A stretch of 64,000 nucleotides of DNA from an uncultured Lachnospiraceae bacterium. Its GTDB lineage: Bacteria; Bacillota; Clostridia; Lachnospirales; Lachnospiraceae. This document shows, one piece after another, positions 1 to 64,000 of the stretch; position 1 is the first letter of the stretch, and every line of letters begins with the position of its first letter. The notes under the pieces are model-generated. The model had not been told where the DNA came from. It saw only the letters and a program-made list of their open reading frames with translations, and searched no databases. The position numbers were made by a program, and so were the translations under genes. The stretch covers positions 1 to 64,000 of the forward strand of contig CAMWSU010000002.1 of the NCBI GenBank assembly GCA_947176965.1, read 5' to 3'.

Positions 1-208
1 GCACCATGGAAATGAGACTCAAAAATCGTGGAAGCCTCTGCTGAACACGATTTTCGTTTTAAGAGACTCATTGGAATGTTTGGTGCAATGGAGTGCGCAC
101 AAATTCTTTTGGGCAATTTGACATCGGAAACCTTCAATTAGAGCTTTTAACACCCTAACCCTCATTTTATTACTTCCAACATTTGCGAAACACGATCAGT
201 AACGTTCC
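1..208. repeat. Non-coding left edge with imperfect inverted repeat
   Basis: This stretch lies downstream of the last baseplate gene in the window. Positions 1-87 form a long imperfect inverted repeat: GCACCA at the left end pairs with TGGTGC at about 82-87, AATGAGACTC faces GAGACTCATT, and AAAATCGTG faces CACGATTTT around a 15-nt loop. It may be a transcription-end structure or a remnant of a mobile element. A minus-strand reading frame of about 48 codons starts near position 163 with GGAAG upstream, but it resembles nothing I recognise. No convincing gene is seen. Confidence 0.4.
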
Positions 209-2374
209 TTACTGCCTCTCGCAGCTGCCCGCGTCCGACGAGATGCTTAAGACGCACTCCTTTAAGTACGGCAGTCCGTTGGGGGGCAGGATCAGATTGC
301 CGCTTTTGCTGCGCCTGATGCCCTTCCCCTGCGCGTCCAGACTAAGCGATGATACCTCCGTCACCACATCCAGCACTTGAATTTTTCCATAAACGGCACT
401 GACGCGTACCGACACGCCGAACACCGCCCGTATCTCTCGAAAAAAATCGACTGCCGCCTCCTCAATACGGCTTCTCGCCGTCCTCTCCTGTCCGGCGGCC
501 ACGATCTCCGCAAAGACAGAAATACCGAAATATTCCGGTGAAAGCACGTTCAGTCTTGTGCCGAGCATCCGCTTCGGCTCTAAGGCGCGCAGAATATTTC
601 TGCGGTATGCCTCGCTTAAGTATGCTGTCGTCTCCGCCGAACACGGCTTTACGACAAGCGTGACACACGCCTCCCGCGACCCGCTTTCCCGATGCCTCTC
701 CTCCGTTACCGTCGGCAAGATCACGCGGGCGCTCTCGATCATCAAGCCCGGTGTATTCAGCACAAGCCGTTCAAAATCCTCATTTGTCACGGCACGCGCC
801 GGCTGCATCCGTGTTTTGAGAAGCCGTTCCCTGCTCTCCGAAATCGTCTCCGCATTGCGCCCTCCCGCTGCGGGACATCTGTTTTCCACAGTGATTCCCC
901 GCTCCCCGTCCTCAAAACGGCGGATACTTCCCTCCTTCACATTTCCGCCTGAACCGAGACTGCTGCGCGCCGCCGCAAACAACAGATTCCCTTCCGGCGG
1001 AATCCCATGGTCGCAGTCTCCAAAATGAATGCTCCCGTGATCCTCCTCAAAAAAAAAGACTGCATCCAAAGCGCCCGCCTGCATCAGATCGTCACAATGC
1101 TCCGCGCTCAGATAGCGCCCGCTGCCTTTGACCGTCTCCATCATGAGACACATACCCTCCGCGCACAGGCCGGGGATGTCCGGCTCATAGGTCTGATCCG
1201 GCAGCCCGCTCCCCTCCCCGATGGTGAGCGCTTCCTTCCTGCCCGCCTCACAGCAGATCAAACGATATTCAAAATCCTCCTTCTCCTCCCGCTCCGGCAG
1301 AAAAAAGAATGCCGCCTCGTCGCTGATCTTTTTTACAACTCTCCCGTCATAGGGAATAAAAATAAGACCCTCACGCCGAAACAGAACAAAATCTCCCGTC
1401 ATCGCCAAATAAGTACAAATCCGGATCGGCTCCTTTCCGCACAGCCGCCCGTCATGATACTCCGCGATCGTCCTCTGCTGCACCACGGACTGCTCATGAA
1501 GACTGATTCCCGCAAGCATCGGCGGCATATCGTATTCACACCGTTCCAAAACCAATCGCAGATAGTTCTTTCCGCTCTCCGAATTCATCTCCTGCCCCAG
1601 GCGGAAACGCAGCGTGCCGCTCTCCAGCAATCCGTTCGTCGTATCCTCCACGATTTCGGCGCTGCAGAGGCCCCGCGCGCACGGATACCGCAAAGAAAGC
1701 TCCGAGAGCGGATAAAACGTATCGTTCTTTCCGATCGGGTTGCGCCGAAATTCCCCGTTTTCAGAAAGCCGGATGCGCAGCGTGTACGTTATATGCGGCT
1801 TGAGCGCTCCGTTTAGCTCCATCCACAGCGCGCATCCCTTTTCGGGATGCTCTCCGAATGCCGGAAAATGCATGTCATTCTCCCTGCGCACTGACATGTC
1901 GTACTCCCATGCCGACTGCGCATGAGGGTTGACATAGGCGGCCGGCTGCGCATGAGGGCGGACAAAGGCCGCCGTATGTCCTTTTTTACAGGCGGACAGC
2001 CGCGTGATCTCCTCTGCGCTCACAAAAATCGACGTGAGCGCCTCAAAGCAGATCTCCCCGGCGAAAAAGCGGCTGCCCTGCGGAAAAAAAACAGGATGCT
2101 TCACACCGTCCATCCGAACGACCGCCTCCGCCGCTTTCTTTTTCTGCGGCGTGATTCCCAGCAGCCGAAGATACGCTGCCCTATGCTGATCCCCGATCTG
2201 ATCCATGTGAAATTGCTGCATCTCCTTCATCCAGGCAAACAGCTCGAGAATGGTAATGCCCGGATCGTGGACATTGTGATCTGTCCAATGCGGCTCAATG
2301 TCCGTGATCTGCGCCCTTGCCCGCTCCGCAATCTCAACAAAGTACTCATCGTCCAACACGATTTCGGACAGCAT
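209..2374 (-). CDS. eCIS baseplate J-like protein (second, Afp11/Afp12 type)
   Basis: A 721-residue structural protein of the phage-tail-like particle. The N-terminus (about residues 1-60) carries the family signature WTDHNVHDPGITILELFAWM followed by a Gln/Asp-rich helix, typical of putative baseplate assembly proteins in eCIS loci. The C-terminal half (from about 520) has the NEDFERLVLNTPG segment and a later domain, as in gpJ-like wedge proteins. It would sit in the baseplate wedge, linking hub and outer baseplate. It follows the other J-like gene by 63 bp on the same strand and is the last eCIS gene in the window. The start has AGGGGATGG-type purines upstream. A short in-frame tandem duplication sits near residues 135-153. 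Family assignment is firm; the exact Afp number is not. Confidence 0.85.
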   Translation of the reverse strand: MLSEIVLDDEYFVEIAERARAQITDIEPHWTDHNVHDPGITILELFAWMKEMQQFHMDQIGDQHRAAYLRLLGITPQKKKAAEAVVRMDGVKHPVFFPQGSRFFAGEICFEALTSIFVSAEEITRLSACKKGHTAAFVRPHAQPAAYVNPHAQSAWEYDMSVRRENDMHFPAFGEHPEKGCALWMELNGALKPHITYTLRIRLSENGEFRRNPIGKNDTFYPLSELSLRYPCARGLCSAEIVEDTTNGLLESGTLRFRLGQEMNSESGKNYLRLVLERCEYDMPPMLAGISLHEQSVVQQRTIAEYHDGRLCGKEPIRICTYLAMTGDFVLFRREGLIFIPYDGRVVKKISDEAAFFFLPEREEKEDFEYRLICCEAGRKEALTIGEGSGLPDQTYEPDIPGLCAEGMCLMMETVKGSGRYLSAEHCDDLMQAGALDAVFFFEEDHGSIHFGDCDHGIPPEGNLLFAAARSSLGSGGNVKEGSIRRFEDGERGITVENRCPAAGGRNAETISESRERLLKTRMQPARAVTNEDFERLVLNTPGLMIESARVILPTVTEERHRESGSREACVTLVVKPCSAETTAYLSEAYRRNILRALEPKRMLGTRLNVLSPEYFGISVFAEIVAAGQERTARSRIEEAAVDFFREIRAVFGVSVRVSAVYGKIQVLDVVTEVSSLSLDAQGKGIRRSKSGNLILPPNGLPYLKECVLSISSDAGSCERQ
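1914..1973. repeat. 30-bp tandem direct repeat inside baseplate gene
   Basis: Two adjacent copies of about 30 bp, each containing CTGCGCATGAGGG, lie inside the 721-residue baseplate gene. They encode the near-duplicate peptides FVRPHAQPAA and YVNPHAQSAW. The unit is a multiple of three, so the frame is kept. This looks like a recent slippage duplication in a surface-loop region. Confidence 0.75.
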
Positions 2375-2437
2375 GCCATCCCCTCCTTTCCTCCCTTGTG
2401 CTTGTCAAATGCGCTTCGCATTTCGCCTGCCTCTCTT

Positions 2438-5104
2438 TTAATCCGAACAAACCAAAACCTGACACCTTCCCGGCAGCGGAACCACAAAGCGCTCCGGATT
2501 TCTGCCGGACGTTCCACGGACGCAGCTTAAGTCCCTTCCGCCGAGCGGCACGCGCACCCGCCCCCGTCCCGCATTCCGATAAGCGGTCAGCCGCAGGCTT
2601 TGGATATAACCCGAACATGAAACACCTTTTAGCGCATTTATCATCTGCGTTTCGTTCGGCACCGTTCCGATCTCCCATCCGTTCCCGTCATAATTTCCGC
2701 TCAGCGGATGCAAAAAACGCGCTGCGGCTTTCTTCATTTCCTCCTGCACCTCAAACTGATTTTCCCCATCCGGGATGACCGCCTCCACCTCACAGTCCAT
2801 CTCCAGAAACACCGGCTCCACCACAGAAAGCTTACCGGCAGCCGCAAGATTCCCGCTCATTCGCTCGCACAGGTACTGCGTCACCTGTGCGCGGACCGCA
2901 TCAAAATACATACTTCCGCTTTGAAATTCTTCTAATAACAGCACAACCGCCACCGCACCCGGTTCATAGGCTCCGTCAGCGCTGCAATTCGGATAACAGG
3001 TCACTTTTTTTACCGAATGGGACGCCTCGCGCGCAAGCGCTTCAAAATCCGATACGGTCACGGCGCGCCCTCCATGGCGCAGCGCCGCACTGCCGCGGCT
3101 TAGCGCCTCCTGCTCCCCCTCCTCGTCACAGCCGCCGTAAACGAGCAGCGGATTCATCACGCGGTTCACATACCCGTAGGAACCGATCACCTTTGTAATG
3201 CCTCCGGGCTTTTGATTTCCTGCGCTGCCCCCAAGCAGCACCGTCTGCTCTTCATGCGCCGAAATCCTTGCCGCATTGAGAAAAATCCCCATGATCTGAG
3301 GCAGGATGCCCCGTTTTTCCATGCTCCGGTACGCACCCTTTTCATCCTGCACGCGCAGCCAGTACGCCGTCTCTCCGCACACCGTCTCCTTCACAAAATC
3401 TTCTTTCCCCATAAAGGTCAGCGCACCGCTCTTTCTGAAATTTTCCGTTTCGTCCACAACGGAAAGCGGCGTAAAGCCCTGTGCGCCCAAATAAGAAAAT
3501 TGCAGATACGGGAGCGTTTCGGCAAGCTCCTCCCGCATCGCGCACAGCATACGGATCGGGCCGTTCTCAAGCGGTCTATGAAAGCCCAGATAAAGCGTGG
3601 GACAGCTCTCTTTTTGTCCGGCAAACAGCTCCCACACCGCCGCCGTGTTCTTTTTTGTCGTTTCGTAGATCCGCTCTTCACAGTTGTTGCGCGTAACGAT
3701 CAGCTCCGGCGGCTTTCCCCCGCTCCCGTAATCAAAAGAGAACTGCACATGACGGATGACCGGCACGATATAGGCGCCCTTTGTCTGATAGAGATTCGTC
3801 ATTTTCAAAACGCGCACGCGCAGGTAACGCGTCGGTGCCGCCTGCCACTCCAAAAGCGATGCATCCGCCGGACATCGAAATGCGATCCTCACCTGCTGCC
3901 CGGCTCTCGCCCCCGTCCCGTCAAACAGATTTTCCCACTTTTTCTCCGTCGCAAGCCTGCTCCAGCCCGCTCCGTTATAATATTCCCAGACAATCTGCTT
4001 CACCGTAATGTCATATTCTGCATCCGGCGCAAAATCCGCGCGCTTCATGACCATTTTCCACCGCCGGTCCACTTTCACGCTGTGATCGAACGGGATCCTC
4101 TCATAGTCGAGCTGAAAAGACAGCACCACGCGCGCATCCGTTTTGCCGAGCGCCTCCGCGGACGCGAAGTAACATTCCGTAAAAGGAGCCGGATTTTCGC
4201 CGAACGGCATGAAACACTCCTTTTCCTGCTCCCCCTCCTGATTCCAGATCAGGTCTGGCTCCAGTCTTTCCCTGCGGGATGCGATGCGGATGCCGTTCAC
4301 CGAAAGCGTCGCGCCCCGCCACGGCTTCTGACAGCGGCAGAAAAGCCAATAGCCCTCCTTTCCGAACAGCGTCCGCTGTCCGGCACGCTCCCCGTCCTTT
4401 TCCCGCGCAAGAATGATTCTGTGATCTTCCGCGCGCCGCCTGCCGTATTCCGCAAAGCCGTCCTCCGTACTATAAAAAAAAGAACACGCCTCCCCGTTAA
4501 GCAGCAGGGACGCCGGCTCCTCATCCTCCCTGCCCGCCATATCCATCTCAAGCGAAATCTCCGCATCGCCGGATACGGAAAGCACCTCGCTCTGACAGAG
4601 ATAAAAAATATGCTCCTGTCTGTTTTCCTCCTCCCGCGTAAAGGGCGCAAACCGCCCGGACACATCTTTTTTTGCGATATAATCCCGCTCACCGTCCACA
4701 AACAGCACAGTTTTAAGACGGGCAGGCGTCACATAGAGCGCCTCCGTCGTCTCATATACCATCTCCTCGTTCCGGTCTTCTGCCTGCTCCCCCGCTCTGC
4801 CGGATACCATGACGCCCTTCGGTAAGAACGTGCCGCCAAGCTCATCGCCGGATAACCCGAATGTGACATAGCCCTGCGCCGCGGATGCCGGTCTTGTCTG
4901 TAATCCGATCTCCTGAAAAAAAGCAAGCTTATGCTTTTCGGGAATCCGCTCAAAACGCCTGACCGTGCCCGCAAACATGTCCGCAAACAAAAGCGCCATC
5001 GCCGTACCCGCATCGGGATGCTCCCTGTCAAAACGCCACTCCGGTGTGTAGGCTTTTGCAAGGCGGGCTATTCTTTTCAGCACAATTTCCTCCTCGTTCC
5101 CCAT
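2438..5104 (-). CDS. eCIS baseplate J-like protein (first, large)
   Basis: An 888-residue baseplate wedge protein of the putative baseplate assembly family. After the start come a helical segment (IARLAKAYTPEW) and the motif HPDAGTAMALLFADM, the counterpart of the DPGITLLELFA motif in J-like proteins. A beta-rich middle part follows, then a C-terminal J-like segment with TVSDFEALAREA around residue 720. The open frame extends 63 codons further upstream, but that part overlaps the gp25-like gene and has unlikely composition. The ATG at 5104 has GCAGGAAGAAC before it, so I place the start there, 31 bp after the gp25-like gene. It pairs with the next J-like protein, much like Afp11 and Afp12 in known particles. 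Confidence 0.82.
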   Translation of the reverse strand: MGNEEEIVLKRIARLAKAYTPEWRFDREHPDAGTAMALLFADMFAGTVRRFERIPEKHKLAFFQEIGLQTRPASAAQGYVTFGLSGDELGGTFLPKGVMVSGRAGEQAEDRNEEMVYETTEALYVTPARLKTVLFVDGERDYIAKKDVSGRFAPFTREEENRQEHIFYLCQSEVLSVSGDAEISLEMDMAGREDEEPASLLLNGEACSFFYSTEDGFAEYGRRRAEDHRIILAREKDGERAGQRTLFGKEGYWLFCRCQKPWRGATLSVNGIRIASRRERLEPDLIWNQEGEQEKECFMPFGENPAPFTECYFASAEALGKTDARVVLSFQLDYERIPFDHSVKVDRRWKMVMKRADFAPDAEYDITVKQIVWEYYNGAGWSRLATEKKWENLFDGTGARAGQQVRIAFRCPADASLLEWQAAPTRYLRVRVLKMTNLYQTKGAYIVPVIRHVQFSFDYGSGGKPPELIVTRNNCEERIYETTKKNTAAVWELFAGQKESCPTLYLGFHRPLENGPIRMLCAMREELAETLPYLQFSYLGAQGFTPLSVVDETENFRKSGALTFMGKEDFVKETVCGETAYWLRVQDEKGAYRSMEKRGILPQIMGIFLNAARISAHEEQTVLLGGSAGNQKPGGITKVIGSYGYVNRVMNPLLVYGGCDEEGEQEALSRGSAALRHGGRAVTVSDFEALAREASHSVKKVTCYPNCSADGAYEPGAVAVVLLLEEFQSGSMYFDAVRAQVTQYLCERMSGNLAAAGKLSVVEPVFLEMDCEVEAVIPDGENQFEVQEEMKKAAARFLHPLSGNYDGNGWEIGTVPNETQMINALKGVSCSGYIQSLRLTAYRNAGRGRVRVPLGGRDLSCVRGTSGRNPERFVVPLPGRCQVLVCSD

Positions 5105-5135
5105 GTTCTTCCTGCACCTCACTCTAACATCTGCC

Positions 5136-5546
5136 CTACACACCCTCGTTGATATAGTAGGGAAATACCAAATTGTACGGATTATTCGTTGCGCGCACGA
5201 CATAGCCGATATGGATTTGGGCTGCTCCCTCATGGATACGCCCGCAGTCCACCTGAATCTCCACATCGGTAATGCGCGGCTCATAGCGGACAAGCGCCGT
5301 CCGTATCTCCTCCTCCATGCCCTTTTGATCGATCATGCTCATCGCGGAGAACGCATACTTGCGGATACCGCAGCCGAAATCGGGGCGCATGACCCGCTCA
5401 CCCTTTCCCGTAAAAAGAATGATCCTGACCGCCTCCTCGATATCCTCCTCCTGCGAACACATCCGCATCCGTCCCGTCACCGCGTCCACCCGCGGCGGAA
5501 AAGAAATGCCGCAGCCCAAAAACCCCGCTGCTCCCTGTTCTCTCAT
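5136..5546 (-). CDS. gp25-like baseplate wedge protein
   Basis: A 136-residue protein of the T4 gp25 / phage W lysozyme-like family, which joins sheath and baseplate in contractile tails. Visible family features are FLGCGISFPP near the N-terminus, the EEAVRIILFTGKGERVMRPDFGCGI core containing the conserved G-E-R-x-M-x-P-x-F-G pattern, and a C-terminal beta segment. An in-frame start 13 codons upstream exists, but the ATG at 5546 has GGGAGG eight bases ahead and fits homologue lengths. It lies between the spike gene and the large J-like gene, the order found for Afp9. A PAAR tip gene (Afp10), often found next, is absent here. Confidence 0.88.
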   Translation of the reverse strand: MREQGAAGFLGCGISFPPRVDAVTGRMRMCSQEEDIEEAVRIILFTGKGERVMRPDFGCGIRKYAFSAMSMIDQKGMEEEIRTALVRYEPRITDVEIQVDCGRIHEGAAQIHIGYVVRATNNPYNLVFPYYINEGV

Positions 5547-5645
5547 CGTCCTCCCGCCTTTCTTTCGTCCTGTCCTTTCAGGCACCGGAGGGTTCCGCTT
5601 TTTTCCGATGTTCTCCCTGCCGGCACCTGATGATTCCGTCCTGCT

Positions 5646-6467
5646 TCAGTTCAGCTTCATGAGCGAACCCTTCGCCTCAAAGATTCCGCTGCTTACTGCC
5701 TTTAACGATGCCGTTCCTTTCAATTCCAGCGATGCCTGCGCCTCCGCCTTGACGTTCTGTCCCTTGATCTGTGTACTGCTTCCCTCCAGCGTCGTATTCT
5801 GCCCTTTGAGCTTTAATTTCTGTCCCGCTTTCAGGTCGATACTGTCCGCAGAGATCGAGACTTCTTTTTTTTGCCCGTCCAGCACAAGCATCTCTTTGTC
5901 CCCGACACGAAATACCGTCTTCTTCTCCGCCTTGAACGTCATAATACCGTCCTTTGTGTCCAGCACGACCGTGTTTTTTCCTTCCGGATCCTGCACGGAA
6001 ATCTTGTGCGCTTCATCATCAAGACCGACCGTATGCCCCGACTTCGTTTTGATCGTGATCGCACCGTTCTTCTCATCATCCCGGATCGTAATGCTGTTTC
6101 CGCCTTTTGTATAGAGCGTTTTGACCGTATTGTTTTCATCCGCCGCATCGGGCGGCAGCACATTGTCCCCGCTGTAGAGCGCGCCGATGACATACGGGCT
6201 TTGCGGCTGTCCCATGTAAAAAGCAACAATGACCTGCGCACCGATCTCGGGGAGCAGATACGCGCCGTGCCCGTTCCCGGCATAGGGCGATGCCACCGGC
6301 ATCCAATCCAGCTCATCCTTCGTATCCGCACCGACCAAAAGTTTCACTTTCACCATGCCCGGATGCTCACTGTCCCAGTTCTCCTTGACCTCTCCGAGCA
6401 GGATTCCCGTCACAAGCTCCTCGGACGTATCCTCCGGTCCTGCATGTAATTCCTCAAACAGACTCAT
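5646..6467 (-). CDS. gpV-like spike protein (OB-fold plus beta-helix)
   Basis: A 273-residue central spike. Residues about 18-100 form the gp5/gpV OB-fold seen in VgrG and phage baseplate protein V, with GILLGEVKENWD, the GMVKVKL strand, WMPVASPYAGNGHG, and PEIGAQVIVAFYMGQPQSPYVIGALY. Residues about 105-270 are short repeated beta strands (SITIRDDE, TVGLDDEAH, KISVQDPEGK, SADSIDLKAGQ) typical of a triangular beta-helix. It begins one base after the stop of the gpD-like gene. In Afp8 and VgrG the hub and spike are one polypeptide; here they are two genes, as in some Gram-positive and phage loci. It would sit at the tube tip. Confidence 0.87.
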   Translation of the reverse strand: MSLFEELHAGPEDTSEELVTGILLGEVKENWDSEHPGMVKVKLLVGADTKDELDWMPVASPYAGNGHGAYLLPEIGAQVIVAFYMGQPQSPYVIGALYSGDNVLPPDAADENNTVKTLYTKGGNSITIRDDEKNGAITIKTKSGHTVGLDDEAHKISVQDPEGKNTVVLDTKDGIMTFKAEKKTVFRVGDKEMLVLDGQKKEVSISADSIDLKAGQKLKLKGQNTTLEGSSTQIKGQNVKAEAQASLELKGTASLKAVSSGIFEAKGSLMKLN

Positions 6468-6468
6468 G

Positions 6469-7587
6469 TTATTTCTTTTTTCCTCCGAGTGTAAAATCCG
6501 TCGTAAAGCCGTCCGTCCCGAATATGTGATTGACCGCTTTCAGGTAATATTCCCCGTCCACGCTCCCGTCGATCCCGTTGATGCCGAGATAGCGTCCCGG
6601 TATCAGAACCGGCATTCCGATACAGCTCCCCCGTCCGGAATCCATCGACTCCCTGACGTTCTCCGCCTCATCCGCAAGCCGGTTTGCCGCCTCATCCTCG
6701 GATTTCATGTTTGTCAGTTCAATCACTTTCACGGATTTGGGGATTCCTGCGCTTTTCGCTCCGTCGGACAAAACCGTTTCCCGCTTCTCGATCATGATGT
6801 TTTCCTGCGTGGCTTCTCTTAACGTTCCCCGCACCACAATTTCCTTATTCACAAAACTGCAGCTCTGGGAAAAAGAGATCAGATCCTTCCCCCACGACAG
6901 CGTCAAAACGGCTTTCTCCTCACTTTTTGCCGTCAGCTTTGCCTTTTTTCCATAAACAACAAATCGAAGATCGTGCTCCCTGCACAGCTTCCGCACAAGA
7001 CTTAAATCGCTGCCGCGCTGGATGAAGGTTTTCACTCCGCCCGCATCCCCTCCCGCTCCGCTTTTTTTGTTTTCCTCCACGGATGCGCTCAGCCCGAACA
7101 CATTGTATTTTCCCATCAAAGTCGAAAACAGGTTGGAAAGTGACTGCTCCTCCCACACCGTATCGATCTCCTCATTGTCCGCCATCAGCCGTTTTACATC
7201 CATGACCGTGACCTGCATGGACGGCATTTCCGAAAACTGTATGCCGGTCTCATAGATAAAACCGTGAAACACATCCACAAGCTCGGAGCCGTAGCCCAGC
7301 TCGATCTTAATCATCTCGCCGCATACAAGGCTGTTCTTTACCGACTGTTTCAGGGCTTTTTGCTGATCGTCCCAAATGTCCGTCACGCTGAAATCAGCGC
7401 TTGCGGCGGTGTCTAAACCAAGCGAAACGCGGATGCTCTCAATCCGCACCCCCGCCGCCTGCACGAGCTCCTGCGGCTGCCTACCGATCCAGATTTTTGC
7501 CGCTGGCGCCGCATATTGCTGATATTTCTCCCGCAGCTTGTCCGTCTCAAACACCGCGGTGAGCAGATCGATCTCTCCTCCTGCCAT
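6469..7587 (-). CDS. gpD-like baseplate hub protein
   Basis: A 372-residue protein of the phage late control protein D / T4 gp27-like family, which forms the hub ring connecting the tube to the spike. Family features include IRVSLGLDTAASADFSV, IKIELGYGSELVDVFHGFI, a VMDVKRLMADN segment, and FIQRGSDLSLVRKLCREHDL near residue 190. The C-terminal part ends with a beta-rich segment. The gpV-like spike gene follows after one base, so the two are surely co-translated and together replace a fused VgrG/Afp8. The start ATG has AGGCTGGGGGGACGAT before it. Upstream is a 176-bp gap filled with hairpins. Confidence 0.87.
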   Translation of the reverse strand: MAGGEIDLLTAVFETDKLREKYQQYAAPAAKIWIGRQPQELVQAAGVRIESIRVSLGLDTAASADFSVTDIWDDQQKALKQSVKNSLVCGEMIKIELGYGSELVDVFHGFIYETGIQFSEMPSMQVTVMDVKRLMADNEEIDTVWEEQSLSNLFSTLMGKYNVFGLSASVEENKKSGAGGDAGGVKTFIQRGSDLSLVRKLCREHDLRFVVYGKKAKLTAKSEEKAVLTLSWGKDLISFSQSCSFVNKEIVVRGTLREATQENIMIEKRETVLSDGAKSAGIPKSVKVIELTNMKSEDEAANRLADEAENVRESMDSGRGSCIGMPVLIPGRYLGINGIDGSVDGEYYLKAVNHIFGTDGFTTDFTLGGKKK

Positions 7588-7639
7588 ATCGTCCCCCCAG
7601 CCTCCATGCTGCCGCTTCGCGGCAACCCTAATCTGTTAG

Positions 7640-7764
7640 GAGAATGCCCGTATCTTGGGCATTCTCTCGTGTGAGACTTAGAACTTCTTCACGAAGCAGC
7701 CTTTGCTGCGAGTGTTAAGGAAACACTGATTTAATCAGTGTTTCCTTAGAAGTTCTTCTCACAC
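7640..7764 (-). repeat. Structured intercistronic element A (nested hairpins)
   Basis: The gap between the LysM protein and the hub gene holds nested inverted repeats. On the minus strand, TGTGAGAAGAACTTCT directly after the stop codon pairs with AGAAGTTCT and CTCACAC at 7669-7690. Inside is a near-perfect palindrome at 7717-7747 (arm AAGGAAACACTGATT). Beyond it is a hairpin at 7640-7666 (arm GAGAATGCCC). A CGCAGCAAAGGCTGCTTCG hairpin lies at about 7691-7711. The layout matches element C at 10366-10477. Possible roles are RNA processing, differential cistron expression, or a repeat family. Confidence 0.75.
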
Positions 7765-8399
7765 TATAGAGCGGGCAGCGTCAGCGTCATCCCCGGCTCT
7801 GCGTCAAGCGGATTGGCAATCCCGTTTTGTATGGCGATCTCGCGCCAGCGTTCCACATCTCCGTATTCCTGCCACGCATAATGCCAGAGCTGTTCGTTTT
7901 CATGCAGCACGCGCACCTTTGTGCGGTCGGGCGATTCAAAAGGCGACTGCCGCCTGCTCTCATCCGCATTGAGAAGGGAGCGGAACGATATGTCGGCTTT
8001 TGCCCGCACGGGCGTACCGTCCGCCAGAAACATCGTGTAGCTCGCCTTGACACTTGTCACATACCCGTGAAATTTTAATTTTCCCCAGCAAAAGGAAACA
8101 TTTGGCGGCCGATGCAGCGAGCCGTCAATCTTCAACAGCTTTGTCAGCTCCCCCACCTTCGCCGCCACACTGCTTCCGCTCTCCCCCGCCTCTGCCGTAG
8201 GGGGCACATACGTATCAAAATAAAGCGTCATATCCAGTGTCATGCTCTCCCCGGCAATAAATTGGCTGACAGACCCATCCAGTCCGGGAATCTTCTTTTC
8301 ACTATAAGAGGCGCTCTGCGACAATTGATAGGATTCGGGATTAAACATGACCTCGATCTTGCTCCCGCCCTCAACCTCTATGACTGCTTTTTCCGTCAT
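7764..8399 (-). CDS. eCIS tube-cap/adaptor protein with LysM domain (Afp7-like)
   Basis: A 211-residue protein with the conserved N-terminal CIS tube protein segment (VEGGSKIEVMFNPESYQLS), found in proteins that join the tube to the baseplate hub. The last 50 residues form a LysM-like domain: the sequence RVLHENEQLWHYAWQEYGD, then WREIAIQNGIANPLDAEPGM, then TLTLPAL. This N-CIS plus C-LysM architecture and length fit Afp7. In the particle it would cap the distal tube ring and anchor the hub, and the LysM part may touch hub protein rather than peptidoglycan. It starts 5 bp after the stop of the preceding gene and is followed by structured element A. Confidence 0.87.
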   Translation of the reverse strand: MTEKAVIEVEGGSKIEVMFNPESYQLSQSASYSEKKIPGLDGSVSQFIAGESMTLDMTLYFDTYVPPTAEAGESGSSVAAKVGELTKLLKIDGSLHRPPNVSFCWGKLKFHGYVTSVKASYTMFLADGTPVRAKADISFRSLLNADESRRQSPFESPDRTKVRVLHENEQLWHYAWQEYGDVERWREIAIQNGIANPLDAEPGMTLTLPAL

Positions 8400-8404
8400 T
8401 GTGA

Positions 8405-9223
8405 CTAACCTCTCCGCAAACGTTCCAAATGCATTTCCCGCTCCATGCGCTTCATGACCTCACCCGTGATCTTTCCCATATCAGGCTCCGGCCCCTGTAT
8501 GGCGGTCTCCACGTTCTTTTGCAGCTGAAAAAGGAGCGTGCTTTGCTTTTTTACCTGTTCTTCCAGATCGGCGACCGTGCGCTTTGTCATGACAAGCTCC
8601 TCATGCGTGATCTGCCGCTTAAAAATAGGATCTTCTTTTGCCTGCCTTTCCGGGTTATTTTCGTAATATGCTTTACTGAGAACCTTGACCAGATCGCGCT
8701 CTGCCTTCTTTGCCAGATCGGGACGGCTTCCGCGGTTGACGAAGATCGTCGCAATATCCCGAAACACCGTCAGCTCTTTGCCCACGCTAAGCTGTCCGCG
8801 CCATGCTTCCTTTGGTTTTAAGAAATGCTCCAGCCGCTTGACGATACTTAGGGCTAACGCATCCCGGTAAACGGCGCGCTCCTGCTTTGACACAATCCGA
8901 CTCTGCCAGGTCTGATTCAGGCGCAGCAGCAGCTGATAAAAATGTTGATCAGAGGAAGAGCTGGACTGCTGTTTTAAGAAAATAAGGATCGTACCCGGAA
9001 AACCACCCGTGCCAAACGAAACGCCGCGCGCCATCACCCGCTCCGCAAACGCACTGCCGCCGCGCTCTTTCCACCATTCCGCAGCTGCAATCTCTCTCCC
9101 GCTCCGCCTGCGGACACGCTCGGCGAACTTCTCCCCGCGCCCGAGCCGCCTGCTGCCCCTTCCCGCAAACCCGTCTTCACGCCGCTTTCGGACACGCTCC
9201 GCAAACTCGCCCTCCACGGACAT
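8405..9223 (-). CDS. Unknown eCIS-operon protein with FAERV repeats
   Basis: A 272-residue protein I do not recognise as a named family. The first 70 residues are rich in Arg and Gly and hold three FAERV motifs at residues 7, 33 and 59, exactly 26 residues apart. The rest is helical. A stretch near residues 75-170 contains HFYQLLLRLNQTWQSRI and many charged residues, and a predicted coiled coil near 215-250 (MTKRTVADLEEQVKKQSTLL) ends the protein. It is encoded between the second tube-like protein and the LysM protein, with GAAGGGAG before the ATG. Its position suggests a structural or assembly role, possibly similar to Afp6-like hypothetical proteins. It could also be a cargo or scaffold; nothing seen decides this. 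Confidence 0.7.
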   Translation of the reverse strand: MSVEGEFAERVRKRREDGFAGRGSRRLGRGEKFAERVRRRSGREIAAAEWWKERGGSAFAERVMARGVSFGTGGFPGTILIFLKQQSSSSSDQHFYQLLLRLNQTWQSRIVSKQERAVYRDALALSIVKRLEHFLKPKEAWRGQLSVGKELTVFRDIATIFVNRGSRPDLAKKAERDLVKVLSKAYYENNPERQAKEDPIFKRQITHEELVMTKRTVADLEEQVKKQSTLLFQLQKNVETAIQGPEPDMGKITGEVMKRMEREMHLERLRRG

Positions 9224-9250
9224 ACGCCCACTCCCTTCGCACCGTTTCGT

Positions 9251-9730
9251 CTACTCTGTATACAAAATCCCATCGTGCACAATCTCAAACCGCTCAACCA
9301 ATATGGAATTACCCAGCGCATCCAGATTGCCCACCTCCCGCTTTGTGACAATTCCGTCCGTGATCCAAAAAATCCCGGAGGTCAGCTGCCCTTTTGCATC
9401 CAACAGGATGACGGTCAGCCATGTGCCAAGCCGCATACCTGGTTTTAACTTGGCAAAACGGCTCTCAGCCGGGATGATTCCATGCTCCAACACAAGCGGC
9501 GCATGCTTTTTATGAGGCACCGTCAGGATATGCGGGGCATGATTCCTTCCTCCCTCCGCAAGCTCCTCATACTCCATCGTACACTCTAATCCGGACACTT
9601 TAGAAAAACGCATTTTCTTCTCTTCCGTGATTTGTGCCCTTGAAGCAGACGCCTGCCCCGCCATCACTAAAAAACGATAATCCACCGCATAGCTATTCTG
9701 TATGAAATCCTTCTTCGTTCCGTCCGCCAC
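9251..9730 (-). CDS. Second tail-tube-like protein (gp19 family)
   Basis: A 159-residue protein of the conserved phage-tail/T4 gp19-like tube group. Family signs are DYRFLVMAG near the N-terminus, KVSGLECTMEYEELAEGG, HAPLVLEHGI, a TWLTVILLDAKG strand, and the closing VERFEIVHDGI. In eCIS particles such a second tube-like protein forms the ring between tube and hub (Afp5-like). An ATG at 9763 is in frame, but it lies inside the repeated intercistronic sequence. The GTG at 9730 has GGGGGTG five bases ahead and is my preferred start. It follows the small -1 frame ORF by 62 bp. Confidence 0.83.
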   Translation of the reverse strand: MADGTKKDFIQNSYAVDYRFLVMAGQASASRAQITEEKKMRFSKVSGLECTMEYEELAEGGRNHAPHILTVPHKKHAPLVLEHGIIPAESRFAKLKPGMRLGTWLTVILLDAKGQLTSGIFWITDGIVTKREVGNLDALGNSILVERFEIVHDGILYTE

Positions 9731-9750
9731 TCTGACACCCCCATGATTCC

Positions 9751-9794
9751 GCGAAGCAACCATTGCTGCAAGCTTGAGAAGTACTTCTCACACT
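9751..9794 (-). repeat. Short intercistronic element B
   Basis: Directly after the TAG stop of the small tail ORF the minus strand reads TGTGAGAAGTACTTCTCA. It contains the 16-bp perfect palindrome TGAGAAGTACTTCTCA at 9775-9790. Next comes GCAGCAATGGTTGCTTCGCGG, which resembles the GCAGCAAAGGCTGCTTCG hairpin of element A. It looks like a shortened version of elements A and C. Confidence 0.65.
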
Positions 9795-10044
9795 AGACCG
9801 AGAACACATTCTCCGGCTCGTCATTCAACGCCCTGTTGATCTTGGAAATCTCACTGCACCACCGTTTTCTGTCAAGATGACTCATCGCCATAATATCGTC
9901 GTGGCTCCAATGCATATAGTAGGCGATGAACGCCGCCTCCTCATAAATCTGCTCCGCCGGATAACTCGTTATTGACCGGCACTCATAAAATTTACGGGAA
10001 CCTCCGCTTCTTTCCCGCAATGCGGGCAGACCACGCGGTAACAC
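9793..10044 (-). CDS. Small tail-assembly ORF (DUF6760-like), probable -1 frameshift extension
   Basis: An open frame whose last 64 codons look like the short DUF6760-type protein found beside eCIS tail-assembly genes: SYPAEQIYEEAAFIAYYMHW, then a SHDDIMAM segment and RKRWCSEISKINR. The homology begins only after the stop of the overlapping 123-residue ORF, and no ATG, GTG or TTG exists there. A GTG at 10044 has GGAG five bases ahead, which would give 83 residues, but its first 20 residues look like out-of-frame coding. The two frames are related by -1, and a canonical slippery heptamer sits in the overlap. Fusion to the upstream ORF would make a 182-residue protein, similar to phage lambda G/GT chaperones. 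Confidence 0.65.
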   Translation of the reverse strand: MLPRGLPALRERSGGSRKFYECRSITSYPAEQIYEEAAFIAYYMHWSHDDIMAMSHLDRKRWCSEISKINRALNDEPENVFSV

Positions 10045-10340
10045 GGCGTCTCCATCGTATTGATCCGCTCATAAAGATCCTGCAAATACGCCAGATCCAT
10101 CGTATAAAGCCCCTCGATCACCCGCGTGTCCACGGCAGGAAGCGTGCCGAGCGACGTGACGACGCGCGCGAGCAGGATCACGGTCAGATAGCTTGGATTC
10201 TGCTGCACTCTTGGATCCTTTAACGGCAGGATTTCGTCCGCCGCATTCGCCATCCGCATTGTTCCCGACTTATGCAGCATTCCGTCCCTGTCCAAATACC
10301 CTCTCGGTAATTCAAATTCATACTCTGTCTGAAATGCCAT
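9969..10340 (-). CDS. eCIS tail-assembly protein
   Basis: A 123-residue protein matching the conserved small eCIS/phage tail assembly family. Visible signs are FELPRGYLDRDGMLHKSG near the N-terminus, DEILPLKDPRVQQNPSYLTV, the LLARVVTSLG core and a LAYLQDLYERIN helix. The C-terminus has a CPHC pair (residues about 108-111) that may continue a zinc-binding knuckle. It probably acts as an assembly chaperone for tube or sheath polymerisation. It follows the tube gene after structured element C. Its last codons overlap the -1 frame ORF with slippery sequence A AAT TTT, so part of the product is likely extended. Confidence 0.82.
   Translation of the reverse strand: MAFQTEYEFELPRGYLDRDGMLHKSGTMRMANAADEILPLKDPRVQQNPSYLTVILLARVVTSLGTLPAVDTRVIEGLYTMDLAYLQDLYERINTMETPCYRVVCPHCGKEAEVPVNFMSAGQ
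9987..10005 (-). promoter_or_regulatory. Probable programmed -1 ribosomal frameshift site
   Basis: On the minus strand the zero-frame codons read V-AAT-TTT with an A before AAT, giving A AAT TTT (9993 down to 9987), a canonical X XXY YYZ heptamer. A GGAGG at 10005-10001 lies seven bases upstream, a placement that stimulates -1 shifts in bacterial genes such as dnaX. The zero-frame TAA is at 9971-9969, five codons after the heptamer. Slipping gives AAA TTT TAT GAG and enters the small tail ORF. Confidence 0.65.
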
Positions 10341-10365
10341 TGCTATTTTCCGCCTTTCCTCTCAT

Positions 10366-10477
10366 AAAGAATGACCGCAAGGTCATTCTTTGGTGTGAGA
10401 AAGGTTCCGCTTTGCGGAACCGTAGAAAATCTTCGCGAAGCGCCCGCTGGCGTGAGCGTTAGATTTTCTTCTCACAC
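10366..10477 (-). repeat. Structured intercistronic element C (nested hairpins)
   Basis: The gap between the tube and tail-assembly genes starts with TGTGAGAAGAAAATCT right after the TAA stop (minus strand). This pairs with AGATTTTCT's partner at 10424-10432 and CTCACAC's partner at 10393-10401. Inside are GGTTCCGC-TTT-GCGGAACC (10403-10421) and a CTTCGCGAAG palindrome (10431-10440). Outside is AAAGAATGACC-GCAA-GGTCATTCTTT (10366-10391). The nested layout is the same as element A, though the stem sequences differ. Confidence 0.75.
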
Positions 10478-10903
10478 TTATGATTCGCGCGTCATCCCCT
10501 CATGTGCGATCTCCAGCGTCTCCACCGCGACCTCGGAGGAAGTCGCGTTAAAATCCGGCGCCGTATACTTGATCGGCCACGCGTTGATGACGCGCCAGGA
10601 TGCGACCGGCTTTTCCGTAGCGTCAAGCAGCGTGATCGTGATTGTTTTACGCGTTACTTCCCCGGTCACGCCGTCGTTTAACCAGTCATAGAGTGCGCGC
10701 GAATCCGCCAGACCTTTTTTGAGCGTGATATTTCCATACTTCTTTAATCCCGGTATTTTCATGGGCGTCTGCACCATGTCGCCCTCCCGGTACTCCATCA
10801 CGTCAATGGAAGCGTCGAATCCCGTGACCTCGGAAAAACTGCACGCATCAATCCCATCGATCTCAACTTTATATCTGAATTTTCCGTATGGATAGGTTGC
10901 CAT
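10478..10903 (-). CDS. Tail tube protein (gp19-like, Afp1/Afp5 type)
   Basis: A 141-residue inner-tube protein of contractile injection systems. The N-terminus PYGKFRYKVEIDGIDACSF and the SEVTGFDASIDVMEYREG motif are typical of T4 gp19-like tubes. Later come IPGLKKYGNITLKKGLADS, a WRVINAWPIKY strand and the C-terminal VETLEIAHEG. It would polymerise into the hollow tube inside the sheath and carry cargo. It lies directly after the sheath gene (26 bp gap) with GGGGATGAGAGGAT before the ATG. The gap again contains TGTGAGAAG immediately after the sheath stop codon. High expression is expected because of stoichiometry. Confidence 0.92.
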   Translation of the reverse strand: MATYPYGKFRYKVEIDGIDACSFSEVTGFDASIDVMEYREGDMVQTPMKIPGLKKYGNITLKKGLADSRALYDWLNDGVTGEVTRKTITITLLDATEKPVASWRVINAWPIKYTAPDFNATSSEVAVETLEIAHEGMTRES

Positions 10904-10929
10904 ATCCTCTCATCCCCTTTCTTCTCACA

Positions 10930-12666
10930 CTATTGGGAATCGCCCGTTTTCTGGGAGATCCGGAAGATAACAAACTCGGCGGGCTTCACCGGCGCTACGC
11001 CGATCACACAGACCAGGCGCCCGTTATCAATGTCATCCTGACTCATGGTATCACGCCCGATATTCACGAAAAATGCCTCCTCGGGTGAGGTTCCCGCAAT
11101 GGAACCGTCCCGCCACATGCCGAGCAGGAATACCTCGATCGTGCGCTTCACACGCACCCAGAGCACCTCATCGTTCGGCTCAAATACCGCCCAATTCGTA
11201 TTTGCCCTAATGGATTCTTCAATATAAATGAACAGCCGGCGGACATTGATATATTTCCAGCTTGCATTGCTCGTCGCCGTCCGCGCGCCCCACACGCGGA
11301 TTCCCATACCCGGAAAGCTGCGGATCAGATTCACGCCCTTGGGATTTAAGATGTCCTGCTCCCCTTTGTTAAACGGGCAGTCCAATCCGACGCAGGCACG
11401 CACGACCTCGTTTGCGGGCGCTTTATGCACGCCCCTCGTGTTGTCCGTCCGCGCATAAATACCGATGACGGAACCGGAGGGCGGGATTGCAATATTTTTT
11501 TTATCCAAAGGATCAAACACCGTCAGCCACGGGTGATATAACGCCGCGTACTCCGAATCAAATATATCCCTGTGCGCGATGACATCGTCAATCTTCTTTG
11601 CATCACGCGGCAGATCGAGCACCGCGACGCGGCTCGCCGTGTTTTCGCAATGCGCAACGAGCATAAGCTGTACATTCGGATCCGTGATACCCGGCACCGC
11701 CATGATGGACACATTATCATTATCGAGAAACGCCTGAATCCCGCTGCGTTTTCCCGCGCCGTTGTCCGTTCCGATAAAATCCGCCGCCGTGAGCGACGCG
11801 ACGCTGCCGTTGCTTCCTCCGCTTAATGAAACCGAAAGCACCGCTTTTTCCTCATCCCCCTGCGCTAAAGAAAGAAACGGCGATGTGACCGCATCACCCT
11901 CCGGAATCTGACAGGAGACTGCGATCATATCGGATTTCGCCGTCTTTTTTTCAATATAATTGGGCGCATCGATATTAAAAGAAACATTCTCATACAGCTC
12001 CACCTGATCGTCCATGCGCACCTCAAGCGAGAGTTCACAGGTAGAGATGGTCCTTGCCGGAAGTAAATCCTGATCGACAACGCTCTCGTCAAACTCCGAC
12101 GCAAACTCTATGATATTGTCCTGACATTTGACGACACGGTTGTAGGTGACGGTCGTCTTGTCCGTATACATGACAATATCGCCCGCTGCAAATCCTACTC
12201 CGTTCTTGACATGATACCGTTTGCCGCCTGCTGTTTCCAAGATTTCCAGAATCTGTGTCTTTGCCTTGGATGCGGGTGCGATCACAATGTTTAGGTTATT
12301 TCCCCACACACCCGGATTTTTCGCCGTAAATGTTAAAACCGGCGTATCTGCGGGAAGATTTCCCTCCGCCGCCTTTGCGTCCTGTGGCGCAACCCTGGAA
12401 ATGTAGGCTCTCGCGCCCCCGTTGATAAAAAAGTGTTCCACTGCATAGGCAAGAAAGCGGTTCTCCCCGAATTCATTCTCCGAGAGATAACCGCCGTATT
12501 TCCTCTTAAAATCCGCAAAATTTGTGACAAGCTGCGGCACGCCCTCGATTGCTCCGCGTTCTGATAGCCCGACAAACCCCGCCGTGCTCGTTCCGACGCC
12601 CTCCATCGGTTTGCTCCCGGATTCAAATTCCTCTACGTAAACTCCCGGTGATAAGTATTCTGCCAT
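10930..12666 (-). CDS. Contractile tail sheath protein
   Basis: A 578-residue sheath subunit, normal size for a long eCIS sheath (Afp2-4 type). The start MAEYLSPGVYVEEFESGSKP and the TAGFVGLSERG segment are the classic sheath N-terminus. The C-terminal domain has NTRGVHKAPANEVV, SFPGMGIRVWGARTATSN, FIYIEESIRANTNWAVFEPN, and a final beta strand (PAEFVIFRIS) used in the sheath handshake mesh. It is the first gene of the eCIS transcript, with a strong GGGAGGAAGGT site before ATG. Upstream lies a likely activator-dependent promoter. Only one sheath gene is present here, where some systems have two to three. It contracts around the tube to drive injection. Confidence 0.95.
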   Translation of the reverse strand: MAEYLSPGVYVEEFESGSKPMEGVGTSTAGFVGLSERGAIEGVPQLVTNFADFKRKYGGYLSENEFGENRFLAYAVEHFFINGGARAYISRVAPQDAKAAEGNLPADTPVLTFTAKNPGVWGNNLNIVIAPASKAKTQILEILETAGGKRYHVKNGVGFAAGDIVMYTDKTTVTYNRVVKCQDNIIEFASEFDESVVDQDLLPARTISTCELSLEVRMDDQVELYENVSFNIDAPNYIEKKTAKSDMIAVSCQIPEGDAVTSPFLSLAQGDEEKAVLSVSLSGGSNGSVASLTAADFIGTDNGAGKRSGIQAFLDNDNVSIMAVPGITDPNVQLMLVAHCENTASRVAVLDLPRDAKKIDDVIAHRDIFDSEYAALYHPWLTVFDPLDKKNIAIPPSGSVIGIYARTDNTRGVHKAPANEVVRACVGLDCPFNKGEQDILNPKGVNLIRSFPGMGIRVWGARTATSNASWKYINVRRLFIYIEESIRANTNWAVFEPNDEVLWVRVKRTIEVFLLGMWRDGSIAGTSPEEAFFVNIGRDTMSQDDIDNGRLVCVIGVAPVKPAEFVIFRISQKTGDSQ

Positions 12667-12705
12667 ACCTTCCTCCCCTTTCTTTTTTTCTTACCGTTCG
12701 ACACA

Positions 12706-12740
12706 ATTCTACAAAAAGGGACTTAACAAATTCTTAACAA
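12706..12740 (-). promoter_or_regulatory. Probable BTAD/SARP-activated promoter for the eCIS operon
   Basis: The minus strand upstream of the sheath gene has two identical TTGTTAAG copies (12740-12733 and 12729-12722) with a period of exactly 11 bp. A TAGAAT -10-like hexamer follows at 12711-12706, ten bases after the second copy. No good -35 sits 17 bp from it. SARP/BTAD activators are known to bind direct heptamer repeats with 11-bp period just upstream of -10 elements. The neighbouring regulator has a BTAD domain, so it is the likely activator (inference). Confidence 0.6.
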
Positions 12741-12763
12741 CCGCGGATCTTTTATAATTTTCT

Positions 12764-12798
12764 ATAAAAATAAGGCTCTGCCTTACGACAGAGCCTTA
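12764..12798 (-). terminator. Rho-independent terminator after the regulator
   Basis: A 10-bp perfect stem (TAAGGCTCTG pairs with CAGAGCCTTA, 8-nt loop) at 12771-12798, followed on the minus strand by TTTTTAT. It lies just after the stop of the 620-residue regulator and before the eCIS promoter. It separates the regulator transcript from the particle operon. Confidence 0.85.
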
Positions 12799-12814
12799 CA
12801 AACGAAAAATAACG

Positions 12815-14677
12815 TCAGCTTTTCCCGAGATACTCCTCAAATCTCCTCTCCGGTGCCTCTCCAAGCACCTCGAGGGACGCATCCTGAAAGCGCTCATACA
12901 CCCTCTTTGCACCCGCAATATTCTGACATAAGATCAGACACTCCACCAGACGCTCCATTGTGGAAAGCGCATAGCCATCCACCTCCACCAATCTTTTCAG
13001 ATAACCAACGGCTTCCTCATACCGCCCGTCTGTATACGCCCCGTCCGCAAGCGTCTTCAATATCCAAAGATAACGCTGCTCCACTTCCTCCCTGTATGCG
13101 CCGAGCCATAAATAATCCTCTTCATACAGATATCCCTGCCGATACAGCGCGACAAACTGATCGGCGCGCTCATTTGTCAATGTTTTTCCGCTCTTTAACC
13201 ATGCATAGCAGTCGTCTAACTCTCCGATATCCGATCGCATCCGCGACATATCGAGCGCGTAGGATTGGTTTTTTACAAGCAGACATTCCGCCCCTCCTGC
13301 TGCGGCAAGCGCCCTCCTTAAATATGAGGTCGTCGTGTGGAACAGCACCGCCGCTTTCTGCGCCGGTTTTTCCGGCCACAGCCGCTCCGTCAGCACATCC
13401 CTCGTCACCCATCTGCCATGCTCGTAAAACAGACAGGCAAACAGCTCCTTTGTCTTTTTCGTCCGCCAGACAACTTCGCCCTCCTGACCGCGCACCGAGA
13501 GTGCGCCGAAACATTGCACAAAGAGAGGTGCATGCTTCTCCCTCGCCGCGTTCTCAAGCTTTCGTGCCGCGTTTTTCCTCTCCTCCGCCGTCTCCCCTCT
13601 CCCGCAGAGTTCCTCATACGCCGCAGCCTTCAGCAAAATTTCCATGCGCCGTCCCGCAGACAGCCTGCTCCTTAAAAATCCGCGAAAAAAGCTGTCGTAA
13701 CAATACACCTCCTCCTCGCCCTCCATGCGTGATAAAAACAGATTTTCCCGCATGAGATAGCGGAACATGTCCGCCGCGTCCTTCCGTCCCATCGCATGAT
13801 CGCACACGGAGGGTCTCATCGTTTCCAATACGGAGGATTCCAGCAAAAACTGCTGTGTATCATTTGCCAGCTTCCGGAATATTTCATAGAAAACATACTC
13901 ATAAAGATGTGTCCTGTCAAACAGCGCCGCGCCCGTCGGCTGCGTCCGCGCCTCTTTTAAGTCCATTCCGGCAAACGCGACTCCTGCCGGCCAGCCGCAC
14001 ATAGCCGCATGAATATCCCGCACAACCTGCTCCGACAATTCCCTGCCGGATATTTTTTGAAGCAGTCGCGCAGTCTCCCGTTCCTCAAGCTTTAGTTCGT
14101 CCGCTCTCACCGCCCGCGCCATGCCCCGCATCAGACATGCAGCAAGAAATCCTGGAAAACCGCCCCGTAACGAAAAAAAGAACCGTATTCTCCCCTCCCC
14201 GTACTCCATAAATCGCAGGAGAAAGTCCTGTACCATCTCATCATGAATCACCTGAAACTCATCCAGACAAATAAAAAAACCGTCAGCAGGAAGCGCCGGA
14301 ATGCATCGTGAAAAAAAGCATTCGCTCACCCGATCCGTTCTCCCACTCCCCATCAGCCTCATAATCTCCGCATCCCAAAGATCAGCCTTTATGACACCGG
14401 AAAGCGCCGTGGCGATGCCATATAAAAAACAATCAAATTGATTATCAGATTCGTGCAGCCGATACCAACAGCTCCGCGCCCGATGGCTCCGTGCCCACTC
14501 CGCCATTACAATTGTCTTTCCATAACCTGCACCTGCATGAAACACGACAGCACTTTCATCCCCGTTCTCTATGCTCGCAAGCAGCTTCTCGCGCTGAAGC
14601 CACCAATGCGTTTCTTTGGGGATCTGAAACTTTGACGCATTCCAAATGACAGGCTGCTCCCATGCCTGCTCGTCCAA
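12815..14677 (-). CDS. STAND ATPase - winged helix - BTAD transcriptional activator
   Basis: A 620-residue regulator. Residues 45-55 hold a Walker A (GAGYGKT) and 134-140 a Walker B (FFICLDE), followed by a MalT-like STAND arrangement up to about 340. Residues about 389-470 look like an OmpR-type winged helix (GALSVRGQEG, TRDVLTERLWPE, AVLFHTTTSYLRRAL), and about 478-617 is a BTAD helical domain (FVALYRQGYLYEEDYLWL, YLKRLVEVDGYA). Such proteins bind a ligand, oligomerise with ATP, and activate genes through direct-repeat sites. It is the only regulator next to the eCIS operon, and 11-bp-spaced repeats lie at the sheath promoter, so it probably controls the particle. The start is TTG with GGAG eight bases before it. 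The usual long tetratricopeptide region of MalT is missing. Confidence 0.85.
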   Translation of the reverse strand: MDEQAWEQPVIWNASKFQIPKETHWWLQREKLLASIENGDESAVVFHAGAGYGKTIVMAEWARSHRARSCWYRLHESDNQFDCFLYGIATALSGVIKADLWDAEIMRLMGSGRTDRVSECFFSRCIPALPADGFFICLDEFQVIHDEMVQDFLLRFMEYGEGRIRFFFSLRGGFPGFLAACLMRGMARAVRADELKLEERETARLLQKISGRELSEQVVRDIHAAMCGWPAGVAFAGMDLKEARTQPTGAALFDRTHLYEYVFYEIFRKLANDTQQFLLESSVLETMRPSVCDHAMGRKDAADMFRYLMRENLFLSRMEGEEEVYCYDSFFRGFLRSRLSAGRRMEILLKAAAYEELCGRGETAEERKNAARKLENAAREKHAPLFVQCFGALSVRGQEGEVVWRTKKTKELFACLFYEHGRWVTRDVLTERLWPEKPAQKAAVLFHTTTSYLRRALAAAGGAECLLVKNQSYALDMSRMRSDIGELDDCYAWLKSGKTLTNERADQFVALYRQGYLYEEDYLWLGAYREEVEQRYLWILKTLADGAYTDGRYEEAVGYLKRLVEVDGYALSTMERLVECLILCQNIAGAKRVYERFQDASLEVLGEAPERRFEEYLGKS

Positions 14678-14855
14678 TGATCATTCTCCGCTATGTACTC
14701 TATTTACAGATATACAAGTATCGTCTCTTTATACGCAGTTTAATACAATAGAGCCGCACAGACAACCCTGCCATATTACAATTACGCCCGTGAGTCCATG
14801 CCTTTTTATTCCGTATAGAATTTTGTTTTCCCAAAACAGGCGAAGCAAAGAATGA

Positions 14856-14884
14856 TTGCTTTTTTTTCGGTTATCATGTAAGAT
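14856..14884 (+). promoter_or_regulatory. Probable promoter for the + strand glycan gene pair
   Basis: TTGCTT at 14856-14861 and TAAGAT at 14879-14884 are separated by 17 bp, a good housekeeping-type promoter. It lies 36 bp before the ATG of the GT4 gene at 14920. The rest of the 242-bp divergent gap (14678-14919) should also hold the promoter of the regulator, but no clear pair of boxes is seen for it. Confidence 0.6.
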
Positions 14885-14919
14885 AGCCTTGAATCTGTAT
14901 GACGCTCATGAGGAAGATT

Positions 14920-16047
14920 ATGAAGATCGGTATTACTTCTCTCAATTTAGAACAAAGATCGGCATCCGCCTACTATAACTCTCAGGAAAACGGACTCGGC
15001 GCGGCTTTGGCTTCTCTTGGTCACACTGTGACAGTATATCACCTGATCTCTCAACAGGATGAATCTCCTTTAGAAGAGCATCCTGCAAAAAATCTTACGC
15101 TGAAATACATTGCCTGCAGACATTTGGGACTCCACGCTTTTCCGTCCGCCTCCATATGGGATGCGGAAACGGACTGCTTTATTTCCTTTTCCGATCATTA
15201 TGCAGGCTTTCCCATGCTTTACCGCTATTGCCGGAAACACAACATTTTATGCCTGCCCTATTTAGGCGTGATATCCAGCAATAATCCTTCCACATTAAAA
15301 AGACTGTTATCAAGTCTGCTGTCACGAAACATGCGATTTTATCGGAAGCTTCCCCTGCTGCTGACAAAAACCCCCCGCCTTGCAGATCAGCTGCTGGCAC
15401 AGGGTGCCCGGCAGGTACGCACCGTCCCCGTTTGTTTGGATGAACAAAAGCTCTGTGCCTCTTATCGGGAAGCTCGCAAAGAGGCGCTGCTGCTGAAATA
15501 CGGCTTTCAGCCCGCAGACCGGGTTATTCTGTTCATCGGCAGGCTTGTTCCTGAAAAGCAGCCCCTGCTGATGCTGAAAATTTTCTCAGAATTAACTCAT
15601 TGCAAAGCATACAAACTTCTTATGCTTGGTCAGGGACCGTTAAAGAGTGAGATAGACGAATATATAAAAGAACATGCTCTCTCCCATTCCGTGCGCCTGA
15701 TTTCCGCTTTGGAAAACAGCAGCATGTGGGAATTGTATTGTGCATCTGCGTGTTATGTAAACCTAAATGATCATGAAATATTCGGCATGTCGATTCTTGA
15801 GGCTCTGTATTATGAATGCCCTGTCATTGCCCTGCACGCCCCCGGTCCTGACAGCATTTTGGAAGCTTCCCCCTGTGGCAGCCTCTGTTCATCGCCGGAG
15901 GAACTGGCTCAAAAAATCATAGCTTCGGATACGGTTCCGGCGGACAAAACGCGCGCGGCACATGATTATATTACAGACAATTATCTCTGGTCCTGTTCCG
16001 CCGCTAAAATCCTCGACTCCATTTCATCCCTAAGAAAGGTAGATTGA
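14920..16047 (+). CDS. GT4-family glycosyltransferase
   Basis: A 375-residue GT-B fold glycosyltransferase of family 4. It starts MKIGITSLNLEQRSASAYYN, with a glycine-poor donor loop. The C-terminal domain has VILFIGRLVPEKQPLLML, a LMLGQGPLKSEI strand, and the family acceptor/donor motif NDHEIFGMSILEALYYECPV, where the E-x7-E pattern is visible. It transfers a sugar from a nucleotide donor during surface-glycan synthesis; donor and acceptor cannot be told. An ATG seven codons earlier exists, but the ATG at 14920 has GAGGAAG six bases ahead. A promoter with 17-bp spacing lies upstream. It is followed by a GINT1_N-like gene 3 bp later. Confidence 0.85.
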   Translation: MKIGITSLNLEQRSASAYYNSQENGLGAALASLGHTVTVYHLISQQDESPLEEHPAKNLTLKYIACRHLGLHAFPSASIWDAETDCFISFSDHYAGFPMLYRYCRKHNILCLPYLGVISSNNPSTLKRLLSSLLSRNMRFYRKLPLLLTKTPRLADQLLAQGARQVRTVPVCLDEQKLCASYREARKEALLLKYGFQPADRVILFIGRLVPEKQPLLMLKIFSELTHCKAYKLLMLGQGPLKSEIDEYIKEHALSHSVRLISALENSSMWELYCASACYVNLNDHEIFGMSILEALYYECPVIALHAPGPDSILEASPCGSLCSSPEELAQKIIASDTVPADKTRAAHDYITDNYLWSCSAAKILDSISSLRKVD

Positions 16048-16050
16048 ACA

Positions 16051-16995
16051 ATGTTCAAATTGAGCTACTATCTGAAACGCGCACGAACGATCGGCTTTCT
16101 TGATACTGTAAAAAAAATCGCAGGCTTTGAGGAGATCTTTACCTGCGCATTCCTAAAACACGGCGAGACCAATTTTCGACATCTTCCCTACTCGCACTCT
16201 TATTGGTATGCAGATCCCATACTGGTCAAATCCGGTCATTCCAATTATGTATTCATGGAGATTTTTGACAGAAAGAGGCAGAAAGGCCTGATCGGGTATA
16301 GCACAATTGAGGGCAGGCATATGACTCCTCCCCGCATCATTCTGGAAGAAAAGTGGCATCTGTCCTTTCCCATGATCTTTACCTATGACCACACGTTTTA
16401 TATGATACCGGAATCCAGTGAGATCAGCAGCCTCTGTCTTTATCGCTGCGTCCGATTTCCCGATCATTGGGAATTATGCGCAAAATTCCCAACCGAAGAT
16501 CCTCTTGTGGACACGATCGTATGGGAGCAAACCGAGGACAACATCCGCCTTCTCTCCTGTGCTAATCCCAAGGACGCTCCTCTTACTTGTAAATGGATCC
16601 AGTATGATCTTTCCTGTACTGACGGCAAATGGGATCTTCATCCCGTCTCTTCTTACAATGCCGGGACAAATTATGATTATCAATCCAGAAATGCCGGACC
16701 GCTCTGTATCGGAACAAACCCGGATATTGTGATCCATCCTGTTCAGGTCAGCACTTCCAGTACCTACGGAAAGGAACTCTATCTCTATCGCTATGATAAG
16801 GATGGGAAGGATCCGAAAAAAGAAGCGCTGCTGCAAAAACTTTCCGTACAGGATTATCGCATTCCTTCCTTAAAACATCACAAACTGTACGGCACTCACA
16901 CCTATGGCATTAATGAGCAGTATGAAGTGGTCGATATCAAGCTTTATTCGTGGCAGCCCCTAAAGTGGTTTTACCGGATCACTGCCAGACGTTAA
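16051..16995 (+). CDS. GINT1_N-like beta-propeller glycan protein
   Basis: A 314-residue protein resembling the N-terminal domain of glucosamine inositolphosphorylceramide transferase (GINT1_N), a five-bladed propeller domain found in bacterial glycan loci. Visible marks are HSYWYADPILVKSG, YVFMEIFDRKRQKGLIGYS, WHLSFPMIFTYDHTFYMIPE, and SLCLYRCVRFPDHWELCAKF; the repeated aromatic-Asp-Pro and E-x-x motifs mirror glycosidase propellers. Here it stands alone, with no formyl-transferase or GT domain attached. It is coupled to the preceding GT4 gene by a 3-bp gap and ends in a strong terminator. It probably binds or modifies a sugar in the product of that GT. The exact reaction is unknown. Confidence 0.7.
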   Translation: MFKLSYYLKRARTIGFLDTVKKIAGFEEIFTCAFLKHGETNFRHLPYSHSYWYADPILVKSGHSNYVFMEIFDRKRQKGLIGYSTIEGRHMTPPRIILEEKWHLSFPMIFTYDHTFYMIPESSEISSLCLYRCVRFPDHWELCAKFPTEDPLVDTIVWEQTEDNIRLLSCANPKDAPLTCKWIQYDLSCTDGKWDLHPVSSYNAGTNYDYQSRNAGPLCIGTNPDIVIHPVQVSTSSTYGKELYLYRYDKDGKDPKKEALLQKLSVQDYRIPSLKHHKLYGTHTYGINEQYEVVDIKLYSWQPLKWFYRITARR

Positions 16996-17024
16996 AAGAG
17001 TTGCGCAAAGCGCAACTCTTTTAA
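16992..17024. terminator. Bidirectional Rho-independent terminator
   Basis: A perfect 15-bp stem (TTAAAAGAGTTGCGC pairs with GCGCAACTCTTTTAA) with a three-base AAA loop overlaps the stop of the GINT1_N-like gene. T-runs on both strands make it active in both directions. It lies between convergent genes. Confidence 0.88.
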
Positions 17025-17070
17025 CTATCGGATTGTTCTCGTTCCCGGAAGAACCCGCTTCGCTCCTTTT

Positions 17071-18225
17071 TTATCCATGATATGCCTTCATCAATTCCTG
17101 ATAAATGGTTTCTTCCGAATACTTACGCTCATATTCGGCGTATGCTTCTCTGCATAATGCGCCGTATTGCTCCTCCGTCAGCGCTCCGACCGCCGCAATC
17201 TTTTCTGCCAGATCTTTGCTGTCACCGACATGATACAAAAATCCCGTCTCACCATTTCTGACGATCGTACTCACATTGGGCGTGTCCGCAGCAATCACAG
17301 GACATCCTGCGGCATATGCCTCAAGGATTGTCATGGGCATCCCCTCATATAATCTGGATGAAAAGATGAGTCCCCTTGCCCGTGCAATATAGGACAACGT
17401 CTCCTCATGAGAAATCTTCCCCTTCATTTCCACATTGGTCATGCCGCGCTTACGGAGCACTTCCCGCAATTCAGCAAAATCTTCGCCCTCTCCGATCAAT
17501 ATCAGTTTTTCCCCAGACTGTTTTTCAAAGGCATCCAGTACCTCAAAGGTTCCCTTAATCCGCTCCGTGCGTCCGACACAGACAAAGAACGCTTCCTTTT
17601 CCGTGATTCCCTTTCCTTCGGACACATAATTCGCTTTCAGTATGATCTTATCAGCCGGAATCGCTTTTTTCAATTTTTCCTCACAGAATTTTGTCAGGAT
17701 CAGATAGCAATCCGGTTTCTGAAAGGTTCCGATTCTCCTGTGTATCCAAAACATGACATCTACAAGAATTGTCTGTACTTTGGAGTGACGGTAACAACCG
17801 TACTTGACCGAATGCAGGATCCCTTTTTGCAGACATTCCTCGCAGTTATGCCCATCCCTGTACAGCAGCCCGTTCGCGCATACAAAACGCATATTGTGAA
17901 GCGTCTGCACAAGCCGGCATCCTTGCTTTTTGGCGACGCCATACACAGAAAAACTAACCAGCGGGAGCGTATTATGCACATGCACCACCTCGATCTGATG
18001 CTCCCGTATCAGCCTGCATACCTCACGCCTGCTCTGAAAGGAATACAGCGTTCGAAATGGCAGCAGAAGTCTGCCCGCGATTCCGTTCTTTCCAATCTGC
18101 TGATTGGAAAGAATGTAGGTGATCACATGATGTCCGCGGTTTCGGAGAAGCTGCACCTCATTCTCAACAACGGTGTCTTCTCCGCCCGCAAATTTATATT
18201 TGTTGTGGATAATTAAAATATTCAT
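17071..18225 (-). CDS. GT4-family glycosyltransferase
   Basis: A 384-residue GT-B glycosyltransferase. The N-terminus MNILIIHNKYKFAGGEDTVV is typical of GT4 enzymes of capsule and O-antigen loci, as is VVHVHNTLPLVSFSVY. Residues about 140-155 hold a CxxC cysteine pair (NCEECLQKG) common in this subgroup. The C-terminal domain has VCVGRTERIKGTFEVLDAFE, IGEGEDFAELREVL, and FSSRLYEGMPMTILEAYAAG with the conserved E-x7-E. It ends against the bidirectional terminator, and the next gene on the strand (acyltransferase) is 81 bp upstream. Sugar specificity cannot be read from sequence. Confidence 0.86.
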   Translation of the reverse strand: MNILIIHNKYKFAGGEDTVVENEVQLLRNRGHHVITYILSNQQIGKNGIAGRLLLPFRTLYSFQSRREVCRLIREHQIEVVHVHNTLPLVSFSVYGVAKKQGCRLVQTLHNMRFVCANGLLYRDGHNCEECLQKGILHSVKYGCYRHSKVQTILVDVMFWIHRRIGTFQKPDCYLILTKFCEEKLKKAIPADKIILKANYVSEGKGITEKEAFFVCVGRTERIKGTFEVLDAFEKQSGEKLILIGEGEDFAELREVLRKRGMTNVEMKGKISHEETLSYIARARGLIFSSRLYEGMPMTILEAYAAGCPVIAADTPNVSTIVRNGETGFLYHVGDSKDLAEKIAAVGALTEEQYGALCREAYAEYERKYSEETIYQELMKAYHG

Positions 18226-18306
18226 AGTAATTTATCATATCATTTCGCCTATCACATTTCAAGAAGTTTGAACCATGCAATTTGAGTATGCCCCCCTGAT
18301 TTCCTG

Positions 18307-19251
18307 TTAGACAAATTTTTTCAAAAAAGAGCACCTCCGCATCAGCCACACCGATCCAAAACTTGCCGCTGCCGTAACAATCACCCTGCCGACACCCTCC
18401 CTAATCTCTACCCCACAGACATATCGTGTGACAAAGTCCCATATCGTCAAATAAAAATCATGAATGAGGTAAACCCCAAAACACATCTCTGCCCCTTTTG
18501 CTATGATCCGCGCATTCTTTTCCCCAATGTCATGATATTCCAAAAGCTTCCTGCACAGTAAAAAGATCATCACTACCGCACCGCACAGGAACACACCATG
18601 AAACATACCTCCTGCTTGCAGACACATAATCACATACGATAACATTCCAAACGCACATATGGCATATCCCCACATTTTCTGCCACTGTACTGTATGGAAA
18701 TAGTATCCTGCCGTAAAATAGAATGCATACCTCGCCCAGTTCCAGTTAATAATGTCGGTCATCCATGAAGTCCATTCCAGTTTGGGAATATTCTGCAGTC
18801 CCGGAACTGCTATTGAAAAAAAGTAAGAAACTCCCAAAAAATACTTTAACAAGATTCGATTTTCCGCAATTTTACTAAAAAAGGGCATTCCCATATAAAT
18901 ACCAACGATCAGATAGCAAAACCAAAGATGATACCTCCCCTGCGCCAGCATTACCAAGATTTCCTTTACAGAAAGTGCCTCATTTCTCATAAGCGGTAGA
19001 AATACCCCATAAAGTATCGTATAAAACACAGACCAAAAACAGAACGCCATACCAATCCGCAGTATATTTCGCGAATACAGTGTCTTGAGATCAATTTCTT
19101 CTTCCCTGGACAGCCACACCGCCCCACTGATCATTACAAACAACTCTACCGCCCAAGAAAAATATCTTCCCATCCCAGAATGAATACCGATCACACCGAC
19201 TATTGCGATGATCCTGAGAATATCACAGTAAACGATACGTTCTCTTCGCAT
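18307..19251 (-). CDS. Membrane acyltransferase (acyltransferase 3 family)
   Basis: A 314-residue polytopic protein of the acyltransferase 3 family, which O-acetylates or otherwise acylates extracytoplasmic sugars. It begins with the family signature YCDILRIIAIVGVIGIHSG, including the catalytic-region His, and shows about nine to ten hydrophobic segments (ELFVMISGAVWL, GMAFCFWSVFYTILYG, HLWFCYLIVGIYMGMPF, CFGVYLIHDFY). It lies 36 bp after the XRE-type regulator on the same strand and may be its co-transcribed target. Membrane enzymes of this class often modify teichoic acids, capsule or peptidoglycan. Confidence 0.85.
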   Translation of the reverse strand: MRRERIVYCDILRIIAIVGVIGIHSGMGRYFSWAVELFVMISGAVWLSREEEIDLKTLYSRNILRIGMAFCFWSVFYTILYGVFLPLMRNEALSVKEILVMLAQGRYHLWFCYLIVGIYMGMPFFSKIAENRILLKYFLGVSYFFSIAVPGLQNIPKLEWTSWMTDIINWNWARYAFYFTAGYYFHTVQWQKMWGYAICAFGMLSYVIMCLQAGGMFHGVFLCGAVVMIFLLCRKLLEYHDIGEKNARIIAKGAEMCFGVYLIHDFYLTIWDFVTRYVCGVEIREGVGRVIVTAAASFGSVWLMRRCSFLKKFV

Positions 19252-19287
19252 AACATGTACTCCTTGATCTGTCCTTTATGTTGTTTC

Positions 19288-19587
19288 CTAATCATTTTGC
19301 CTGATTGAGTCTATGAGATTTGAAATTGCCTGCACCTGACCGTCAGTTAATCCGCCAGCATCAATAGAAGGACAGATTATCTTGATTTCCCTTCCCAGCA
19401 GATAATCCGTGTTGCATTTATAAAGATATGAGAGTGAAAGCAATACCTCAACGCTGGGCGTACGCTCCCCTGTCTCATATCCTGATATAATGCTGGGTGA
19501 AATCTTTAAGATATCTGCAACCTGTTTTTGTGTCAGGTTATTTTCCATGCGCAATTCCTTTAATCGTTCTGCCAATCCACTTATCAT
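19288..19587 (-). CDS. XRE-type helix-turn-helix regulator
   Basis: A 99-residue DNA-binding protein. Residues 6-60 form a Cro/CI-type helix-turn-helix (LAERLKELRMENNLTQKQVA, then ILKISPSIISGYETGERTPS, then VEVLLSLSYLYKCNTDYLLG). The C-terminal 35 residues are a short tail for dimer contact, with TDGQVQAISNLIDSIRQ. It likely represses its own promoter; an inverted repeat overlapping a -35 box lies just upstream at 19638-19670. It may also control the divergent pyruvyl-transferase locus or the downstream acyltransferase. Confidence 0.88.
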   Translation of the reverse strand: MISGLAERLKELRMENNLTQKQVADILKISPSIISGYETGERTPSVEVLLSLSYLYKCNTDYLLGREIKIICPSIDAGGLTDGQVQAISNLIDSIRQND

Positions 19588-19618
19588 TTCAAATATAATA
19601 CCCCTCTACACTTTTCAC

Positions 19619-19647
19619 ATTATTTTTAATTGTACATTTTTTTGCAA
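19619..19647 (-). promoter_or_regulatory. Probable promoter of the XRE-type regulator
   Basis: TTGCAA (19647-19642) and AATAAT (19624-19619) are 17 bp apart on the minus strand and lie 32 bp before the ATG of the regulator. The -35 box is part of the inverted repeat described at 19638-19670, so a bound repressor would block it. Confidence 0.55.
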
Positions 19648-19670
19648 CACATAGGGTGTTTCGCAAAAAA
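19638..19670. promoter_or_regulatory. Inverted-repeat operator candidate
   Basis: TTTTTTGCAACAC (19638-19650) and GTGTTTCGCAAAAAA (19656-19670) form a near-perfect inverted repeat around a 5-bp spacer. It overlaps the -35 box of the regulator. A related GTGTTCGC stands nearby at 19688-19695. This fits a dimeric XRE-type repressor site, by inference only. Confidence 0.5.
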
Positions 19671-19703
19671 TCAAAACTACGCCTAATGTGTTCGCTTATT
19701 GTG

Positions 19704-19731
19704 TTTACTTGTTCTCTTCAAATGGTATAAT
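19704..19731 (+). promoter_or_regulatory. Probable promoter of the broken pyruvyl-transferase gene
   Basis: TTTACT (19704-19709) and a perfect TATAAT (19726-19731) are 16 bp apart, 50 bp before the ATG at 19781. CGGAGAATATAA precedes that ATG as ribosome binding site. The promoter looks intact even though the gene is interrupted. Confidence 0.65.
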
Positions 19732-19780
19732 TAATTAAAAGAATACTGCATAGAAAGATACGAAAATTCGGAGAATATAA

Positions 19781-21022
19781 ATGAAATATGCAAATCTCAA
19801 TTATCACTGGCGAAATGATGAAATAAATATAGGAGATGATATTCAATTATTGGCGATAGACTATCTGTATACTTTGATGGGCATTCCGGCAGAAGAAATT
19901 GTCAGAATTCCTTTTTATGAACTATGTGACTACAATGGTAAGGAAGTGATGTTACCCATTTGTTTTCCGTTTCATAATTATATAAAAGACGACTTCTATA
20001 CACAATTTTCAGAAAAGATCACTCCGGTTTTCTTACATTTAAGCATCGGCGGAATAAAGCTTTCTTCAAAAGATATCGAATACTTAAGAAAATATGAACC
20101 AATCGGCTGTCGGGATTTGAATACATTACGTGTTCTGCGGCGAGAAGGCATCACGGCTTATGCCAGCGGATGCATTACCCAGATTTTTCCCGCCAGAAAA
20201 AATGAATCTGCATCCCAAAGCGTCTTCTTAGTTGATGCAGACCGGATGTTGTTCGATCATATTCCAATTGAACTCAAACAGCACGTCAAAGTAAGAACAC
20301 ACGCTTTAAGATACTCCGAAATAGAGAAAACATCCCGGGAAATGGCCATCGCCCAATTAAAAGAATATGCAGCGGATGCAGCGTTCATTATTACGTCCAG
20401 ATTGCATTGCGCGCTCCCTGCTATTGCAATAGGGATTCCGACTATTTTTGCCGCGCCGAAAAGATCCCATAGATTTGAAGGGATCGACAGGATGGTTCCA
20501 TTTTACAGTGCAGAAGAATATTCCAATATTAACTGACATTCTGTTGCAGTTGATGATCGGCAGATAAAAAATAAGATGATTGATTTAGACATCAGACGGC
20601 TCAAGCAGGAACACGTTGATGAAACAGAACTGCAACAGATCAACCGGATTTTTGATACAGAGTCCACAAACCAATATCATATGGATTATATCACGGAATC
20701 TGTCCGCTTCATCAATGCTTTAATGAAAAAGCAGCACGGCGCAATCCGTTATTACTTATGGGGAATTACGCCAACGGCTTTAACCCTGTTTTGGCATATC
20801 AAAACGTATTATCCGAAATCTCTCCTATTGGGCGTCATTGATAAAAATAAAAAAATAGAGTTTTGCGAAACCGTTTCAGGCAGTAAGGATGAAATTATTA
20901 AAGAAAAAGATGCATGGGTGTTTGTCTGTACCCGAAACGCTCTCAATGAATCCAAAGATTTTTTTGCGCGTAATGGGATGAAACTTTATTATGAGTGTTG
21001 CGGAGACCAATATATCTATTAA
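19781..21022 (+). pseudogene. Polysaccharide pyruvyl transferase split by one TGA
   Basis: Two same-frame halves: 251 residues ending at a TGA (20534-20536), 13 further codons, then 148 residues from an ATG at 20576. Together they give about 413 residues. The first half has NIGDDIQLLAIDYLYTLMGI, EPIGCRDLNTLRVLRREGIT, and the pyruvyl-transferase core ITSRLHCALPAIAIGIPTIF. The second half has a Rossmann-like domain (YYLWGITPTALTLFWHI, then LLLGVIDKNKKIEF). Intact paralogues at 49773 and 51122 carry Trp where the TGA stands (YSMIQW and WSTIDW versus YSNIN-stop). A single TGG to TGA change is therefore the likely cause. It is AT-rich compared with neighbours and is the only glycan gene here on the + strand apart from the 14920 pair. 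Confidence 0.85.
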
Positions 21023-21068
21023 GTTTCACTCCTTAATCTGTTCATCCCCAATTCAGATATTATGCCTC

Positions 21069-23150
21069 TTATTCAAACACAAGCCCATATAGCTTCCATC
21101 CTCTGTATGAATACACTTCCTCCTCCGCCACAGGGTGCCGCTCCTTGATGCCGTAAGCAGTCTCGGCCCCGGCACAATCAAGATAGAAATAAACATACCT
21201 CCCTGACGGATGCTCCTGTATCAGGCATTCCACGGCCTCCGCATCAGGAACCATGAACACTGCAAACGGAATATTGTCACCGGATGCCGTTATTTCTCTT
21301 CTGGAAACCTTTGGGTTCCAATATTCCACATATTCGCCATACTCTCCTTCCTGAAGGATTTCCACCTCCCTGAATCCGTCAAAATAGTAAGTACATTGAT
21401 CTACAGCCGGAAACAAGACAATATCCCTTTCAAAATCCACGACCGCGAGCGCCTCCCACAGAGCTTTTTCCAACCAAAGTGTCTGCTTGTTATAAATCAT
21501 GGCGTCTCCCGGTACCGTATTCACACTACCGGTAGAGATCATGGTTCCATCCCCGATCGGAAACGTATCAAATGCGTACTTCGACACCGGATCGATCGTC
21601 CGATAGCAGGCTGTCAGCAGCAGTGCCGACAAAACCGCCGGCACCACAGGAAGAAACCGCATTCTGGTCATCTTGATATCGTCAGACAGCTCTAGCACAA
21701 ACACGTCCGCTGTCAGATACAGACACATCGGAATGATGTTGGAATATCTGGCATGATTCACTGTCACAAAAAGACAACTAAAAACGGTAAATCCCATCTG
21801 CGCCGATAACAATGGAAAAAGCCAAAAAACATTGCGGCTTTTTCCACTCAGAAAAAGCCAGAACCCATTCCGGCTAATGCCGCCTCGTGCAAACAGAAAC
21901 ACGCCCAAAAGGAGCGCCAATAGGACAAAGATCCAGTTGAAATTAAAAAGATAAAGAACCTTCAGTTTTTCTGTGACATACTTCATATCCAGCGCAAAAC
22001 CGCCGGTTCCGCCCCATCCGCCCAGTATCAGGATCGTTCCGCCCCACAAAACGGCAGCAAGCGCCATTGCATAATACTGCGGTCTGCAAAACAGCCCTTT
22101 CACCCTGTCCGCAAAACGACCGGTTCCCTTCCCACACAATTCGACCGCCACAATACCGATGCACAAAAACCCATAGATCACAATGGCAGGCTCTTTGATA
22201 AAACAGAAAAATATCCCCGAAACAACCTGCAGTATCCATTGTTTTTTGACTGTAAAATACAGTACGACCGGAAACAGACAGATACAATAAAAATCCAGAC
22301 TATAGTAATTCACCATTCCAAGCATAAACGGCGACCACGCATAGACCGCTGTGCACACCGCATAAAAAATCTCTTTTTTCTCCGGTACGACCGCCCTTAA
22401 TATCCCATAATACGCACAGATACCGGTCAGGAAAACGATCACGTTCCCAAGGATCATTCCCTCTGCCACATTCTGACCCATAACAGCCGTACAAAACCGG
22501 ATCATCGCACTGACAGTCAGGGAAATATGCCCATATAAAGCCATACTGCTGAACGAATAGACCGATGCCTGGCGGCTTGTCATATAATAACCCCAGCCGT
22601 CCCACTTAAACTGGAACATCGCAGGATCATATACTAAGAGCAGCGAGATCAGACACAGCAGAAACAGAAATTTATGAGAAACAATGTTCTTTTTCCATAA
22701 CTCCCATCCGTTTCTGACCGCCTTCTTTTCTATACGGAACAGATACCAGCACGCGGCTGTCGCCACCGCTGCCACAAGGAACTGTGAACAGACTTTATAC
22801 CGCTCCTCATACAGACCTCCCGCTCTGATTAAGAAAACGAGGTTTGATACCAGAAACAGAATACTGCATATCCATAAAACCCCGCTGCAGACAAGAATCT
22901 GTCTGCGCAGCCCGCTTTGTCCGGAAACATTCCGGCACAAACCGATATATGCCGCTCCAGCCGCAGCGCAGGCAAGCAGATGAAGCAGCATCAGAACCTC
23001 ACTTTCATGGGATGCCGCCAATGTGGAAAAGCCAAATCCAAGATAAGCGCTGCTTACGGCAGACAGCCCCAGTATGGTTCCCTGCACCTTTTTATTTTTC
23101 AGGAATTTTTTCACAAACAATGGTTCATCGGGCAGAATCCATCTGCTCAT
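21069..23150 (-). CDS. Large polytopic membrane protein, possible GT-C enzyme
   Basis: A 693-residue integral membrane protein with about 12 hydrophobic segments in the first 520 residues and a soluble C-terminal part of about 170 residues. I do not recognise a named family. The early loop FKWDGWGYYMTSRQASVYSF has an Asp followed by aromatic residues and lies where GT-C glycosyltransferases carry catalytic acidic residues, so a GT-C role is possible. It begins with an ATGA overlap on the cupin gene, so the two are translated together. A short internal duplication (SRNGFWLF and SRNVFWLF) is present near residue 430. It may be a polymerase, ligase or lipid-linked sugar transferase. Confidence 0.55.
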   Translation of the reverse strand: MSRWILPDEPLFVKKFLKNKKVQGTILGLSAVSSAYLGFGFSTLAASHESEVLMLLHLLACAAAGAAYIGLCRNVSGQSGLRRQILVCSGVLWICSILFLVSNLVFLIRAGGLYEERYKVCSQFLVAAVATAACWYLFRIEKKAVRNGWELWKKNIVSHKFLFLLCLISLLLVYDPAMFQFKWDGWGYYMTSRQASVYSFSSMALYGHISLTVSAMIRFCTAVMGQNVAEGMILGNVIVFLTGICAYYGILRAVVPEKKEIFYAVCTAVYAWSPFMLGMVNYYSLDFYCICLFPVVLYFTVKKQWILQVVSGIFFCFIKEPAIVIYGFLCIGIVAVELCGKGTGRFADRVKGLFCRPQYYAMALAAVLWGGTILILGGWGGTGGFALDMKYVTEKLKVLYLFNFNWIFVLLALLLGVFLFARGGISRNGFWLFLSGKSRNVFWLFPLLSAQMGFTVFSCLFVTVNHARYSNIIPMCLYLTADVFVLELSDDIKMTRMRFLPVVPAVLSALLLTACYRTIDPVSKYAFDTFPIGDGTMISTGSVNTVPGDAMIYNKQTLWLEKALWEALAVVDFERDIVLFPAVDQCTYYFDGFREVEILQEGEYGEYVEYWNPKVSRREITASGDNIPFAVFMVPDAEAVECLIQEHPSGRYVYFYLDCAGAETAYGIKERHPVAEEEVYSYRGWKLYGLVFE

Positions 23151-23587
23151 AAATTCTCCTCCTCGAAGACCGGCTGCTCCACCCGATATTCAAACCGCGT
23201 CTTGTCCGAATCTCCCGCATACGGTCCCTGCTTGATCTCATACATCTCCACTTCCTCAAGCACCTCAAAGCCGTGCCCGCCTGTCGAGAGCAGGATAATA
23301 TCTCCCGCATTCAATATATAGCTTTTCAGATAGCGCTGATCCTGATCAAAAAAATCCACCCGCAGCCTGCCGCTTTTGATCACTAAAACCTCCTGCGTAT
23401 AATGAACCTCCCGATGAACAACATTATGCACATGAGGTTTTATCAATTTTCCTGTCGGATGATGCATATAGGCAAGCTGCTGGGAATAATCGTCGGGCGT
23501 AAAAAAATGAATGCCATCATCCCGCTCGTCTCCCTTAATGATGATCGCCAGTGTCTCTTCCCCATTCTTAATAAAAATCGGCTGCAC
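23147..23587 (-). CDS. Cupin-domain protein
   Basis: A 146-residue single-domain cupin. Likely metal-binding positions are H-x-H-x3-H in KPHVHNVVHREVHYTQEVL and the later GGHGFEVLEEVEMYEIKQGP. Related small cupins in capsule and O-antigen loci are often sugar-related isomerases or hydroxyl-modifying proteins of the WxcM/FdtA type. The longer in-frame start at 23632 is TTG; the GTG at 23587 has GGGAGG eight bases ahead and is preferred. The gene ends by a 4-bp ATGA overlap with the polytopic membrane protein, and it follows the GT-D-like gene by 68 bp. Substrate unknown. Confidence 0.7.
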   Translation of the reverse strand: MQPIFIKNGEETLAIIIKGDERDDGIHFFTPDDYSQQLAYMHHPTGKLIKPHVHNVVHREVHYTQEVLVIKSGRLRVDFFDQDQRYLKSYILNAGDIILLSTGGHGFEVLEEVEMYEIKQGPYAGDSDKTRFEYRVEQPVFEEENL

Positions 23588-23655
23588 GCAAATTTCCTCC
23601 CGTTCGCTTTTCTGCCGTCCTTGCAAGTCCAAATCAAAGACAGCCTATACAACAC

Positions 23656-24657
23656 TTACCAATAACATCCTTCCTCAATTTCATGACTCCCTTTCGGTCT
23701 TTCTTCCTCTAACGGTCGGACCCAATAGGAATTCATGTATTGATTCATTGCTTTTCCATATCCACCGATCTCCCAGCGTTTTCCTTTTATACCGAATAAA
23801 ATCTGAGTCGCCCCTCCTAAATGAATGATGGTTTTTCCCATTCGCTTTATTTCTGCGGCCAAATTGAATCCATAGGCGCCGCATCCTATGATCGCCACAT
23901 CAAAATCCATCTTATGGCATTCCGATTTCATCCAATCAAGCGCTTCAAACCAATCCTTAAATCGATCATCCCTCTCTCCCGCGATTGTCTGGACAGCCTT
24001 TATCGTTTTTAACTCAAATTCCGGCAGGATTTCGTGCTGTTCCGGTTTATTGGAAAATAGTTTCTCTCTGTTTTCTTCATACTGCATTCTGATAGAACGC
24101 TCAAACGGATGAATAACCAATACCTTCTTTCCTTTGAGCTTCGCCGACCACGGTCCGGCTCCTTGCACACCGCACGCCGACCACGGTTTTAACCATTCAA
24201 TATGGGATATCATCGTATCCTTCTGATATACGTCATGCAGATAATCTTCCATATACAAATGCCAATACCCCTGCAGATCGATTGCAGAACAGTCATTCAG
24301 CACCATGTCAACATAGCGCTCCCCACACTCCAGATCATAAGGGAAAAAGCCGGCATTTTTGCATAGCTGCTTCAGCGCACTTTCTCTGTGGTCTATGTGC
24401 GGAATCATTCTGTGCTCAATGACCTGCCTGAGCATATTCATCTCAATAAAGCCCATCCTCCCTGCCCAAAAAGCAGCATGATCGCTGATTGCATCACCGA
24501 TGATTTTATTTGTTTCAACCGTATCCAGCACAGGCCTCCCGCAACAGATTCGTTCTTTTTTTTTCGAAAGCGGCTTTTGGGTAAATCTTGTCCTGCAATA
24601 ATTTTTCAATTCATATTTTAACCAGACAGCTTTGTTCCGCGCTGAAATATCGCTCAT
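23656..24657 (-). CDS. Unknown glycan-cluster protein, GT-D-like fold
   Basis: A 333-residue soluble protein. Residues about 40-75 carry CCGRPVLDTVETNKIIGD and FWAGRMGFIEMNML, which resemble the R-x-G-x-x-E motif of GT-D-fold glycosyltransferases. Near residue 260-300 is a conserved Rossmann-like piece DVAIIGCGAYGFNLAAEIKR followed by GKTIIHLGGATQILFGIKGK. That combination is typical of widespread but uncharacterised proteins in surface-polysaccharide loci. A longer GTG start at 24708 overlaps the upstream gene, but the ATG at 24657 has AAAGGAG six bases ahead. It is part of a tight group with the methyltransferase and FAD enzyme. The donor sugar is unknown. Confidence 0.6.
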   Translation of the reverse strand: MSDISARNKAVWLKYELKNYCRTRFTQKPLSKKKERICCGRPVLDTVETNKIIGDAISDHAAFWAGRMGFIEMNMLRQVIEHRMIPHIDHRESALKQLCKNAGFFPYDLECGERYVDMVLNDCSAIDLQGYWHLYMEDYLHDVYQKDTMISHIEWLKPWSACGVQGAGPWSAKLKGKKVLVIHPFERSIRMQYEENREKLFSNKPEQHEILPEFELKTIKAVQTIAGERDDRFKDWFEALDWMKSECHKMDFDVAIIGCGAYGFNLAAEIKRMGKTIIHLGGATQILFGIKGKRWEIGGYGKAMNQYMNSYWVRPLEEERPKGSHEIEEGCYW

Positions 24658-24704
24658 TCCTATCTCCTTTCCTGTGCATATTCTCCGGGCATATCTGATT
24701 GCAT

Positions 24705-25490
24705 TCACTCACTTTTTTTGAAAACAAAGCACTTTGAATAAACATTCCTATTATTTATCTGTTGTATTGCCGGATCAACCATACTGCTATAAGAGTCAAT
24801 CAACACATAACCCGCCGCTATAAAATATCCGACAAGCTCCTCTTCCTTAAAAATATAACGTGGATATTCTGCGTCATAGATCACTCTTTCTATTTGTTTA
24901 CAGATCCATTCCTTATCACTGACAGCCGTTCTTTCAATGATGATATACTCAAACTCTTTTTCAAACAGCGTGTCTAAAATGTTCTTGTAATCTCTGATAT
25001 ACTGCAAAACCCCTGAACAAAGCACACAGGTATTACTCGTGATCTTATCTATGGGATATGCAAAAGACAAATGCCCGTCTTCAAAATGCTCCTTCCCATA
25101 TTCGTAAAAATGCCGTTGTTCCACGACAACCCATCTTATATCTCTTGGAAGAATATCTTTATTCTGCCAATATGTACTGCCAAAAGAGCCTCCGAAATCC
25201 ACAACTTCTTTACATCCGCTTTTGGAGTCCGCCAACGCCTTATTAATATGCGCGACTAACCTGTAGTTATATGCTTTTTCATAAAACAAAAAGGTATCCC
25301 GCTCATAAACGGCCTCGCCTTTTCTCACTGCCCAGGCCGCATTAATCGCCTTTTGATATATCAGATCAGAATCATAGCCCCTGCACTCTGCTTCTGCGGC
25401 TTCCCAAGAGGAATATTCTCCTATCAGACCGGAAACGATCTCCCCTCCCCCAATAATTTTATCCTTTATCGCACGAAACAGTTTTCTCAT
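24705..25490 (-). CDS. Putative SAM methyltransferase, LIC12133 family
   Basis: A 261-residue protein of the LIC12133-type putative methyltransferase family found in O-antigen and capsule loci. Family marks are SSWEAAEAECRGYDS, an ERDTFLFYEKAYNYRL stretch, and the SAM-binding strand EVVDFGGSFGSTYW with Gly-rich loop. A C-terminal segment (IIERTAVSDKEWICKQIERV) resembles the substrate part. It likely methylates a sugar or sugar-linked group. Its ATG overlaps the FAD-enzyme stop by ATGA, so the two are coupled. Confidence 0.78.
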   Translation of the reverse strand: MRKLFRAIKDKIIGGGEIVSGLIGEYSSWEAAEAECRGYDSDLIYQKAINAAWAVRKGEAVYERDTFLFYEKAYNYRLVAHINKALADSKSGCKEVVDFGGSFGSTYWQNKDILPRDIRWVVVEQRHFYEYGKEHFEDGHLSFAYPIDKITSNTCVLCSGVLQYIRDYKNILDTLFEKEFEYIIIERTAVSDKEWICKQIERVIYDAEYPRYIFKEEELVGYFIAAGYVLIDSYSSMVDPAIQQINNRNVYSKCFVFKKSE

Positions 25491-26776
25491 GGCTGCTTTT
25501 CTCCTCCTTCAGACACGCTTACTTCACACTGCCCACCATGCACTCCACTCAACAGGCTCTGATCTGACCACAGATAATCCCATTCCCCAAATCTGCCGAT
25601 CGTGTGAATTCCCTCTTTTTTTAGATAGTTCCTAACAATATCCCGATCATTTTCCATCCCGTTATAGAAAATCACATTCCCGAACGGAAGCAGTCTGTAA
25701 TCGACGAATTCAATATCATCTTTTTGGCAGAGCTTCATTTTTCTAAGCGCATACAATGTATTTTCAATCACTTCTTCCCGATTTATTTTCTCCCAATCTC
25801 CATGGTATATCTCAAACTGCAATGAGCTATATCCGGCGGGAACATTATTCGAAGACTTTATTCCCGGACTATTGACACGTGCCGCCATGATGTCCTCATC
25901 ATAAATATACATCCACAAATGCTTTGCAATATTCAGTTTATGAAAACCGATGGACACGATGCTGACCTTTGTATATTTAAGCCGCTTTGCCGCTTCTGTT
26001 ACATTTTCCGGCACATTCCTTACTATTTCCGGCATCCGGCAAAGCGGCAGAGAACTAACCAGCTTGTCATAATGGACGTGATCACCATCGTGAAAAAAGA
26101 CTTCCTTCTTTGCTGTATCTATCCCAACTACGTCTTTATTGTATATAATGTGATCCCTTTTTATTAATGGATCTAAAAATGCCTCATATCCCCCTTCAAC
26201 AGGATATCGCATTTCATTTGCGTAATAATCGATTCCGGTATCCGATGTAAATGAACCCATCAGAATCTTATGAAAATCGGGATTTTGCAGCCTTTTCCCA
26301 ATCCATGTTGTTGATAACTCATCGGCCTCCATTCTCCAGTACTTTCTTGTATAACAATCATAAAAATCCCTCTTAAACGCTCTCCCATAAGAACCTAAAA
26401 GCCAGTCTCCGTAATTTGCAATCTCTATCCCGGTACTTCGATCCAGAAATGATTCGATATATTCACACCTTTCCTCGGGCGAAAAGCAGGAAAGATTATT
26501 GATCACCGGATGCTTTATATATTTTCCGTTGTAAAAATTGTACGCAATTGGTTCATGCCTGGTAAATTGGGTTTTATCAAACAGTTCTCGTGCTGCTTCT
26601 GATTTCGTAAAGGACAGGTGCACTGCAGAATCAAATGTAAAGCCGTTTATTGTAAAAGATTTGCACAGTCCCCCCGGACGGCTGTCTTTTTCGTATACGC
26701 GAATATTCTCACACTCTGCATAACTGTTCAAATATCCTAAACCGGCAATTCCGGCACCCAGCACAACTGTATCCAT
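25487..26776 (-). CDS. FAD-dependent amine-oxidase/UDP-galactopyranose mutase-like protein
   Basis: A 429-residue flavoprotein. The N-terminus has the dinucleotide-binding motif VVLGAGIAGLGYLNSY (GxGxxG), then RVYEKDSRPGGLCKSF and GFTFDSAVHLSF, typical of the protoporphyrinogen-oxidase/UDP-Gal mutase superfamily. The C-terminal FAD loop is visible as YRLLPFGNVIFYNG and IHTIGRFGEW. Such enzymes in surface clusters either interconvert sugar rings or oxidise lipid-linked intermediates. A longer GTG start at 26797 exists, but the ATG at 26776 has AAAGGAG nine bases ahead. It lies between the kinase/methyltransferase fusion and the LIC12133 methyltransferase. Confidence 0.75.
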   Translation of the reverse strand: MDTVVLGAGIAGLGYLNSYAECENIRVYEKDSRPGGLCKSFTINGFTFDSAVHLSFTKSEAARELFDKTQFTRHEPIAYNFYNGKYIKHPVINNLSCFSPEERCEYIESFLDRSTGIEIANYGDWLLGSYGRAFKRDFYDCYTRKYWRMEADELSTTWIGKRLQNPDFHKILMGSFTSDTGIDYYANEMRYPVEGGYEAFLDPLIKRDHIIYNKDVVGIDTAKKEVFFHDGDHVHYDKLVSSLPLCRMPEIVRNVPENVTEAAKRLKYTKVSIVSIGFHKLNIAKHLWMYIYDEDIMAARVNSPGIKSSNNVPAGYSSLQFEIYHGDWEKINREEVIENTLYALRKMKLCQKDDIEFVDYRLLPFGNVIFYNGMENDRDIVRNYLKKEGIHTIGRFGEWDYLWSDQSLLSGVHGGQCEVSVSEGGEKQP

Positions 26777-26808
26777 AAAATGATTCTCCTTTGACACCTT
26801 CAGTGCCC

Positions 26809-28245
26809 CTATAACTTACTTGCCAAAATACAAACTCTATTCGTCTCTATATTTTCCACTTTCACAATCTGAAACTTCTCCCGAAGCCCTTCAACAAACC
26901 AATCCAGCGTATACCATTCCGGAACATCAGGATTCGGATTCGCCCCCGACCATAAACCCAGGGGCATAAATTCAATGATCAAAAACCTCTTTGTATAATT
27001 TGAGAGTATCGTAACCAGCACAGATAACTTTATCTTCTGTGTCAAGATCAAATGATGGGATAATGCAAGCGCCATAACAACATCGCTTTTATACCGCTCG
27101 CAAGCCCGCCTGCCCAATTCTTTCTCCTGCAGCAGATCCATAACCGAAAACAGGATTCTTTCATTGATCCGTTGTATCTCTTTACACCTGACAAATCCTT
27201 TGCTGACTGCCGCAATATCATAATCTGTCGCACTTGCAAAATCTACTATATTTCTCTCTACCAATAACTGGGAGAGTGCCCCACTGTTTGCCCCAACCTC
27301 AAGCACATCACTTATTGCATAATCTTCTCTTAATTTTTGCATTAATTGAATATAATAACCAAACCGATCTCCTGCCGCCACCGTTGTGCCAAGTACCGCA
27401 AAGTTTTGATAGTCACTCCACACTCCCCTTTCCGACTGCAATTCTTTATGCACATACGTAACATACTTTTTGTATAACTTTCTTTTTCTCTTTTTCTTCT
27501 TCTCGTCATCAATCTGAAAAATTGTCTGCAATATAGCAGTTCCCCGGTTAATGATTTTTCTCTTTGACACTTCCTCGAAACCATATAATCTTGCTATCAC
27601 CGTCATGTATAATTGTCTGAATCTATATGCCCGGATAAACTCGCCTTTTATTAGTTTTGCACGATCTCTATCCGACACTCCCCCTCCGAAATATAACAGA
27701 TTTTGATTGATTGCGCCGCAAGTATCCCGCTTCTCATAAACCTTCAAAAGATTAATCCAATGATTGTTAAAAACACTATACCCCACCATTTTGCACTCTT
27801 CCATTCGCGCAATACTTCCAATATCCACATATACCGGTTTACATCCCATAAACATGATATTTCCAACATGCGGATCCATAAGCTCATAACCGTAATTCAG
27901 CAGATACACATTCAGTCGTGCGACCGTCGATCTGGCCGCCAACAGCATTTCATATGTCCATTCGTAAACATTAGACTTATGTTTGATCGCCTCATGTTCT
28001 ATAATGATTGCATTTTCCAATCCGACTATTTGAATCTCATCCGTTATCCAACTATTGATCAGCAGCCGTTCCCGAAATAAACTGCTCAGTATACCACTTG
28101 AAAACAACTCACGGACAAACTCCTCGCGTTCCTGCTTTACCAAACGAAAAATTCTTCCTTGATATTCAAATACATCTCCCATCAAATCCATATGATACCT
28201 TGTTATCCAGTTAATTTCACATTTCTGAATCACGATTTTATTCAT
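26809..28245 (-). CDS. Kinase-like/SAM-methyltransferase fusion (NoeA-type)
   Basis: A 478-residue two-domain protein. Residues about 15-150 look like a small protein-kinase-like domain: RIFRLVKQEREEFVREL could hold the ATP lysine, MDPHVGNIMFMG resembles a catalytic H-x-x-N loop, and KPVYVDIGSI resembles the DFG metal site. From about 300 there is a class I methyltransferase with VLEVGANSGALSQLL, SATDYDIAAVSKGF and ALALSHHLIL. This order is like NoeA-related methyltransferases and is the reverse of WbdD, which terminates O-antigen chains. It may cap glycan chains (inference). The ATG at 28245 follows the previous stop by one base and has GGGG upstream; an upstream in-frame ATG would overlap the GT2 gene. 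Confidence 0.65.
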   Translation of the reverse strand: MNKIVIQKCEINWITRYHMDLMGDVFEYQGRIFRLVKQEREEFVRELFSSGILSSLFRERLLINSWITDEIQIVGLENAIIIEHEAIKHKSNVYEWTYEMLLAARSTVARLNVYLLNYGYELMDPHVGNIMFMGCKPVYVDIGSIARMEECKMVGYSVFNNHWINLLKVYEKRDTCGAINQNLLYFGGGVSDRDRAKLIKGEFIRAYRFRQLYMTVIARLYGFEEVSKRKIINRGTAILQTIFQIDDEKKKKRKRKLYKKYVTYVHKELQSERGVWSDYQNFAVLGTTVAAGDRFGYYIQLMQKLREDYAISDVLEVGANSGALSQLLVERNIVDFASATDYDIAAVSKGFVRCKEIQRINERILFSVMDLLQEKELGRRACERYKSDVVMALALSHHLILTQKIKLSVLVTILSNYTKRFLIIEFMPLGLWSGANPNPDVPEWYTLDWFVEGLREKFQIVKVENIETNRVCILASKL

Positions 28246-28246
28246 C

Positions 28247-29242
28247 TTATTTATCCCCATAGATATGTCTGATCGCATGAACAGCCTCTCTTTTTATCTT
28301 TAGCCGCATGACAATCCCATACCATTCATACTTTTTTATGCAAGCACAAATTTCTCTCTCCGCTTCCCTGATATTCCTTATCTGCTCGTTCACACTGACT
28401 TCTCTTTTCTCCAATCCATAATGCAATACATCCGTTTCATTATGCATCCATTCTTTCCATTGTTCGGACACTTGCATGAACGCTAAATAACAGCGGCTTA
28501 AAACCAATTTTTCTCTTTCTTTGGCAGTAAGCTTATGATCAGCTGTAATCAGATCAATCATATCTAAAATCTGTTTCACTCTTCTCTTCGGGAAGAAAAA
28601 TTGGTCTTTCCTCCCTATTTGCAGCTTAGACTTTACCAAACTTCTATCAATATAAGTCTCACTTGAAAAAACCCTGCAATCACAAATCGCACCTCTGGCA
28701 CGTCGAATTAACTCACACGCTATCCCGATTTCGGGGAAAATCTCATCTGTCTCAAAATAACTTTTTCTTTTTATAATATTTCGAAACGATTTTCTTTCAA
28801 AAATGATTCCTGTCGGATGATCCTGCATACAAAAAAAATAATAAGCATCATACCGACTCAGCTCACCCCTATGATCCGCTCTGTCCTTCATCAGCGCGAT
28901 CCCCTGCCGCTGCGCCCATAGCAGCTGTTCAATCAGATATGTGATACCGTTCGCCCGCAGCTTATCTCTCCCCATGACCAAATACAAATATCTGCCGTCA
29001 CCATTCTCTAACGCATTGTACCAGTTTAAGGTCGCCGCTGCCCCCTCTTGATTCACGCAGACCTTTAACCGCCTGTCTTTTATTTCCAATAATCTTAATA
29101 CGGTATCGTCTTTTGATTGACCATCCGACATAACCACTTGAAACCGTTCGTCCGGATTTTCTAACAAGTCACTTGCAATCCGATACGCCACCTCCGCGTT
29201 TTCGTATACCGGAACGCAAAAACTCACTATAAAATCGCTCAT
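28247..29242 (-). CDS. GT2-family glycosyltransferase
   Basis: A 331-residue GT-A enzyme of family 2. The N-terminal FIVSFCVPVYENAEVAYRIA and the QVVMSDGQSKDDTVLRLLEI segment form the nucleotide-binding half. GDGRYLYLVMGRDKLR stands in place of the D-x-D, as a variant M-G-R-D. The C-terminal 100 residues are helical and unrelated to the upstream family-2 genes. The ATG at 29242 has GAAGGAG nine bases ahead, and the 60-nt longer frame overlaps the next gene. It lies between the other GT2 gene and the kinase/methyltransferase fusion. Specificity unknown. Confidence 0.75.
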   Translation of the reverse strand: MSDFIVSFCVPVYENAEVAYRIASDLLENPDERFQVVMSDGQSKDDTVLRLLEIKDRRLKVCVNQEGAAATLNWYNALENGDGRYLYLVMGRDKLRANGITYLIEQLLWAQRQGIALMKDRADHRGELSRYDAYYFFCMQDHPTGIIFERKSFRNIIKRKSYFETDEIFPEIGIACELIRRARGAICDCRVFSSETYIDRSLVKSKLQIGRKDQFFFPKRRVKQILDMIDLITADHKLTAKEREKLVLSRCYLAFMQVSEQWKEWMHNETDVLHYGLEKREVSVNEQIRNIREAEREICACIKKYEWYGIVMRLKIKREAVHAIRHIYGDK

Positions 29243-29268
29243 TTCTCTATTCTCCTTCGTCAAAGAGG

Positions 29269-30129
29269 TCAGCCCCATATATGTCTGAAATGATGAACGC
29301 ATATATCATCGCATACCAAAAACACCGCATGATAAAACCATAACGCTCTCTTTGCTCCTCCCCGCCACTTATAATATGCCCAATTTCTCCATATCCTGAG
29401 CTGCCACAGAAGTACCCTGAATATGGATTTCTCCTTTAAGATGTCCCTCCTGTATAATTTCACAATACGCCGGACACCTTCATACAAATTCTTATAATTT
29501 GCAGTGATCCTTTCCTCTCCTTCTTTGATCTCGCTGACCGCTTCCCCGCAATGATACATTTTCTTCTTGTGCTTATCCAGCATCAGTACCAACGCGTCAT
29601 CCTGCCAGCTTTTCTGCTCTAAATCAAGCAATGGAACTTCCTGAAACACACTTTTTCGTACCATAATAGAATTTGTACAACACAGGGACAATTCTTCCAT
29701 TAAATATTGATGTTGATTCAGTTTCTGAATCCTGTCATACTCCGCACGTTCTCCGCCCACCATCACATCCCCATAAACCATATCCACCTCGGGGTGCTGT
29801 TCAAAAGCTTTCAATCGGGCCGTAATCCCATTCCGCAGCATCACATCGTCCGAATCCAAAAATGCAATATATTCCCCCCGCGCCGATTCAATTCCCAGAT
29901 TACGCGCGGCATTTGCCCCTTTCTTTTTGTCTTTTCTTGAAAGCAGCCGAACCCTGCTGTCCTTTGCTGCGAATCCCATTATCACGTCTTTTGTTCCATC
30001 TGTTGAAAAATCATCGCATATCAGAATTTCTACATTCGAGTATTCCTGCTCCAGCACGGATTCCAATGCTTTCACAACTGATTTTTCCCGATTATAGGTG
30101 GGAATCACGACCGAAACCAATTCATCCAT
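29269..30129 (-). CDS. GT2-family glycosyltransferase
   Basis: A 286-residue GT2 enzyme with classic motifs: VSVVIPTYNREKSVVKALES, EILICDDFSTDGTKDVI, then YIAFLDSDDVM (D-x-D), and QKSWQDDALVLML as ED acceptor site. It adds one sugar to a growing surface glycan, probably from a UDP or dTDP donor. The C-terminus is a short basic-hydrophobic tail (WRGGAKRALWFYHAVF) that may touch the membrane. The gene is tightly packed, 2 bp after the GT4 gene upstream. Confidence 0.87.
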   Translation of the reverse strand: MDELVSVVIPTYNREKSVVKALESVLEQEYSNVEILICDDFSTDGTKDVIMGFAAKDSRVRLLSRKDKKKGANAARNLGIESARGEYIAFLDSDDVMLRNGITARLKAFEQHPEVDMVYGDVMVGGERAEYDRIQKLNQHQYLMEELSLCCTNSIMVRKSVFQEVPLLDLEQKSWQDDALVLMLDKHKKKMYHCGEAVSEIKEGEERITANYKNLYEGVRRIVKLYRRDILKEKSIFRVLLWQLRIWRNWAYYKWRGGAKRALWFYHAVFLVCDDICVHHFRHIWG

Positions 30130-30131
30130 TT

Positions 30132-31328
30132 CTATCTTTCCTCTCTTTCGAAATATTCATGAATGATCATTTCAAACTGAACATTAAACTGCGGCTGCCC
30201 CCATTTGTCTGCCCTTTCTCTTCCTTTTTTAACAAGCTCTGCACACAGCCCGTCATCCGTCCATAACCGCTCCATACAATCCGCAATTTCTTCCACCGAA
30301 TCCGGATCAAACAAAAGCGCCGCGTCCCCGACCTGTTCCGGTATCCCGTAAATTCCGGAGGTTGCCACCGGGCAGCCCAGCACAAAGGCTTCAAGCTGCG
30401 GGATATTTGTCGGTCCTAAGCAGGTCGGCATGACCATCGCTCTCGCATGCCGGTAAAGATACACCATCTCCTCATTCGATACATAGCCAAGGATCCGAAT
30501 ATCATCCTGCATTTCTTCCTGATGAATCAGGTTCAAAACATTCTCTTTATTATTCTGCTCAGAACCAACAAAAATCAGTTTTACCGGTATTCCCTTTTTC
30601 TTTAATCCGGATGCGGCAAGGATTAAATTCTTATGATTTTTATGTGTCCAGAATTGAGCAGGATAAAAAAAGAATTTATCAAATAATGGTTCTTTGACCG
30701 GGCTTTCTTTTGCCAGATAAATATAATCCGGAGGGATAAACGGCAAAACGCTCACATGCTTGTCCAAATCTTTCCTCAGCCAGCCATAGGACTCCACAAT
30801 ATGACGCTTTCCCACCTTAGAATCCGCCAATATGATCTCTGCGGTCTCACACTGATGCCGGTACATTCTTTCCCGCCATTGATATTCGGACGTTAATTCA
30901 GGAAATCTGTCATCATAACGGTGCATCAGATCAAAGATCGGGATCATCATGGGGATATGGACCAGATCGCCCGCAAGATCCACCTGCCCTGCAATACACA
31001 AATCCAACGGGATCTTCTTCGCAATTCTGATATTACAGTCTGTATGTTGATACAAAAAAGATAGGACACTTTTGATAACAGGAACATGCCGGTATCCCCA
31101 ATAGGAGTTTTCAATCCTTTGGTTTAACCGGCCTTTCACTCCGTTCAACTTTACACTGTCCAGCTCATATTGATCTGCTATGGCAATCCACTGATCATCA
31201 CTTGACAGCACTATCACATGATATTCAGCACGATTTAGCTCAGACACAGCTTTCACAATGGACAGCCAGAACTGATAAGAACCCCCGTTATGATTTTTTC
31301 CGTCCACCCAAACGCCGATTTCTTTCAT
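30132..31328 (-). CDS. GT4-family glycosyltransferase
   Basis: A 398-residue GT-B enzyme. Conserved pieces include GSYQFWLSIVKAV, a SEYQWRERMYRHQCETAEII segment, FFYPAQFWTHKNHKNLILAA, IRILGYVSNEEMVYLYRHAR and the C-terminal GPTNIPQLEAFVLGCPVATS, with E in LEAF taking the family glutamate position. It is related to the GT4 gene at 62620, which shares the QFWTHK(N/S)H motif. It begins directly upstream of the GT2 gene, 0-2 bp gaps on both sides, so all are one translational group. Sugar unknown. Confidence 0.85.
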   Translation of the reverse strand: MKEIGVWVDGKNHNGGSYQFWLSIVKAVSELNRAEYHVIVLSSDDQWIAIADQYELDSVKLNGVKGRLNQRIENSYWGYRHVPVIKSVLSFLYQHTDCNIRIAKKIPLDLCIAGQVDLAGDLVHIPMMIPIFDLMHRYDDRFPELTSEYQWRERMYRHQCETAEIILADSKVGKRHIVESYGWLRKDLDKHVSVLPFIPPDYIYLAKESPVKEPLFDKFFFYPAQFWTHKNHKNLILAASGLKKKGIPVKLIFVGSEQNNKENVLNLIHQEEMQDDIRILGYVSNEEMVYLYRHARAMVMPTCLGPTNIPQLEAFVLGCPVATSGIYGIPEQVGDAALLFDPDSVEEIADCMERLWTDDGLCAELVKKGRERADKWGQPQFNVQFEMIIHEYFEREER

Positions 31329-33122
31329 TTATGCTTCTTTTATCCTTTCCTGCAGCACTGCTTTCCCGCCTTTTACCTCGTACACTTTATTACAGTTCTG
31401 TATCGTAGAAAGACGGTGCGCAATAATGATCAGCGTCTTTGTTCCCTTTAACGCATCAATCGACTGCATGACCGCACTTTCTGTCTCATTATCCAATGCC
31501 GATGTTGCTTCGTCAAGCACCAGTATATCCGGGTTATCATACAGCGCCCTCGCAATCGCAATCCTCTGACGCTGCCCTCCGGAAAACTTAATTCCGCCCT
31601 CGCCGACCATCGTGTCAATCCCATGCGGCAGCCCTTGTACAAAATCATAGATCTGCGCGCTCTTTAACGCACGAATGATCTTTTCTTCCTCTATTTCATC
31701 CTCGTAAATGCCGAAAGCAACATTATGTCTCACCGTATCATCAATCAAAAACACATTCTGCGGCACAAATCCAATCGTTTTCGCCCACTGCTTCGGTATG
31801 GAATAGATATCCACGCCATCCACCAAAACCTCGCCCTTCTGCGGACGGAGCAGACCCAAAATAATGTCCGCAAGCGTCGTTTTTCCCGCGCCGGACTCCC
31901 CGATCAACGCGACCGCTTCCCCTTTTCGGATGGTAAGTGAAGTATCTTCTAATACATGTTTCTCACTCTCCGGATATCTCCACCAAACATTCCGCACCGT
32001 CAGTTCGGTCTGAAATCCCTCATATCCCCTGTTCGGATGTTCTACTTTCTCTTTCTCCTTGCCGGTAAGTTCCGCCTCTCTCTCTCTCGCATGCAGAATA
32101 TTCTGATAGGCCTCTTCCAGCGACAACCGATTATATACCAATCCATTCATGTTCGTCGTAATACTGGAAATTGCAGGTAAAATTCTGACTGCAGCCACCG
32201 CAACCGCGCCAAGTACCATAACAAACTGAGCCGTAGCCTCCCCGCTTCCGAACATCGTGATCAGGCATACAAGAAGGACCAGTCCTGATATAAATACCGT
32301 CTCTATGACACGCGTGGGCAGTTTGCAGATAAACAGATACTGTGTATTAAAGCGACACGCCCTATCCGCCTCTTTGCGAAATTGATCAATAAAATACTGT
32401 TTCCTTTGACTAACGCTGATCTCTTTATAACCGTTGATCGGCTGATAAACATACTGATACCGCTTAGAAAACGCCTCCCTGCACTGGCGTCCGCATTCTG
32501 CTGTTTTTTTCTTAAACGCAAGAACCATGGTGAACGTCGTCAGCAGCGCCAAAAAGACAAGTCCGATCGCAAACAACGGATTCAAATAAACTAAAAACAC
32601 CCCCAGCAATACACAGGTCAGGGTTTCCGCAAAAAGCATTGAAAATGCGTCGATTACCTGCGCCACATTGCTAATGTCGCCGCTCACGCCGCGCATCATA
32701 TCACTGCTGTTCGTTTCAACAAAATACATATAGTCACGGTTTAAGTAGGAGTTCAACATCAACACCGATAAATCCCGCTCAATCCCATTCCGAAAACGCA
32801 GTTGAAAATAATTAACGAATAAAATCATGCCATCCTTAATAAGGTATACCAGGATCAATCCCGCACCCATCAGCAGCAGCAGCTCTTTCCCCGTTTCAAT
32901 ACCAAACCATGTCGATATTCTCTGAACGATCGAATAGGTCATTAGTTCATCCGGCGACATCAAAGCAATGATAAACGGTATCACCACACTGACACCTAAT
33001 GTCTCAAGCAGTGCACTGACGAAAAACAGCGCCAAAAGGAGAACACTCTTTTGCTGCTGCTTTCGATCTAAAATATAGGTTAGCTGCTGAAACATCCGAA
33101 TCAATGTTTTTACATTCTGCAT
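31329..33122 (-). CDS. ABC transporter, fused permease and ATPase
   Basis: A 597-residue exporter half-molecule of the MsbA/lipid-glycan type. Residues about 20-310 hold six membrane helices, and the ATPase domain follows. Walker A is GESGAGKTT near residue 405, the signature is SGGQRQRIAIARAL near 512, Walker B is ILVLDEATSALD near 535, and the H-loop is IIAHRLST near 567. It forms a homodimer in the plasma membrane and likely flips or exports a lipid-linked glycan or a modified peptide. A paralogue is at 58015. It stands 1 bp upstream of the GT4 gene and 12 bp after the GT2 gene. Confidence 0.92.
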   Translation of the reverse strand: MQNVKTLIRMFQQLTYILDRKQQQKSVLLLALFFVSALLETLGVSVVIPFIIALMSPDELMTYSIVQRISTWFGIETGKELLLLMGAGLILVYLIKDGMILFVNYFQLRFRNGIERDLSVLMLNSYLNRDYMYFVETNSSDMMRGVSGDISNVAQVIDAFSMLFAETLTCVLLGVFLVYLNPLFAIGLVFLALLTTFTMVLAFKKKTAECGRQCREAFSKRYQYVYQPINGYKEISVSQRKQYFIDQFRKEADRACRFNTQYLFICKLPTRVIETVFISGLVLLVCLITMFGSGEATAQFVMVLGAVAVAAVRILPAISSITTNMNGLVYNRLSLEEAYQNILHAREREAELTGKEKEKVEHPNRGYEGFQTELTVRNVWWRYPESEKHVLEDTSLTIRKGEAVALIGESGAGKTTLADIILGLLRPQKGEVLVDGVDIYSIPKQWAKTIGFVPQNVFLIDDTVRHNVAFGIYEDEIEEEKIIRALKSAQIYDFVQGLPHGIDTMVGEGGIKFSGGQRQRIAIARALYDNPDILVLDEATSALDNETESAVMQSIDALKGTKTLIIIAHRLSTIQNCNKVYEVKGGKAVLQERIKEA

Positions 33123-33134
33123 CTCAATCCTCTT

Positions 33135-33866
33135 TCACCGGTGCATCAGGCCGCTCAATTTTGCCTTTATCTTTGCGATCCGGCACTGACCTTTCCCTAT
33201 CATACAATAATCTCGCTGAAGATTCAACAAATCAAAATATGCCTTCTGACTGCTGCACATGCCGCCGCTCCTAAAATTGGCAATGACCTCATAGACCGGA
33301 ACAAATTCCACGCTGCCGGAATTCCGGCAGCGCAGCATCAGATCATAGTCGGCGACACTGCAATACTTCGTATCATAGAGTCCGCATCTGTCGTAAGTGC
33401 TTTTGGTGATAAAGCAGGCAGGATGTCCGATCATCCGCCTGTCCAAAAATTCGTGTGAAAGAATGGACACGGATTCCTCTCTGTCATCCACCAGATTCCT
33501 GACCGCCCCATACAACACGGCGCACATGCCTTTTCGGTAGACATTTACCATCTTTTTCACCGCGTCATGCTCATAAAAATCATCGCTGTTGATAATTCCG
33601 ATCAATTCTCCCGACGCCATCCGGATGCCCTTATTCATCGCATCATAGATGCCGTTGTCCGGCTCGGATACCGCTTTCATACGTTCGCCGAATGCCGCCC
33701 GGTAATCTTCCACGATCTTCATGGTGTTGTCCGCGGATTTCCCGTCCACAATGATGTACTCAATATCCGGATATGTCTGGTACAATACACTCTCGATTGT
33801 CTGTGCAATTGTTTTTTCGCTATTATAACAGACGGTAATAACACTTACTAAGATATTTTCACTCAT
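33135..33866 (-). CDS. GT2-family glycosyltransferase (WcaA-like)
   Basis: A 243-residue short GT2 enzyme with SVITVCYNSEKTIAQTIESV, IEYIIVDGKSADNTMKIV, the subgroup motif SEPDNGIYDAMNKGIRMA and LIGIINSDDFY (D-x-D). The SEPD(N/Q)GIYDAMNKGI motif is shared with the gene at 39084, so the two are paralogues. It acts in the cytoplasm on a lipid-linked chain. It lies 12 bp before the ABC transporter gene. Confidence 0.88.
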   Translation of the reverse strand: MSENILVSVITVCYNSEKTIAQTIESVLYQTYPDIEYIIVDGKSADNTMKIVEDYRAAFGERMKAVSEPDNGIYDAMNKGIRMASGELIGIINSDDFYEHDAVKKMVNVYRKGMCAVLYGAVRNLVDDREESVSILSHEFLDRRMIGHPACFITKSTYDRCGLYDTKYCSVADYDLMLRCRNSGSVEFVPVYEVIANFRSGGMCSSQKAYFDLLNLQRDYCMIGKGQCRIAKIKAKLSGLMHR

Positions 33867-33875
33867 TCCGTATCC

Positions 33876-34904
33876 CTATTTTCTATATTTCGCTCTGATC
33901 AGACCATGAACAAAATATGGCTTTTTGATATCCCATATTTCATATCTTCCTGCCACAAGCATATAACGTTCTGAATATTCGGTATCATACTCCTCCAGAA
34001 AGTCTTTCACCCAGACCTCATCATCCAAACGGTGGTAGGTACATACCAACAGATTTTGAATCTTCCCTTCCCGAATACTGCTCCGCGCTCCCATCAAAAC
34101 GTCGCGCTCATATCCCTCCACATCCATTTTGATCAGATTGACCGTGGTCAGTCCCTGCTCTTTCATGAAAGTATCTATTGATACATTCATTTTATTGTCC
34201 TTATCAGAAACCAATCTGGGAACTATGGTCACTTTTGAGCGGTAATCCGCAAACGTCAGCTTTAAGGCTTCGATCCATTCCTCGTCGCATTCGAACAAAT
34301 AGATATGCTTTACCCTGTCAACAATTTCAAGCGAAAAATTTCCTTCGGCACATCCGATATCAAAAACAATATCATCCTCTTTCACCTGAAAACCTTCGGT
34401 CAAATATCTGTGCGGAGAATGTTCATACTGCTCATTTGTCAAATCATTTATCATTTTTATGGCGTCTTCCGCAGAAAGGCTGCGCTTAAAAAACAACTTC
34501 TTTCCCTGATAATCGATATAGTACAATCCCGAAAGTGTGTCCTTCCGTAGATCTGCTTCTGAATAATACGATTTGTGCATATCAGGATAGCAGAAGATAT
34601 CTTCTCCGTTTTCCTGCAGATACCGGATTTCCTGCCTGAACTTCGCTCTATCAAGTTCCGGATCGGTAAGAACCAGCATTTTGATATATTCCCTCTTTAT
34701 TTCCTCCAAAAACGGTTCATTCCGGTACTGATATTTCTCTGATCCATGAAATATCATATTCTTTATGATCTGTTTATACGCTTTCCGATATGCCCGATAA
34801 AAAATATGACGATCATACTTTTCAAATACCGAACTATATTTTTTTCTTAACCTGCTCTTAGATTCCTCACTGAAAATCTTGTTAAATGCCCTTTTTATTA
34901 CCAC
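33876..34904 (-). CDS. FkbM-family methyltransferase
   Basis: A 342-residue SAM methyltransferase. About 180 N-terminal residues are an unassigned helical extension. The FkbM core has DIVFDIGCAEGNFSLEIV (SAM loop), HIYLFECDEEWIEALKLTF, KVTIVPRLVSDKDN, VNLIKMDVEGYERDVLMGAR. It probably methylates a sugar hydroxyl in the surface glycan. The start is GTG with GGGGGG six bases ahead. It lies 21 bp downstream of the GT8-like gene. The second FkbM gene, at 61783, is shorter and lacks the extension. Confidence 0.85.
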   Translation of the reverse strand: MVIKRAFNKIFSEESKSRLRKKYSSVFEKYDRHIFYRAYRKAYKQIIKNMIFHGSEKYQYRNEPFLEEIKREYIKMLVLTDPELDRAKFRQEIRYLQENGEDIFCYPDMHKSYYSEADLRKDTLSGLYYIDYQGKKLFFKRSLSAEDAIKMINDLTNEQYEHSPHRYLTEGFQVKEDDIVFDIGCAEGNFSLEIVDRVKHIYLFECDEEWIEALKLTFADYRSKVTIVPRLVSDKDNKMNVSIDTFMKEQGLTTVNLIKMDVEGYERDVLMGARSSIREGKIQNLLVCTYHRLDDEVWVKDFLEEYDTEYSERYMLVAGRYEIWDIKKPYFVHGLIRAKYRK

Positions 34905-34925
34905 ATTATGCCCCCCGATTCCCTT

Positions 34926-35693
34926 TTACATTTCAAGCCACTGTTTATGATAATGATTCCAGTCCTCATTCTCCAGACCATTCCAAAATTTAGGCTGCCC
35001 ATACGCATGAATGATTTTTATGCCTTCGCCGTCATCCTTCGGATGCGTGCAATAAATCTTTTCATTCAGTTTGCTGTATGGTATCCGGTATTTTTGCACC
35101 ATCATTGTAAATATCGCCTGTTCGGGAAGATATAGATATTTTATATATCGCTGCATTGCACGGATACACCATTCATAATACTGCATAAACTTCTGATGAT
35201 CTCTGTGAAATACAAAAAGAGGCGTACAGATACATCCCCCATCTAAGTCAAACTCCCTCACGTCCGCCCGATCGATCGACTTATAAAACATATCCCTCAT
35301 CGTCTTATCGGGATCACAGACAAACGAAAATGCCTGCTCCTCCTCGAGCAGCTCCGAGATGTCCTCTTTAATAATGACATCATAATCCGACCAAATGACG
35401 GTATCGTATTCCTCCAACAGTTTCAAACATTCGATCTTGCAAAATACCATTGGTGAGAAATATCGGATGATCTTATTCTGCCAAAGCTTCCACTTTGGTA
35501 TCGGGCATCGATATCGGATAAAACGTGTGGGCAGGATTGTTTGAAACTTACGCTGCAGCTTCTCTGCTACACCATCATGAAAGACCACCATCTCATCAAT
35601 GAGATTCGGTGTCTTATCGCGCACGTTGAGCGCAAGCACCGCCATGGCATCAATATCCTTTTTTGTTCCGCCGGTTACCAGCACCCTGCTCAT
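34926..35693 (-). CDS. Putative glycosyltransferase (GT8-like GT-A fold)
   Basis: A 255-residue protein with GT-A features: N-terminal RVLVTGGTKKDIDAMAVLAL, and YDTVIWSDYDVIIKEDISEL with a D-x-D-like SDYD metal site. The later DLDGGCICTPLFVFHRDHQ and a C-terminal HPKDDGEGIKIIHAYG with histidine resemble GT8 enzymes. The match to GT8 is not close, so the family is uncertain. Its ATG overlaps the stop of the WbsX-like gene by four bases. Confidence 0.65.
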   Translation of the reverse strand: MSRVLVTGGTKKDIDAMAVLALNVRDKTPNLIDEMVVFHDGVAEKLQRKFQTILPTRFIRYRCPIPKWKLWQNKIIRYFSPMVFCKIECLKLLEEYDTVIWSDYDVIIKEDISELLEEEQAFSFVCDPDKTMRDMFYKSIDRADVREFDLDGGCICTPLFVFHRDHQKFMQYYEWCIRAMQRYIKYLYLPEQAIFTMMVQKYRIPYSKLNEKIYCTHPKDDGEGIKIIHAYGQPKFWNGLENEDWNHYHKQWLEM

Positions 35694-36799
35694 AGCTGCC
35701 CTTCCTCCCGCATCACATCATGAATTGCTTCCAGATAAGCGCATTCATTCACCGTATCAGGCTCCAAATATGCCGACTCTCCCCACTCATTCCATGCGTT
35801 GATATACAAAAACTCATTTTCTGCCTGTACGGATTTTTGTATCTGCTTCCTTAACGCATCTTTGAACAGTTCTAGCGAATTACCGGCATATACGATACCG
35901 CGCTCCTGCCGTCTCGGTGTATCATCATAATCCGTAAACATTCCATAGTAAACTTTCTTCGGCGTCTGTACATCATCCCTGATAATGCACCGCCAAATGC
36001 CTTTCGCATTCCGCACATAGGGAAGAAACGATGTGTGAAACAATGCATTTAAGCGTTTTTTGATGCCACCTGCAAGGATACATGTTCTTCCGTACATTTT
36101 ATGAATATTCATATGATACGCGTGCTGCGGTTCAAAATTGTAATATGCATCAAGCGCATCCGTTCCTTTTACTTCCCCCCTGCTGTCCAGATCACCGGCG
36201 ATCACATATACCCCTTCAAAACCGTTTTCTCTTGCCAGACGATTCCAGCATGTAAGCATATCCGCCAAGCAGTCAATCTGATGTGCGCGATAAATATGAA
36301 ACACCGGCCTGTTACCGATCTTAATATATCGTTCATCCGAAAAATGCGGAAGCAGATCCATAAAATGCTGTGTCCATACAGCCTCATCGCCGTAATCCTG
36401 CCGGATTAAAATTTCCTGCTCATTCTTACTGGCATACCAGGTCCGCTTAAAGGTATTATTATCCCAGCAAAGACTGTAATGAAGCGCTATCTCTTTATGT
36501 TGACGAAAGATTTCTGCCGGTTTTTCCAAAATACGTCTTCCGCGGAACCAATAATGATACATGCAGAAGCCATAAATTCCATACTGCTTTGCCAAATCTG
36601 CCTGCCATTTCATCGCCGATGCGTTTTCGTCCGACAAATCATAGTAATTGTCATTCAACGGGACTCTCGGCTGCCGTTGCTTTCTGCTATACTGCTTCGC
36701 ATTTTTTGCCGCCTGCCAGTCGGTATACCCTTTTCCCCACCACTCGTTATTCTCGGGAATCTCATGAAACTGCGGAAGATAAAAACACATGATCTTCAT
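35690..36799 (-). CDS. WbsX-like / GH99-fold glycan protein
   Basis: A 369-residue protein of the WbsX group (glycoside hydrolase 99-like fold) common in O-antigen and capsule loci. Marks are KIMCFYLPQFHEIPENNEWW, KGYTDWQAAK, YGIYGFCMYHYWFRGRRILE, ALHYSLCWDNNTFKRTW, and the closing YINAWNEWGESAYLEPD with likely catalytic E. Members are thought to act on mannose-type or rhamnan chains, but biochemical roles are poorly established. The gene is directly followed by ATGA coupling to the GT8-like gene. Confidence 0.85.
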   Translation of the reverse strand: MKIMCFYLPQFHEIPENNEWWGKGYTDWQAAKNAKQYSRKQRQPRVPLNDNYYDLSDENASAMKWQADLAKQYGIYGFCMYHYWFRGRRILEKPAEIFRQHKEIALHYSLCWDNNTFKRTWYASKNEQEILIRQDYGDEAVWTQHFMDLLPHFSDERYIKIGNRPVFHIYRAHQIDCLADMLTCWNRLARENGFEGVYVIAGDLDSRGEVKGTDALDAYYNFEPQHAYHMNIHKMYGRTCILAGGIKKRLNALFHTSFLPYVRNAKGIWRCIIRDDVQTPKKVYYGMFTDYDDTPRRQERGIVYAGNSLELFKDALRKQIQKSVQAENEFLYINAWNEWGESAYLEPDTVNECAYLEAIHDVMREEGQL

Positions 36800-36837
36800 T
36801 TACGCTATCAATCTCCTTTTTCTTGCACACTCAGACG

Positions 36838-37767
36838 TCAGCGCTTTTTATCAAAAATGGAACGGTTAATATCATATCCCAAAAGTGACTTGATCTTCAC
36901 GACCAGACCATGCTTGTTCGTTCTCTTAAAATACGCCCGGTCAAATTCCTCATCCCACACAATTTCCTCTCTGTGGCGGATCGGAAATCTGCACGCCCCG
37001 GACTTTAGCTCCACACTTTTTACTTCTCCCGCTGTGTGCGTGGATTCCTCCTGAAAACCGATATTGCGCGTATAACTCAGCCGCGGCGCAATATTCAGCT
37101 TATCATGCAGCAGCGTCGCATACATGAGCTGATAATCCCATGTATCATAGGAATGCCGATATAATGCGTCAAATTCCCCGGTATAGACCCAATAAGATTT
37201 TAACGGCAGCACTCTGCGGAAAACAGGATTTTTCTTTTCCTTCTCCCATGTCTTCAGATCAAAATCATACAGCTTCCATGCGCGCCGCCAGGACGCCCAT
37301 CCCCAGATGAACGGCACCTTCGTAAATAAATAGTCGTGCGCTGTCTCATAATAGGCTGCCGGATTGCTGCCCCCGATCACCATGATCCGCTCATCATCAC
37401 GGTAATACGCAAGCATTTCCTGACAATAAATAAAAAAGGTCGGGTCAGGCAGACAGTCGTCCTCCAGTATGATCGCTTCCTCCTCGTTCTCAAACACCCA
37501 TGAAATGCCGCTCGAAACCCTTCTGCCGCAGCCCATATTCTGTTCGGCGTAGTTTTTGTGTACTTCACATTCCCAGTCAATATGCGACTCTAAATAGGCA
37601 CGCACCTCGGCTACTTTCTCTGCTTCTCCCGCAACATGCGGCCTTGCCCCGTCAGACACCAAATAAAGTCTTGACGGTTTCGCCTCCCTGATTGCCTCAA
37701 AGACCTGCTTTGTTGTTGTTAAACGGTTAAATGTAAAAAAAGCAACCGGCGTTGTTAATTGCTCCAT
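36838..37767 (-). CDS. GT2-like glycosyltransferase (HlpA-related)
   Basis: A 309-residue GT-A protein with the N-terminus TPVAFFTFNRLTTTKQVFEA, then SRLYLVSDGARPHV, EEAIILEDDCLPDPTFF (ED-D metal site) and FIWGWASWRRAWKLYDFDL. These marks belong to a GT2-like group often called hemolytic protein HlpA-like in surface clusters. A paralogue is at 60791, sharing the GWA(S/T)W and VVEDD/ILEDD motifs. The ATG at 37767 has AAAGAGG nine bases before it; the upstream ATG at 37776 is right on the SD. It overlaps no neighbour and stands 38 bp from the WbsX-like gene. Confidence 0.82.
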   Translation of the reverse strand: MEQLTTPVAFFTFNRLTTTKQVFEAIREAKPSRLYLVSDGARPHVAGEAEKVAEVRAYLESHIDWECEVHKNYAEQNMGCGRRVSSGISWVFENEEEAIILEDDCLPDPTFFIYCQEMLAYYRDDERIMVIGGSNPAAYYETAHDYLFTKVPFIWGWASWRRAWKLYDFDLKTWEKEKKNPVFRRVLPLKSYWVYTGEFDALYRHSYDTWDYQLMYATLLHDKLNIAPRLSYTRNIGFQEESTHTAGEVKSVELKSGACRFPIRHREEIVWDEEFDRAYFKRTNKHGLVVKIKSLLGYDINRSIFDKKR

Positions 37768-37768
37768 T

Positions 37769-38977
37769 TTATTCATCCTCTTTTTCCCTCAGCAGTTCCT
37801 CAAAAAGCCTCCGATATTGCCTGCCAATTTCGCTCAGCGAATTTTCATTCCGAATATACTGCATCGGCCGCTCTGTACAAAAGCGGATGCCTTCGGCAAG
37901 CTGTTCATAGCTGCCGTACTCCGCCAAATATCCGTTCGCCTGATGCGTCACCTGTTCCGCGATCCCGCCGATTCGAAAAGCGACGACGGGCGTCCCGCAG
38001 GCAAGCGCCTCACCCACCGTATAACAGAAACTCTCCTGTTCGGACGGCGCTAAAAACACATCCGCAAGGTTATAGACCTCCGTCATTTCCTCCTCGGATC
38101 GGATATAGCCGAAATAATGGGTTTCCAGCGGGCAATCTGCCATCCGCTCCCCGTCCTTATTGCCGAACACCGCAAGCAGATAGGAATCCGTATCCAGCTT
38201 TTGCAGCGCTTTCAGAAGATTCTGCGCTCCCTTCGTCCGGTTGGACAACGCGCCGCAGGCGCCGAACAGGATGATTTTTTTATCCGTCGTAACGCCGTAT
38301 TTTGCACGCAGCGCTTCCTCTTTCTCCAATCTGCGGTACTGATCATAATCAATGGGATTATAAATCCATGTGATACGCCGTCCCTGCCAAATGCGGCTGC
38401 GCTCAGCACACTCCGCGCTCCATTTGCTCGGTCCGACAAGTGTGAGACTTCCCGACTGCTGAACTGCACGCGCTTTCCGATCAAAATTGCGGCAGGATCT
38501 GTCATTTTCTTTTTTTGATCCGATCAATGGGCACTTCCCGCAGCCCTGTTCATATCTGCCGCAGTAACGGTCGTAATGACATCCCCCCGTACAGTTCCAC
38601 ATATCATGCGCCACCCAGATAACCGGTTTCCCGAGTGCCAGAAGCTGCTCCACATTCCGATAACTGATAAACGAATTCACCCAGTGCAGGATGATAACAT
38701 CCGCGTCCCTTACAGCGGGATGCTTTGACATATTTGTCCCAAAGCAGTCCGAGATGATCTCTCCCTTAGACAACAGCAGATTCCCGACATTCTTTGCTTT
38801 TGACAGCAGGCTTTTTAACGGTGTGTCGATTACCTGCGTCCCCATGCTGTCCTCATGAAATTTTGTCCGCAGTAAAACTACCGAATCTACACTCTGCATA
38901 CAGAGCGCGCGGTGAATCCGCTCCACTGCCTTATAGGAACCGCCCAGATCGGTTGTCGCTAAATTTACGACTTTCAT
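37769..38977 (-). CDS. GT4-family glycosyltransferase
   Basis: A 402-residue GT-B enzyme. The N-terminus KVVNLATTDLGGSYKAVERI is followed by CNGTGGC-type cysteines (CTGGCHYDRYCGRYEQGCGK and CPLIGSKK), giving a CxxC-rich insertion around residues 140-165. The donor half has IILFGACGALSNRTKGAQNL, and the C-terminus has DVFLAPSEQESFCYTVGEAL with the E-x7-E pattern, then ACGTPVVAFRIGGI. Cys clusters of this kind are seen in the WcaC/WblE group. It ends only 1 bp before the HlpA-like gene start. Sugar unknown. Confidence 0.86.
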   Translation of the reverse strand: MKVVNLATTDLGGSYKAVERIHRALCMQSVDSVVLLRTKFHEDSMGTQVIDTPLKSLLSKAKNVGNLLLSKGEIISDCFGTNMSKHPAVRDADVIILHWVNSFISYRNVEQLLALGKPVIWVAHDMWNCTGGCHYDRYCGRYEQGCGKCPLIGSKKENDRSCRNFDRKARAVQQSGSLTLVGPSKWSAECAERSRIWQGRRITWIYNPIDYDQYRRLEKEEALRAKYGVTTDKKIILFGACGALSNRTKGAQNLLKALQKLDTDSYLLAVFGNKDGERMADCPLETHYFGYIRSEEEMTEVYNLADVFLAPSEQESFCYTVGEALACGTPVVAFRIGGIAEQVTHQANGYLAEYGSYEQLAEGIRFCTERPMQYIRNENSLSEIGRQYRRLFEELLREKEDE

Positions 38978-39083
38978 ATAAACGCCTGTCTCTTTCCATA
39001 GCCACTGTTATATCCGCGCGAGCTTTTACGCCTGTCCTCAGGGTGAGTGTGCCCTTCTTACCTAAACCTTGTTCCCGTGAAAA

Positions 39084-39899
39084 TCACCTGCGGATATACA
39101 GCACACGATACACGCCGTGCAGCAGTCTTGACAGCACACGGCTGTTTCTGCAAAATTCAAACAGTGCAAAAACAGGATACCCCCATGGCAGGTGCTTCCT
39201 GATACAGTACTTTGCCTCCCGCTGATAATCTGTCTTATTTTTGACGCTCGCACTGTTCTCATCAAGCGAATAATACGCGATCATCTCACCGATGGGCACA
39301 AACGGAACCTTTCTTTTTTTAAGCCGCAGCATCCAGTCCCTGTCCGCGCAGATCCGATAATGCTCCGTATCAAATTGCATAGCGTCAAAACACGCCCTAT
39401 GCGCTAAGACTGCCTGATGATTGATGCAGTCTCCTGTCAGATAATAAATCAATTTTCCGCAGGAACTCCCATACATCCGCTGCTCGGTGCGTCCATCCGG
39501 ATGCACATAGGTGATGTCACCGTAAAGAACTTCGGCGCGGGATGGTGTGCAGCGTGCTGCCATCCGCTCCATCACACCCGGATCAAAAAGCGTATCCCCT
39601 GCATTCAAAAAATACAGATAATCTCCGGCTGCCTTTTCTATCCCCTTATTCATTGCATCATAGATCCCCTGATCCGGTTCGGAATGCCATTGTAACACTC
39701 CCTGCCCGGCAAATGGACGCACCAATGCTTCCGTGCCATCCGTAGAGGCACCGTCTATGATCAGATACTCCAGCCATGGATAAGTCTGCGCCATCACGGA
39801 ACGTATCGTTTTTTCAATGACGCGCTCCGCGTTATAGCAGACCGTGATAATACTGATCATGACAGGCTTCTCTTCATGTCCTTTATTTATTGTCATCAT
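39084..39899 (-). CDS. GT2-family glycosyltransferase (WcaA-like)
   Basis: A 271-residue GT2 enzyme with ISIITVCYNAERVIEKTIRS, LEYLIIDGASTDGTEALV, SEPDQGIYDAMNKGIEKA and LYFLNAGDTLF (variant of D-x-D as AGD). It is the paralogue of the gene at 33135. The last 90 residues are a helical/aromatic tail (CIRKHLPWGYPVFALFEF) that may bind membrane. The 106-bp gap downstream (38978-39083) shows no gene or clear signal. Confidence 0.87.
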   Translation of the reverse strand: MMTINKGHEEKPVMISIITVCYNAERVIEKTIRSVMAQTYPWLEYLIIDGASTDGTEALVRPFAGQGVLQWHSEPDQGIYDAMNKGIEKAAGDYLYFLNAGDTLFDPGVMERMAARCTPSRAEVLYGDITYVHPDGRTEQRMYGSSCGKLIYYLTGDCINHQAVLAHRACFDAMQFDTEHYRICADRDWMLRLKKRKVPFVPIGEMIAYYSLDENSASVKNKTDYQREAKYCIRKHLPWGYPVFALFEFCRNSRVLSRLLHGVYRVLYIRR

Positions 39900-39944
39900 A
39901 TTTCCCTAATATTCTGTATCATTTTCCATATTGCCGCTTTCATT

Positions 39945-40955
39945 CTACATATTCTCATTGGTCTTCTTTTTTAACGAGTCCTTATTCGCCCGATCAATAA
40001 AGAGCATATGACACAGCTTAAACAGCATGATGAATACGCCGCGCGGCAATATGCGGTACAGACATTTCTCTACCTTTATTATCATCCCGGTCTGCGCTTT
40101 TTTCTTTTGATAATCATGCCACGGGGAAAGGGATAAATAATGATCAAACGCTGCACGGTCGGGATGCAATGTATCTTGATGCCATGGAAATTCCCCTACG
40201 AACCGGAAAAAATGCAGGATGCCCGGTGACTTTACTGCCCGCTCGATCTCTTCTTTCTCATAGTACGCGCTTTGACCGAAAAAACGATGATACTGCCGGT
40301 ACGAAAACGCAAGATGGATCGGCTGTAAATTATAGCGAACCGGCAGCCGATAAATAGCGCCCCTGCAGCACACGTTGAGTAAATCCTGATCCGGCGCCGG
40401 ATAATGGCTCCTCACGCGCAGAACGTGATCGATAATCTTCTGCGTACACCCCGCCATTCTCCATTTATTCATATCAAATAGAATAACGCCGGAATTATAG
40501 TATTCCTCATCGGGCATAAGACCGATATCCCGCTTATGTCGTTTCGTCAGGGAATCCAGCGCCATACCGATGACATGCTCTCCCATGTCCGCAGTGTATA
40601 TCCCGCCGAGCTGATCACACACGATCGTATCCGCGTCCAGATACAGCAGCCGCTCCACCGATTTCGGGAGAATATCCGTCAGAAACAGCCGTAAGTTCGC
40701 TGCATAAGAGCCGCGGTAAGTCGGCATATTCAGCTCCCTCATACGTTCCATTACCGCATCTGCATTCAGAAAAGTGACCGTTCTTTCATACTGCCCTGCA
40801 AGCTCCTCAAAGCGCCGGACGCTGTCCTTTGACAGTCCCTCACCAAGAATATAGACGGTGATTGCTTTCGCTTCCTTGTTATTTTCAAACAGGGATGTAA
40901 CGGAAGTTCCCGCAAACGGCGCATAGGCTTCATTAAATTGATACAGGATATTCAT
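39945..40955 (-). CDS. GT8-family glycosyltransferase
   Basis: A 336-residue GT8 enzyme, close to LPS galactosyl/glucosyltransferases. It has MNILYQFNEAYAPFAGTSVT, SYAANLRLFLTDILPKSVER, the metal site LLYLDADTIVCDQLG (D-x-D), YYNSGVILFDMNKWR, PDQDLLNVCC, and ILHFFRFVGEFPWH. It adds a hexose from a UDP donor. The ATG touches the stop of the GtrB-like gene (TAA then ATG). The C-terminus ends with a short membrane-binding-like segment (FIMLFKLCHMLFI). Confidence 0.88.
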   Translation of the reverse strand: MNILYQFNEAYAPFAGTSVTSLFENNKEAKAITVYILGEGLSKDSVRRFEELAGQYERTVTFLNADAVMERMRELNMPTYRGSYAANLRLFLTDILPKSVERLLYLDADTIVCDQLGGIYTADMGEHVIGMALDSLTKRHKRDIGLMPDEEYYNSGVILFDMNKWRMAGCTQKIIDHVLRVRSHYPAPDQDLLNVCCRGAIYRLPVRYNLQPIHLAFSYRQYHRFFGQSAYYEKEEIERAVKSPGILHFFRFVGEFPWHQDTLHPDRAAFDHYLSLSPWHDYQKKKAQTGMIIKVEKCLYRILPRGVFIMLFKLCHMLFIDRANKDSLKKKTNENM

Positions 40956-41909
40956 TTATTCTTCCTCATCCTCAAAATTCAGCCGTTTTTCTTCCACCAC
41001 CAATGGTCTGTGAATCACGCGCGTATTGATATTCAGAACATATTCGCCGATGAGACCGATAAAAAACAGCTGAAGCGAGCCAAGAATATAAATCCCCAGT
41101 ATCATCGGTACATTGCCCGCCTGAAAGCTGTCCCAATTGCACAGTTTCAGAACCAGGTAGATCAACGCGATCAGCATACTGATGCCGGAAGAAAAAAAGC
41201 CCAACATGGTCGCCAGGCGCAATCCCACCTTCGTATAGGATGTAATACTCAGCATAGCCGCATCATACAGGCTGAAAAAATTATTATGCGTCTTTCCCGC
41301 ACGGCGTTTTGCCTGCTCATAATCGATTTCTATCATCTGAAAGCCGGAACCATATTCCGCAACAATGCCTCTGAGAAAGGGAATCGGATCGTCAAGCTCT
41401 TTGAGAATTGCAATAAATGTTTTATCATATAAGCCAAATCCCGTAAAATGCTCGATCATCTTGACGTCGGACATATTTTTTATCAGCTTATAATAACATG
41501 TCCTCAAAAAATAGATAAATGCATTTTCCCTGCTGGAGGATTTGATCCCGCTGACGATCTTATGCCCCTTCTCCCACTCATGCACAAAAACAGGTATCAT
41601 TTCTATCGGATCCTGAAAGTCGCAGCACATACTGATCGTGCAGTCTCCCGTCGTCTGGCACAGGCCATGGAACGGAGAATTGAACTGTCCGAAATTCGTC
41701 ACATTAAAGATCGCTTTGATCCGTTTGTTATCCCCGCACAGTTTCTCTAGCTTGTCCCTTGTGCCATCCGTAGAGCAGTTGTCAATAAACAGCAGTTCAT
41801 AATCATATTCCGGCAGTGCCTCCGCCATCACATTCGTGACCGCCATCGCCATAAGATCGACATTTTCCACTTCGTTATAACATGGGATTAAAATGCTTAT
41901 TTTTTTCAT
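40956..41909 (-). CDS. GtrB-like polyprenyl-phosphate glycosyltransferase
   Basis: A 317-residue DPM1/GtrB enzyme. The GT2 core has ISILIPCYNEVENVDLMAMA, LLFIDNCSTDGTRDKLEKL, SMCCDFQDPIEMIPVFV (D-x-Q-D-P), and the C-terminal part has two hydrophobic helices (residues about 235-295). It charges a polyprenyl phosphate with one sugar on the cytoplasmic side, for later transfer by a GT-C enzyme outside. The paralogue at 48817 shares the same arrangement. A terminator lies just upstream, between it and the ThDP gene. Confidence 0.9.
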   Translation of the reverse strand: MKKISILIPCYNEVENVDLMAMAVTNVMAEALPEYDYELLFIDNCSTDGTRDKLEKLCGDNKRIKAIFNVTNFGQFNSPFHGLCQTTGDCTISMCCDFQDPIEMIPVFVHEWEKGHKIVSGIKSSSRENAFIYFLRTCYYKLIKNMSDVKMIEHFTGFGLYDKTFIAILKELDDPIPFLRGIVAEYGSGFQMIEIDYEQAKRRAGKTHNNFFSLYDAAMLSITSYTKVGLRLATMLGFFSSGISMLIALIYLVLKLCNWDSFQAGNVPMILGIYILGSLQLFFIGLIGEYVLNINTRVIHRPLVVEEKRLNFEDEEE

Positions 41910-41953
41910 GAGCCACCTTCACCCGCTGGATTGATCCATTCCAACTAACCATC

Positions 41954-41997
41954 AAATAAAAATAGCGCTATAGATAATCTATATCAACAGCGCTATT
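41954..41997 (-). terminator. Rho-independent terminator inside the glycan cluster
   Basis: On the minus strand AATAGCGCT (41997-41989) pairs with AGCGCTATT (41969-41961) around a loop that itself holds an AT-rich stem (ATAGATTATCTAT). TTTATTT follows. It lies just after the ThDP-enzyme stop and before the GtrB-like gene, dividing the cluster. Confidence 0.75.
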
Positions 41998-42019
41998 ATA
42001 TACTATCCTTCGTTGTCCG

Positions 42020-43855
42020 TCAAATAAGAGCAGCATTCATCCGCCTTTTCACGCTCTCATATTCCTCCTTGGGAAGGAACGGGTACATATCGTCCGGTTC
42101 CGGCGATACCATCGTCCCATCCGGCAGCGCTTTGGACGCAAGCTTCGGTTCGAAATTCTGATTCGGATCTACGACGGCCTCCACGATCAACGGTCCCTCC
42201 TGCTTCAGAATTTCGTCCAACTTCCCAATCAGCCCGTCCGCATGATCAACCCGCCTGTAAGCGATCCCGTACGCATACGCAAGTTTTTCCATGTCTGGAA
42301 AACTGATGCCGTTATCCGCACACACTCCCACAAGCGGCGGCTCAAACAAATTGCTCTGGGTCTGTCTGATGGAATGATAGCCGTTATTATTGAGAATGAC
42401 AATGATCAGGTTTAAGTGATGATGCACCACGGTCTGAAGCTCCTGCAGATTCATCTGAAAGCTTCCGTCCCCGTCAATGCAGATCACTCGTTTCCCCGCC
42501 CTGGCAAAGCACACGCCCACTGCTGCCGGAAAACCGTAACCCATGGCGGCACAGCCCGAGTTTGTGAATAATCTCTGATCATCCTTTATGACCGCCGCCT
42601 GAAAGGTCATGACGCAGGCGCTGCCATTCCCACAAATAACAGCGTCTCCCTCAGACAGCATACCCGTAAACTCTTTCAGGAACACATACGGGTTTAACAG
42701 CCTGCTCTCATAATACTGCGGCCAAACAGCAGGATACTCCCGATCGATTTCCCTGCATAGGGACAGCCATCCTGTGTGATCACCTGTGATCGGCGCCCGT
42801 GCTTCTCCAACTGCCTTTGCGAGCGCTCTCATTACCTCCTTCACATCCGCATGAATCGGCATATCTGCCTTGACGGTTGGCTTGTGCAATTCCTTTTCAT
42901 CGATATCGACGATGATCTTATAAGCGTCTTTCGCAAAATTCTGATAATTATAACTGATCAGCCGGATGTTTAAGCGCGAGCCGAGCACCAGAAGCAGATC
43001 ACAGTTCTGTACGACAAAGTTGCCGCCCCTTGTTCCCACGGTTCCCGGTCTTCCGCAGTAAAGCGGATGCCCGTCGCAAAGAAGATCATGCGCATTCCAT
43101 GCCGTCACGACCGGTATCTGCAGCGCCTCGATACATTCTATAAATTCACGATAAGCATTTCCCAGTCTGATCCCGGTTCCCGCAAAGATCACGGGTCTTT
43201 TCGACTTTCTGATCTTTTCTATGATTTTTGCGGTCATTGCCTCGTCATAAACCGGATTTTCTTCCCGGACAACGGACGCATAACCTGAATCCCCCGCATC
43301 AAATCCAACGAGCTCGTCCGTCTCCACGACCGCTCCCTGAACGTCTACGGGAATATCGAGCCACACAGGACCTTTTCTTCCGTGATTGCACAAATACCAT
43401 GCCTTTTCCAAATGATAGCGGATCTTCTCCGGCTCTGTCACCATGACGGCATACTTTGTCATCGTTTTTGCGCAATCGACGATCTGAAATTCCTGATCTC
43501 CCAACTGTCTGACCGGTGTGCCGGTATACAGGGTCGTCGTTTCTCTTTTTACCTGCCCCGACACGATAAACATGGGAATCGAGTCCTGCCATCCCCCTAA
43601 GACCCCGGTTATGGCATTTGTCCCTCCCGGACCGCTTGTGACGCAGACTCCCGCCACCCTTCCGGTATACCTTGCATACCCTTCCGCCGCGATAGCGCAG
43701 GCCTGCTCATGATGGTTATAGATGCAGGAGAGCCCATCCTGATGGCCGAACGCGTCATTTAAGTGCATCGCCCCTCCTCCGGTCACGGTAAAGATATGGG
43801 TTACTCCCTGATCTCTTAAAAACTGCGAAATGTATTTGGCTGCTTTTATTTTCAT
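42020..43855 (-). CDS. ThDP-dependent enzyme, acetolactate-synthase type
   Basis: A 611-residue thiamine-diphosphate enzyme. The catalytic Glu is E50 in IYNHHEQACAIAAEGYAR; the ThDP-binding motif is GDGSFQMNLQELQT followed by the metal-binding NN in VILNNNGYHS. A central FAD/Rossmann-like domain and a C-terminal PP domain complete the normal acetolactate-synthase layout. In surface-glycan loci such enzymes can transfer an acyl unit from a 2-keto acid to a sugar ketone (the YerE branched-sugar route), so a branched sugar is possible (inference). Its neighbour upstream is the DRE-TIM aldolase, which may supply or use the same intermediate. A paralogue is at 52510. The next base downstream is the intracluster terminator. 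Confidence 0.85.
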   Translation of the reverse strand: MKIKAAKYISQFLRDQGVTHIFTVTGGGAMHLNDAFGHQDGLSCIYNHHEQACAIAAEGYARYTGRVAGVCVTSGPGGTNAITGVLGGWQDSIPMFIVSGQVKRETTTLYTGTPVRQLGDQEFQIVDCAKTMTKYAVMVTEPEKIRYHLEKAWYLCNHGRKGPVWLDIPVDVQGAVVETDELVGFDAGDSGYASVVREENPVYDEAMTAKIIEKIRKSKRPVIFAGTGIRLGNAYREFIECIEALQIPVVTAWNAHDLLCDGHPLYCGRPGTVGTRGGNFVVQNCDLLLVLGSRLNIRLISYNYQNFAKDAYKIIVDIDEKELHKPTVKADMPIHADVKEVMRALAKAVGEARAPITGDHTGWLSLCREIDREYPAVWPQYYESRLLNPYVFLKEFTGMLSEGDAVICGNGSACVMTFQAAVIKDDQRLFTNSGCAAMGYGFPAAVGVCFARAGKRVICIDGDGSFQMNLQELQTVVHHHLNLIIVILNNNGYHSIRQTQSNLFEPPLVGVCADNGISFPDMEKLAYAYGIAYRRVDHADGLIGKLDEILKQEGPLIVEAVVDPNQNFEPKLASKALPDGTMVSPEPDDMYPFLPKEEYESVKRRMNAALI

Positions 43856-43865
43856 GTTTATCCCT

Positions 43866-45506
43866 TTATATTCCTATGTTTTGCGGCAGGCGGTAGCTGG
43901 TTGTCGTAATAAAGGAAAGCTTCGCAAGATTTCTGATCCTCATAAGACTGCTCTCCACATCCGCATTCAACTCCCGTGCCTTTTTTTCATCAAAAAAGTG
44001 ATCTCTGTTCGGATTCGCGTAATCAAAGGTTTTTGAGGTGACATATCCGTCAAATCCCGCCAGTGCAATTTCTTTGATGCCAAAACTACTGAGCAGACGT
44101 ATCATCATGATCATGGGATTATCCACGATCATCGCCTGCTCGTCTAACAGTCCGCTATACCCAAGGGTATAGTCAAAAGAACCGTTTGTCTTTGTCACGT
44201 TTGTCGTCGCTATGATCTTTGTCCCATCACGCATTCCGGCAATTACCGAGGACAACTGCACATATTTCTTGGCATTACTGATAAAAAGATAATCCACCGG
44301 GTAATCCTTCGGCATGAAATTGATCGCGATCGTGACAGGGCGGTTACGACCGATATATTCATAGACGTTTTCTTTTTCATCTAAGAGGTGTCCGCCGGGT
44401 CCGAGTAAAAGAATCTGCTTCCCGGTCAGCCGCCCCTTCAGCCGTTCTTCGGCATTCTCGTCAGACAGCATAAATCTCTTTTGATATGCCACATACAGTT
44501 CTTCAATATATGCTTCATCGTACAGCAGTTTCCGTTCCTCTTTGATCATGTCCAAAATCTCATGGACGGACTTCATAGAAAGCTTCTGCTTGTCCATCAG
44601 ATAGTTCACATAGTTCGGATGGCAGTCATGCGATGCCGAAAGAAAAAACTTAAAATTGTATCCCCACGAAATCTGACGATAAATATCAAGAATTGCGCCA
44701 TCGATCGCCTCCAGCAGCTGGCTGCTGTCATAATGTTTTTCCCCATACTCATTCATATACATGGCAAGCAGCTCCGTAGGCGCATTTCCCGCGCTTTTTC
44801 CCATACCGTACAGGCTGCCGTCCACAAGAAGCATTCTTCCCTTTGGCGGATTTTCCATAAGTTCTACACAGTTTGCATAGGCAAGCTGAAAATTATTATG
44901 CGCATGATAGCCAAGCCCGATGTCCGGACGCAGCACCTGATCCGCCACCGTATAATAATGCGTCAGTCTCTTTTTGTGTAAAAGACCATACGTGTCCACA
45001 ATTGAAAAAGCATACGGATTCAGCTCATTGACCAATCCCAGTAATTCTTCAAATTCCTGATCATCATAGCTTGTTATGGATACCGACTGTACAAACACCT
45101 TATATCCCAGCTCTTTGATCTGATGGCAGAATTCGATTGCCTCATGCATCTTCTGCTTTTTGAAAATAACCCTGATCCCATCCAGACAGCAGCAGGAAGC
45201 GGGGGCAATATGATCGATCCCGCATGTGCCGTAATCAATCATCCCAACCACCATAGAAGATCCTTGGTCCAGACTGCCGTAAATTTTCTGTACGGCATCC
45301 GTATCCGGCATGATGGAGCAATCCGGATCAAATGCTCTCCGCTCATCCAAAAAGCCAACTTCGATGATATCCATCCCCGCACTGACCAAACGTTCGAATA
45401 TATTCACAATATTGCTTGCCCCAAAACGCCAATCATTCACATACCCGCCATCACGCAGGGTGCAATCCAGCAGTCTGATCACGTGTTTGTCCATATCAAT
45501 AACCAT
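43866..45506 (-). CDS. DRE-TIM aldolase with extra C-terminal domain
   Basis: A 546-residue protein. Residues about 8-290 are an HMGL/4-hydroxy-2-oxovalerate-aldolase-like barrel: VIRLLDCTLRDGGYVNDW (R-D metal motif), MDIIEVGFLDERRAFD, GLGYHAHNNFQLAYANC (H-x-H metal ligand) and LLVDGSLYGMGKSAGNAP. About 230 C-terminal residues form a Rossmann-like domain with KQILLLGPGGHLLDEKENVY and a EIALAGFDGYV segment. Together with the ThDP enzyme 10 bp downstream it forms a two-gene unit that could make or use a 2-oxo acid for sugar branching. No known pathway is assigned. A hairpin-rich gap of 118 bp separates it from the upstream membrane protein. Confidence 0.8.
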   Translation of the reverse strand: MVIDMDKHVIRLLDCTLRDGGYVNDWRFGASNIVNIFERLVSAGMDIIEVGFLDERRAFDPDCSIMPDTDAVQKIYGSLDQGSSMVVGMIDYGTCGIDHIAPASCCCLDGIRVIFKKQKMHEAIEFCHQIKELGYKVFVQSVSITSYDDQEFEELLGLVNELNPYAFSIVDTYGLLHKKRLTHYYTVADQVLRPDIGLGYHAHNNFQLAYANCVELMENPPKGRMLLVDGSLYGMGKSAGNAPTELLAMYMNEYGEKHYDSSQLLEAIDGAILDIYRQISWGYNFKFFLSASHDCHPNYVNYLMDKQKLSMKSVHEILDMIKEERKLLYDEAYIEELYVAYQKRFMLSDENAEERLKGRLTGKQILLLGPGGHLLDEKENVYEYIGRNRPVTIAINFMPKDYPVDYLFISNAKKYVQLSSVIAGMRDGTKIIATTNVTKTNGSFDYTLGYSGLLDEQAMIVDNPMIMMIRLLSSFGIKEIALAGFDGYVTSKTFDYANPNRDHFFDEKKARELNADVESSLMRIRNLAKLSFITTTSYRLPQNIGI

Positions 45507-45624
45507 GCCTTTCTCGCAACCAGCAAACTTGAATGCGTATGAAATACGCTATGCCGCCGGCACAATATTTGCAAAGCGAACTTGTTCGCTTTTGAAAAAT
45601 CTTTGATTTTTCAGTCTACCCTCT
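45507..45624. repeat. Hairpin-rich gap at the module boundary
   Basis: Three perfect small hairpins lie in this gap: GCGTAT-GAA-ATACGC (45535-45549), AAAGCGAAC-TT-GTTCGCTTT (45573-45592) and, directly next to it, TGAAAAATC-TTT-GATTTTTCA (45593-45613). None has a long T-run on the minus strand, so classic termination is unlikely. No ORF or clear promoter is seen. Confidence 0.65.
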
Positions 45625-47562
45625 TCAGAATCTAAAATAAATATAATCTCCACTATACATTTTGATCTCTCGATTCGGAATGATCGTGATACACTGCGCT
45701 TCTTCGTTAAAATATTCTTTTGGAATATAGCAGCTCGCATGGTTATAATCCATCACACCTACCTCATGCCCGTTTACGATCAACTGATAATTTACAGAAT
45801 TATCCATCAGAATCCCGACATCTTCAAAATATACATCCCGTTCTACCGCTGTGTCAAACTGTATTTGAAATCTCTCCGTCACAAGCGCGTTCGCCTCTAC
45901 GGAAAACTCAATGCCACTCAGACAGTAATCCTCCACCAAATACATATCCTTCGGATCAATTGCCTCAATCACAGTCAATTCCGACAAAACCTCGGGTTCT
46001 CTTTTTCGTGCAAGATATTTGAAAAAGAAATTATCCGTATTTCCTGAAAAGTTAAGCCCCGACAATATTGTCTGCGTGGTGTGTGCCAGTTGTTCATCTC
46101 CCTGCAGCTCCAGTTTGATCGAATCTGCTATCCAGTGAATTCCGGTCACACTGCCTATGCACAGACAGACAACAAGCGCCACATTCAAAATCTTTCGTTT
46201 TCCCCATTCTCCCAGCTGATCAATGATCAATAATACAAGGATCAACAGAGCCGGCATGGACGCCTTCAGACAGAAATCGCAGAATACGCCGATCTCGATC
46301 CACGGGCATACTAACAAAGTACCCACAGTGATCCAAAATACTGCACTTTTTTTATACTTTTTGTACAGCAGTGCAAAGTATATCCCCACCTCAAAGAAAA
46401 TAAATATCAAATACGTTCCTAATCTGTTCCAGATCACTTTATTCCAAATATCTGCCAAAGCGCCTGCTGTCTGTGACAGTAATACCGGAAAAGACTGTAC
46501 GGATGCGGATAACAGCATGGGAGGAATCCATCCCGTCTGATAAGTATTCGGACCGTGATACGCGCTCGCGGCATTTGATATTACATACAAAAAACTGATG
46601 ATCCCGATCAGTCCCCCTCCCGCTATGTTCTGCAGGCTGCAGGTCTCCCTGATCTTGTCCGTAAAGCTCTTCCCTTCCTCTTTTTTGAATATCACGTACA
46701 GAACATAGGGTATGATTCCCACAAAGGGAAAGGTCGCACTCAAAATCAGTGTGGACCACACCAGCACGATATTGCTTCTCCGGGGCTGATTGATCACCAG
46801 CATTGTCGTTAAAAAACAGGGAACTGTTGTATTATATGCGCCTCCTAACTGTGCGACATGGGACAGATAATTAAAATTATTAATGGCAAAGTCGAGATAT
46901 TTCGTTGAGAACAATGGAGAATCAATATAGATATTCTGCCGGATAATGTCAAGTCCGCTGAAAAAGATCACAATGAACATCGGCCATATCTCTATTTTTT
47001 TCCTATACATGCACAGCAGGCTGTACATCAGCATAAGACCTGCCCATGCCCATATGATCTGAAAAATATAACCTGCCTCAAGTGACAGGAGCTTTCCCAC
47101 AAGCGCGCTTGGAAACCAAAATCCGTTATAATAAACCAGCGCTCTCATGACAGAGTTTGTCCCTACAAATACGCCATGTTGCGCGGGCCATTTCAGATTT
47201 ACCATAATATTAAAAATGGCATCCCTGCATTGATGATCGTTATTCTGATAAAACACGTCGCCAATACCTGACAAGATGATCCATATGAAAACTACAATAC
47301 CGACCAATCCAATTTTTAATAAGTCTTTTTTATGAATGATCGGAAAATCAGATACGCTTTCTTCCCTAATTGCCTTGATCATAGAAAAACCTACAATCAG
47401 CACGACAGGTATTGCATACCCTATCTTCAGATATCCTCCAGCAAATATCAAAAAAGGGAGGATTAAATAGACATAGCTTGCCGCAATCATGAGTTTCGTT
47501 CTTAACGCCATCTTTCTTCTCCATTTCCGCGCTGCCATTTTGCTCGGTTTACCATTTATCAT
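45625..47562 (-). CDS. Large polytopic membrane protein, probable GT-C glycosyltransferase
   Basis: A 645-residue integral membrane protein with about 11-12 helices and a roughly 130-residue beta-rich C-terminal part. The first extracytoplasmic loop has FYQNNDHQCRDAIFNIMVNL, where N-D-H and D can serve as the acidic GT-C site. It probably transfers a sugar from a polyprenyl-phosphate donor outside the cell. The longer frame from 47910 overlaps the flippase gene; the ATG at 47562 overlaps its stop by ATGA and is the likely start. Its neighbours are the flippase upstream and the hairpin gap downstream. Confidence 0.65.
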   Translation of the reverse strand: MINGKPSKMAARKWRRKMALRTKLMIAASYVYLILPFLIFAGGYLKIGYAIPVVLIVGFSMIKAIREESVSDFPIIHKKDLLKIGLVGIVVFIWIILSGIGDVFYQNNDHQCRDAIFNIMVNLKWPAQHGVFVGTNSVMRALVYYNGFWFPSALVGKLLSLEAGYIFQIIWAWAGLMLMYSLLCMYRKKIEIWPMFIVIFFSGLDIIRQNIYIDSPLFSTKYLDFAINNFNYLSHVAQLGGAYNTTVPCFLTTMLVINQPRRSNIVLVWSTLILSATFPFVGIIPYVLYVIFKKEEGKSFTDKIRETCSLQNIAGGGLIGIISFLYVISNAASAYHGPNTYQTGWIPPMLLSASVQSFPVLLSQTAGALADIWNKVIWNRLGTYLIFIFFEVGIYFALLYKKYKKSAVFWITVGTLLVCPWIEIGVFCDFCLKASMPALLILVLLIIDQLGEWGKRKILNVALVVCLCIGSVTGIHWIADSIKLELQGDEQLAHTTQTILSGLNFSGNTDNFFFKYLARKREPEVLSELTVIEAIDPKDMYLVEDYCLSGIEFSVEANALVTERFQIQFDTAVERDVYFEDVGILMDNSVNYQLIVNGHEVGVMDYNHASCYIPKEYFNEEAQCITIIPNREIKMYSGDYIYFRF

Positions 47563-48842
47563 ATCTTTTGTGCATGCATGTGAATGTTTTTTATTACAAT
47601 TGTCCCGAACATGACAGCCAGTAACAGCATGATGCCCCCATAACAGACGGCTGCTCCGAAGCTCCCCCATGTTCTCACAACAACCGGAAACATGCATAAT
47701 GACAAAATTGCCCCTGCACCGTAACCGATTATAATATACCGTTGGAGACGCATCACCGTCAGAATCACAACAAAGAAGCTTACACTCGCAAGTACCCCTC
47801 CGCCCCCTACCAGCAGCAATAATTCCGTCCGATATGCTGTCAGATCCGTATGATATAGTAAAGACAATACCGGAACTCCCAGCAGATAAGCCCCCATGAC
47901 ACACAGACATGTCAGGAGCAGGATGATGCCTGTCTGGGTTTTGATCTTCCTGACGATCTGCTCATATCTGCCTTCCCTCCATGCTGCTGCAATGGATACG
48001 ATGATGGGCTGATACAGAAAGCTGCTGAGCAGTCCTACCACAAAGACCGGCATGCTCACAAAGCCCCAGCATGCCGTATCCTGTTCCGTCATATAGACAT
48101 CAATCGAATATTTTGGCGCATTGCTGATATAGAAGGTCATAAACCCCATCAGACACAGCGGCAGACATTCCTTTCCCAAAGAAACGATATTCTTCGGATA
48201 CACCTTTTCGGATTCCTGCCGAAAGCGGGGATATGTCCGATATTTGCAGACGAGAAACAGGGTCAGCGAAACAAGCAGCGCCGCAGCCGTAGTCCGGAAC
48301 AGATTCCGTGTAAACGGCAGCAAAACCAAATATGTGAGCAGAATGCCGGACCATCTGAGTACAAACATCTTAGCCCCCGTATCCAGTCTCCCGTTTTTCT
48401 GATACAGCCCCCAGTATACATCCTCAAACGCTTCCACTGCAAAGATCATGCACATGAGCAGCACGGTCCCCATTTTATACACAGAATCGCCCCGCATGAA
48501 TACCCCATACAACGCACAGACAATACTGATCAGTATCATACTCACTACCGTAACGACCCTCAGGCGGAAATATACATGAAAAGAATAGTTTCCCTGATCC
48601 GTGATCTGATAATTCCTGACCCCGTATTTCCCGATCGCCGCAAGCAGATTCGCTGTTGCAAACGCGATCGTCAGAATGCCCGCATCTTCAAGTCCTGTAA
48701 CTCTTGTTACAAGCATGGACATTAATACAGCTTCAGACGCGTTTAATAAGCCCGCTGCCGTGTTCCATATATAATCCCGTTTTGAAACTGTCTCCTCACG
48801 GATTTTTTCTTTTTTCTCATTGTCTTTGTATGTCGTCTTCAT
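47559..48842 (-). CDS. Polysaccharide flippase (Wzx/MATE-like)
   Basis: A 427-residue membrane protein with about 12 hydrophobic segments and basic loops, of the oligosaccharide flippase type. The start has RDYIWNTAAGLLNASEAVLM, typical of Wzx-like proteins, and the C-terminus is a hydrophobic pair before a short basic tail. It would move lipid-linked repeat units or sugar-charged polyprenyl to the outer face. The ATG at 48842 overlaps the GtrB-like gene by 26 bp; a TTG one codon upstream is also possible. It is the only flippase in the window. Confidence 0.82.
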   Translation of the reverse strand: MKTTYKDNEKKEKIREETVSKRDYIWNTAAGLLNASEAVLMSMLVTRVTGLEDAGILTIAFATANLLAAIGKYGVRNYQITDQGNYSFHVYFRLRVVTVVSMILISIVCALYGVFMRGDSVYKMGTVLLMCMIFAVEAFEDVYWGLYQKNGRLDTGAKMFVLRWSGILLTYLVLLPFTRNLFRTTAAALLVSLTLFLVCKYRTYPRFRQESEKVYPKNIVSLGKECLPLCLMGFMTFYISNAPKYSIDVYMTEQDTACWGFVSMPVFVVGLLSSFLYQPIIVSIAAAWREGRYEQIVRKIKTQTGIILLLTCLCVMGAYLLGVPVLSLLYHTDLTAYRTELLLLVGGGGVLASVSFFVVILTVMRLQRYIIIGYGAGAILSLCMFPVVVRTWGSFGAAVCYGGIMLLLAVMFGTIVIKNIHMHAQKI

Positions 48843-49767
48843 CAAAATTAATCAATTCCTTTTCGATCACCGGAAGCTGCTTTGTGACTCTTTTCAGAAT
48901 CGTTCCGACATACTCGCCCACCAGACCGATAAACAGAATCTGCACCGATCCTATGAAAAATATTCCGATCAGCATCGGTGCGGTTCCTGCCGAAAACCGA
49001 TTCCAATAGATCAGCTTTAGTATCAGATAGACAATGCCGATGAGAAAACAGATCATCGACATCAAACAGCCCATTACCGTCACAGTCCTGAGCGGCGCAG
49101 TAGAAGTCGAGACCAGCGTGTCCAGCGCATAATCAAAATACCTGCCAATATTATAACTGGATTTCCCGCTTTTCCTCTTATTCTGTTTGTACGGAATCAG
49201 CTTGACAGGATATCCCATCTCAGCAATTAACGTTCGAAAGGAAATATCCGGATCAGATTCCAACATCTCTTTCAAAACCTTTCTGTCATGTAAGCAGATA
49301 CCGGATATGTGCTTATATTGGGGAATCGGCGAAAACATATTGATGATATTGTAGTATAAATCACGCAGTTTGTATTTGACAACCCCTTCCTCACTGGCAG
49401 TCTTCTGCCCGTAGACCAACAAATATCCTTCCTCCCATGCCCTGAGGAACTCGGGAATCAGCTCCGGCGGATCCTGCAAATCCGAAGCAAGGGCGATCAC
49501 AACCTCTCCTGTACAATGGCGCATCGCGTTTCTGGGCGATTTGCGCGGGCCGTAATTCCGATTATTTATGATCACTTTTATGCGTTTGTCCTCGCTCGCC
49601 AGCCGGCGCAGAACATCCTGCGTCCCATCCTCGGAAGCATTGTCCGAAAACACGATCTCATACCGGTATGACTCTTTTTCCATTACGGCTTCAATTCGTT
49701 TCACCAATTCTTCCACATTGTTTACTTCATTATAGCAGGCAATGCAGAAACTAATCTTTTTCTCCAA
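48817..49767 (-). CDS. GtrB-like polyprenyl-phosphate glycosyltransferase
   Basis: A 316-residue DPM1/GtrB enzyme. Motifs are ISFCIACYNEVNNVEELVKR, EIVFSDNASEDGTQDVLRRL, VIALASDLQDPPELIPEFL (D-x-Q-D-P) and two C-terminal helices near residues 230-295. It makes a polyprenyl-phosphate sugar for GT-C proteins nearby. The start codon is TTG, five bases after the stop of the pyruvyl-transferase-like gene, with GGGGTAAG as weak ribosome site. It is the paralogue of the gene at 40956. Confidence 0.89.
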   Translation of the reverse strand: MEKKISFCIACYNEVNNVEELVKRIEAVMEKESYRYEIVFSDNASEDGTQDVLRRLASEDKRIKVIINNRNYGPRKSPRNAMRHCTGEVVIALASDLQDPPELIPEFLRAWEEGYLLVYGQKTASEEGVVKYKLRDLYYNIINMFSPIPQYKHISGICLHDRKVLKEMLESDPDISFRTLIAEMGYPVKLIPYKQNKRKSGKSSYNIGRYFDYALDTLVSTSTAPLRTVTVMGCLMSMICFLIGIVYLILKLIYWNRFSAGTAPMLIGIFFIGSVQILFIGLVGEYVGTILKRVTKQLPVIEKELINFDEDDIQRQ

Positions 49768-49772
49768 CTCAC

Positions 49773-51035
49773 TTACCCCGCTGTTGTGGCCATGCTGAGA
49801 AAATCAACCGTTTCTCTCTTTCCCAGTTTCGCAAGCATCTCTTTGGCACATGCCTCGCCGGACCACGTCGTAATAAAAATGTATTCTTTCGTATATTCTT
49901 TGAGTGCTTCCGGCTTTAGAATCGGTACCCCAAAAAACTCTCCGGTACAATAGCTGTCTATCACGGCTCTACATCTGCTGTCCGGATATATCTCCTGTAT
50001 AACCTGATATACATTCATTCCAATCTGTCCGGCTCCCCATAAAACATAATCAAAAGAGCCTTTTCTCTCCTCCGGCAGTCTTTCAAGCACCTTTCGATAA
50101 TAGTTCCCATAGGGACTCCTGTCCCTGATCTCATAAAAATAGCCCAGATCGGCTGCTTCCCCAAATCTTTGCACGGTCTCCTTGATCTTTGCGATCGCAA
50201 TATCAAGCATCTGCGCTTTTCTGTCCTCATAAGAAACAGTCTGTCCTTCCCATTGTATCATAGAATATGTCTCCGGGGTAAAAATCCGTAAATAACGGTC
50301 AATCCATCCCATCCTCGGCGAAAGGTTGTCCGTCACGGGAATTACCGGAATTCCCGCAGACATACATGGCGACATACAATGCAGTCTTGAGGTAACGACC
50401 AGCTTTGCCTGCGTTTTGTACGTCTCCCAAAGCTCATTCACGATTTTCTCAACATAGTTCTTGTCCCTTACTTCCTTCTCATTACGAATATGGCTCACTC
50501 TGACGATTTCGCCGGAAAGTTCTCCTTCATGCCCGCGATAATACGCTTCAAACGATTCCGGAACATCCACGAAGAAAATCTTATTTCCCTTTCCGGCATG
50601 TTCCACGCGAGGCATTGTTGCGGTAACACATCCATATAAATAAGCCGGGATATGATTTGCTCTCATAATTTCCATCGTAAACTCGTCCCTGCATCCAATC
50701 GGCGCATAAAATCTGAAATAGTCCGCCAGCTCCTGCGGAAGCCGCTGCGCGGAAAAATAGGAAAGTCCCAAAAAGACCGGTATGATACGCGGAGGCAGCG
50801 GGATGATATCGATAATCCAGTTAAAAGACAGATTGATATTGATCGGGAGGAGCAGATATTCTCCGTCATATCGATGAATCTCTGTTAATTCAATCCTTAC
50901 AACGTCCTCCCTTTTAATCCCCATACGCTCATATATATACAGAACTGCCTCTGTCTGCATCCAGTCTCCCAAATTGATATAGGACCTATCTTCTTTGGAA
51001 CTGATCGGAGTGACTACCAAAACTCCATACTTCAT
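49773..51035 (-). CDS. Polysaccharide pyruvyl transferase with Rossmann-like C-terminal domain
   Basis: A 420-residue two-domain protein. The first 270 residues have YINLGDWMQTEAVLYIYERM, YAPIGCRDEFTMEIMRANHI, and VVTSRLHCMSPCMSAGIPVI, the core of the pyruvyl-transferase family, which puts ketal-linked pyruvate on sugars. The last 110 residues have YVLWGAGQIGMNVYQVIQEI and a CRAVIDSYCTGEFFGVPIL segment, a small Rossmann domain of the PglD-N type. It shares this layout with the next gene and with the broken copy at 19781. The site is strong (AAGGGAGGCAGATT). Confidence 0.82.
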   Translation of the reverse strand: MKYGVLVVTPISSKEDRSYINLGDWMQTEAVLYIYERMGIKREDVVRIELTEIHRYDGEYLLLPININLSFNWIIDIIPLPPRIIPVFLGLSYFSAQRLPQELADYFRFYAPIGCRDEFTMEIMRANHIPAYLYGCVTATMPRVEHAGKGNKIFFVDVPESFEAYYRGHEGELSGEIVRVSHIRNEKEVRDKNYVEKIVNELWETYKTQAKLVVTSRLHCMSPCMSAGIPVIPVTDNLSPRMGWIDRYLRIFTPETYSMIQWEGQTVSYEDRKAQMLDIAIAKIKETVQRFGEAADLGYFYEIRDRSPYGNYYRKVLERLPEERKGSFDYVLWGAGQIGMNVYQVIQEIYPDSRCRAVIDSYCTGEFFGVPILKPEALKEYTKEYIFITTWSGEACAKEMLAKLGKRETVDFLSMATTAG

Positions 51036-51121
51036 AATCTGCCTCCCTTAGAATGATTTATTATGTTCGGAAGAAAACAGTGAGCGTATGGGTGATTAAA
51101 AACTACCATTCCCTCTTACCG

Positions 51122-52444
51122 TCACAGACAAACATTGGAAAAGGAATTTTGATACCCCGCCTCCTTTTCATGTTTTTTTCCATCCTCGCAGCATTGATAA
51201 AATCGGGTATGTCCGATTTTTTCAAAATAGCAATAGGACTCCAAAATAGCCGCTCCGGTACATACAAAACACCACGCGTCCTTGTGATCCTCCAAGATTT
51301 CCTTCGTATCCGTTTTTACGCCGTGAAAAATCAATCTTTTTTTCTTATCGATTACTCCTGCCAACCGTGCATTTGGATAGTGCTCTCGGATATAGGCATC
51401 CACGGATGATGCAGTTTGCGTAACTCCCCATAAAATATAAGAAAACGAATCATTTATATCGAAATTACGCTCTATATAATCCTCTGTATTCGTGTAAAAT
51501 TCTACATGGCATTCCTCTGCCGCATTTGTCTCATAAAATGCACTGATCCTAAAGATACTGCTGTATTTCTCATAGGACTCTCTGATGCGCTTAGCAGCAT
51601 TTTGTATCATAAGCGCTTTCAGTTCTTCGTACATAATCGGAGCCGGATTCCAGTCAATCGTGCTCCACTCCTGCCGTGTATACACATGAATCAGACTATT
51701 TATCCCCAAAAATCTGAACGACATTCTATCCTTTGCAAATATTACCGGTATCCCCATTGCAACACAGGGCAGCGCTCCATGAAGTCTTGATGTAATGATC
51801 AGTTTTGCGCTTTTGCAATAATTTCCGTATACTTCCTCCGCTTTTTTCTCGGCTCCCAAGGGGCAATCTTCCGGATAGTAGAGATGACTTACAAACACTG
51901 CCTGCTTCTTGATTTCCTCCGGGATATAGGGAAGCAGATCATCCTGAATATCAATACAATAAATGGTATCTCCCTGAATCGTTTTATCCCTTGCAGGCAA
52001 AGATGCACTCATACACCCGCCCAAGTAAGCTGTGATTCCATGGGCACGCATAATGCGCATCGTATACCCGTCCCTGCATCCGATTGGTTCAAATCGTCTC
52101 AAATACTGTACTTCTTCATCGGAAAGGTGTGTATCTAAAACAGACACTCCAAGAAACACCGGGATGATCTTCGGCGAGAACTGCGTGATCTTCATTTCCG
52201 CATGATACCCATATAGTGGAAAAGAAATCGGCAGTATCACATATTCCCCGTCCCAGTCGGCAAGCCTGTGAAAGGGAATACGCAAGATATCCTTCTCTTC
52301 TATCCCCATTGTTTTATATAAATACCGGATTGCCAAAAGCTGCACATCATCACCGATTGTCAATCTTTCGCTTCTGCTAAAGTCAAGGTTTCCAAATTTT
52401 ACCCCTCCCCCGCACATAACACTGTTTTCTTTGTCTCGCATCAT
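51122..52444 (-). CDS. Polysaccharide pyruvyl transferase with Rossmann-like C-terminal domain
   Basis: A 440-residue paralogue of the neighbouring 420-residue gene. It has LTIGDDVQLLAIRYLYKTMG, RRFEPIGCRDGYTMRIMRAH, LIITSRLHGALPCVAMGIPV, and the C-terminal YILWGVTQTASSVDAYIREH plus ARLAGVIDKKKRLIFHG. The closest relative inside the window is the broken gene at 19781, with which it shares the whole length. The GTG upstream at 52453 is in frame, but the ATG at 52444 has GAAGG about eight bases ahead. It lies 86 bp upstream of the 420-residue gene. Substrates are unknown. Confidence 0.82.
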   Translation of the reverse strand: MMRDKENSVMCGGGVKFGNLDFSRSERLTIGDDVQLLAIRYLYKTMGIEEKDILRIPFHRLADWDGEYVILPISFPLYGYHAEMKITQFSPKIIPVFLGVSVLDTHLSDEEVQYLRRFEPIGCRDGYTMRIMRAHGITAYLGGCMSASLPARDKTIQGDTIYCIDIQDDLLPYIPEEIKKQAVFVSHLYYPEDCPLGAEKKAEEVYGNYCKSAKLIITSRLHGALPCVAMGIPVIFAKDRMSFRFLGINSLIHVYTRQEWSTIDWNPAPIMYEELKALMIQNAAKRIRESYEKYSSIFRISAFYETNAAEECHVEFYTNTEDYIERNFDINDSFSYILWGVTQTASSVDAYIREHYPNARLAGVIDKKKRLIFHGVKTDTKEILEDHKDAWCFVCTGAAILESYCYFEKIGHTRFYQCCEDGKKHEKEAGYQNSFSNVCL

Positions 52445-52509
52445 TTTGATCACCTTCGCTATCAGTCAGATTCACTTGAACCCCATACTGTCCATATCAA
52501 AGCTATTCT

Positions 52510-54300
52510 CTATTTCAGAATATACCTCTCCAACTCTTCCTTTGATAAAAAGGGACTCATATCGTGGAGCGGAGGCGTAATAAATTCACCGTTCTCATTC
52601 ATTTTTGATTCGATCCTTGGTCCTCTGATCTCATCAATTCTTTCCAAAACCTCCAAGATACAGGGACCTTGTTCTTTCATAAGCCATTCTATCCCGTCTT
52701 CTAACTCTCCGACGGAATGACATCTGCGAAACGCGATTTCAAACGCGTCTGCCACCTTTGAAAAATTCGGGAAGCTTACCCCGCTCTTTTCGTCACATCC
52801 CGTATAAGTACCTCCGAAAAAATTGGAGCAGGTCTGCCTGATAGCGGCATACCCGTCATTACTGAATATGACAATCTTGATCGGAAAACGATGATAAGAG
52901 ATCGTCTGCAGCTCCTGCAGATTCATCATAACAGATCCGTCTCCCGTAACACAATAAATGGGACTTTGGGTTGCTGCTGCCGCGCCGACCGCCTGCGTAA
53001 TGTCGTCTCCCATGGAACCGCAGTTATAATTGACAAGCACCCTTTGATCCCTGTGACTGATCCCTTCCTGCAATATTCCAAGGACGCAATTGCTGTTTCC
53101 AAGCACGACGACCGCATCGGACTCCGCTTCTTTCATGAACTCCCGCCAAAAAAGAAGTGCCGGCACCCTTTCTTTTTCATCAAGCGCTCCGTGGCGCAAA
53201 AGCATCTCATACTTAGGAATACTGTCATACACATATCTGCAATGTTCTGTCCATGCCTCCTTTGCCGTCACCTTGATTCCCAATGCATTCCATTGACGGA
53301 AGAAGGATTTCAGATCCGTACAGATCAGCCGCTCGATTCGCAATCCCGGCTTTTTACTCTCATCTGCACACGCATCCACCATGATGATCTTTGCATTTTC
53401 AGCAAATCCCTCCTGATAAAAGCCTGTCTGCTTATAGGACAGACTGTTTCCCAACACCAGGATCAGATCCGCACTCTGCAGGATAAAATTGCCGCATCTG
53501 GGACCACTGCTTCCGGACATGCCATAGTAATTCTCTTCTCCATGATAATTGATATCCGCCTGGAGCGCACCGCCAACAATCGGTATTCTCACATTCTTCG
53601 TGAATTCCCTGTAGCCATCGATTGCATCTCCGGTCCGTATTCCTGATCCCGTAAGAATACACGGTCTCTCTGCCTCAGACAACATACGCCCTATCTCTCC
53701 AAGCTGTCCCGCATCCACCCCTTCACCGAATGTGGCAGACTCGTCCTCATACAGATCCTTTTCTTCCACCATCGCTCCCTGCACGTCCAACGGGATGTCC
53801 AGCCATACAGGACCTCTGCGTCCCTCCAATGCGATCATGATCGCTTTGTTCAACTCTCTTTTTATCGAAAGCGGATCTCTCACCAATACCGCATATTTTG
53901 TAATACTCTTTACCTGCGAAATGATATCATTTTCCTGTACACCGCGGGAGCGCAGCTTTAGTCCTGTTGCCGCTACCGTTGTTTCATATCGGGGCATCCC
54001 GGATATGACGAGCATCGGAACACTGTCAACCCATGCCCCCTGTACTCCATTGAGCGCATTGATTCCGCCCGGTCCGCTCGTAACACAGACAGCCGCAAGC
54101 TTCCCTGTCAGCCTTGCGTATCCCTCCGCCGCCATCGAACAAGCCTGCTCATGATGATTATAGATTGTTCTGATCCTGTCCTTTGCAAGTACAAAAGCAT
54201 TATTCAGATGCATGGCTCCTCCTCCGACCACACTGAAACAGTCGGTGATGCCTCTTTCGATCAATTCCTCTACCAGTATATCCGCAACACGCTTTTTCAT
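52510..54300 (-). CDS. ThDP-dependent enzyme, acetolactate-synthase type
   Basis: A 596-residue ThDP enzyme paralogous to that at 42020. The catalytic E51 is in YNHHEQACSMAAEGYARLTG; the cofactor motif is GDGSVMMNLQELQT with ND in IFSNDGYAAI. It has the same start (VVGGGAMHLNNAF against VTGGGAMHLNDAF) and the same tail (PLHDMSPFLSKEEL against PDDMYPFLPKEEY), so both probably use a related keto-acid donor. Its partner is an epimerase/dehydratase 15 bp upstream rather than an aldolase. It could make a branched sugar from a 4-keto-sugar. Confidence 0.85.
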   Translation of the reverse strand: MKKRVADILVEELIERGITDCFSVVGGGAMHLNNAFVLAKDRIRTIYNHHEQACSMAAEGYARLTGKLAAVCVTSGPGGINALNGVQGAWVDSVPMLVISGMPRYETTVAATGLKLRSRGVQENDIISQVKSITKYAVLVRDPLSIKRELNKAIMIALEGRRGPVWLDIPLDVQGAMVEEKDLYEDESATFGEGVDAGQLGEIGRMLSEAERPCILTGSGIRTGDAIDGYREFTKNVRIPIVGGALQADINYHGEENYYGMSGSSGPRCGNFILQSADLILVLGNSLSYKQTGFYQEGFAENAKIIMVDACADESKKPGLRIERLICTDLKSFFRQWNALGIKVTAKEAWTEHCRYVYDSIPKYEMLLRHGALDEKERVPALLFWREFMKEAESDAVVVLGNSNCVLGILQEGISHRDQRVLVNYNCGSMGDDITQAVGAAAATQSPIYCVTGDGSVMMNLQELQTISYHRFPIKIVIFSNDGYAAIRQTCSNFFGGTYTGCDEKSGVSFPNFSKVADAFEIAFRRCHSVGELEDGIEWLMKEQGPCILEVLERIDEIRGPRIESKMNENGEFITPPLHDMSPFLSKEELERYILK

Positions 54301-54315
54301 GGATACCTCCGCAAT

Positions 54316-55200
54316 TTAATACAGCAATGACAACAGATCGATCTGCTGCTCATGCTCCGAATACCATCGGTACAACTTCCGAACGGCCTCCTCATACGAG
54401 ATCAGTTCGATTTTTCCGATCTCTGCCGCCAATCTGCTGTTATCCGCCGTATATTCATTTGCCAATCCCTCTTCACAAACAATAACAGGAACATCTTTTC
54501 CGCTCACTTTTTTTACCGTTTCTGCAAGCGATATGAGATCGATCCTTCTGCCGGATACGATATTGTAGGAGTGATACTGCGGCTTTTTCAATAGAAGAAA
54601 CCGCTCCACCATATGGCAGAAATCATCTATATAGAGATAGTCAAAATATACGTTTCTGCGTATCGTGATCGGCAGATTTTTTAATGCCTTGCAGCATGCT
54701 CCCGATATAAAAGTGGTCTTCCAGTTTTCATATTTCCCAAACAGACCAAAAATTCTCAGATTATAGATGTTTTCGCTCTTTTCAATCTGGCGCCCTATGA
54801 TATATTTTGCCAATCCGTAACTGCTATCCGGAATGCTGTTCTCCCACCGGTCTTCCGTTACAGAGCAAATCGGGAATCGCTTATCGTATTCTGCTCCTGA
54901 ACCGAAATAAACCATTTTCCCATACAGATCATGATATTTGGAAAAATTATAGAACATCCGCAGATCATATTCGAGTTCTTTTTCCGCCAGTCTCCCGTTA
55001 TGGGCCCTCGGATTATATATGGAAGCATGTATGATTATATCATACTTTGTTTCTTTTAACTGCTGATATATGGCTTTTTCATCCAAAAGGTCGAGTTCAC
55101 TGCTGGTTGCGGCCGTTACCTCATATTCTTTCTTGGAGGATAAATATTCATATAAATTGCGTCCTACAAATCCTCCGGCTCCCGTAATCAGTATTTTCAT
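54316..55200 (-). CDS. NAD-dependent epimerase/dehydratase-like protein
   Basis: A 294-residue SDR protein. The cofactor loop is KILITGAGGFVGRNLYEYL (GxxGxxG), and the active-site pair is S-x-Y-x3-K in DSSYGLAKYIIG with VYFGSGAEYD before it. The length is typical of sugar reductases or epimerases. Next to the ThDP enzyme it may reduce a keto-sugar or a branched intermediate, which would complete a YerE/YerF-like pair (inference). The ATG overlaps the upstream stop by four bases. Confidence 0.85.
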   Translation of the reverse strand: MKILITGAGGFVGRNLYEYLSSKKEYEVTAATSSELDLLDEKAIYQQLKETKYDIIIHASIYNPRAHNGRLAEKELEYDLRMFYNFSKYHDLYGKMVYFGSGAEYDKRFPICSVTEDRWENSIPDSSYGLAKYIIGRQIEKSENIYNLRIFGLFGKYENWKTTFISGACCKALKNLPITIRRNVYFDYLYIDDFCHMVERFLLLKKPQYHSYNIVSGRRIDLISLAETVKKVSGKDVPVIVCEEGLANEYTADNSRLAAEIGKIELISYEEAVRKLYRWYSEHEQQIDLLSLLY

Positions 55201-56159
55201 CTGCTTCTCCCTCTGCCCTTTAATCTAATCAGCGATACCGCTTTCTTTGCCTTGCGTTTGATCGTATAGATCCACTCGGACAAATTCACCAATACGCTCA
55301 TCGGTAAAAGCTTGTACAGTCTCCGGCTTCTCTTCTGCCATTTCGTGTCCATACTCCATTCTTCCAGCGTTACGCACAAATAAGAGCGTCCCGCCCATTC
55401 CAGCATTGCCTTTTCGGGTCTCATCGTAAGAAAGGACGCCCCCGTCCGACACTGATCGATTTTCGTAACATGATACAGCTGCGGATAGTACTGCATGGTA
55501 TAATTTCCGTAAGTCTCAAACTCCGAGAATCCGGCCTGCGTAATATATTTCGGATTGACGGCATATAGAATCTTTTCCCACCAGACAGTTCCCTTTACCG
55601 CGGAATTTTCCATGATCCCTATCAGTTCTTTCATCACATCGGTTTTGAAGATCATAAACTGGTTTACAAATGATTTTACCTGTCGGCATTTCTTGATTTT
55701 GCCCGGACATAACGTATCCAGCGTAGCAAAATATTCTTCATGGTCTTCATCCCGTTCGAAAAACTGCGGCTTCCCGTCTTTCTCGGAGAAAAAGGGAATG
55801 TCCCGAAGCGGTACCGTATCCATATCCCACGATACATAATATTCTTCTTCACAGTGAAACGCATAACTCATTTTGATAAACTGCTGGAAATACCATCCCG
55901 CTCTGTCAGCAAACGGAACTCCGTTCTCCCTGCAAACCTTCTCAATAATGTCTGACACCGTCTCCCTGCTCATACCCTGCAGCAAGGTATTTCCATCCAG
56001 AAACTCAACGCCTTTCATGGCCGGCAGCTTTTCCCGCATGGATGCCGGACCGATCAATACGATCTTCTTTCCGCCCAGATGCTTTTTGATATAGGGTATA
56101 TGAGATTCAATCAAAGGATAGGTTCCCCAATAAACCGGAATGATCACCTGATAGGTCAT
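55197..56159 (-). CDS. DUF6492-like putative glycosyltransferase
   Basis: A 320-residue protein with GT-A features: YQVIIPVYWGTYPLIESHIP, then KKIVLIGPASM, WYFQQFIKMSYAFHCEEEYY, YVSWDMDTVPLRDIPFF (D-x-D) and VKSFVNQFMIFKTDVMKEL. These belong to a group called DUF6492, seen in capsule clusters and thought to be glycosyltransferases. The C-terminal 50 residues are basic, with ARR-like membrane anchoring (KRKAKKAVSLIRLKGRGR). A strong AGGAGGAGCC site precedes the ATG. Confidence 0.68.
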   Translation of the reverse strand: MTYQVIIPVYWGTYPLIESHIPYIKKHLGGKKIVLIGPASMREKLPAMKGVEFLDGNTLLQGMSRETVSDIIEKVCRENGVPFADRAGWYFQQFIKMSYAFHCEEEYYVSWDMDTVPLRDIPFFSEKDGKPQFFERDEDHEEYFATLDTLCPGKIKKCRQVKSFVNQFMIFKTDVMKELIGIMENSAVKGTVWWEKILYAVNPKYITQAGFSEFETYGNYTMQYYPQLYHVTKIDQCRTGASFLTMRPEKAMLEWAGRSYLCVTLEEWSMDTKWQKRSRRLYKLLPMSVLVNLSEWIYTIKRKAKKAVSLIRLKGRGRSR

Positions 56160-56256
56160 ACACTGGCTCCTCCTACATTTTTACTGTTTCGATAATTGCA
56201 GACACATACACTTTATTCTATCGTCCTGCGAAATATCTCATTGGCCACCGGTGTGC

Positions 56257-57987
56257 TTACCGGACCAACATGACTACCTGATCCGCCACCGCCTGCACCT
56301 GATACCCCTGCTCCAAAAAGTACGCCGCCGTCTTTTCTTCCTCACCGGAATATCCGCCGTTTTCACAATCGGTAATGACAATCTTTGTCGGCATCTTATC
56401 CGGGTGAGATTCATAATATTCGACCAGCTCCGCACTGTCCACCGCAAAACGGGTCACATAGGGAACTGCGATCTCTCCGTCGGAATGCACGAGCGGCAGC
56501 GCAGAAATCGGAAGAAACAATACTTTATCCTGCGATGTGATCCCACACAGATCGATAGCGGATAAGAGCTCCTGATACCCCTGCGCTGTCTCCGCAGTCG
56601 TATAGATCCCCCGGCAGGGTCCCTGTGTCATTTTGGTATCCAACTCCCTTAACGGTTCGTCAAACCAGGTAAAGAACAGTCTCAGCCAAAGAACACAGAA
56701 GGCAAATACCACGATCGGAGCATACGAGAGAATGCTTTGGATATACGGCTTCTTCTCCGCCCCGGTCAATCTCCGGTATTCACAAAGCATCAGGACCGTG
56801 ATGCCGGACGGGATCACAAACATGGCGGACATGGACAGGATCTCCGTGTTGGTTCCCAGAAAATTGCACACCGCAAACAGATAGCCGAAAGCCAGCGCCC
56901 AAAAATAAGTTTTGATCCGCAGCGATGCCTCAGCAGCATCCTCCGCGCTCTCACCATCCTTTTTTCCGCATACAGTCAGCAGAAAAACCGCAACACCCAG
57001 AAAGAACGGCGGTACCATCGTCAGATTATTCGCAATACTGCCATAAATAAATGCAAATCGAAGAACGGCATATACCGTAAAGATGACTGATACGCCGAAT
57101 AAATAGTTCTTCCATTTCCCATTCAGCGTCTTCCTCTTGAAGATCGTAACAGCATATACGCAGACGAGCGCCGCCGAGCATCGCCAATACACCCTGAACA
57201 CCTGCCACTGGCTTTGTATCAGTTTCACAAGCGGATTTGCCTTATGCTCCGCGTCACCCAATATCATCTTCACATTATACAGATATTCGCCGAAGCTCCC
57301 TTTCCCGATCAGGGAGATCAGAAAAATCCCTCCAAGGATCAGTGCGCCGCATGTTACCCACAAGATCCCCCCACAGGAAAAAAGGCCCTCCTGCTCCTTT
57401 TTTCTGTACCGCATGATCACGCACACCGCCAGGTAGACCGGATAAACAAGAAACAGATACGGATTGCTGAACATCGATAAGCATAACAGAAATCCGCCAA
57501 GAAGGTAGTCTCTCCGTCTCCACTGCCTTCTGCTCAGGCAGAAAGCGATCAGAATGAAAAAGACGGCGATCGACATGGTATTATAGCTCAATGCCGTGAT
57601 ATTGTATGGCGTAAAACACAAATAAACAAATACCATCCACAGGATGCCTTTCCTGTCTTTCAGCAGCCGCCAAATGATCATTCCCGACGCAAAATGAACA
57701 CAGAGATAGACAATCCGCGCCTGCAGGATATTGATCTGAAAACCCGGTATCCAGCGTACAAGCTGAAAGATCGGCCAGGTGTTTAACTGGGTCGGCGGAT
57801 GCCAGTCATCCAACAGGAAACGATCCCCCTGAAGATACCGTTTTAAGGAAGCAATGTAGCATAGCTCATCATCCAGCGGCATGCTGAAAAACGCGCGCGC
57901 GATCAGTACCGCAAACAGCACCACCACAACCGCCGCAAACAATATCTGTTCTTTTTCTATTTTGGCCTTTTTCTTGCTTGTTTCCAT
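56257..57987 (-). CDS. Polytopic GT-C (PMT/ArnT-like) glycosyltransferase
   Basis: A 576-residue membrane protein with about 12 helices. The first extracytoplasmic loop is MPLDDELCYIASLKRYLQGD, then DWHPPTQLN, matching the D-D/D-E acidic catalytic loop of GT39-like GT-C enzymes. The remainder has repeated hydrophobic segments, with LYNVKMILGDAEHKANPLVK as a long outer loop and a soluble tail of about 130 residues. It would move a sugar from polyprenyl phosphate onto an extracytoplasmic acceptor. The nearby GtrB-like gene at 48817 could make the donor. The 97-bp gap after it shows nothing recognisable. Confidence 0.75.
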   Translation of the reverse strand: METSKKKAKIEKEQILFAAVVVVLFAVLIARAFFSMPLDDELCYIASLKRYLQGDRFLLDDWHPPTQLNTWPIFQLVRWIPGFQINILQARIVYLCVHFASGMIIWRLLKDRKGILWMVFVYLCFTPYNITALSYNTMSIAVFFILIAFCLSRRQWRRRDYLLGGFLLCLSMFSNPYLFLVYPVYLAVCVIMRYRKKEQEGLFSCGGILWVTCGALILGGIFLISLIGKGSFGEYLYNVKMILGDAEHKANPLVKLIQSQWQVFRVYWRCSAALVCVYAVTIFKRKTLNGKWKNYLFGVSVIFTVYAVLRFAFIYGSIANNLTMVPPFFLGVAVFLLTVCGKKDGESAEDAAEASLRIKTYFWALAFGYLFAVCNFLGTNTEILSMSAMFVIPSGITVLMLCEYRRLTGAEKKPYIQSILSYAPIVVFAFCVLWLRLFFTWFDEPLRELDTKMTQGPCRGIYTTAETAQGYQELLSAIDLCGITSQDKVLFLPISALPLVHSDGEIAVPYVTRFAVDSAELVEYYESHPDKMPTKIVITDCENGGYSGEEEKTAAYFLEQGYQVQAVADQVVMLVR

Positions 57988-58014
57988 TCCGTTTATGCCT
58001 CATTCTCTTTTGGC

Positions 58015-59748
58015 TTACCGTACCTGCTCTATATGCTGATTTTCCACTTTATATACATGATCGCAGTTTTCTATCGTGGACAGTCGGTGCGCGATCATGA
58101 TCATGGTCTTTGTCCCATGCAGACTGTCGATGGCGCTCATGACCTCCTTCTCCGTCTCGTTATCTAACGCCGAAGTCGCTTCATCAAATACCAGTATCTC
58201 CGGATCGTTATACAGAGCCCTGGCAATGCCGATACGCTGTCTCTGTCCGCCGGATAATCTGGCGCCCCGCTCTCCGACCTCTGTGTCAAGACCGCCCGGC
58301 AGACTTTCCACAAATTCCTTCATCTGCGCCTTTGTGAGCGCATCCCACACTTTCTCGTCATCAATTTCCTTCTCCGGTACGCCGAATGCCACATTTTTGC
58401 GGATACTGTCATCATACAGGTAAATGAACTGCGGAATATAACCGAACAGCCCCAGCCATCCGAAATAATTGTCCTCGATCGTTCTGCCGTCCAGCAGAAT
58501 TTCTCCCTGCTGCGGCTTTAGCAGTCCCAGCATGACATCCACGGTCGTGGTCTTGCCCCCGCCGGACTGACCGATAAACGCTGTGGACTCACCTTTCCGA
58601 ATGGTCACACTGCCGTTTTGAATTACATCCGTATCCGAATTCTCATAGCGGAAGAATATCCCGCGCATTTCAATCTTATCAGCAAAATGCATGGATTCCG
58701 CATGCTGCTGCTTTACTGTCACATTCTGCAGCAGTTCCTCCGCCTCTTTCAAGTCATGATAGACTAAATCTACCGAAGCTTTATTATACATCATTGTATT
58801 GGAATATGCATAGATAGAATTGACATTCGGTAGCAGCTTAAAGAATGCCGCGGCAAATACTGCAAGCTGCGCCACCAGCTTTCCGAGATCTCCTCCGGTG
58901 AGCAGGGAAAATGCCAGTACCCCTAAAATCGCACCGACCGTCAGCGTCTCCAACAGATATTTGGGCAGTCCCGACAGCAGGTTCGCCTTTCTTGCCACGT
59001 CCACGGAATATTGATAAATATACCGGAATTCATCTAAAAAATAATCCTCTTTATGATAGATCTTGATTTCCTTGATGCCGTCAAAGGACTGCTGAAGGCT
59101 TTGAATAATCTTGGCGTCGGCCTCCTGTGTTAACTTCCCCAAAACCTTGGATTTTTTCTGAAAAGATCTTAACAGCGTCAGCGCACACAAGGCCACGACC
59201 AAGACTACCACAACAGTAATGACCAGATTGGTGACCGCAAGATAGACGATCAGACACAGTGAGATCAGTCCGCTGGAAATGATCATCATAAAATTATATA
59301 CCGCCTGATAAAATCCGATCGTATCCGTTTTAACGCTCCTGATCAGCTCGGACGTATTTTTTCTTAGAAAGAACGCATAGGGCTGTACCAGATACGTATT
59401 GATCAGGCGACCTGCAATTTTATTATGCACCTGGCCCGAAAAACGGTAGATCAAATTATACATGACCGCCAAAAACGCATTTTTGCATACATATACGGCT
59501 AACATCGCACATATCAGGATTAGCAATATATCCCGATAATCCGTTACGTGAAACGTACTTGAGATGAGCCTGCAATAGAGATTGTCCATGATCCGGTCCG
59601 GTAAGACCGCCAGATCGATGATCGGCAACAATATGGAAACGCCGACCAGCTCTAACAGCGCCCCGATCACACTCATGATCATCAATCCGCACATCTGCAA
59701 TTTCACATTTCTGTCAAAAATATAAGCAATTTTTTTAAGTAATGACAT
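58015..59748 (-). CDS. ABC transporter, fused permease and ATPase
   Basis: A 577-residue MsbA-like exporter, paralogue of the gene at 31329. Six membrane helices fill residues about 15-310. The ATPase has Walker A GQSGGGKTT near 391, signature LSGGQRQRIGIARAL near 502, Walker B EILVFDEATSALD near 525 and the H-loop IMIAHRLST. It likely exports a lipid-linked glycan. The open frame could start at a GTG at 59763, but the ATG at 59748 with GGTGGGG upstream fits. It lies 15 bp from the acyltransferase gene upstream. Confidence 0.92.
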   Translation of the reverse strand: MSLLKKIAYIFDRNVKLQMCGLMIMSVIGALLELVGVSILLPIIDLAVLPDRIMDNLYCRLISSTFHVTDYRDILLILICAMLAVYVCKNAFLAVMYNLIYRFSGQVHNKIAGRLINTYLVQPYAFFLRKNTSELIRSVKTDTIGFYQAVYNFMMIISSGLISLCLIVYLAVTNLVITVVVVLVVALCALTLLRSFQKKSKVLGKLTQEADAKIIQSLQQSFDGIKEIKIYHKEDYFLDEFRYIYQYSVDVARKANLLSGLPKYLLETLTVGAILGVLAFSLLTGGDLGKLVAQLAVFAAAFFKLLPNVNSIYAYSNTMMYNKASVDLVYHDLKEAEELLQNVTVKQQHAESMHFADKIEMRGIFFRYENSDTDVIQNGSVTIRKGESTAFIGQSGGGKTTTVDVMLGLLKPQQGEILLDGRTIEDNYFGWLGLFGYIPQFIYLYDDSIRKNVAFGVPEKEIDDEKVWDALTKAQMKEFVESLPGGLDTEVGERGARLSGGQRQRIGIARALYNDPEILVFDEATSALDNETEKEVMSAIDSLHGTKTMIMIAHRLSTIENCDHVYKVENQHIEQVR

Positions 59749-59763
59749 GTCTATACACCCCAC

Positions 59764-60762
59764 CTAACTGTCTGCACCTTCGGGTTTGCTTTTTCCCCGG
59801 CGCAATAGCAGCCTGCTGAACCTTTTCTCCACCAACTGATACGCAAACCATGTAACAATGAGGGTAGCTGCGGTAAATATCAAGACATACAACACATCAG
59901 AATCCGGTCTATGTGTTGTCATGACTTCCACCACACACGCATGGATTAAATACGCCGAATAGGAATATGCGCTGATCACATTCGCAGTTTTTGTGATAAA
60001 CGGCCATTCCATACGTACCGTAGATGAAGCGGCAATAAAAATTGCAGCTAAAAAAGCAGATAATATCCCGGAATCGGAACCTTTTACGGATAGCAGCAGA
60101 AGAATCGGGATGACCAGCGCCGTAAAATTCCATTCTTTCTTTTCTTTGACCGCAAGGTAAACCGTAATCCCGATGGCAAATAAATACAGAAACTGCAGCG
60201 GCCGCAGCCAGTCCGTGCTGCGCTCCACAAGCCTTGCCAAAATATACAGTACCGCAATGCCCGCCAACGAGCCGCGATAACTCCGGATAAACCGGTGATA
60301 CACCGGCACGATCAGGTAAAAGAACACGAATACGCTGATCGTCCACACCGCTCCCAAATTCACCCAAAAATTTTCTGCGGAAGGAATCCATTGATTCAGC
60401 AGCAGCACATATCTGATCCATCCGAGCCCCGTTTCATCCACCGGCACATTGCCCATGCCGGAAAAATACACTGCATAAAAAAGAATCACAACATAATAAA
60501 GCGGCAGAATCCGCACAGCACGCTTCTTCCACCAGTTTATCGCCCCGCGCTTCCTGTCCTGTTCACAAATCCGGTCAAGAGACTGATAAGCCAGATACCC
60601 GCTCAGAATAAAAAAGAATTCCACCCCGGTAGACCCCGCTCTGCAAAATTGTTGCAAAAATCCCGGCATTGCAACATTTTGTTCCAAATGAACCGCAATG
60701 ACCCAAAGACAGGCAAATGCCCGAAGCATATTCAGTGCTGCATTTTCTTTTTTTTCTGTCAT
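59764..60762 (-). CDS. Membrane acyltransferase (acyltransferase 3 family)
   Basis: A 332-residue polytopic enzyme. The N-terminus has LNMLRAFACLWVIAVHLEQN, then GVEFFFILSGYLAYQSLDRI, the family signature with H and the S-G-Y motif. A KKRAVRILPLYYVVILFYAV segment follows, then eight more helices. It O-acylates surface sugars, using an acyl donor from inside. It is more typical than the shorter copy at 18307. It stands 28 bp from the GT2-like gene upstream. Confidence 0.88.
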   Translation of the reverse strand: MTEKKENAALNMLRAFACLWVIAVHLEQNVAMPGFLQQFCRAGSTGVEFFFILSGYLAYQSLDRICEQDRKRGAINWWKKRAVRILPLYYVVILFYAVYFSGMGNVPVDETGLGWIRYVLLLNQWIPSAENFWVNLGAVWTISVFVFFYLIVPVYHRFIRSYRGSLAGIAVLYILARLVERSTDWLRPLQFLYLFAIGITVYLAVKEKKEWNFTALVIPILLLLSVKGSDSGILSAFLAAIFIAASSTVRMEWPFITKTANVISAYSYSAYLIHACVVEVMTTHRPDSDVLYVLIFTAATLIVTWFAYQLVEKRFSRLLLRRGKSKPEGADS

Positions 60763-60790
60763 TTCTGCCCCAATCTCTGTCCGTGTTTTC

Positions 60791-61756
60791 TCAGAATTTC
60801 CGAATTCCCATCCTGTTTAGGATGCTCTTGATCCTCCATTTCAGGCAATGCCGTCTGGATCCCGAATATGCTCTGTATATCTTTCTGTCAAGCTTCCTCC
60901 CGGGAAGCGTCTCTCCCCAGTTATAGCCTTCTCTGTTTCCCAAGTCCTTTTGTTTAGAATGGCTGCTCGTGGCACTCTTCAGATTCTCTCTCTCGTCATG
61001 GCAGTTTGTACCGCTTCCGTCCCGCCCGCAGTTTACGACCCTAGTCTCTCTCGGAAAGACCGTCAGCTTGTCGTTCATGCTCTCGGCATAGGCAAAACGG
61101 ATAGCCCAGGAATGGATCTTTCCCTGCATCTGCATGTCCAGCATATCTGCCATATCCGCTCCGCCTCGGTTCATCTTCCGTCTTTTTCTTACAGAAAAAC
61201 GGAACTTCGGATATTCTTTCATCGACCAGTCGATCATCTGCCATCTGTCAAGCCATGTCGCCCACCCCCAGCTGCTGCTGCGGTACCACAGAAACGTATC
61301 GGTTGAAAGCGCCCCGATCTCCGGCACATCCGGGCTCCACCCGCTGACCGCCCATGCATCCGGATGGTCCTCATAATGATCAAGTGCCGCGTTCATATAG
61401 TTCAAAAAGTCATCCGACACCACGAGATCATCCTCCACAACGATGACTCTGCCATATTTGCCTATCACGCTGCCGACTCCGTCGATCACGGATTCGGCAA
61501 GCCCCCGGTTCCTCTCACTGTAGACAGCATGCACGCCGGCAAAAAGGCTGCGTTTCTCGTATTCCCTTAAATAGTCATGGACTGCAAGAACCTGCTGCCT
61601 GTCCTTTTCTCCCTTATATCCGTCGGCAAACAGATAGAGCTCACTGATGTCCGCGCCCTCAGCATGCTCCAACGCCTCCAGCGTCTTTTTCAGATGATCC
61701 GGTCTGTTATACGTAAATACGATTACCGGTGCGTTCATATGATTTCTTTTTTCCAT
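60791..61756 (-). CDS. GT2-like glycosyltransferase (HlpA-related)
   Basis: A 321-residue paralogue of the gene at 36838. Marks are APVIVFTYNRPDHLKKTLEA, ELYLFADGYKGEKD, GRVIVVEDDLVVSDDFLNYM (ED-D), and RSSSWGWATWLDRWQMIDWS. The C-terminus has SGTNCHDE, where the family carries a histidine-acid motif. It is encoded between the FkbM and acyltransferase genes. Two starts (Met1, Met7) are possible; the longer is used here. Confidence 0.82.
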   Translation of the reverse strand: MEKRNHMNAPVIVFTYNRPDHLKKTLEALEHAEGADISELYLFADGYKGEKDRQQVLAVHDYLREYEKRSLFAGVHAVYSERNRGLAESVIDGVGSVIGKYGRVIVVEDDLVVSDDFLNYMNAALDHYEDHPDAWAVSGWSPDVPEIGALSTDTFLWYRSSSWGWATWLDRWQMIDWSMKEYPKFRFSVRKRRKMNRGGADMADMLDMQMQGKIHSWAIRFAYAESMNDKLTVFPRETRVVNCGRDGSGTNCHDERENLKSATSSHSKQKDLGNREGYNWGETLPGRKLDRKIYRAYSGSRRHCLKWRIKSILNRMGIRKF

Positions 61757-61782
61757 ACTCTCATCAAATCTCTGTTTCCTTT

Positions 61783-62583
61783 TTACAGTTCAGCAGGAAT
61801 AAATATGTAATTTTCCCCGCTATGTCGTGTCTTTTTATAATTCCATTCCTTCATCATGCTTTTAACCTTTTCTATATTAGCATCTGCAATTTCCGCCAAA
61901 ATAACCGGTCTGTTCTTTACGATTGTAGCCTCTGCTCCCTGCAATACCTTTAATTCATAGCCCTCCGTATCAATTTTCATTAGAGAGACATCCGATAAAT
62001 GATAACTATCGATCGTTTTTACCACAAAAGTGCCAGCACTGTCTTCCTCTATCGACGTTCCTCCCCGATTATCCTTGATCTCTTCCTTGACGGAGGCATG
62101 ATATTCTTTCTCTCCGACTCCCACGTTCTCCAGAACAACCCTTTCTTCCAGACCGTTTATTTCAACATTTTTCCGAAGAATGGCAAACGTAGACGGAACC
62201 GGCTCAAACGACCAAACCTTCTTTATTCCCCACTTTTTCATAAAATACAGGGTATGAGAACCGATATTCGCGCCAATATCAAGCGCATTTACCAGATTTC
62301 CTTTTTTCTTCACATACTCTTCTGCCTTTTTCAGACCATCCGCCTCATAATAATCCGCATTGAGCACAATGTCTTTCTGTACGACATCCCTTTTATATTC
62401 CGGCAGATAGAATTTCACTCCATGTACGCCTGTAAAAACACAATCACGGTCATTCAGATGATATTTTCTTTCTTGCTCCTTTATCTTCCTGCTCTGCTCC
62501 TTCTTTCCTCTGATCGCAGTAAAGCTCCATCCCCTTTTGATCATGTACTGCGCAAGCTTATTTTTCTTTAAGCTCTCCTTCAT
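61783..62583 (-). CDS. FkbM-family methyltransferase
   Basis: A 266-residue SAM methyltransferase. The FkbM core has ALDIGANIGSHTLYFMKKWG (SAM loop), KVWSFEPVPSTFAILRKNVE, VVLENVGVGEKEYH, and SLMKIDTEGYELKVLQGAEA. The C-terminal EIADANIEKVKSMMKEW completes the fold. It probably methylates a glycan hydroxyl. AAGGGGGAAATAGG precedes the ATG. It is a shorter relative of the FkbM gene at 33876. Confidence 0.88.
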   Translation of the reverse strand: MKESLKKNKLAQYMIKRGWSFTAIRGKKEQSRKIKEQERKYHLNDRDCVFTGVHGVKFYLPEYKRDVVQKDIVLNADYYEADGLKKAEEYVKKKGNLVNALDIGANIGSHTLYFMKKWGIKKVWSFEPVPSTFAILRKNVEINGLEERVVLENVGVGEKEYHASVKEEIKDNRGGTSIEEDSAGTFVVKTIDSYHLSDVSLMKIDTEGYELKVLQGAEATIVKNRPVILAEIADANIEKVKSMMKEWNYKKTRHSGENYIFIPAEL

Positions 62584-62619
62584 CCTATTTCCCCCTTACG
62601 TATTTTGAAGTGTCCGATA

Positions 62620-63864
62620 TCAGACTTGTTTCCTTGCCCGATAATCTTTGATGACTTCCTCCATCATGTCCACATAAAACACGCCCAGTTTGTCCGCATT
62701 ATGCCGGTTATGCTCCCTGATCTCTTGCACAGATACCGCTCTCTGTTTTCTTTTCAGCGCATCCTTCATGCACGACGCCAAACTGTCCGGATTTTCCGCT
62801 TCAAACAGCGTGATCCCGTCTTCCCCCTCCGCTTCCCTGTTTACCCGGATATCCGACATGATCACCGGAATCAGCAGGGATGCGGCATTGTACGCCGAAC
62901 AGCCTCCCGGATCCCCCTCAAACAAAGAGGGCTGCAGCAGGGCAACCGCCCGTTTCATGATCTCGATCTGATCCAATTTGGGGATATATCCCAGAAAATG
63001 AATGAATGCTTCCATTCCCATTTCCCGAATGCTTTCCCTTAATTCATCACAGTAAGAAGCATTTCTGAAATCATCGTCCATCTTTCCAGTGCAGACGATA
63101 TGCACGTCCGTCAGCCCCTGTTCATGGAGCAGCTTCAGCGCACGAAACGCCGTGCCATGAGATTTATGCGTCCAAAACTGATTGGAGATCAAAAAATAGG
63201 TCTCCGGCAGTCTGTACTTTTCCAGTTCCGCGCCGGACGTATCGAGAAAGCTGTCCGCCGCCATGGGTGCAAAGGGCTGTGCAAATACCTTATATCCATC
63301 CGGATAAAATTCTTCCAGATCCTCTTTGACCGATTCCGAAGTTGCAATAAAATACTGGGTATTCCGTGCCTGCCGGATACTATTATTTTCCCGATAAGTG
63401 AGCGTCTGTTCATCAAAGAGTTCCGGAAGATACTTTTCCTGAAAATCGGCGATATATCCGATCCACGGTGTCTCAAGTTCCGGATAATAATCTCTTAGAA
63501 CCGGAAAACAGATGTCCGCTCTGATCTTTTTTAATGTTTTCTGCAGGCTCCTGCCCTTATCATCATGCAGTTTCTTGATATGCTTTCTGTAATAGACAAC
63601 CTGAACATCCTGGCAGGCGCTTTCAAACACTTTTATTATATAAGAAAAACGTGCAACATCATCCCGCTTCCCTTTGGACAGAAGCTTTCTTGCAAGTCGG
63701 ACAGGCGGATATTCCATGGGCAGCACCAAATACAGCCTGATCGCATAATCTTTCCGGTTTCTGTCCACATACTCCAAAATCCCCGCAATATTGGAAAGAT
63801 AATCCACACCGCCGTCCCAAGTGTACAAACCGTCTCCCAATAAGGCAACCGTCCTCGTTATCAT
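62620..63864 (-). CDS. GT4-family glycosyltransferase
   Basis: A 414-residue GT-B enzyme related to the GT4 gene at 30132. Marks are TRTVALLGDGLYTWDGGVDY, WIGYIADFQEKYLPELFDEQ, FLISNQFWTHKSHGTAFRAL, and LLQPSLFEGDPGGCSAYNAA. The gene frame is open to 63930, but the first ATG there overlaps the upstream gene. The ATG at 63864 has GAGAGG nine bases ahead. An ATG at 63873 overlaps the upstream stop by ATGA, and either may be used. The acceptor sugar is unknown. Confidence 0.84.
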   Translation of the reverse strand: MITRTVALLGDGLYTWDGGVDYLSNIAGILEYVDRNRKDYAIRLYLVLPMEYPPVRLARKLLSKGKRDDVARFSYIIKVFESACQDVQVVYYRKHIKKLHDDKGRSLQKTLKKIRADICFPVLRDYYPELETPWIGYIADFQEKYLPELFDEQTLTYRENNSIRQARNTQYFIATSESVKEDLEEFYPDGYKVFAQPFAPMAADSFLDTSGAELEKYRLPETYFLISNQFWTHKSHGTAFRALKLLHEQGLTDVHIVCTGKMDDDFRNASYCDELRESIREMGMEAFIHFLGYIPKLDQIEIMKRAVALLQPSLFEGDPGGCSAYNAASLLIPVIMSDIRVNREAEGEDGITLFEAENPDSLASCMKDALKRKQRAVSVQEIREHNRHNADKLGVFYVDMMEEVIKDYRARKQV

Positions 63865-63869
63865 CGTAC

Positions 63870-64000
63870 TCATCCTCTCGCAGCTTTGCCTTCCCTGCCT
63901 CCCCAGATCATCCGCAGATGTAAGCCCCATACGCAGAGCAAGGGAAACCGTGTCATGTGCCGGACCTCATAAAATACTCCCGTATCGTATCGCAGATATA
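63870..64000 (-). CDS. Partial upstream gene, possible GT2 C-terminus
   Basis: The last 42 codons of a gene that runs off the right edge. The frame reads YLRYDTGVFYEVRHMTRFPL and then a WGLHLRMIW segment before TGA at 63872-63870. The aromatic-V-R-H pattern near a hydrophobic basic tail resembles C-termini of some GT2 rhamnosyltransferases, but this is weak. The TGA overlaps an ATG of the GT4 gene, so they are translationally coupled. Confidence 0.45.
   Translation of the reverse strand, partial: YLRYDTGVFYEVRHMTRFPLLCVWGLHLRMIWGGREGKAARG

Follow-up and report, generated by a model that had tools for sequence, protein, structure and literature searches.

A kinase-methyltransferase of the NoeA/Lani_1194 family in a Lachnospiraceae glycan cluster is a probable glycan-modifying enzyme

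NoeA of rhizobia and Lani_1194 of Legionella form a described but uncharacterised family of proteins in which a kinase domain is followed by a methyltransferase domain (PMC9758233). NoeA was reported in 1995 as a host-range nodulation protein and acts in a Nod-factor operon, Lani_1194 of Legionella anisa is counted among the putative secreted effectors, and the family comprises about 2000 members without assigned chemistry (PMC9758233). In its kinase domain, an Arg replaces Lys72, and the equivalents of Asp166, Asn171 and Asp184 are conserved (PMC9758233). Frequent neighbours are Lani_1193 (65%) and NoeB/Lani_1195 (38%), which are common, not strictly defining (PMC9758233). The literature searched reports no activity or substrate for any member of the NoeA/Lani_1194 family and, where NoeA is named together with WbdD, the comparison with WbdD is of a different protein.

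Both activities are known from two other proteins. WbdD of E. coli O9a has the order methyltransferase, kinase and coiled coil. Its variants H132A, H133A and R203A keep phosphorylation, whereas methylation of the phosphate is abolished (PMC3482155). In Klebsiella pneumoniae O7, the N-terminal part of ORF6 forms a methyl-phosphate terminus and has separate kinase and methyltransferase domains (PMC11231755).

The gene studied here is located at 26809..28245 on the minus strand of the window, i.e., the whole stretch of 64,000 nucleotides from an uncultured Lachnospiraceae bacterium that was analysed, and encodes 478 aa plus a stop codon. The first-pass annotation had given these coordinates without a strand. 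The open reading frame and the homology to NoeA identify it as a real gene, and the motifs which the first-pass annotation had read from it are present. A second possible start codon, the in-frame ATG at 28278, is located about 7 nt 3' of a good Shine-Dalgarno sequence (AGAGAGG) and would give 489 aa; hence, the true start may be at 28278. No model in Pfam or NCBIfam covers the 478-aa protein, and a single-sequence search of the PDB gave nothing useful; only a profile search matched (see below). Neither the phage collection nor two IMG/VR scans contained homologs. Few genomes carry the gene family: it is present in 3 of 392 in the order and in 6 of 399 in the phylum. The protein searches gave one relative in a genome of the same bacterial family (L002) and one on a Novosphingobium plasmid.

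The window protein belongs to the NoeA/Lani_1194 family. It aligns with NoeA of Sinorhizobium meliloti over 430 residues with 22% identity (BLASTP, single comparison, E=3e-18), and a profile made from NoeA and four others, with the window protein left out, finds it in full length (E=4e-28, Z=1e6). A relationship to NoeA-type proteins, suggested for comparison earlier, is thus supported, and the window protein is a divergent full-length relative of rhizobial NoeA. Domain order and catalytic residues, including Arg for Lys, are shared with NoeA and Lani_1194. As the family has already been described (PMC9758233), the kinase-methyltransferase architecture is not new.

Within the family, the window protein stands apart from the NoeA-type members. 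In the tree, six rows including the window protein split as a deep sister clade from 24 NoeA-type rows (support 100/99); because the branches are long, placement inside the six-row clade is unsure. Five of the six members carry FMP(L/I)GLW near the end of the methyltransferase. Lani_1193/NoeB-like neighbours are present in most NoeA-type loci, whereas such small partners are missing next to the window gene and from all six loci of its clade (0/6). The Novosphingobium plasmid protein is 47% identical to S. meliloti NoeA, and its gene, like noeA, has a small gene and a gene for a sulfatase-fold protein as neighbours. Another NoeA-type gene (locus L078, 9145-10800, genome G110) contains one in-frame TAA near the kinase/methyltransferase junction.

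The N-terminal domain (residues 1-172; 27730..28245; this and the following features of the gene are on the minus strand) has a kinase fold. Modelled alone with AlphaFold (AF2), it reaches a pLDDT of 84.5, and its best 50 Foldseek matches in the PDB are all kinases, with protein kinases and, at rank 17, AmiN among them. The motifs L-M-D124-P-H-V-G-N129 and V-D141-I-G-S are spaced as in kinase catalytic loops, with 5 residues from D124 to N129 and 12 from N129 to D141. The counterparts in PKA are D166, N171 and D184. In WbdD, D351 and N356 align with D124 and N129 of the catalytic loop (27859..27876), and D369 aligns with D141 (27823..27825), the equivalent of the DFG aspartate. R34 (28144..28146) corresponds to the kinase beta3 lysine, and an Arg at this position has been described for Lani_1194 (PMC9758233). 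Conservation covers both active sites: all 31 diverse homologs examined (31/31) share R34, D124, N129, D141, S144, H397 and R470. W276, Y279, N320 and G322 are also invariant wherever the domain is present, and H398 is found in 30. With this identity, and with a modelled N-domain that matches protein kinases, the kinase motifs are not due to chance, and the reading of H-V-G-N and V-D-I-G as kinase loops is borne out.

The first-pass annotation had named the lack of a kinase fold, or of the conserved lysine and the metal residues, as evidence against its proposal. Fold and metal residues are present, whereas the lysine is replaced by the invariant Arg. In addition, no alphaC Glu partner was identified for the kinase domain. 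Both features (see also PMC9758233) would fit a pseudokinase which serves as an acceptor-binding or regulatory part, so that the protein would be an ordinary sugar O-methyltransferase. The generic methyltransferase fold in Foldseek and the presence of the HH pair in other methyltransferases, both described below, point in the same direction. In pseudokinases, however, the Asp or Asn that binds the metal has usually been lost, and the 31 homologs, which come from several phyla, retain D124, N129, D141 and R34 without exception. We therefore regard a pseudokinase as unlikely and favour an active kinase domain.

A helical linker of low model confidence (residues 173-290; 27376..27729), which contains the invariant W276 and Y279, leads to the C-terminal class I SAM methyltransferase domain (residues 291-478; 26812..27375), assigned from the model, the fold match and the profile alignment. 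Motif I, VLEVGANSG (residues 314-322; 27280..27306), is predicted from sequence and alignment to bind SAM. A SAM methyltransferase behind the kinase domain had been read from the letters, and model and fold match confirm it. The AlphaFold model of the whole protein has a mean pLDDT of 73.9 and is poor in the middle. In Foldseek, this full-length model matches class I methyltransferases, of which ordinary ones rank best, and WbdD is absent among the best 50 matches.

By sequence, WbdD is the closest solved relative. When the family profile was searched against all PDB sequences, WbdD was the only significant match (E=5e-6 with 10 rows, E=3.6e-7 with 18 rows; next match E=0.004). Profile positions 284-410 align with the WbdD methyltransferase (51-167), and positions 106-149 align with WbdD 341-385, which is the kinase catalytic loop plus the DFG segment. 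Hence, the domains are swapped relative to WbdD, and the parallel in reverse order that had been drawn for this protein holds for both domains. On its own, the kinase stretch gives a weak match to WbdD (i-Evalue 22-68). For the methyltransferase pair, HHalign reported a probability of 97% (E=5e-11), and the crossed pairs gave practically nothing. The WbdD sequence used had been checked against the PDB chain.

H397 and H398 (27052..27057) align with H132/H133 at the phosphate site of WbdD, and R470 (26836..26838) aligns with R203 in the global profile alignment, less surely, as this column has low local confidence. Because the WbdD mutants at these positions lose methylation (PMC3482155), we infer a phosphate methyltransferase. 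The HH pair alone is not diagnostic since it also occurs in the unrelated methyltransferases NodS and RebM (PMC3482155). A pairing of WbdD Y16 with the invariant Y279 was considered and rejected, as the two residues are not matched in the alignment.

The window protein is probably a bifunctional glycan-modifying enzyme with kinase and phosphate-methyltransferase activities, where the glycan as acceptor, the phosphate as methylation site and the terminal position are inferred. The N-domain would use ATP to phosphorylate a sugar hydroxyl in the lipid-linked glycan made by the cluster. The C-terminal SAM domain would then methylate the phosphate group, so that the glycan carries methyl-phosphate, as a cap or as a side decoration, before it is flipped.

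The gene is part of a glycan cluster, a long run of minus-strand genes which begins at 21 kb of its contig (C2) and continues to the end of the contig at 76.7 kb, with a sugar-1-phosphate transferase at this far end. Directly upstream, 1 nt from the gene or overlapping it, is a GT2 glycosyltransferase (28247..29302), followed by a second GT2 glycosyltransferase (29269..30129), a GT4 glycosyltransferase (30132..31328) and a PglK/MsbA-like ABC exporter that is not Wzm/Wzt (31329..33122). The GT4 protein is 35% identical to a Schwartzia GT4. Downstream are an FAD-dependent oxidoreductase (amine oxidase/PRK07208-like; 25487..26797), a TIGR04325-family methyltransferase (24705..25490), a GT-D-like glycosyltransferase (23656..24708) and a WbuC-like cupin (23147..23632), the latter two with scores below the cut-off; all genes of this list are on the minus strand. 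Further upstream are a second PglK-like exporter and a Wzx-like flippase (47559-48845), which is assigned by resemblance only. Also in the cluster are two acetolactate-synthase-like genes for thiamine-diphosphate enzymes (42020-43855 and 52510-54300) and an aldolase-like gene (43866-45506), all named by eye.

Relatives of the window clade are found in similar surroundings. In Schwartzia (L028), the homolog lies beside a cupin that is 52.5% identical to the one in the window, and the GT4 mentioned above is a neighbour. In L027, the homolog adjoins a Wzx-like flippase and is near a TIGR04325 gene; the TIGR04325-family methyltransferases of the window and of L027 (9660-10466) are 35% identical across two distant phyla. 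These surroundings bear on the question of whether the target is a glycan chain at all or rather a protein, a small molecule or a sugar nucleotide that serves as precursor. The listing of Lani_1194 as an effector and the place of NoeA in a Nod-factor operon (PMC9758233) speak for such a target and imply that acceptors may differ between branches. Window-clade homologs, however, lie in glycan clusters with glycosyltransferases and flippases as neighbours, which makes a different target unlikely here compared with the proposed glycan acceptor.

A true WbdD-like chain terminator would place a methyl-phosphate on the non-reducing end and thereby stop growth and set chain length. The position of WbdD as the nearest family relative with a solved structure is in line with this role, and so are two loci of the window clade, in a Bacteroidetes MAG (L029) and in genome G1057 (L062). 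In both, the kinase-methyltransferase gene directly follows Wzm and a Wzt with a carbohydrate-binding domain, as expected for a cap that is read at export. The gene is present in 22 genomes, of which 10 have a Wzt_C over the cut-off, in six of them within 10 kb of the gene: the two window-clade loci directly behind Wzm-Wzt and four NoeA-type loci. Under uniform placement as the baseline, such proximity has a chance of <1% each, a figure obtained with no matched control and for polysaccharide genes, which cluster anyway. For relatives in Wzm-Wzt operons, chain termination is plausible.

At the window locus itself, several features differ. Unlike WbdD, the protein ends with the methyltransferase domain and has no coiled-coil ruler in its 478 aa. 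The cluster has no Wzm/Wzt; its flippases are Wzx- and PglK-like. Wzm/Wzt-coupled export was rejected for the window cluster since the only Wzt_C gene of the genome is on another contig (C33), where the genome's single Wzm/Wzt locus comes with a methyltransferase/kinase-like protein of its own. The earlier proposal that the gene sets chain length here is not sustained by these findings, and chain termination at this locus is possible, though doubtful. ABC-dependent export with chain-end recognition, suggested as a check, is not found at the locus, whereas Wzm-Wzt adjoins the gene in relatives.

The C33 locus (L016, 9012-13934) encodes Wzm, Wzt with a carbohydrate-binding domain, a 731-aa methyltransferase and two GT2 proteins. 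Besides its methyltransferase domain, the 731-aa protein shows SDHDLIFANIL and LIDYEW, recognised by eye as kinase-like motifs, and it is a stronger candidate than the window gene for chain termination in the Wzm/Wzt pathway. It looks closer to K. pneumoniae O7 ORF6 than the window gene does. The N-terminal part of ORF6 is AmiN-like, and AmiN is also among the fold matches of the window kinase domain; in contrast to the window protein, ORF6 has the methyltransferase first and extra CBM, coiled-coil and GT2 modules. Taken as a whole, the C33 set is similar to the terminator set of K. pneumoniae O7.

Returning to a methyl-phosphate-forming glycan-modifying enzyme, the alignment of the methyltransferase site with WbdD and the repeated placement beside Wzm-Wzt suggest a specific, testable reaction, i.e., formation of methyl-phosphate on a glycan. 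A wider reading, which we put forward tentatively and hold to be less than an even bet, is that all members of the NoeA superfamily form methyl-phosphate, with WbdD-like chemistry and swapped domains. The window clade would then be a second capping lineage, which works with Wzm-Wzt or with Wzx/PglK-type flippases depending on the phylum. If true, this would account for what NoeA, still called uncharacterised in the literature, does biochemically.

Apart from the glycan cluster, the window contains a contractile injection system-like module at 209-12666, with sheath (PF04984/PF17482), CIS tube (PF19266) and baseplate J (PF04865) matches as well as spike- and tube-like genes.
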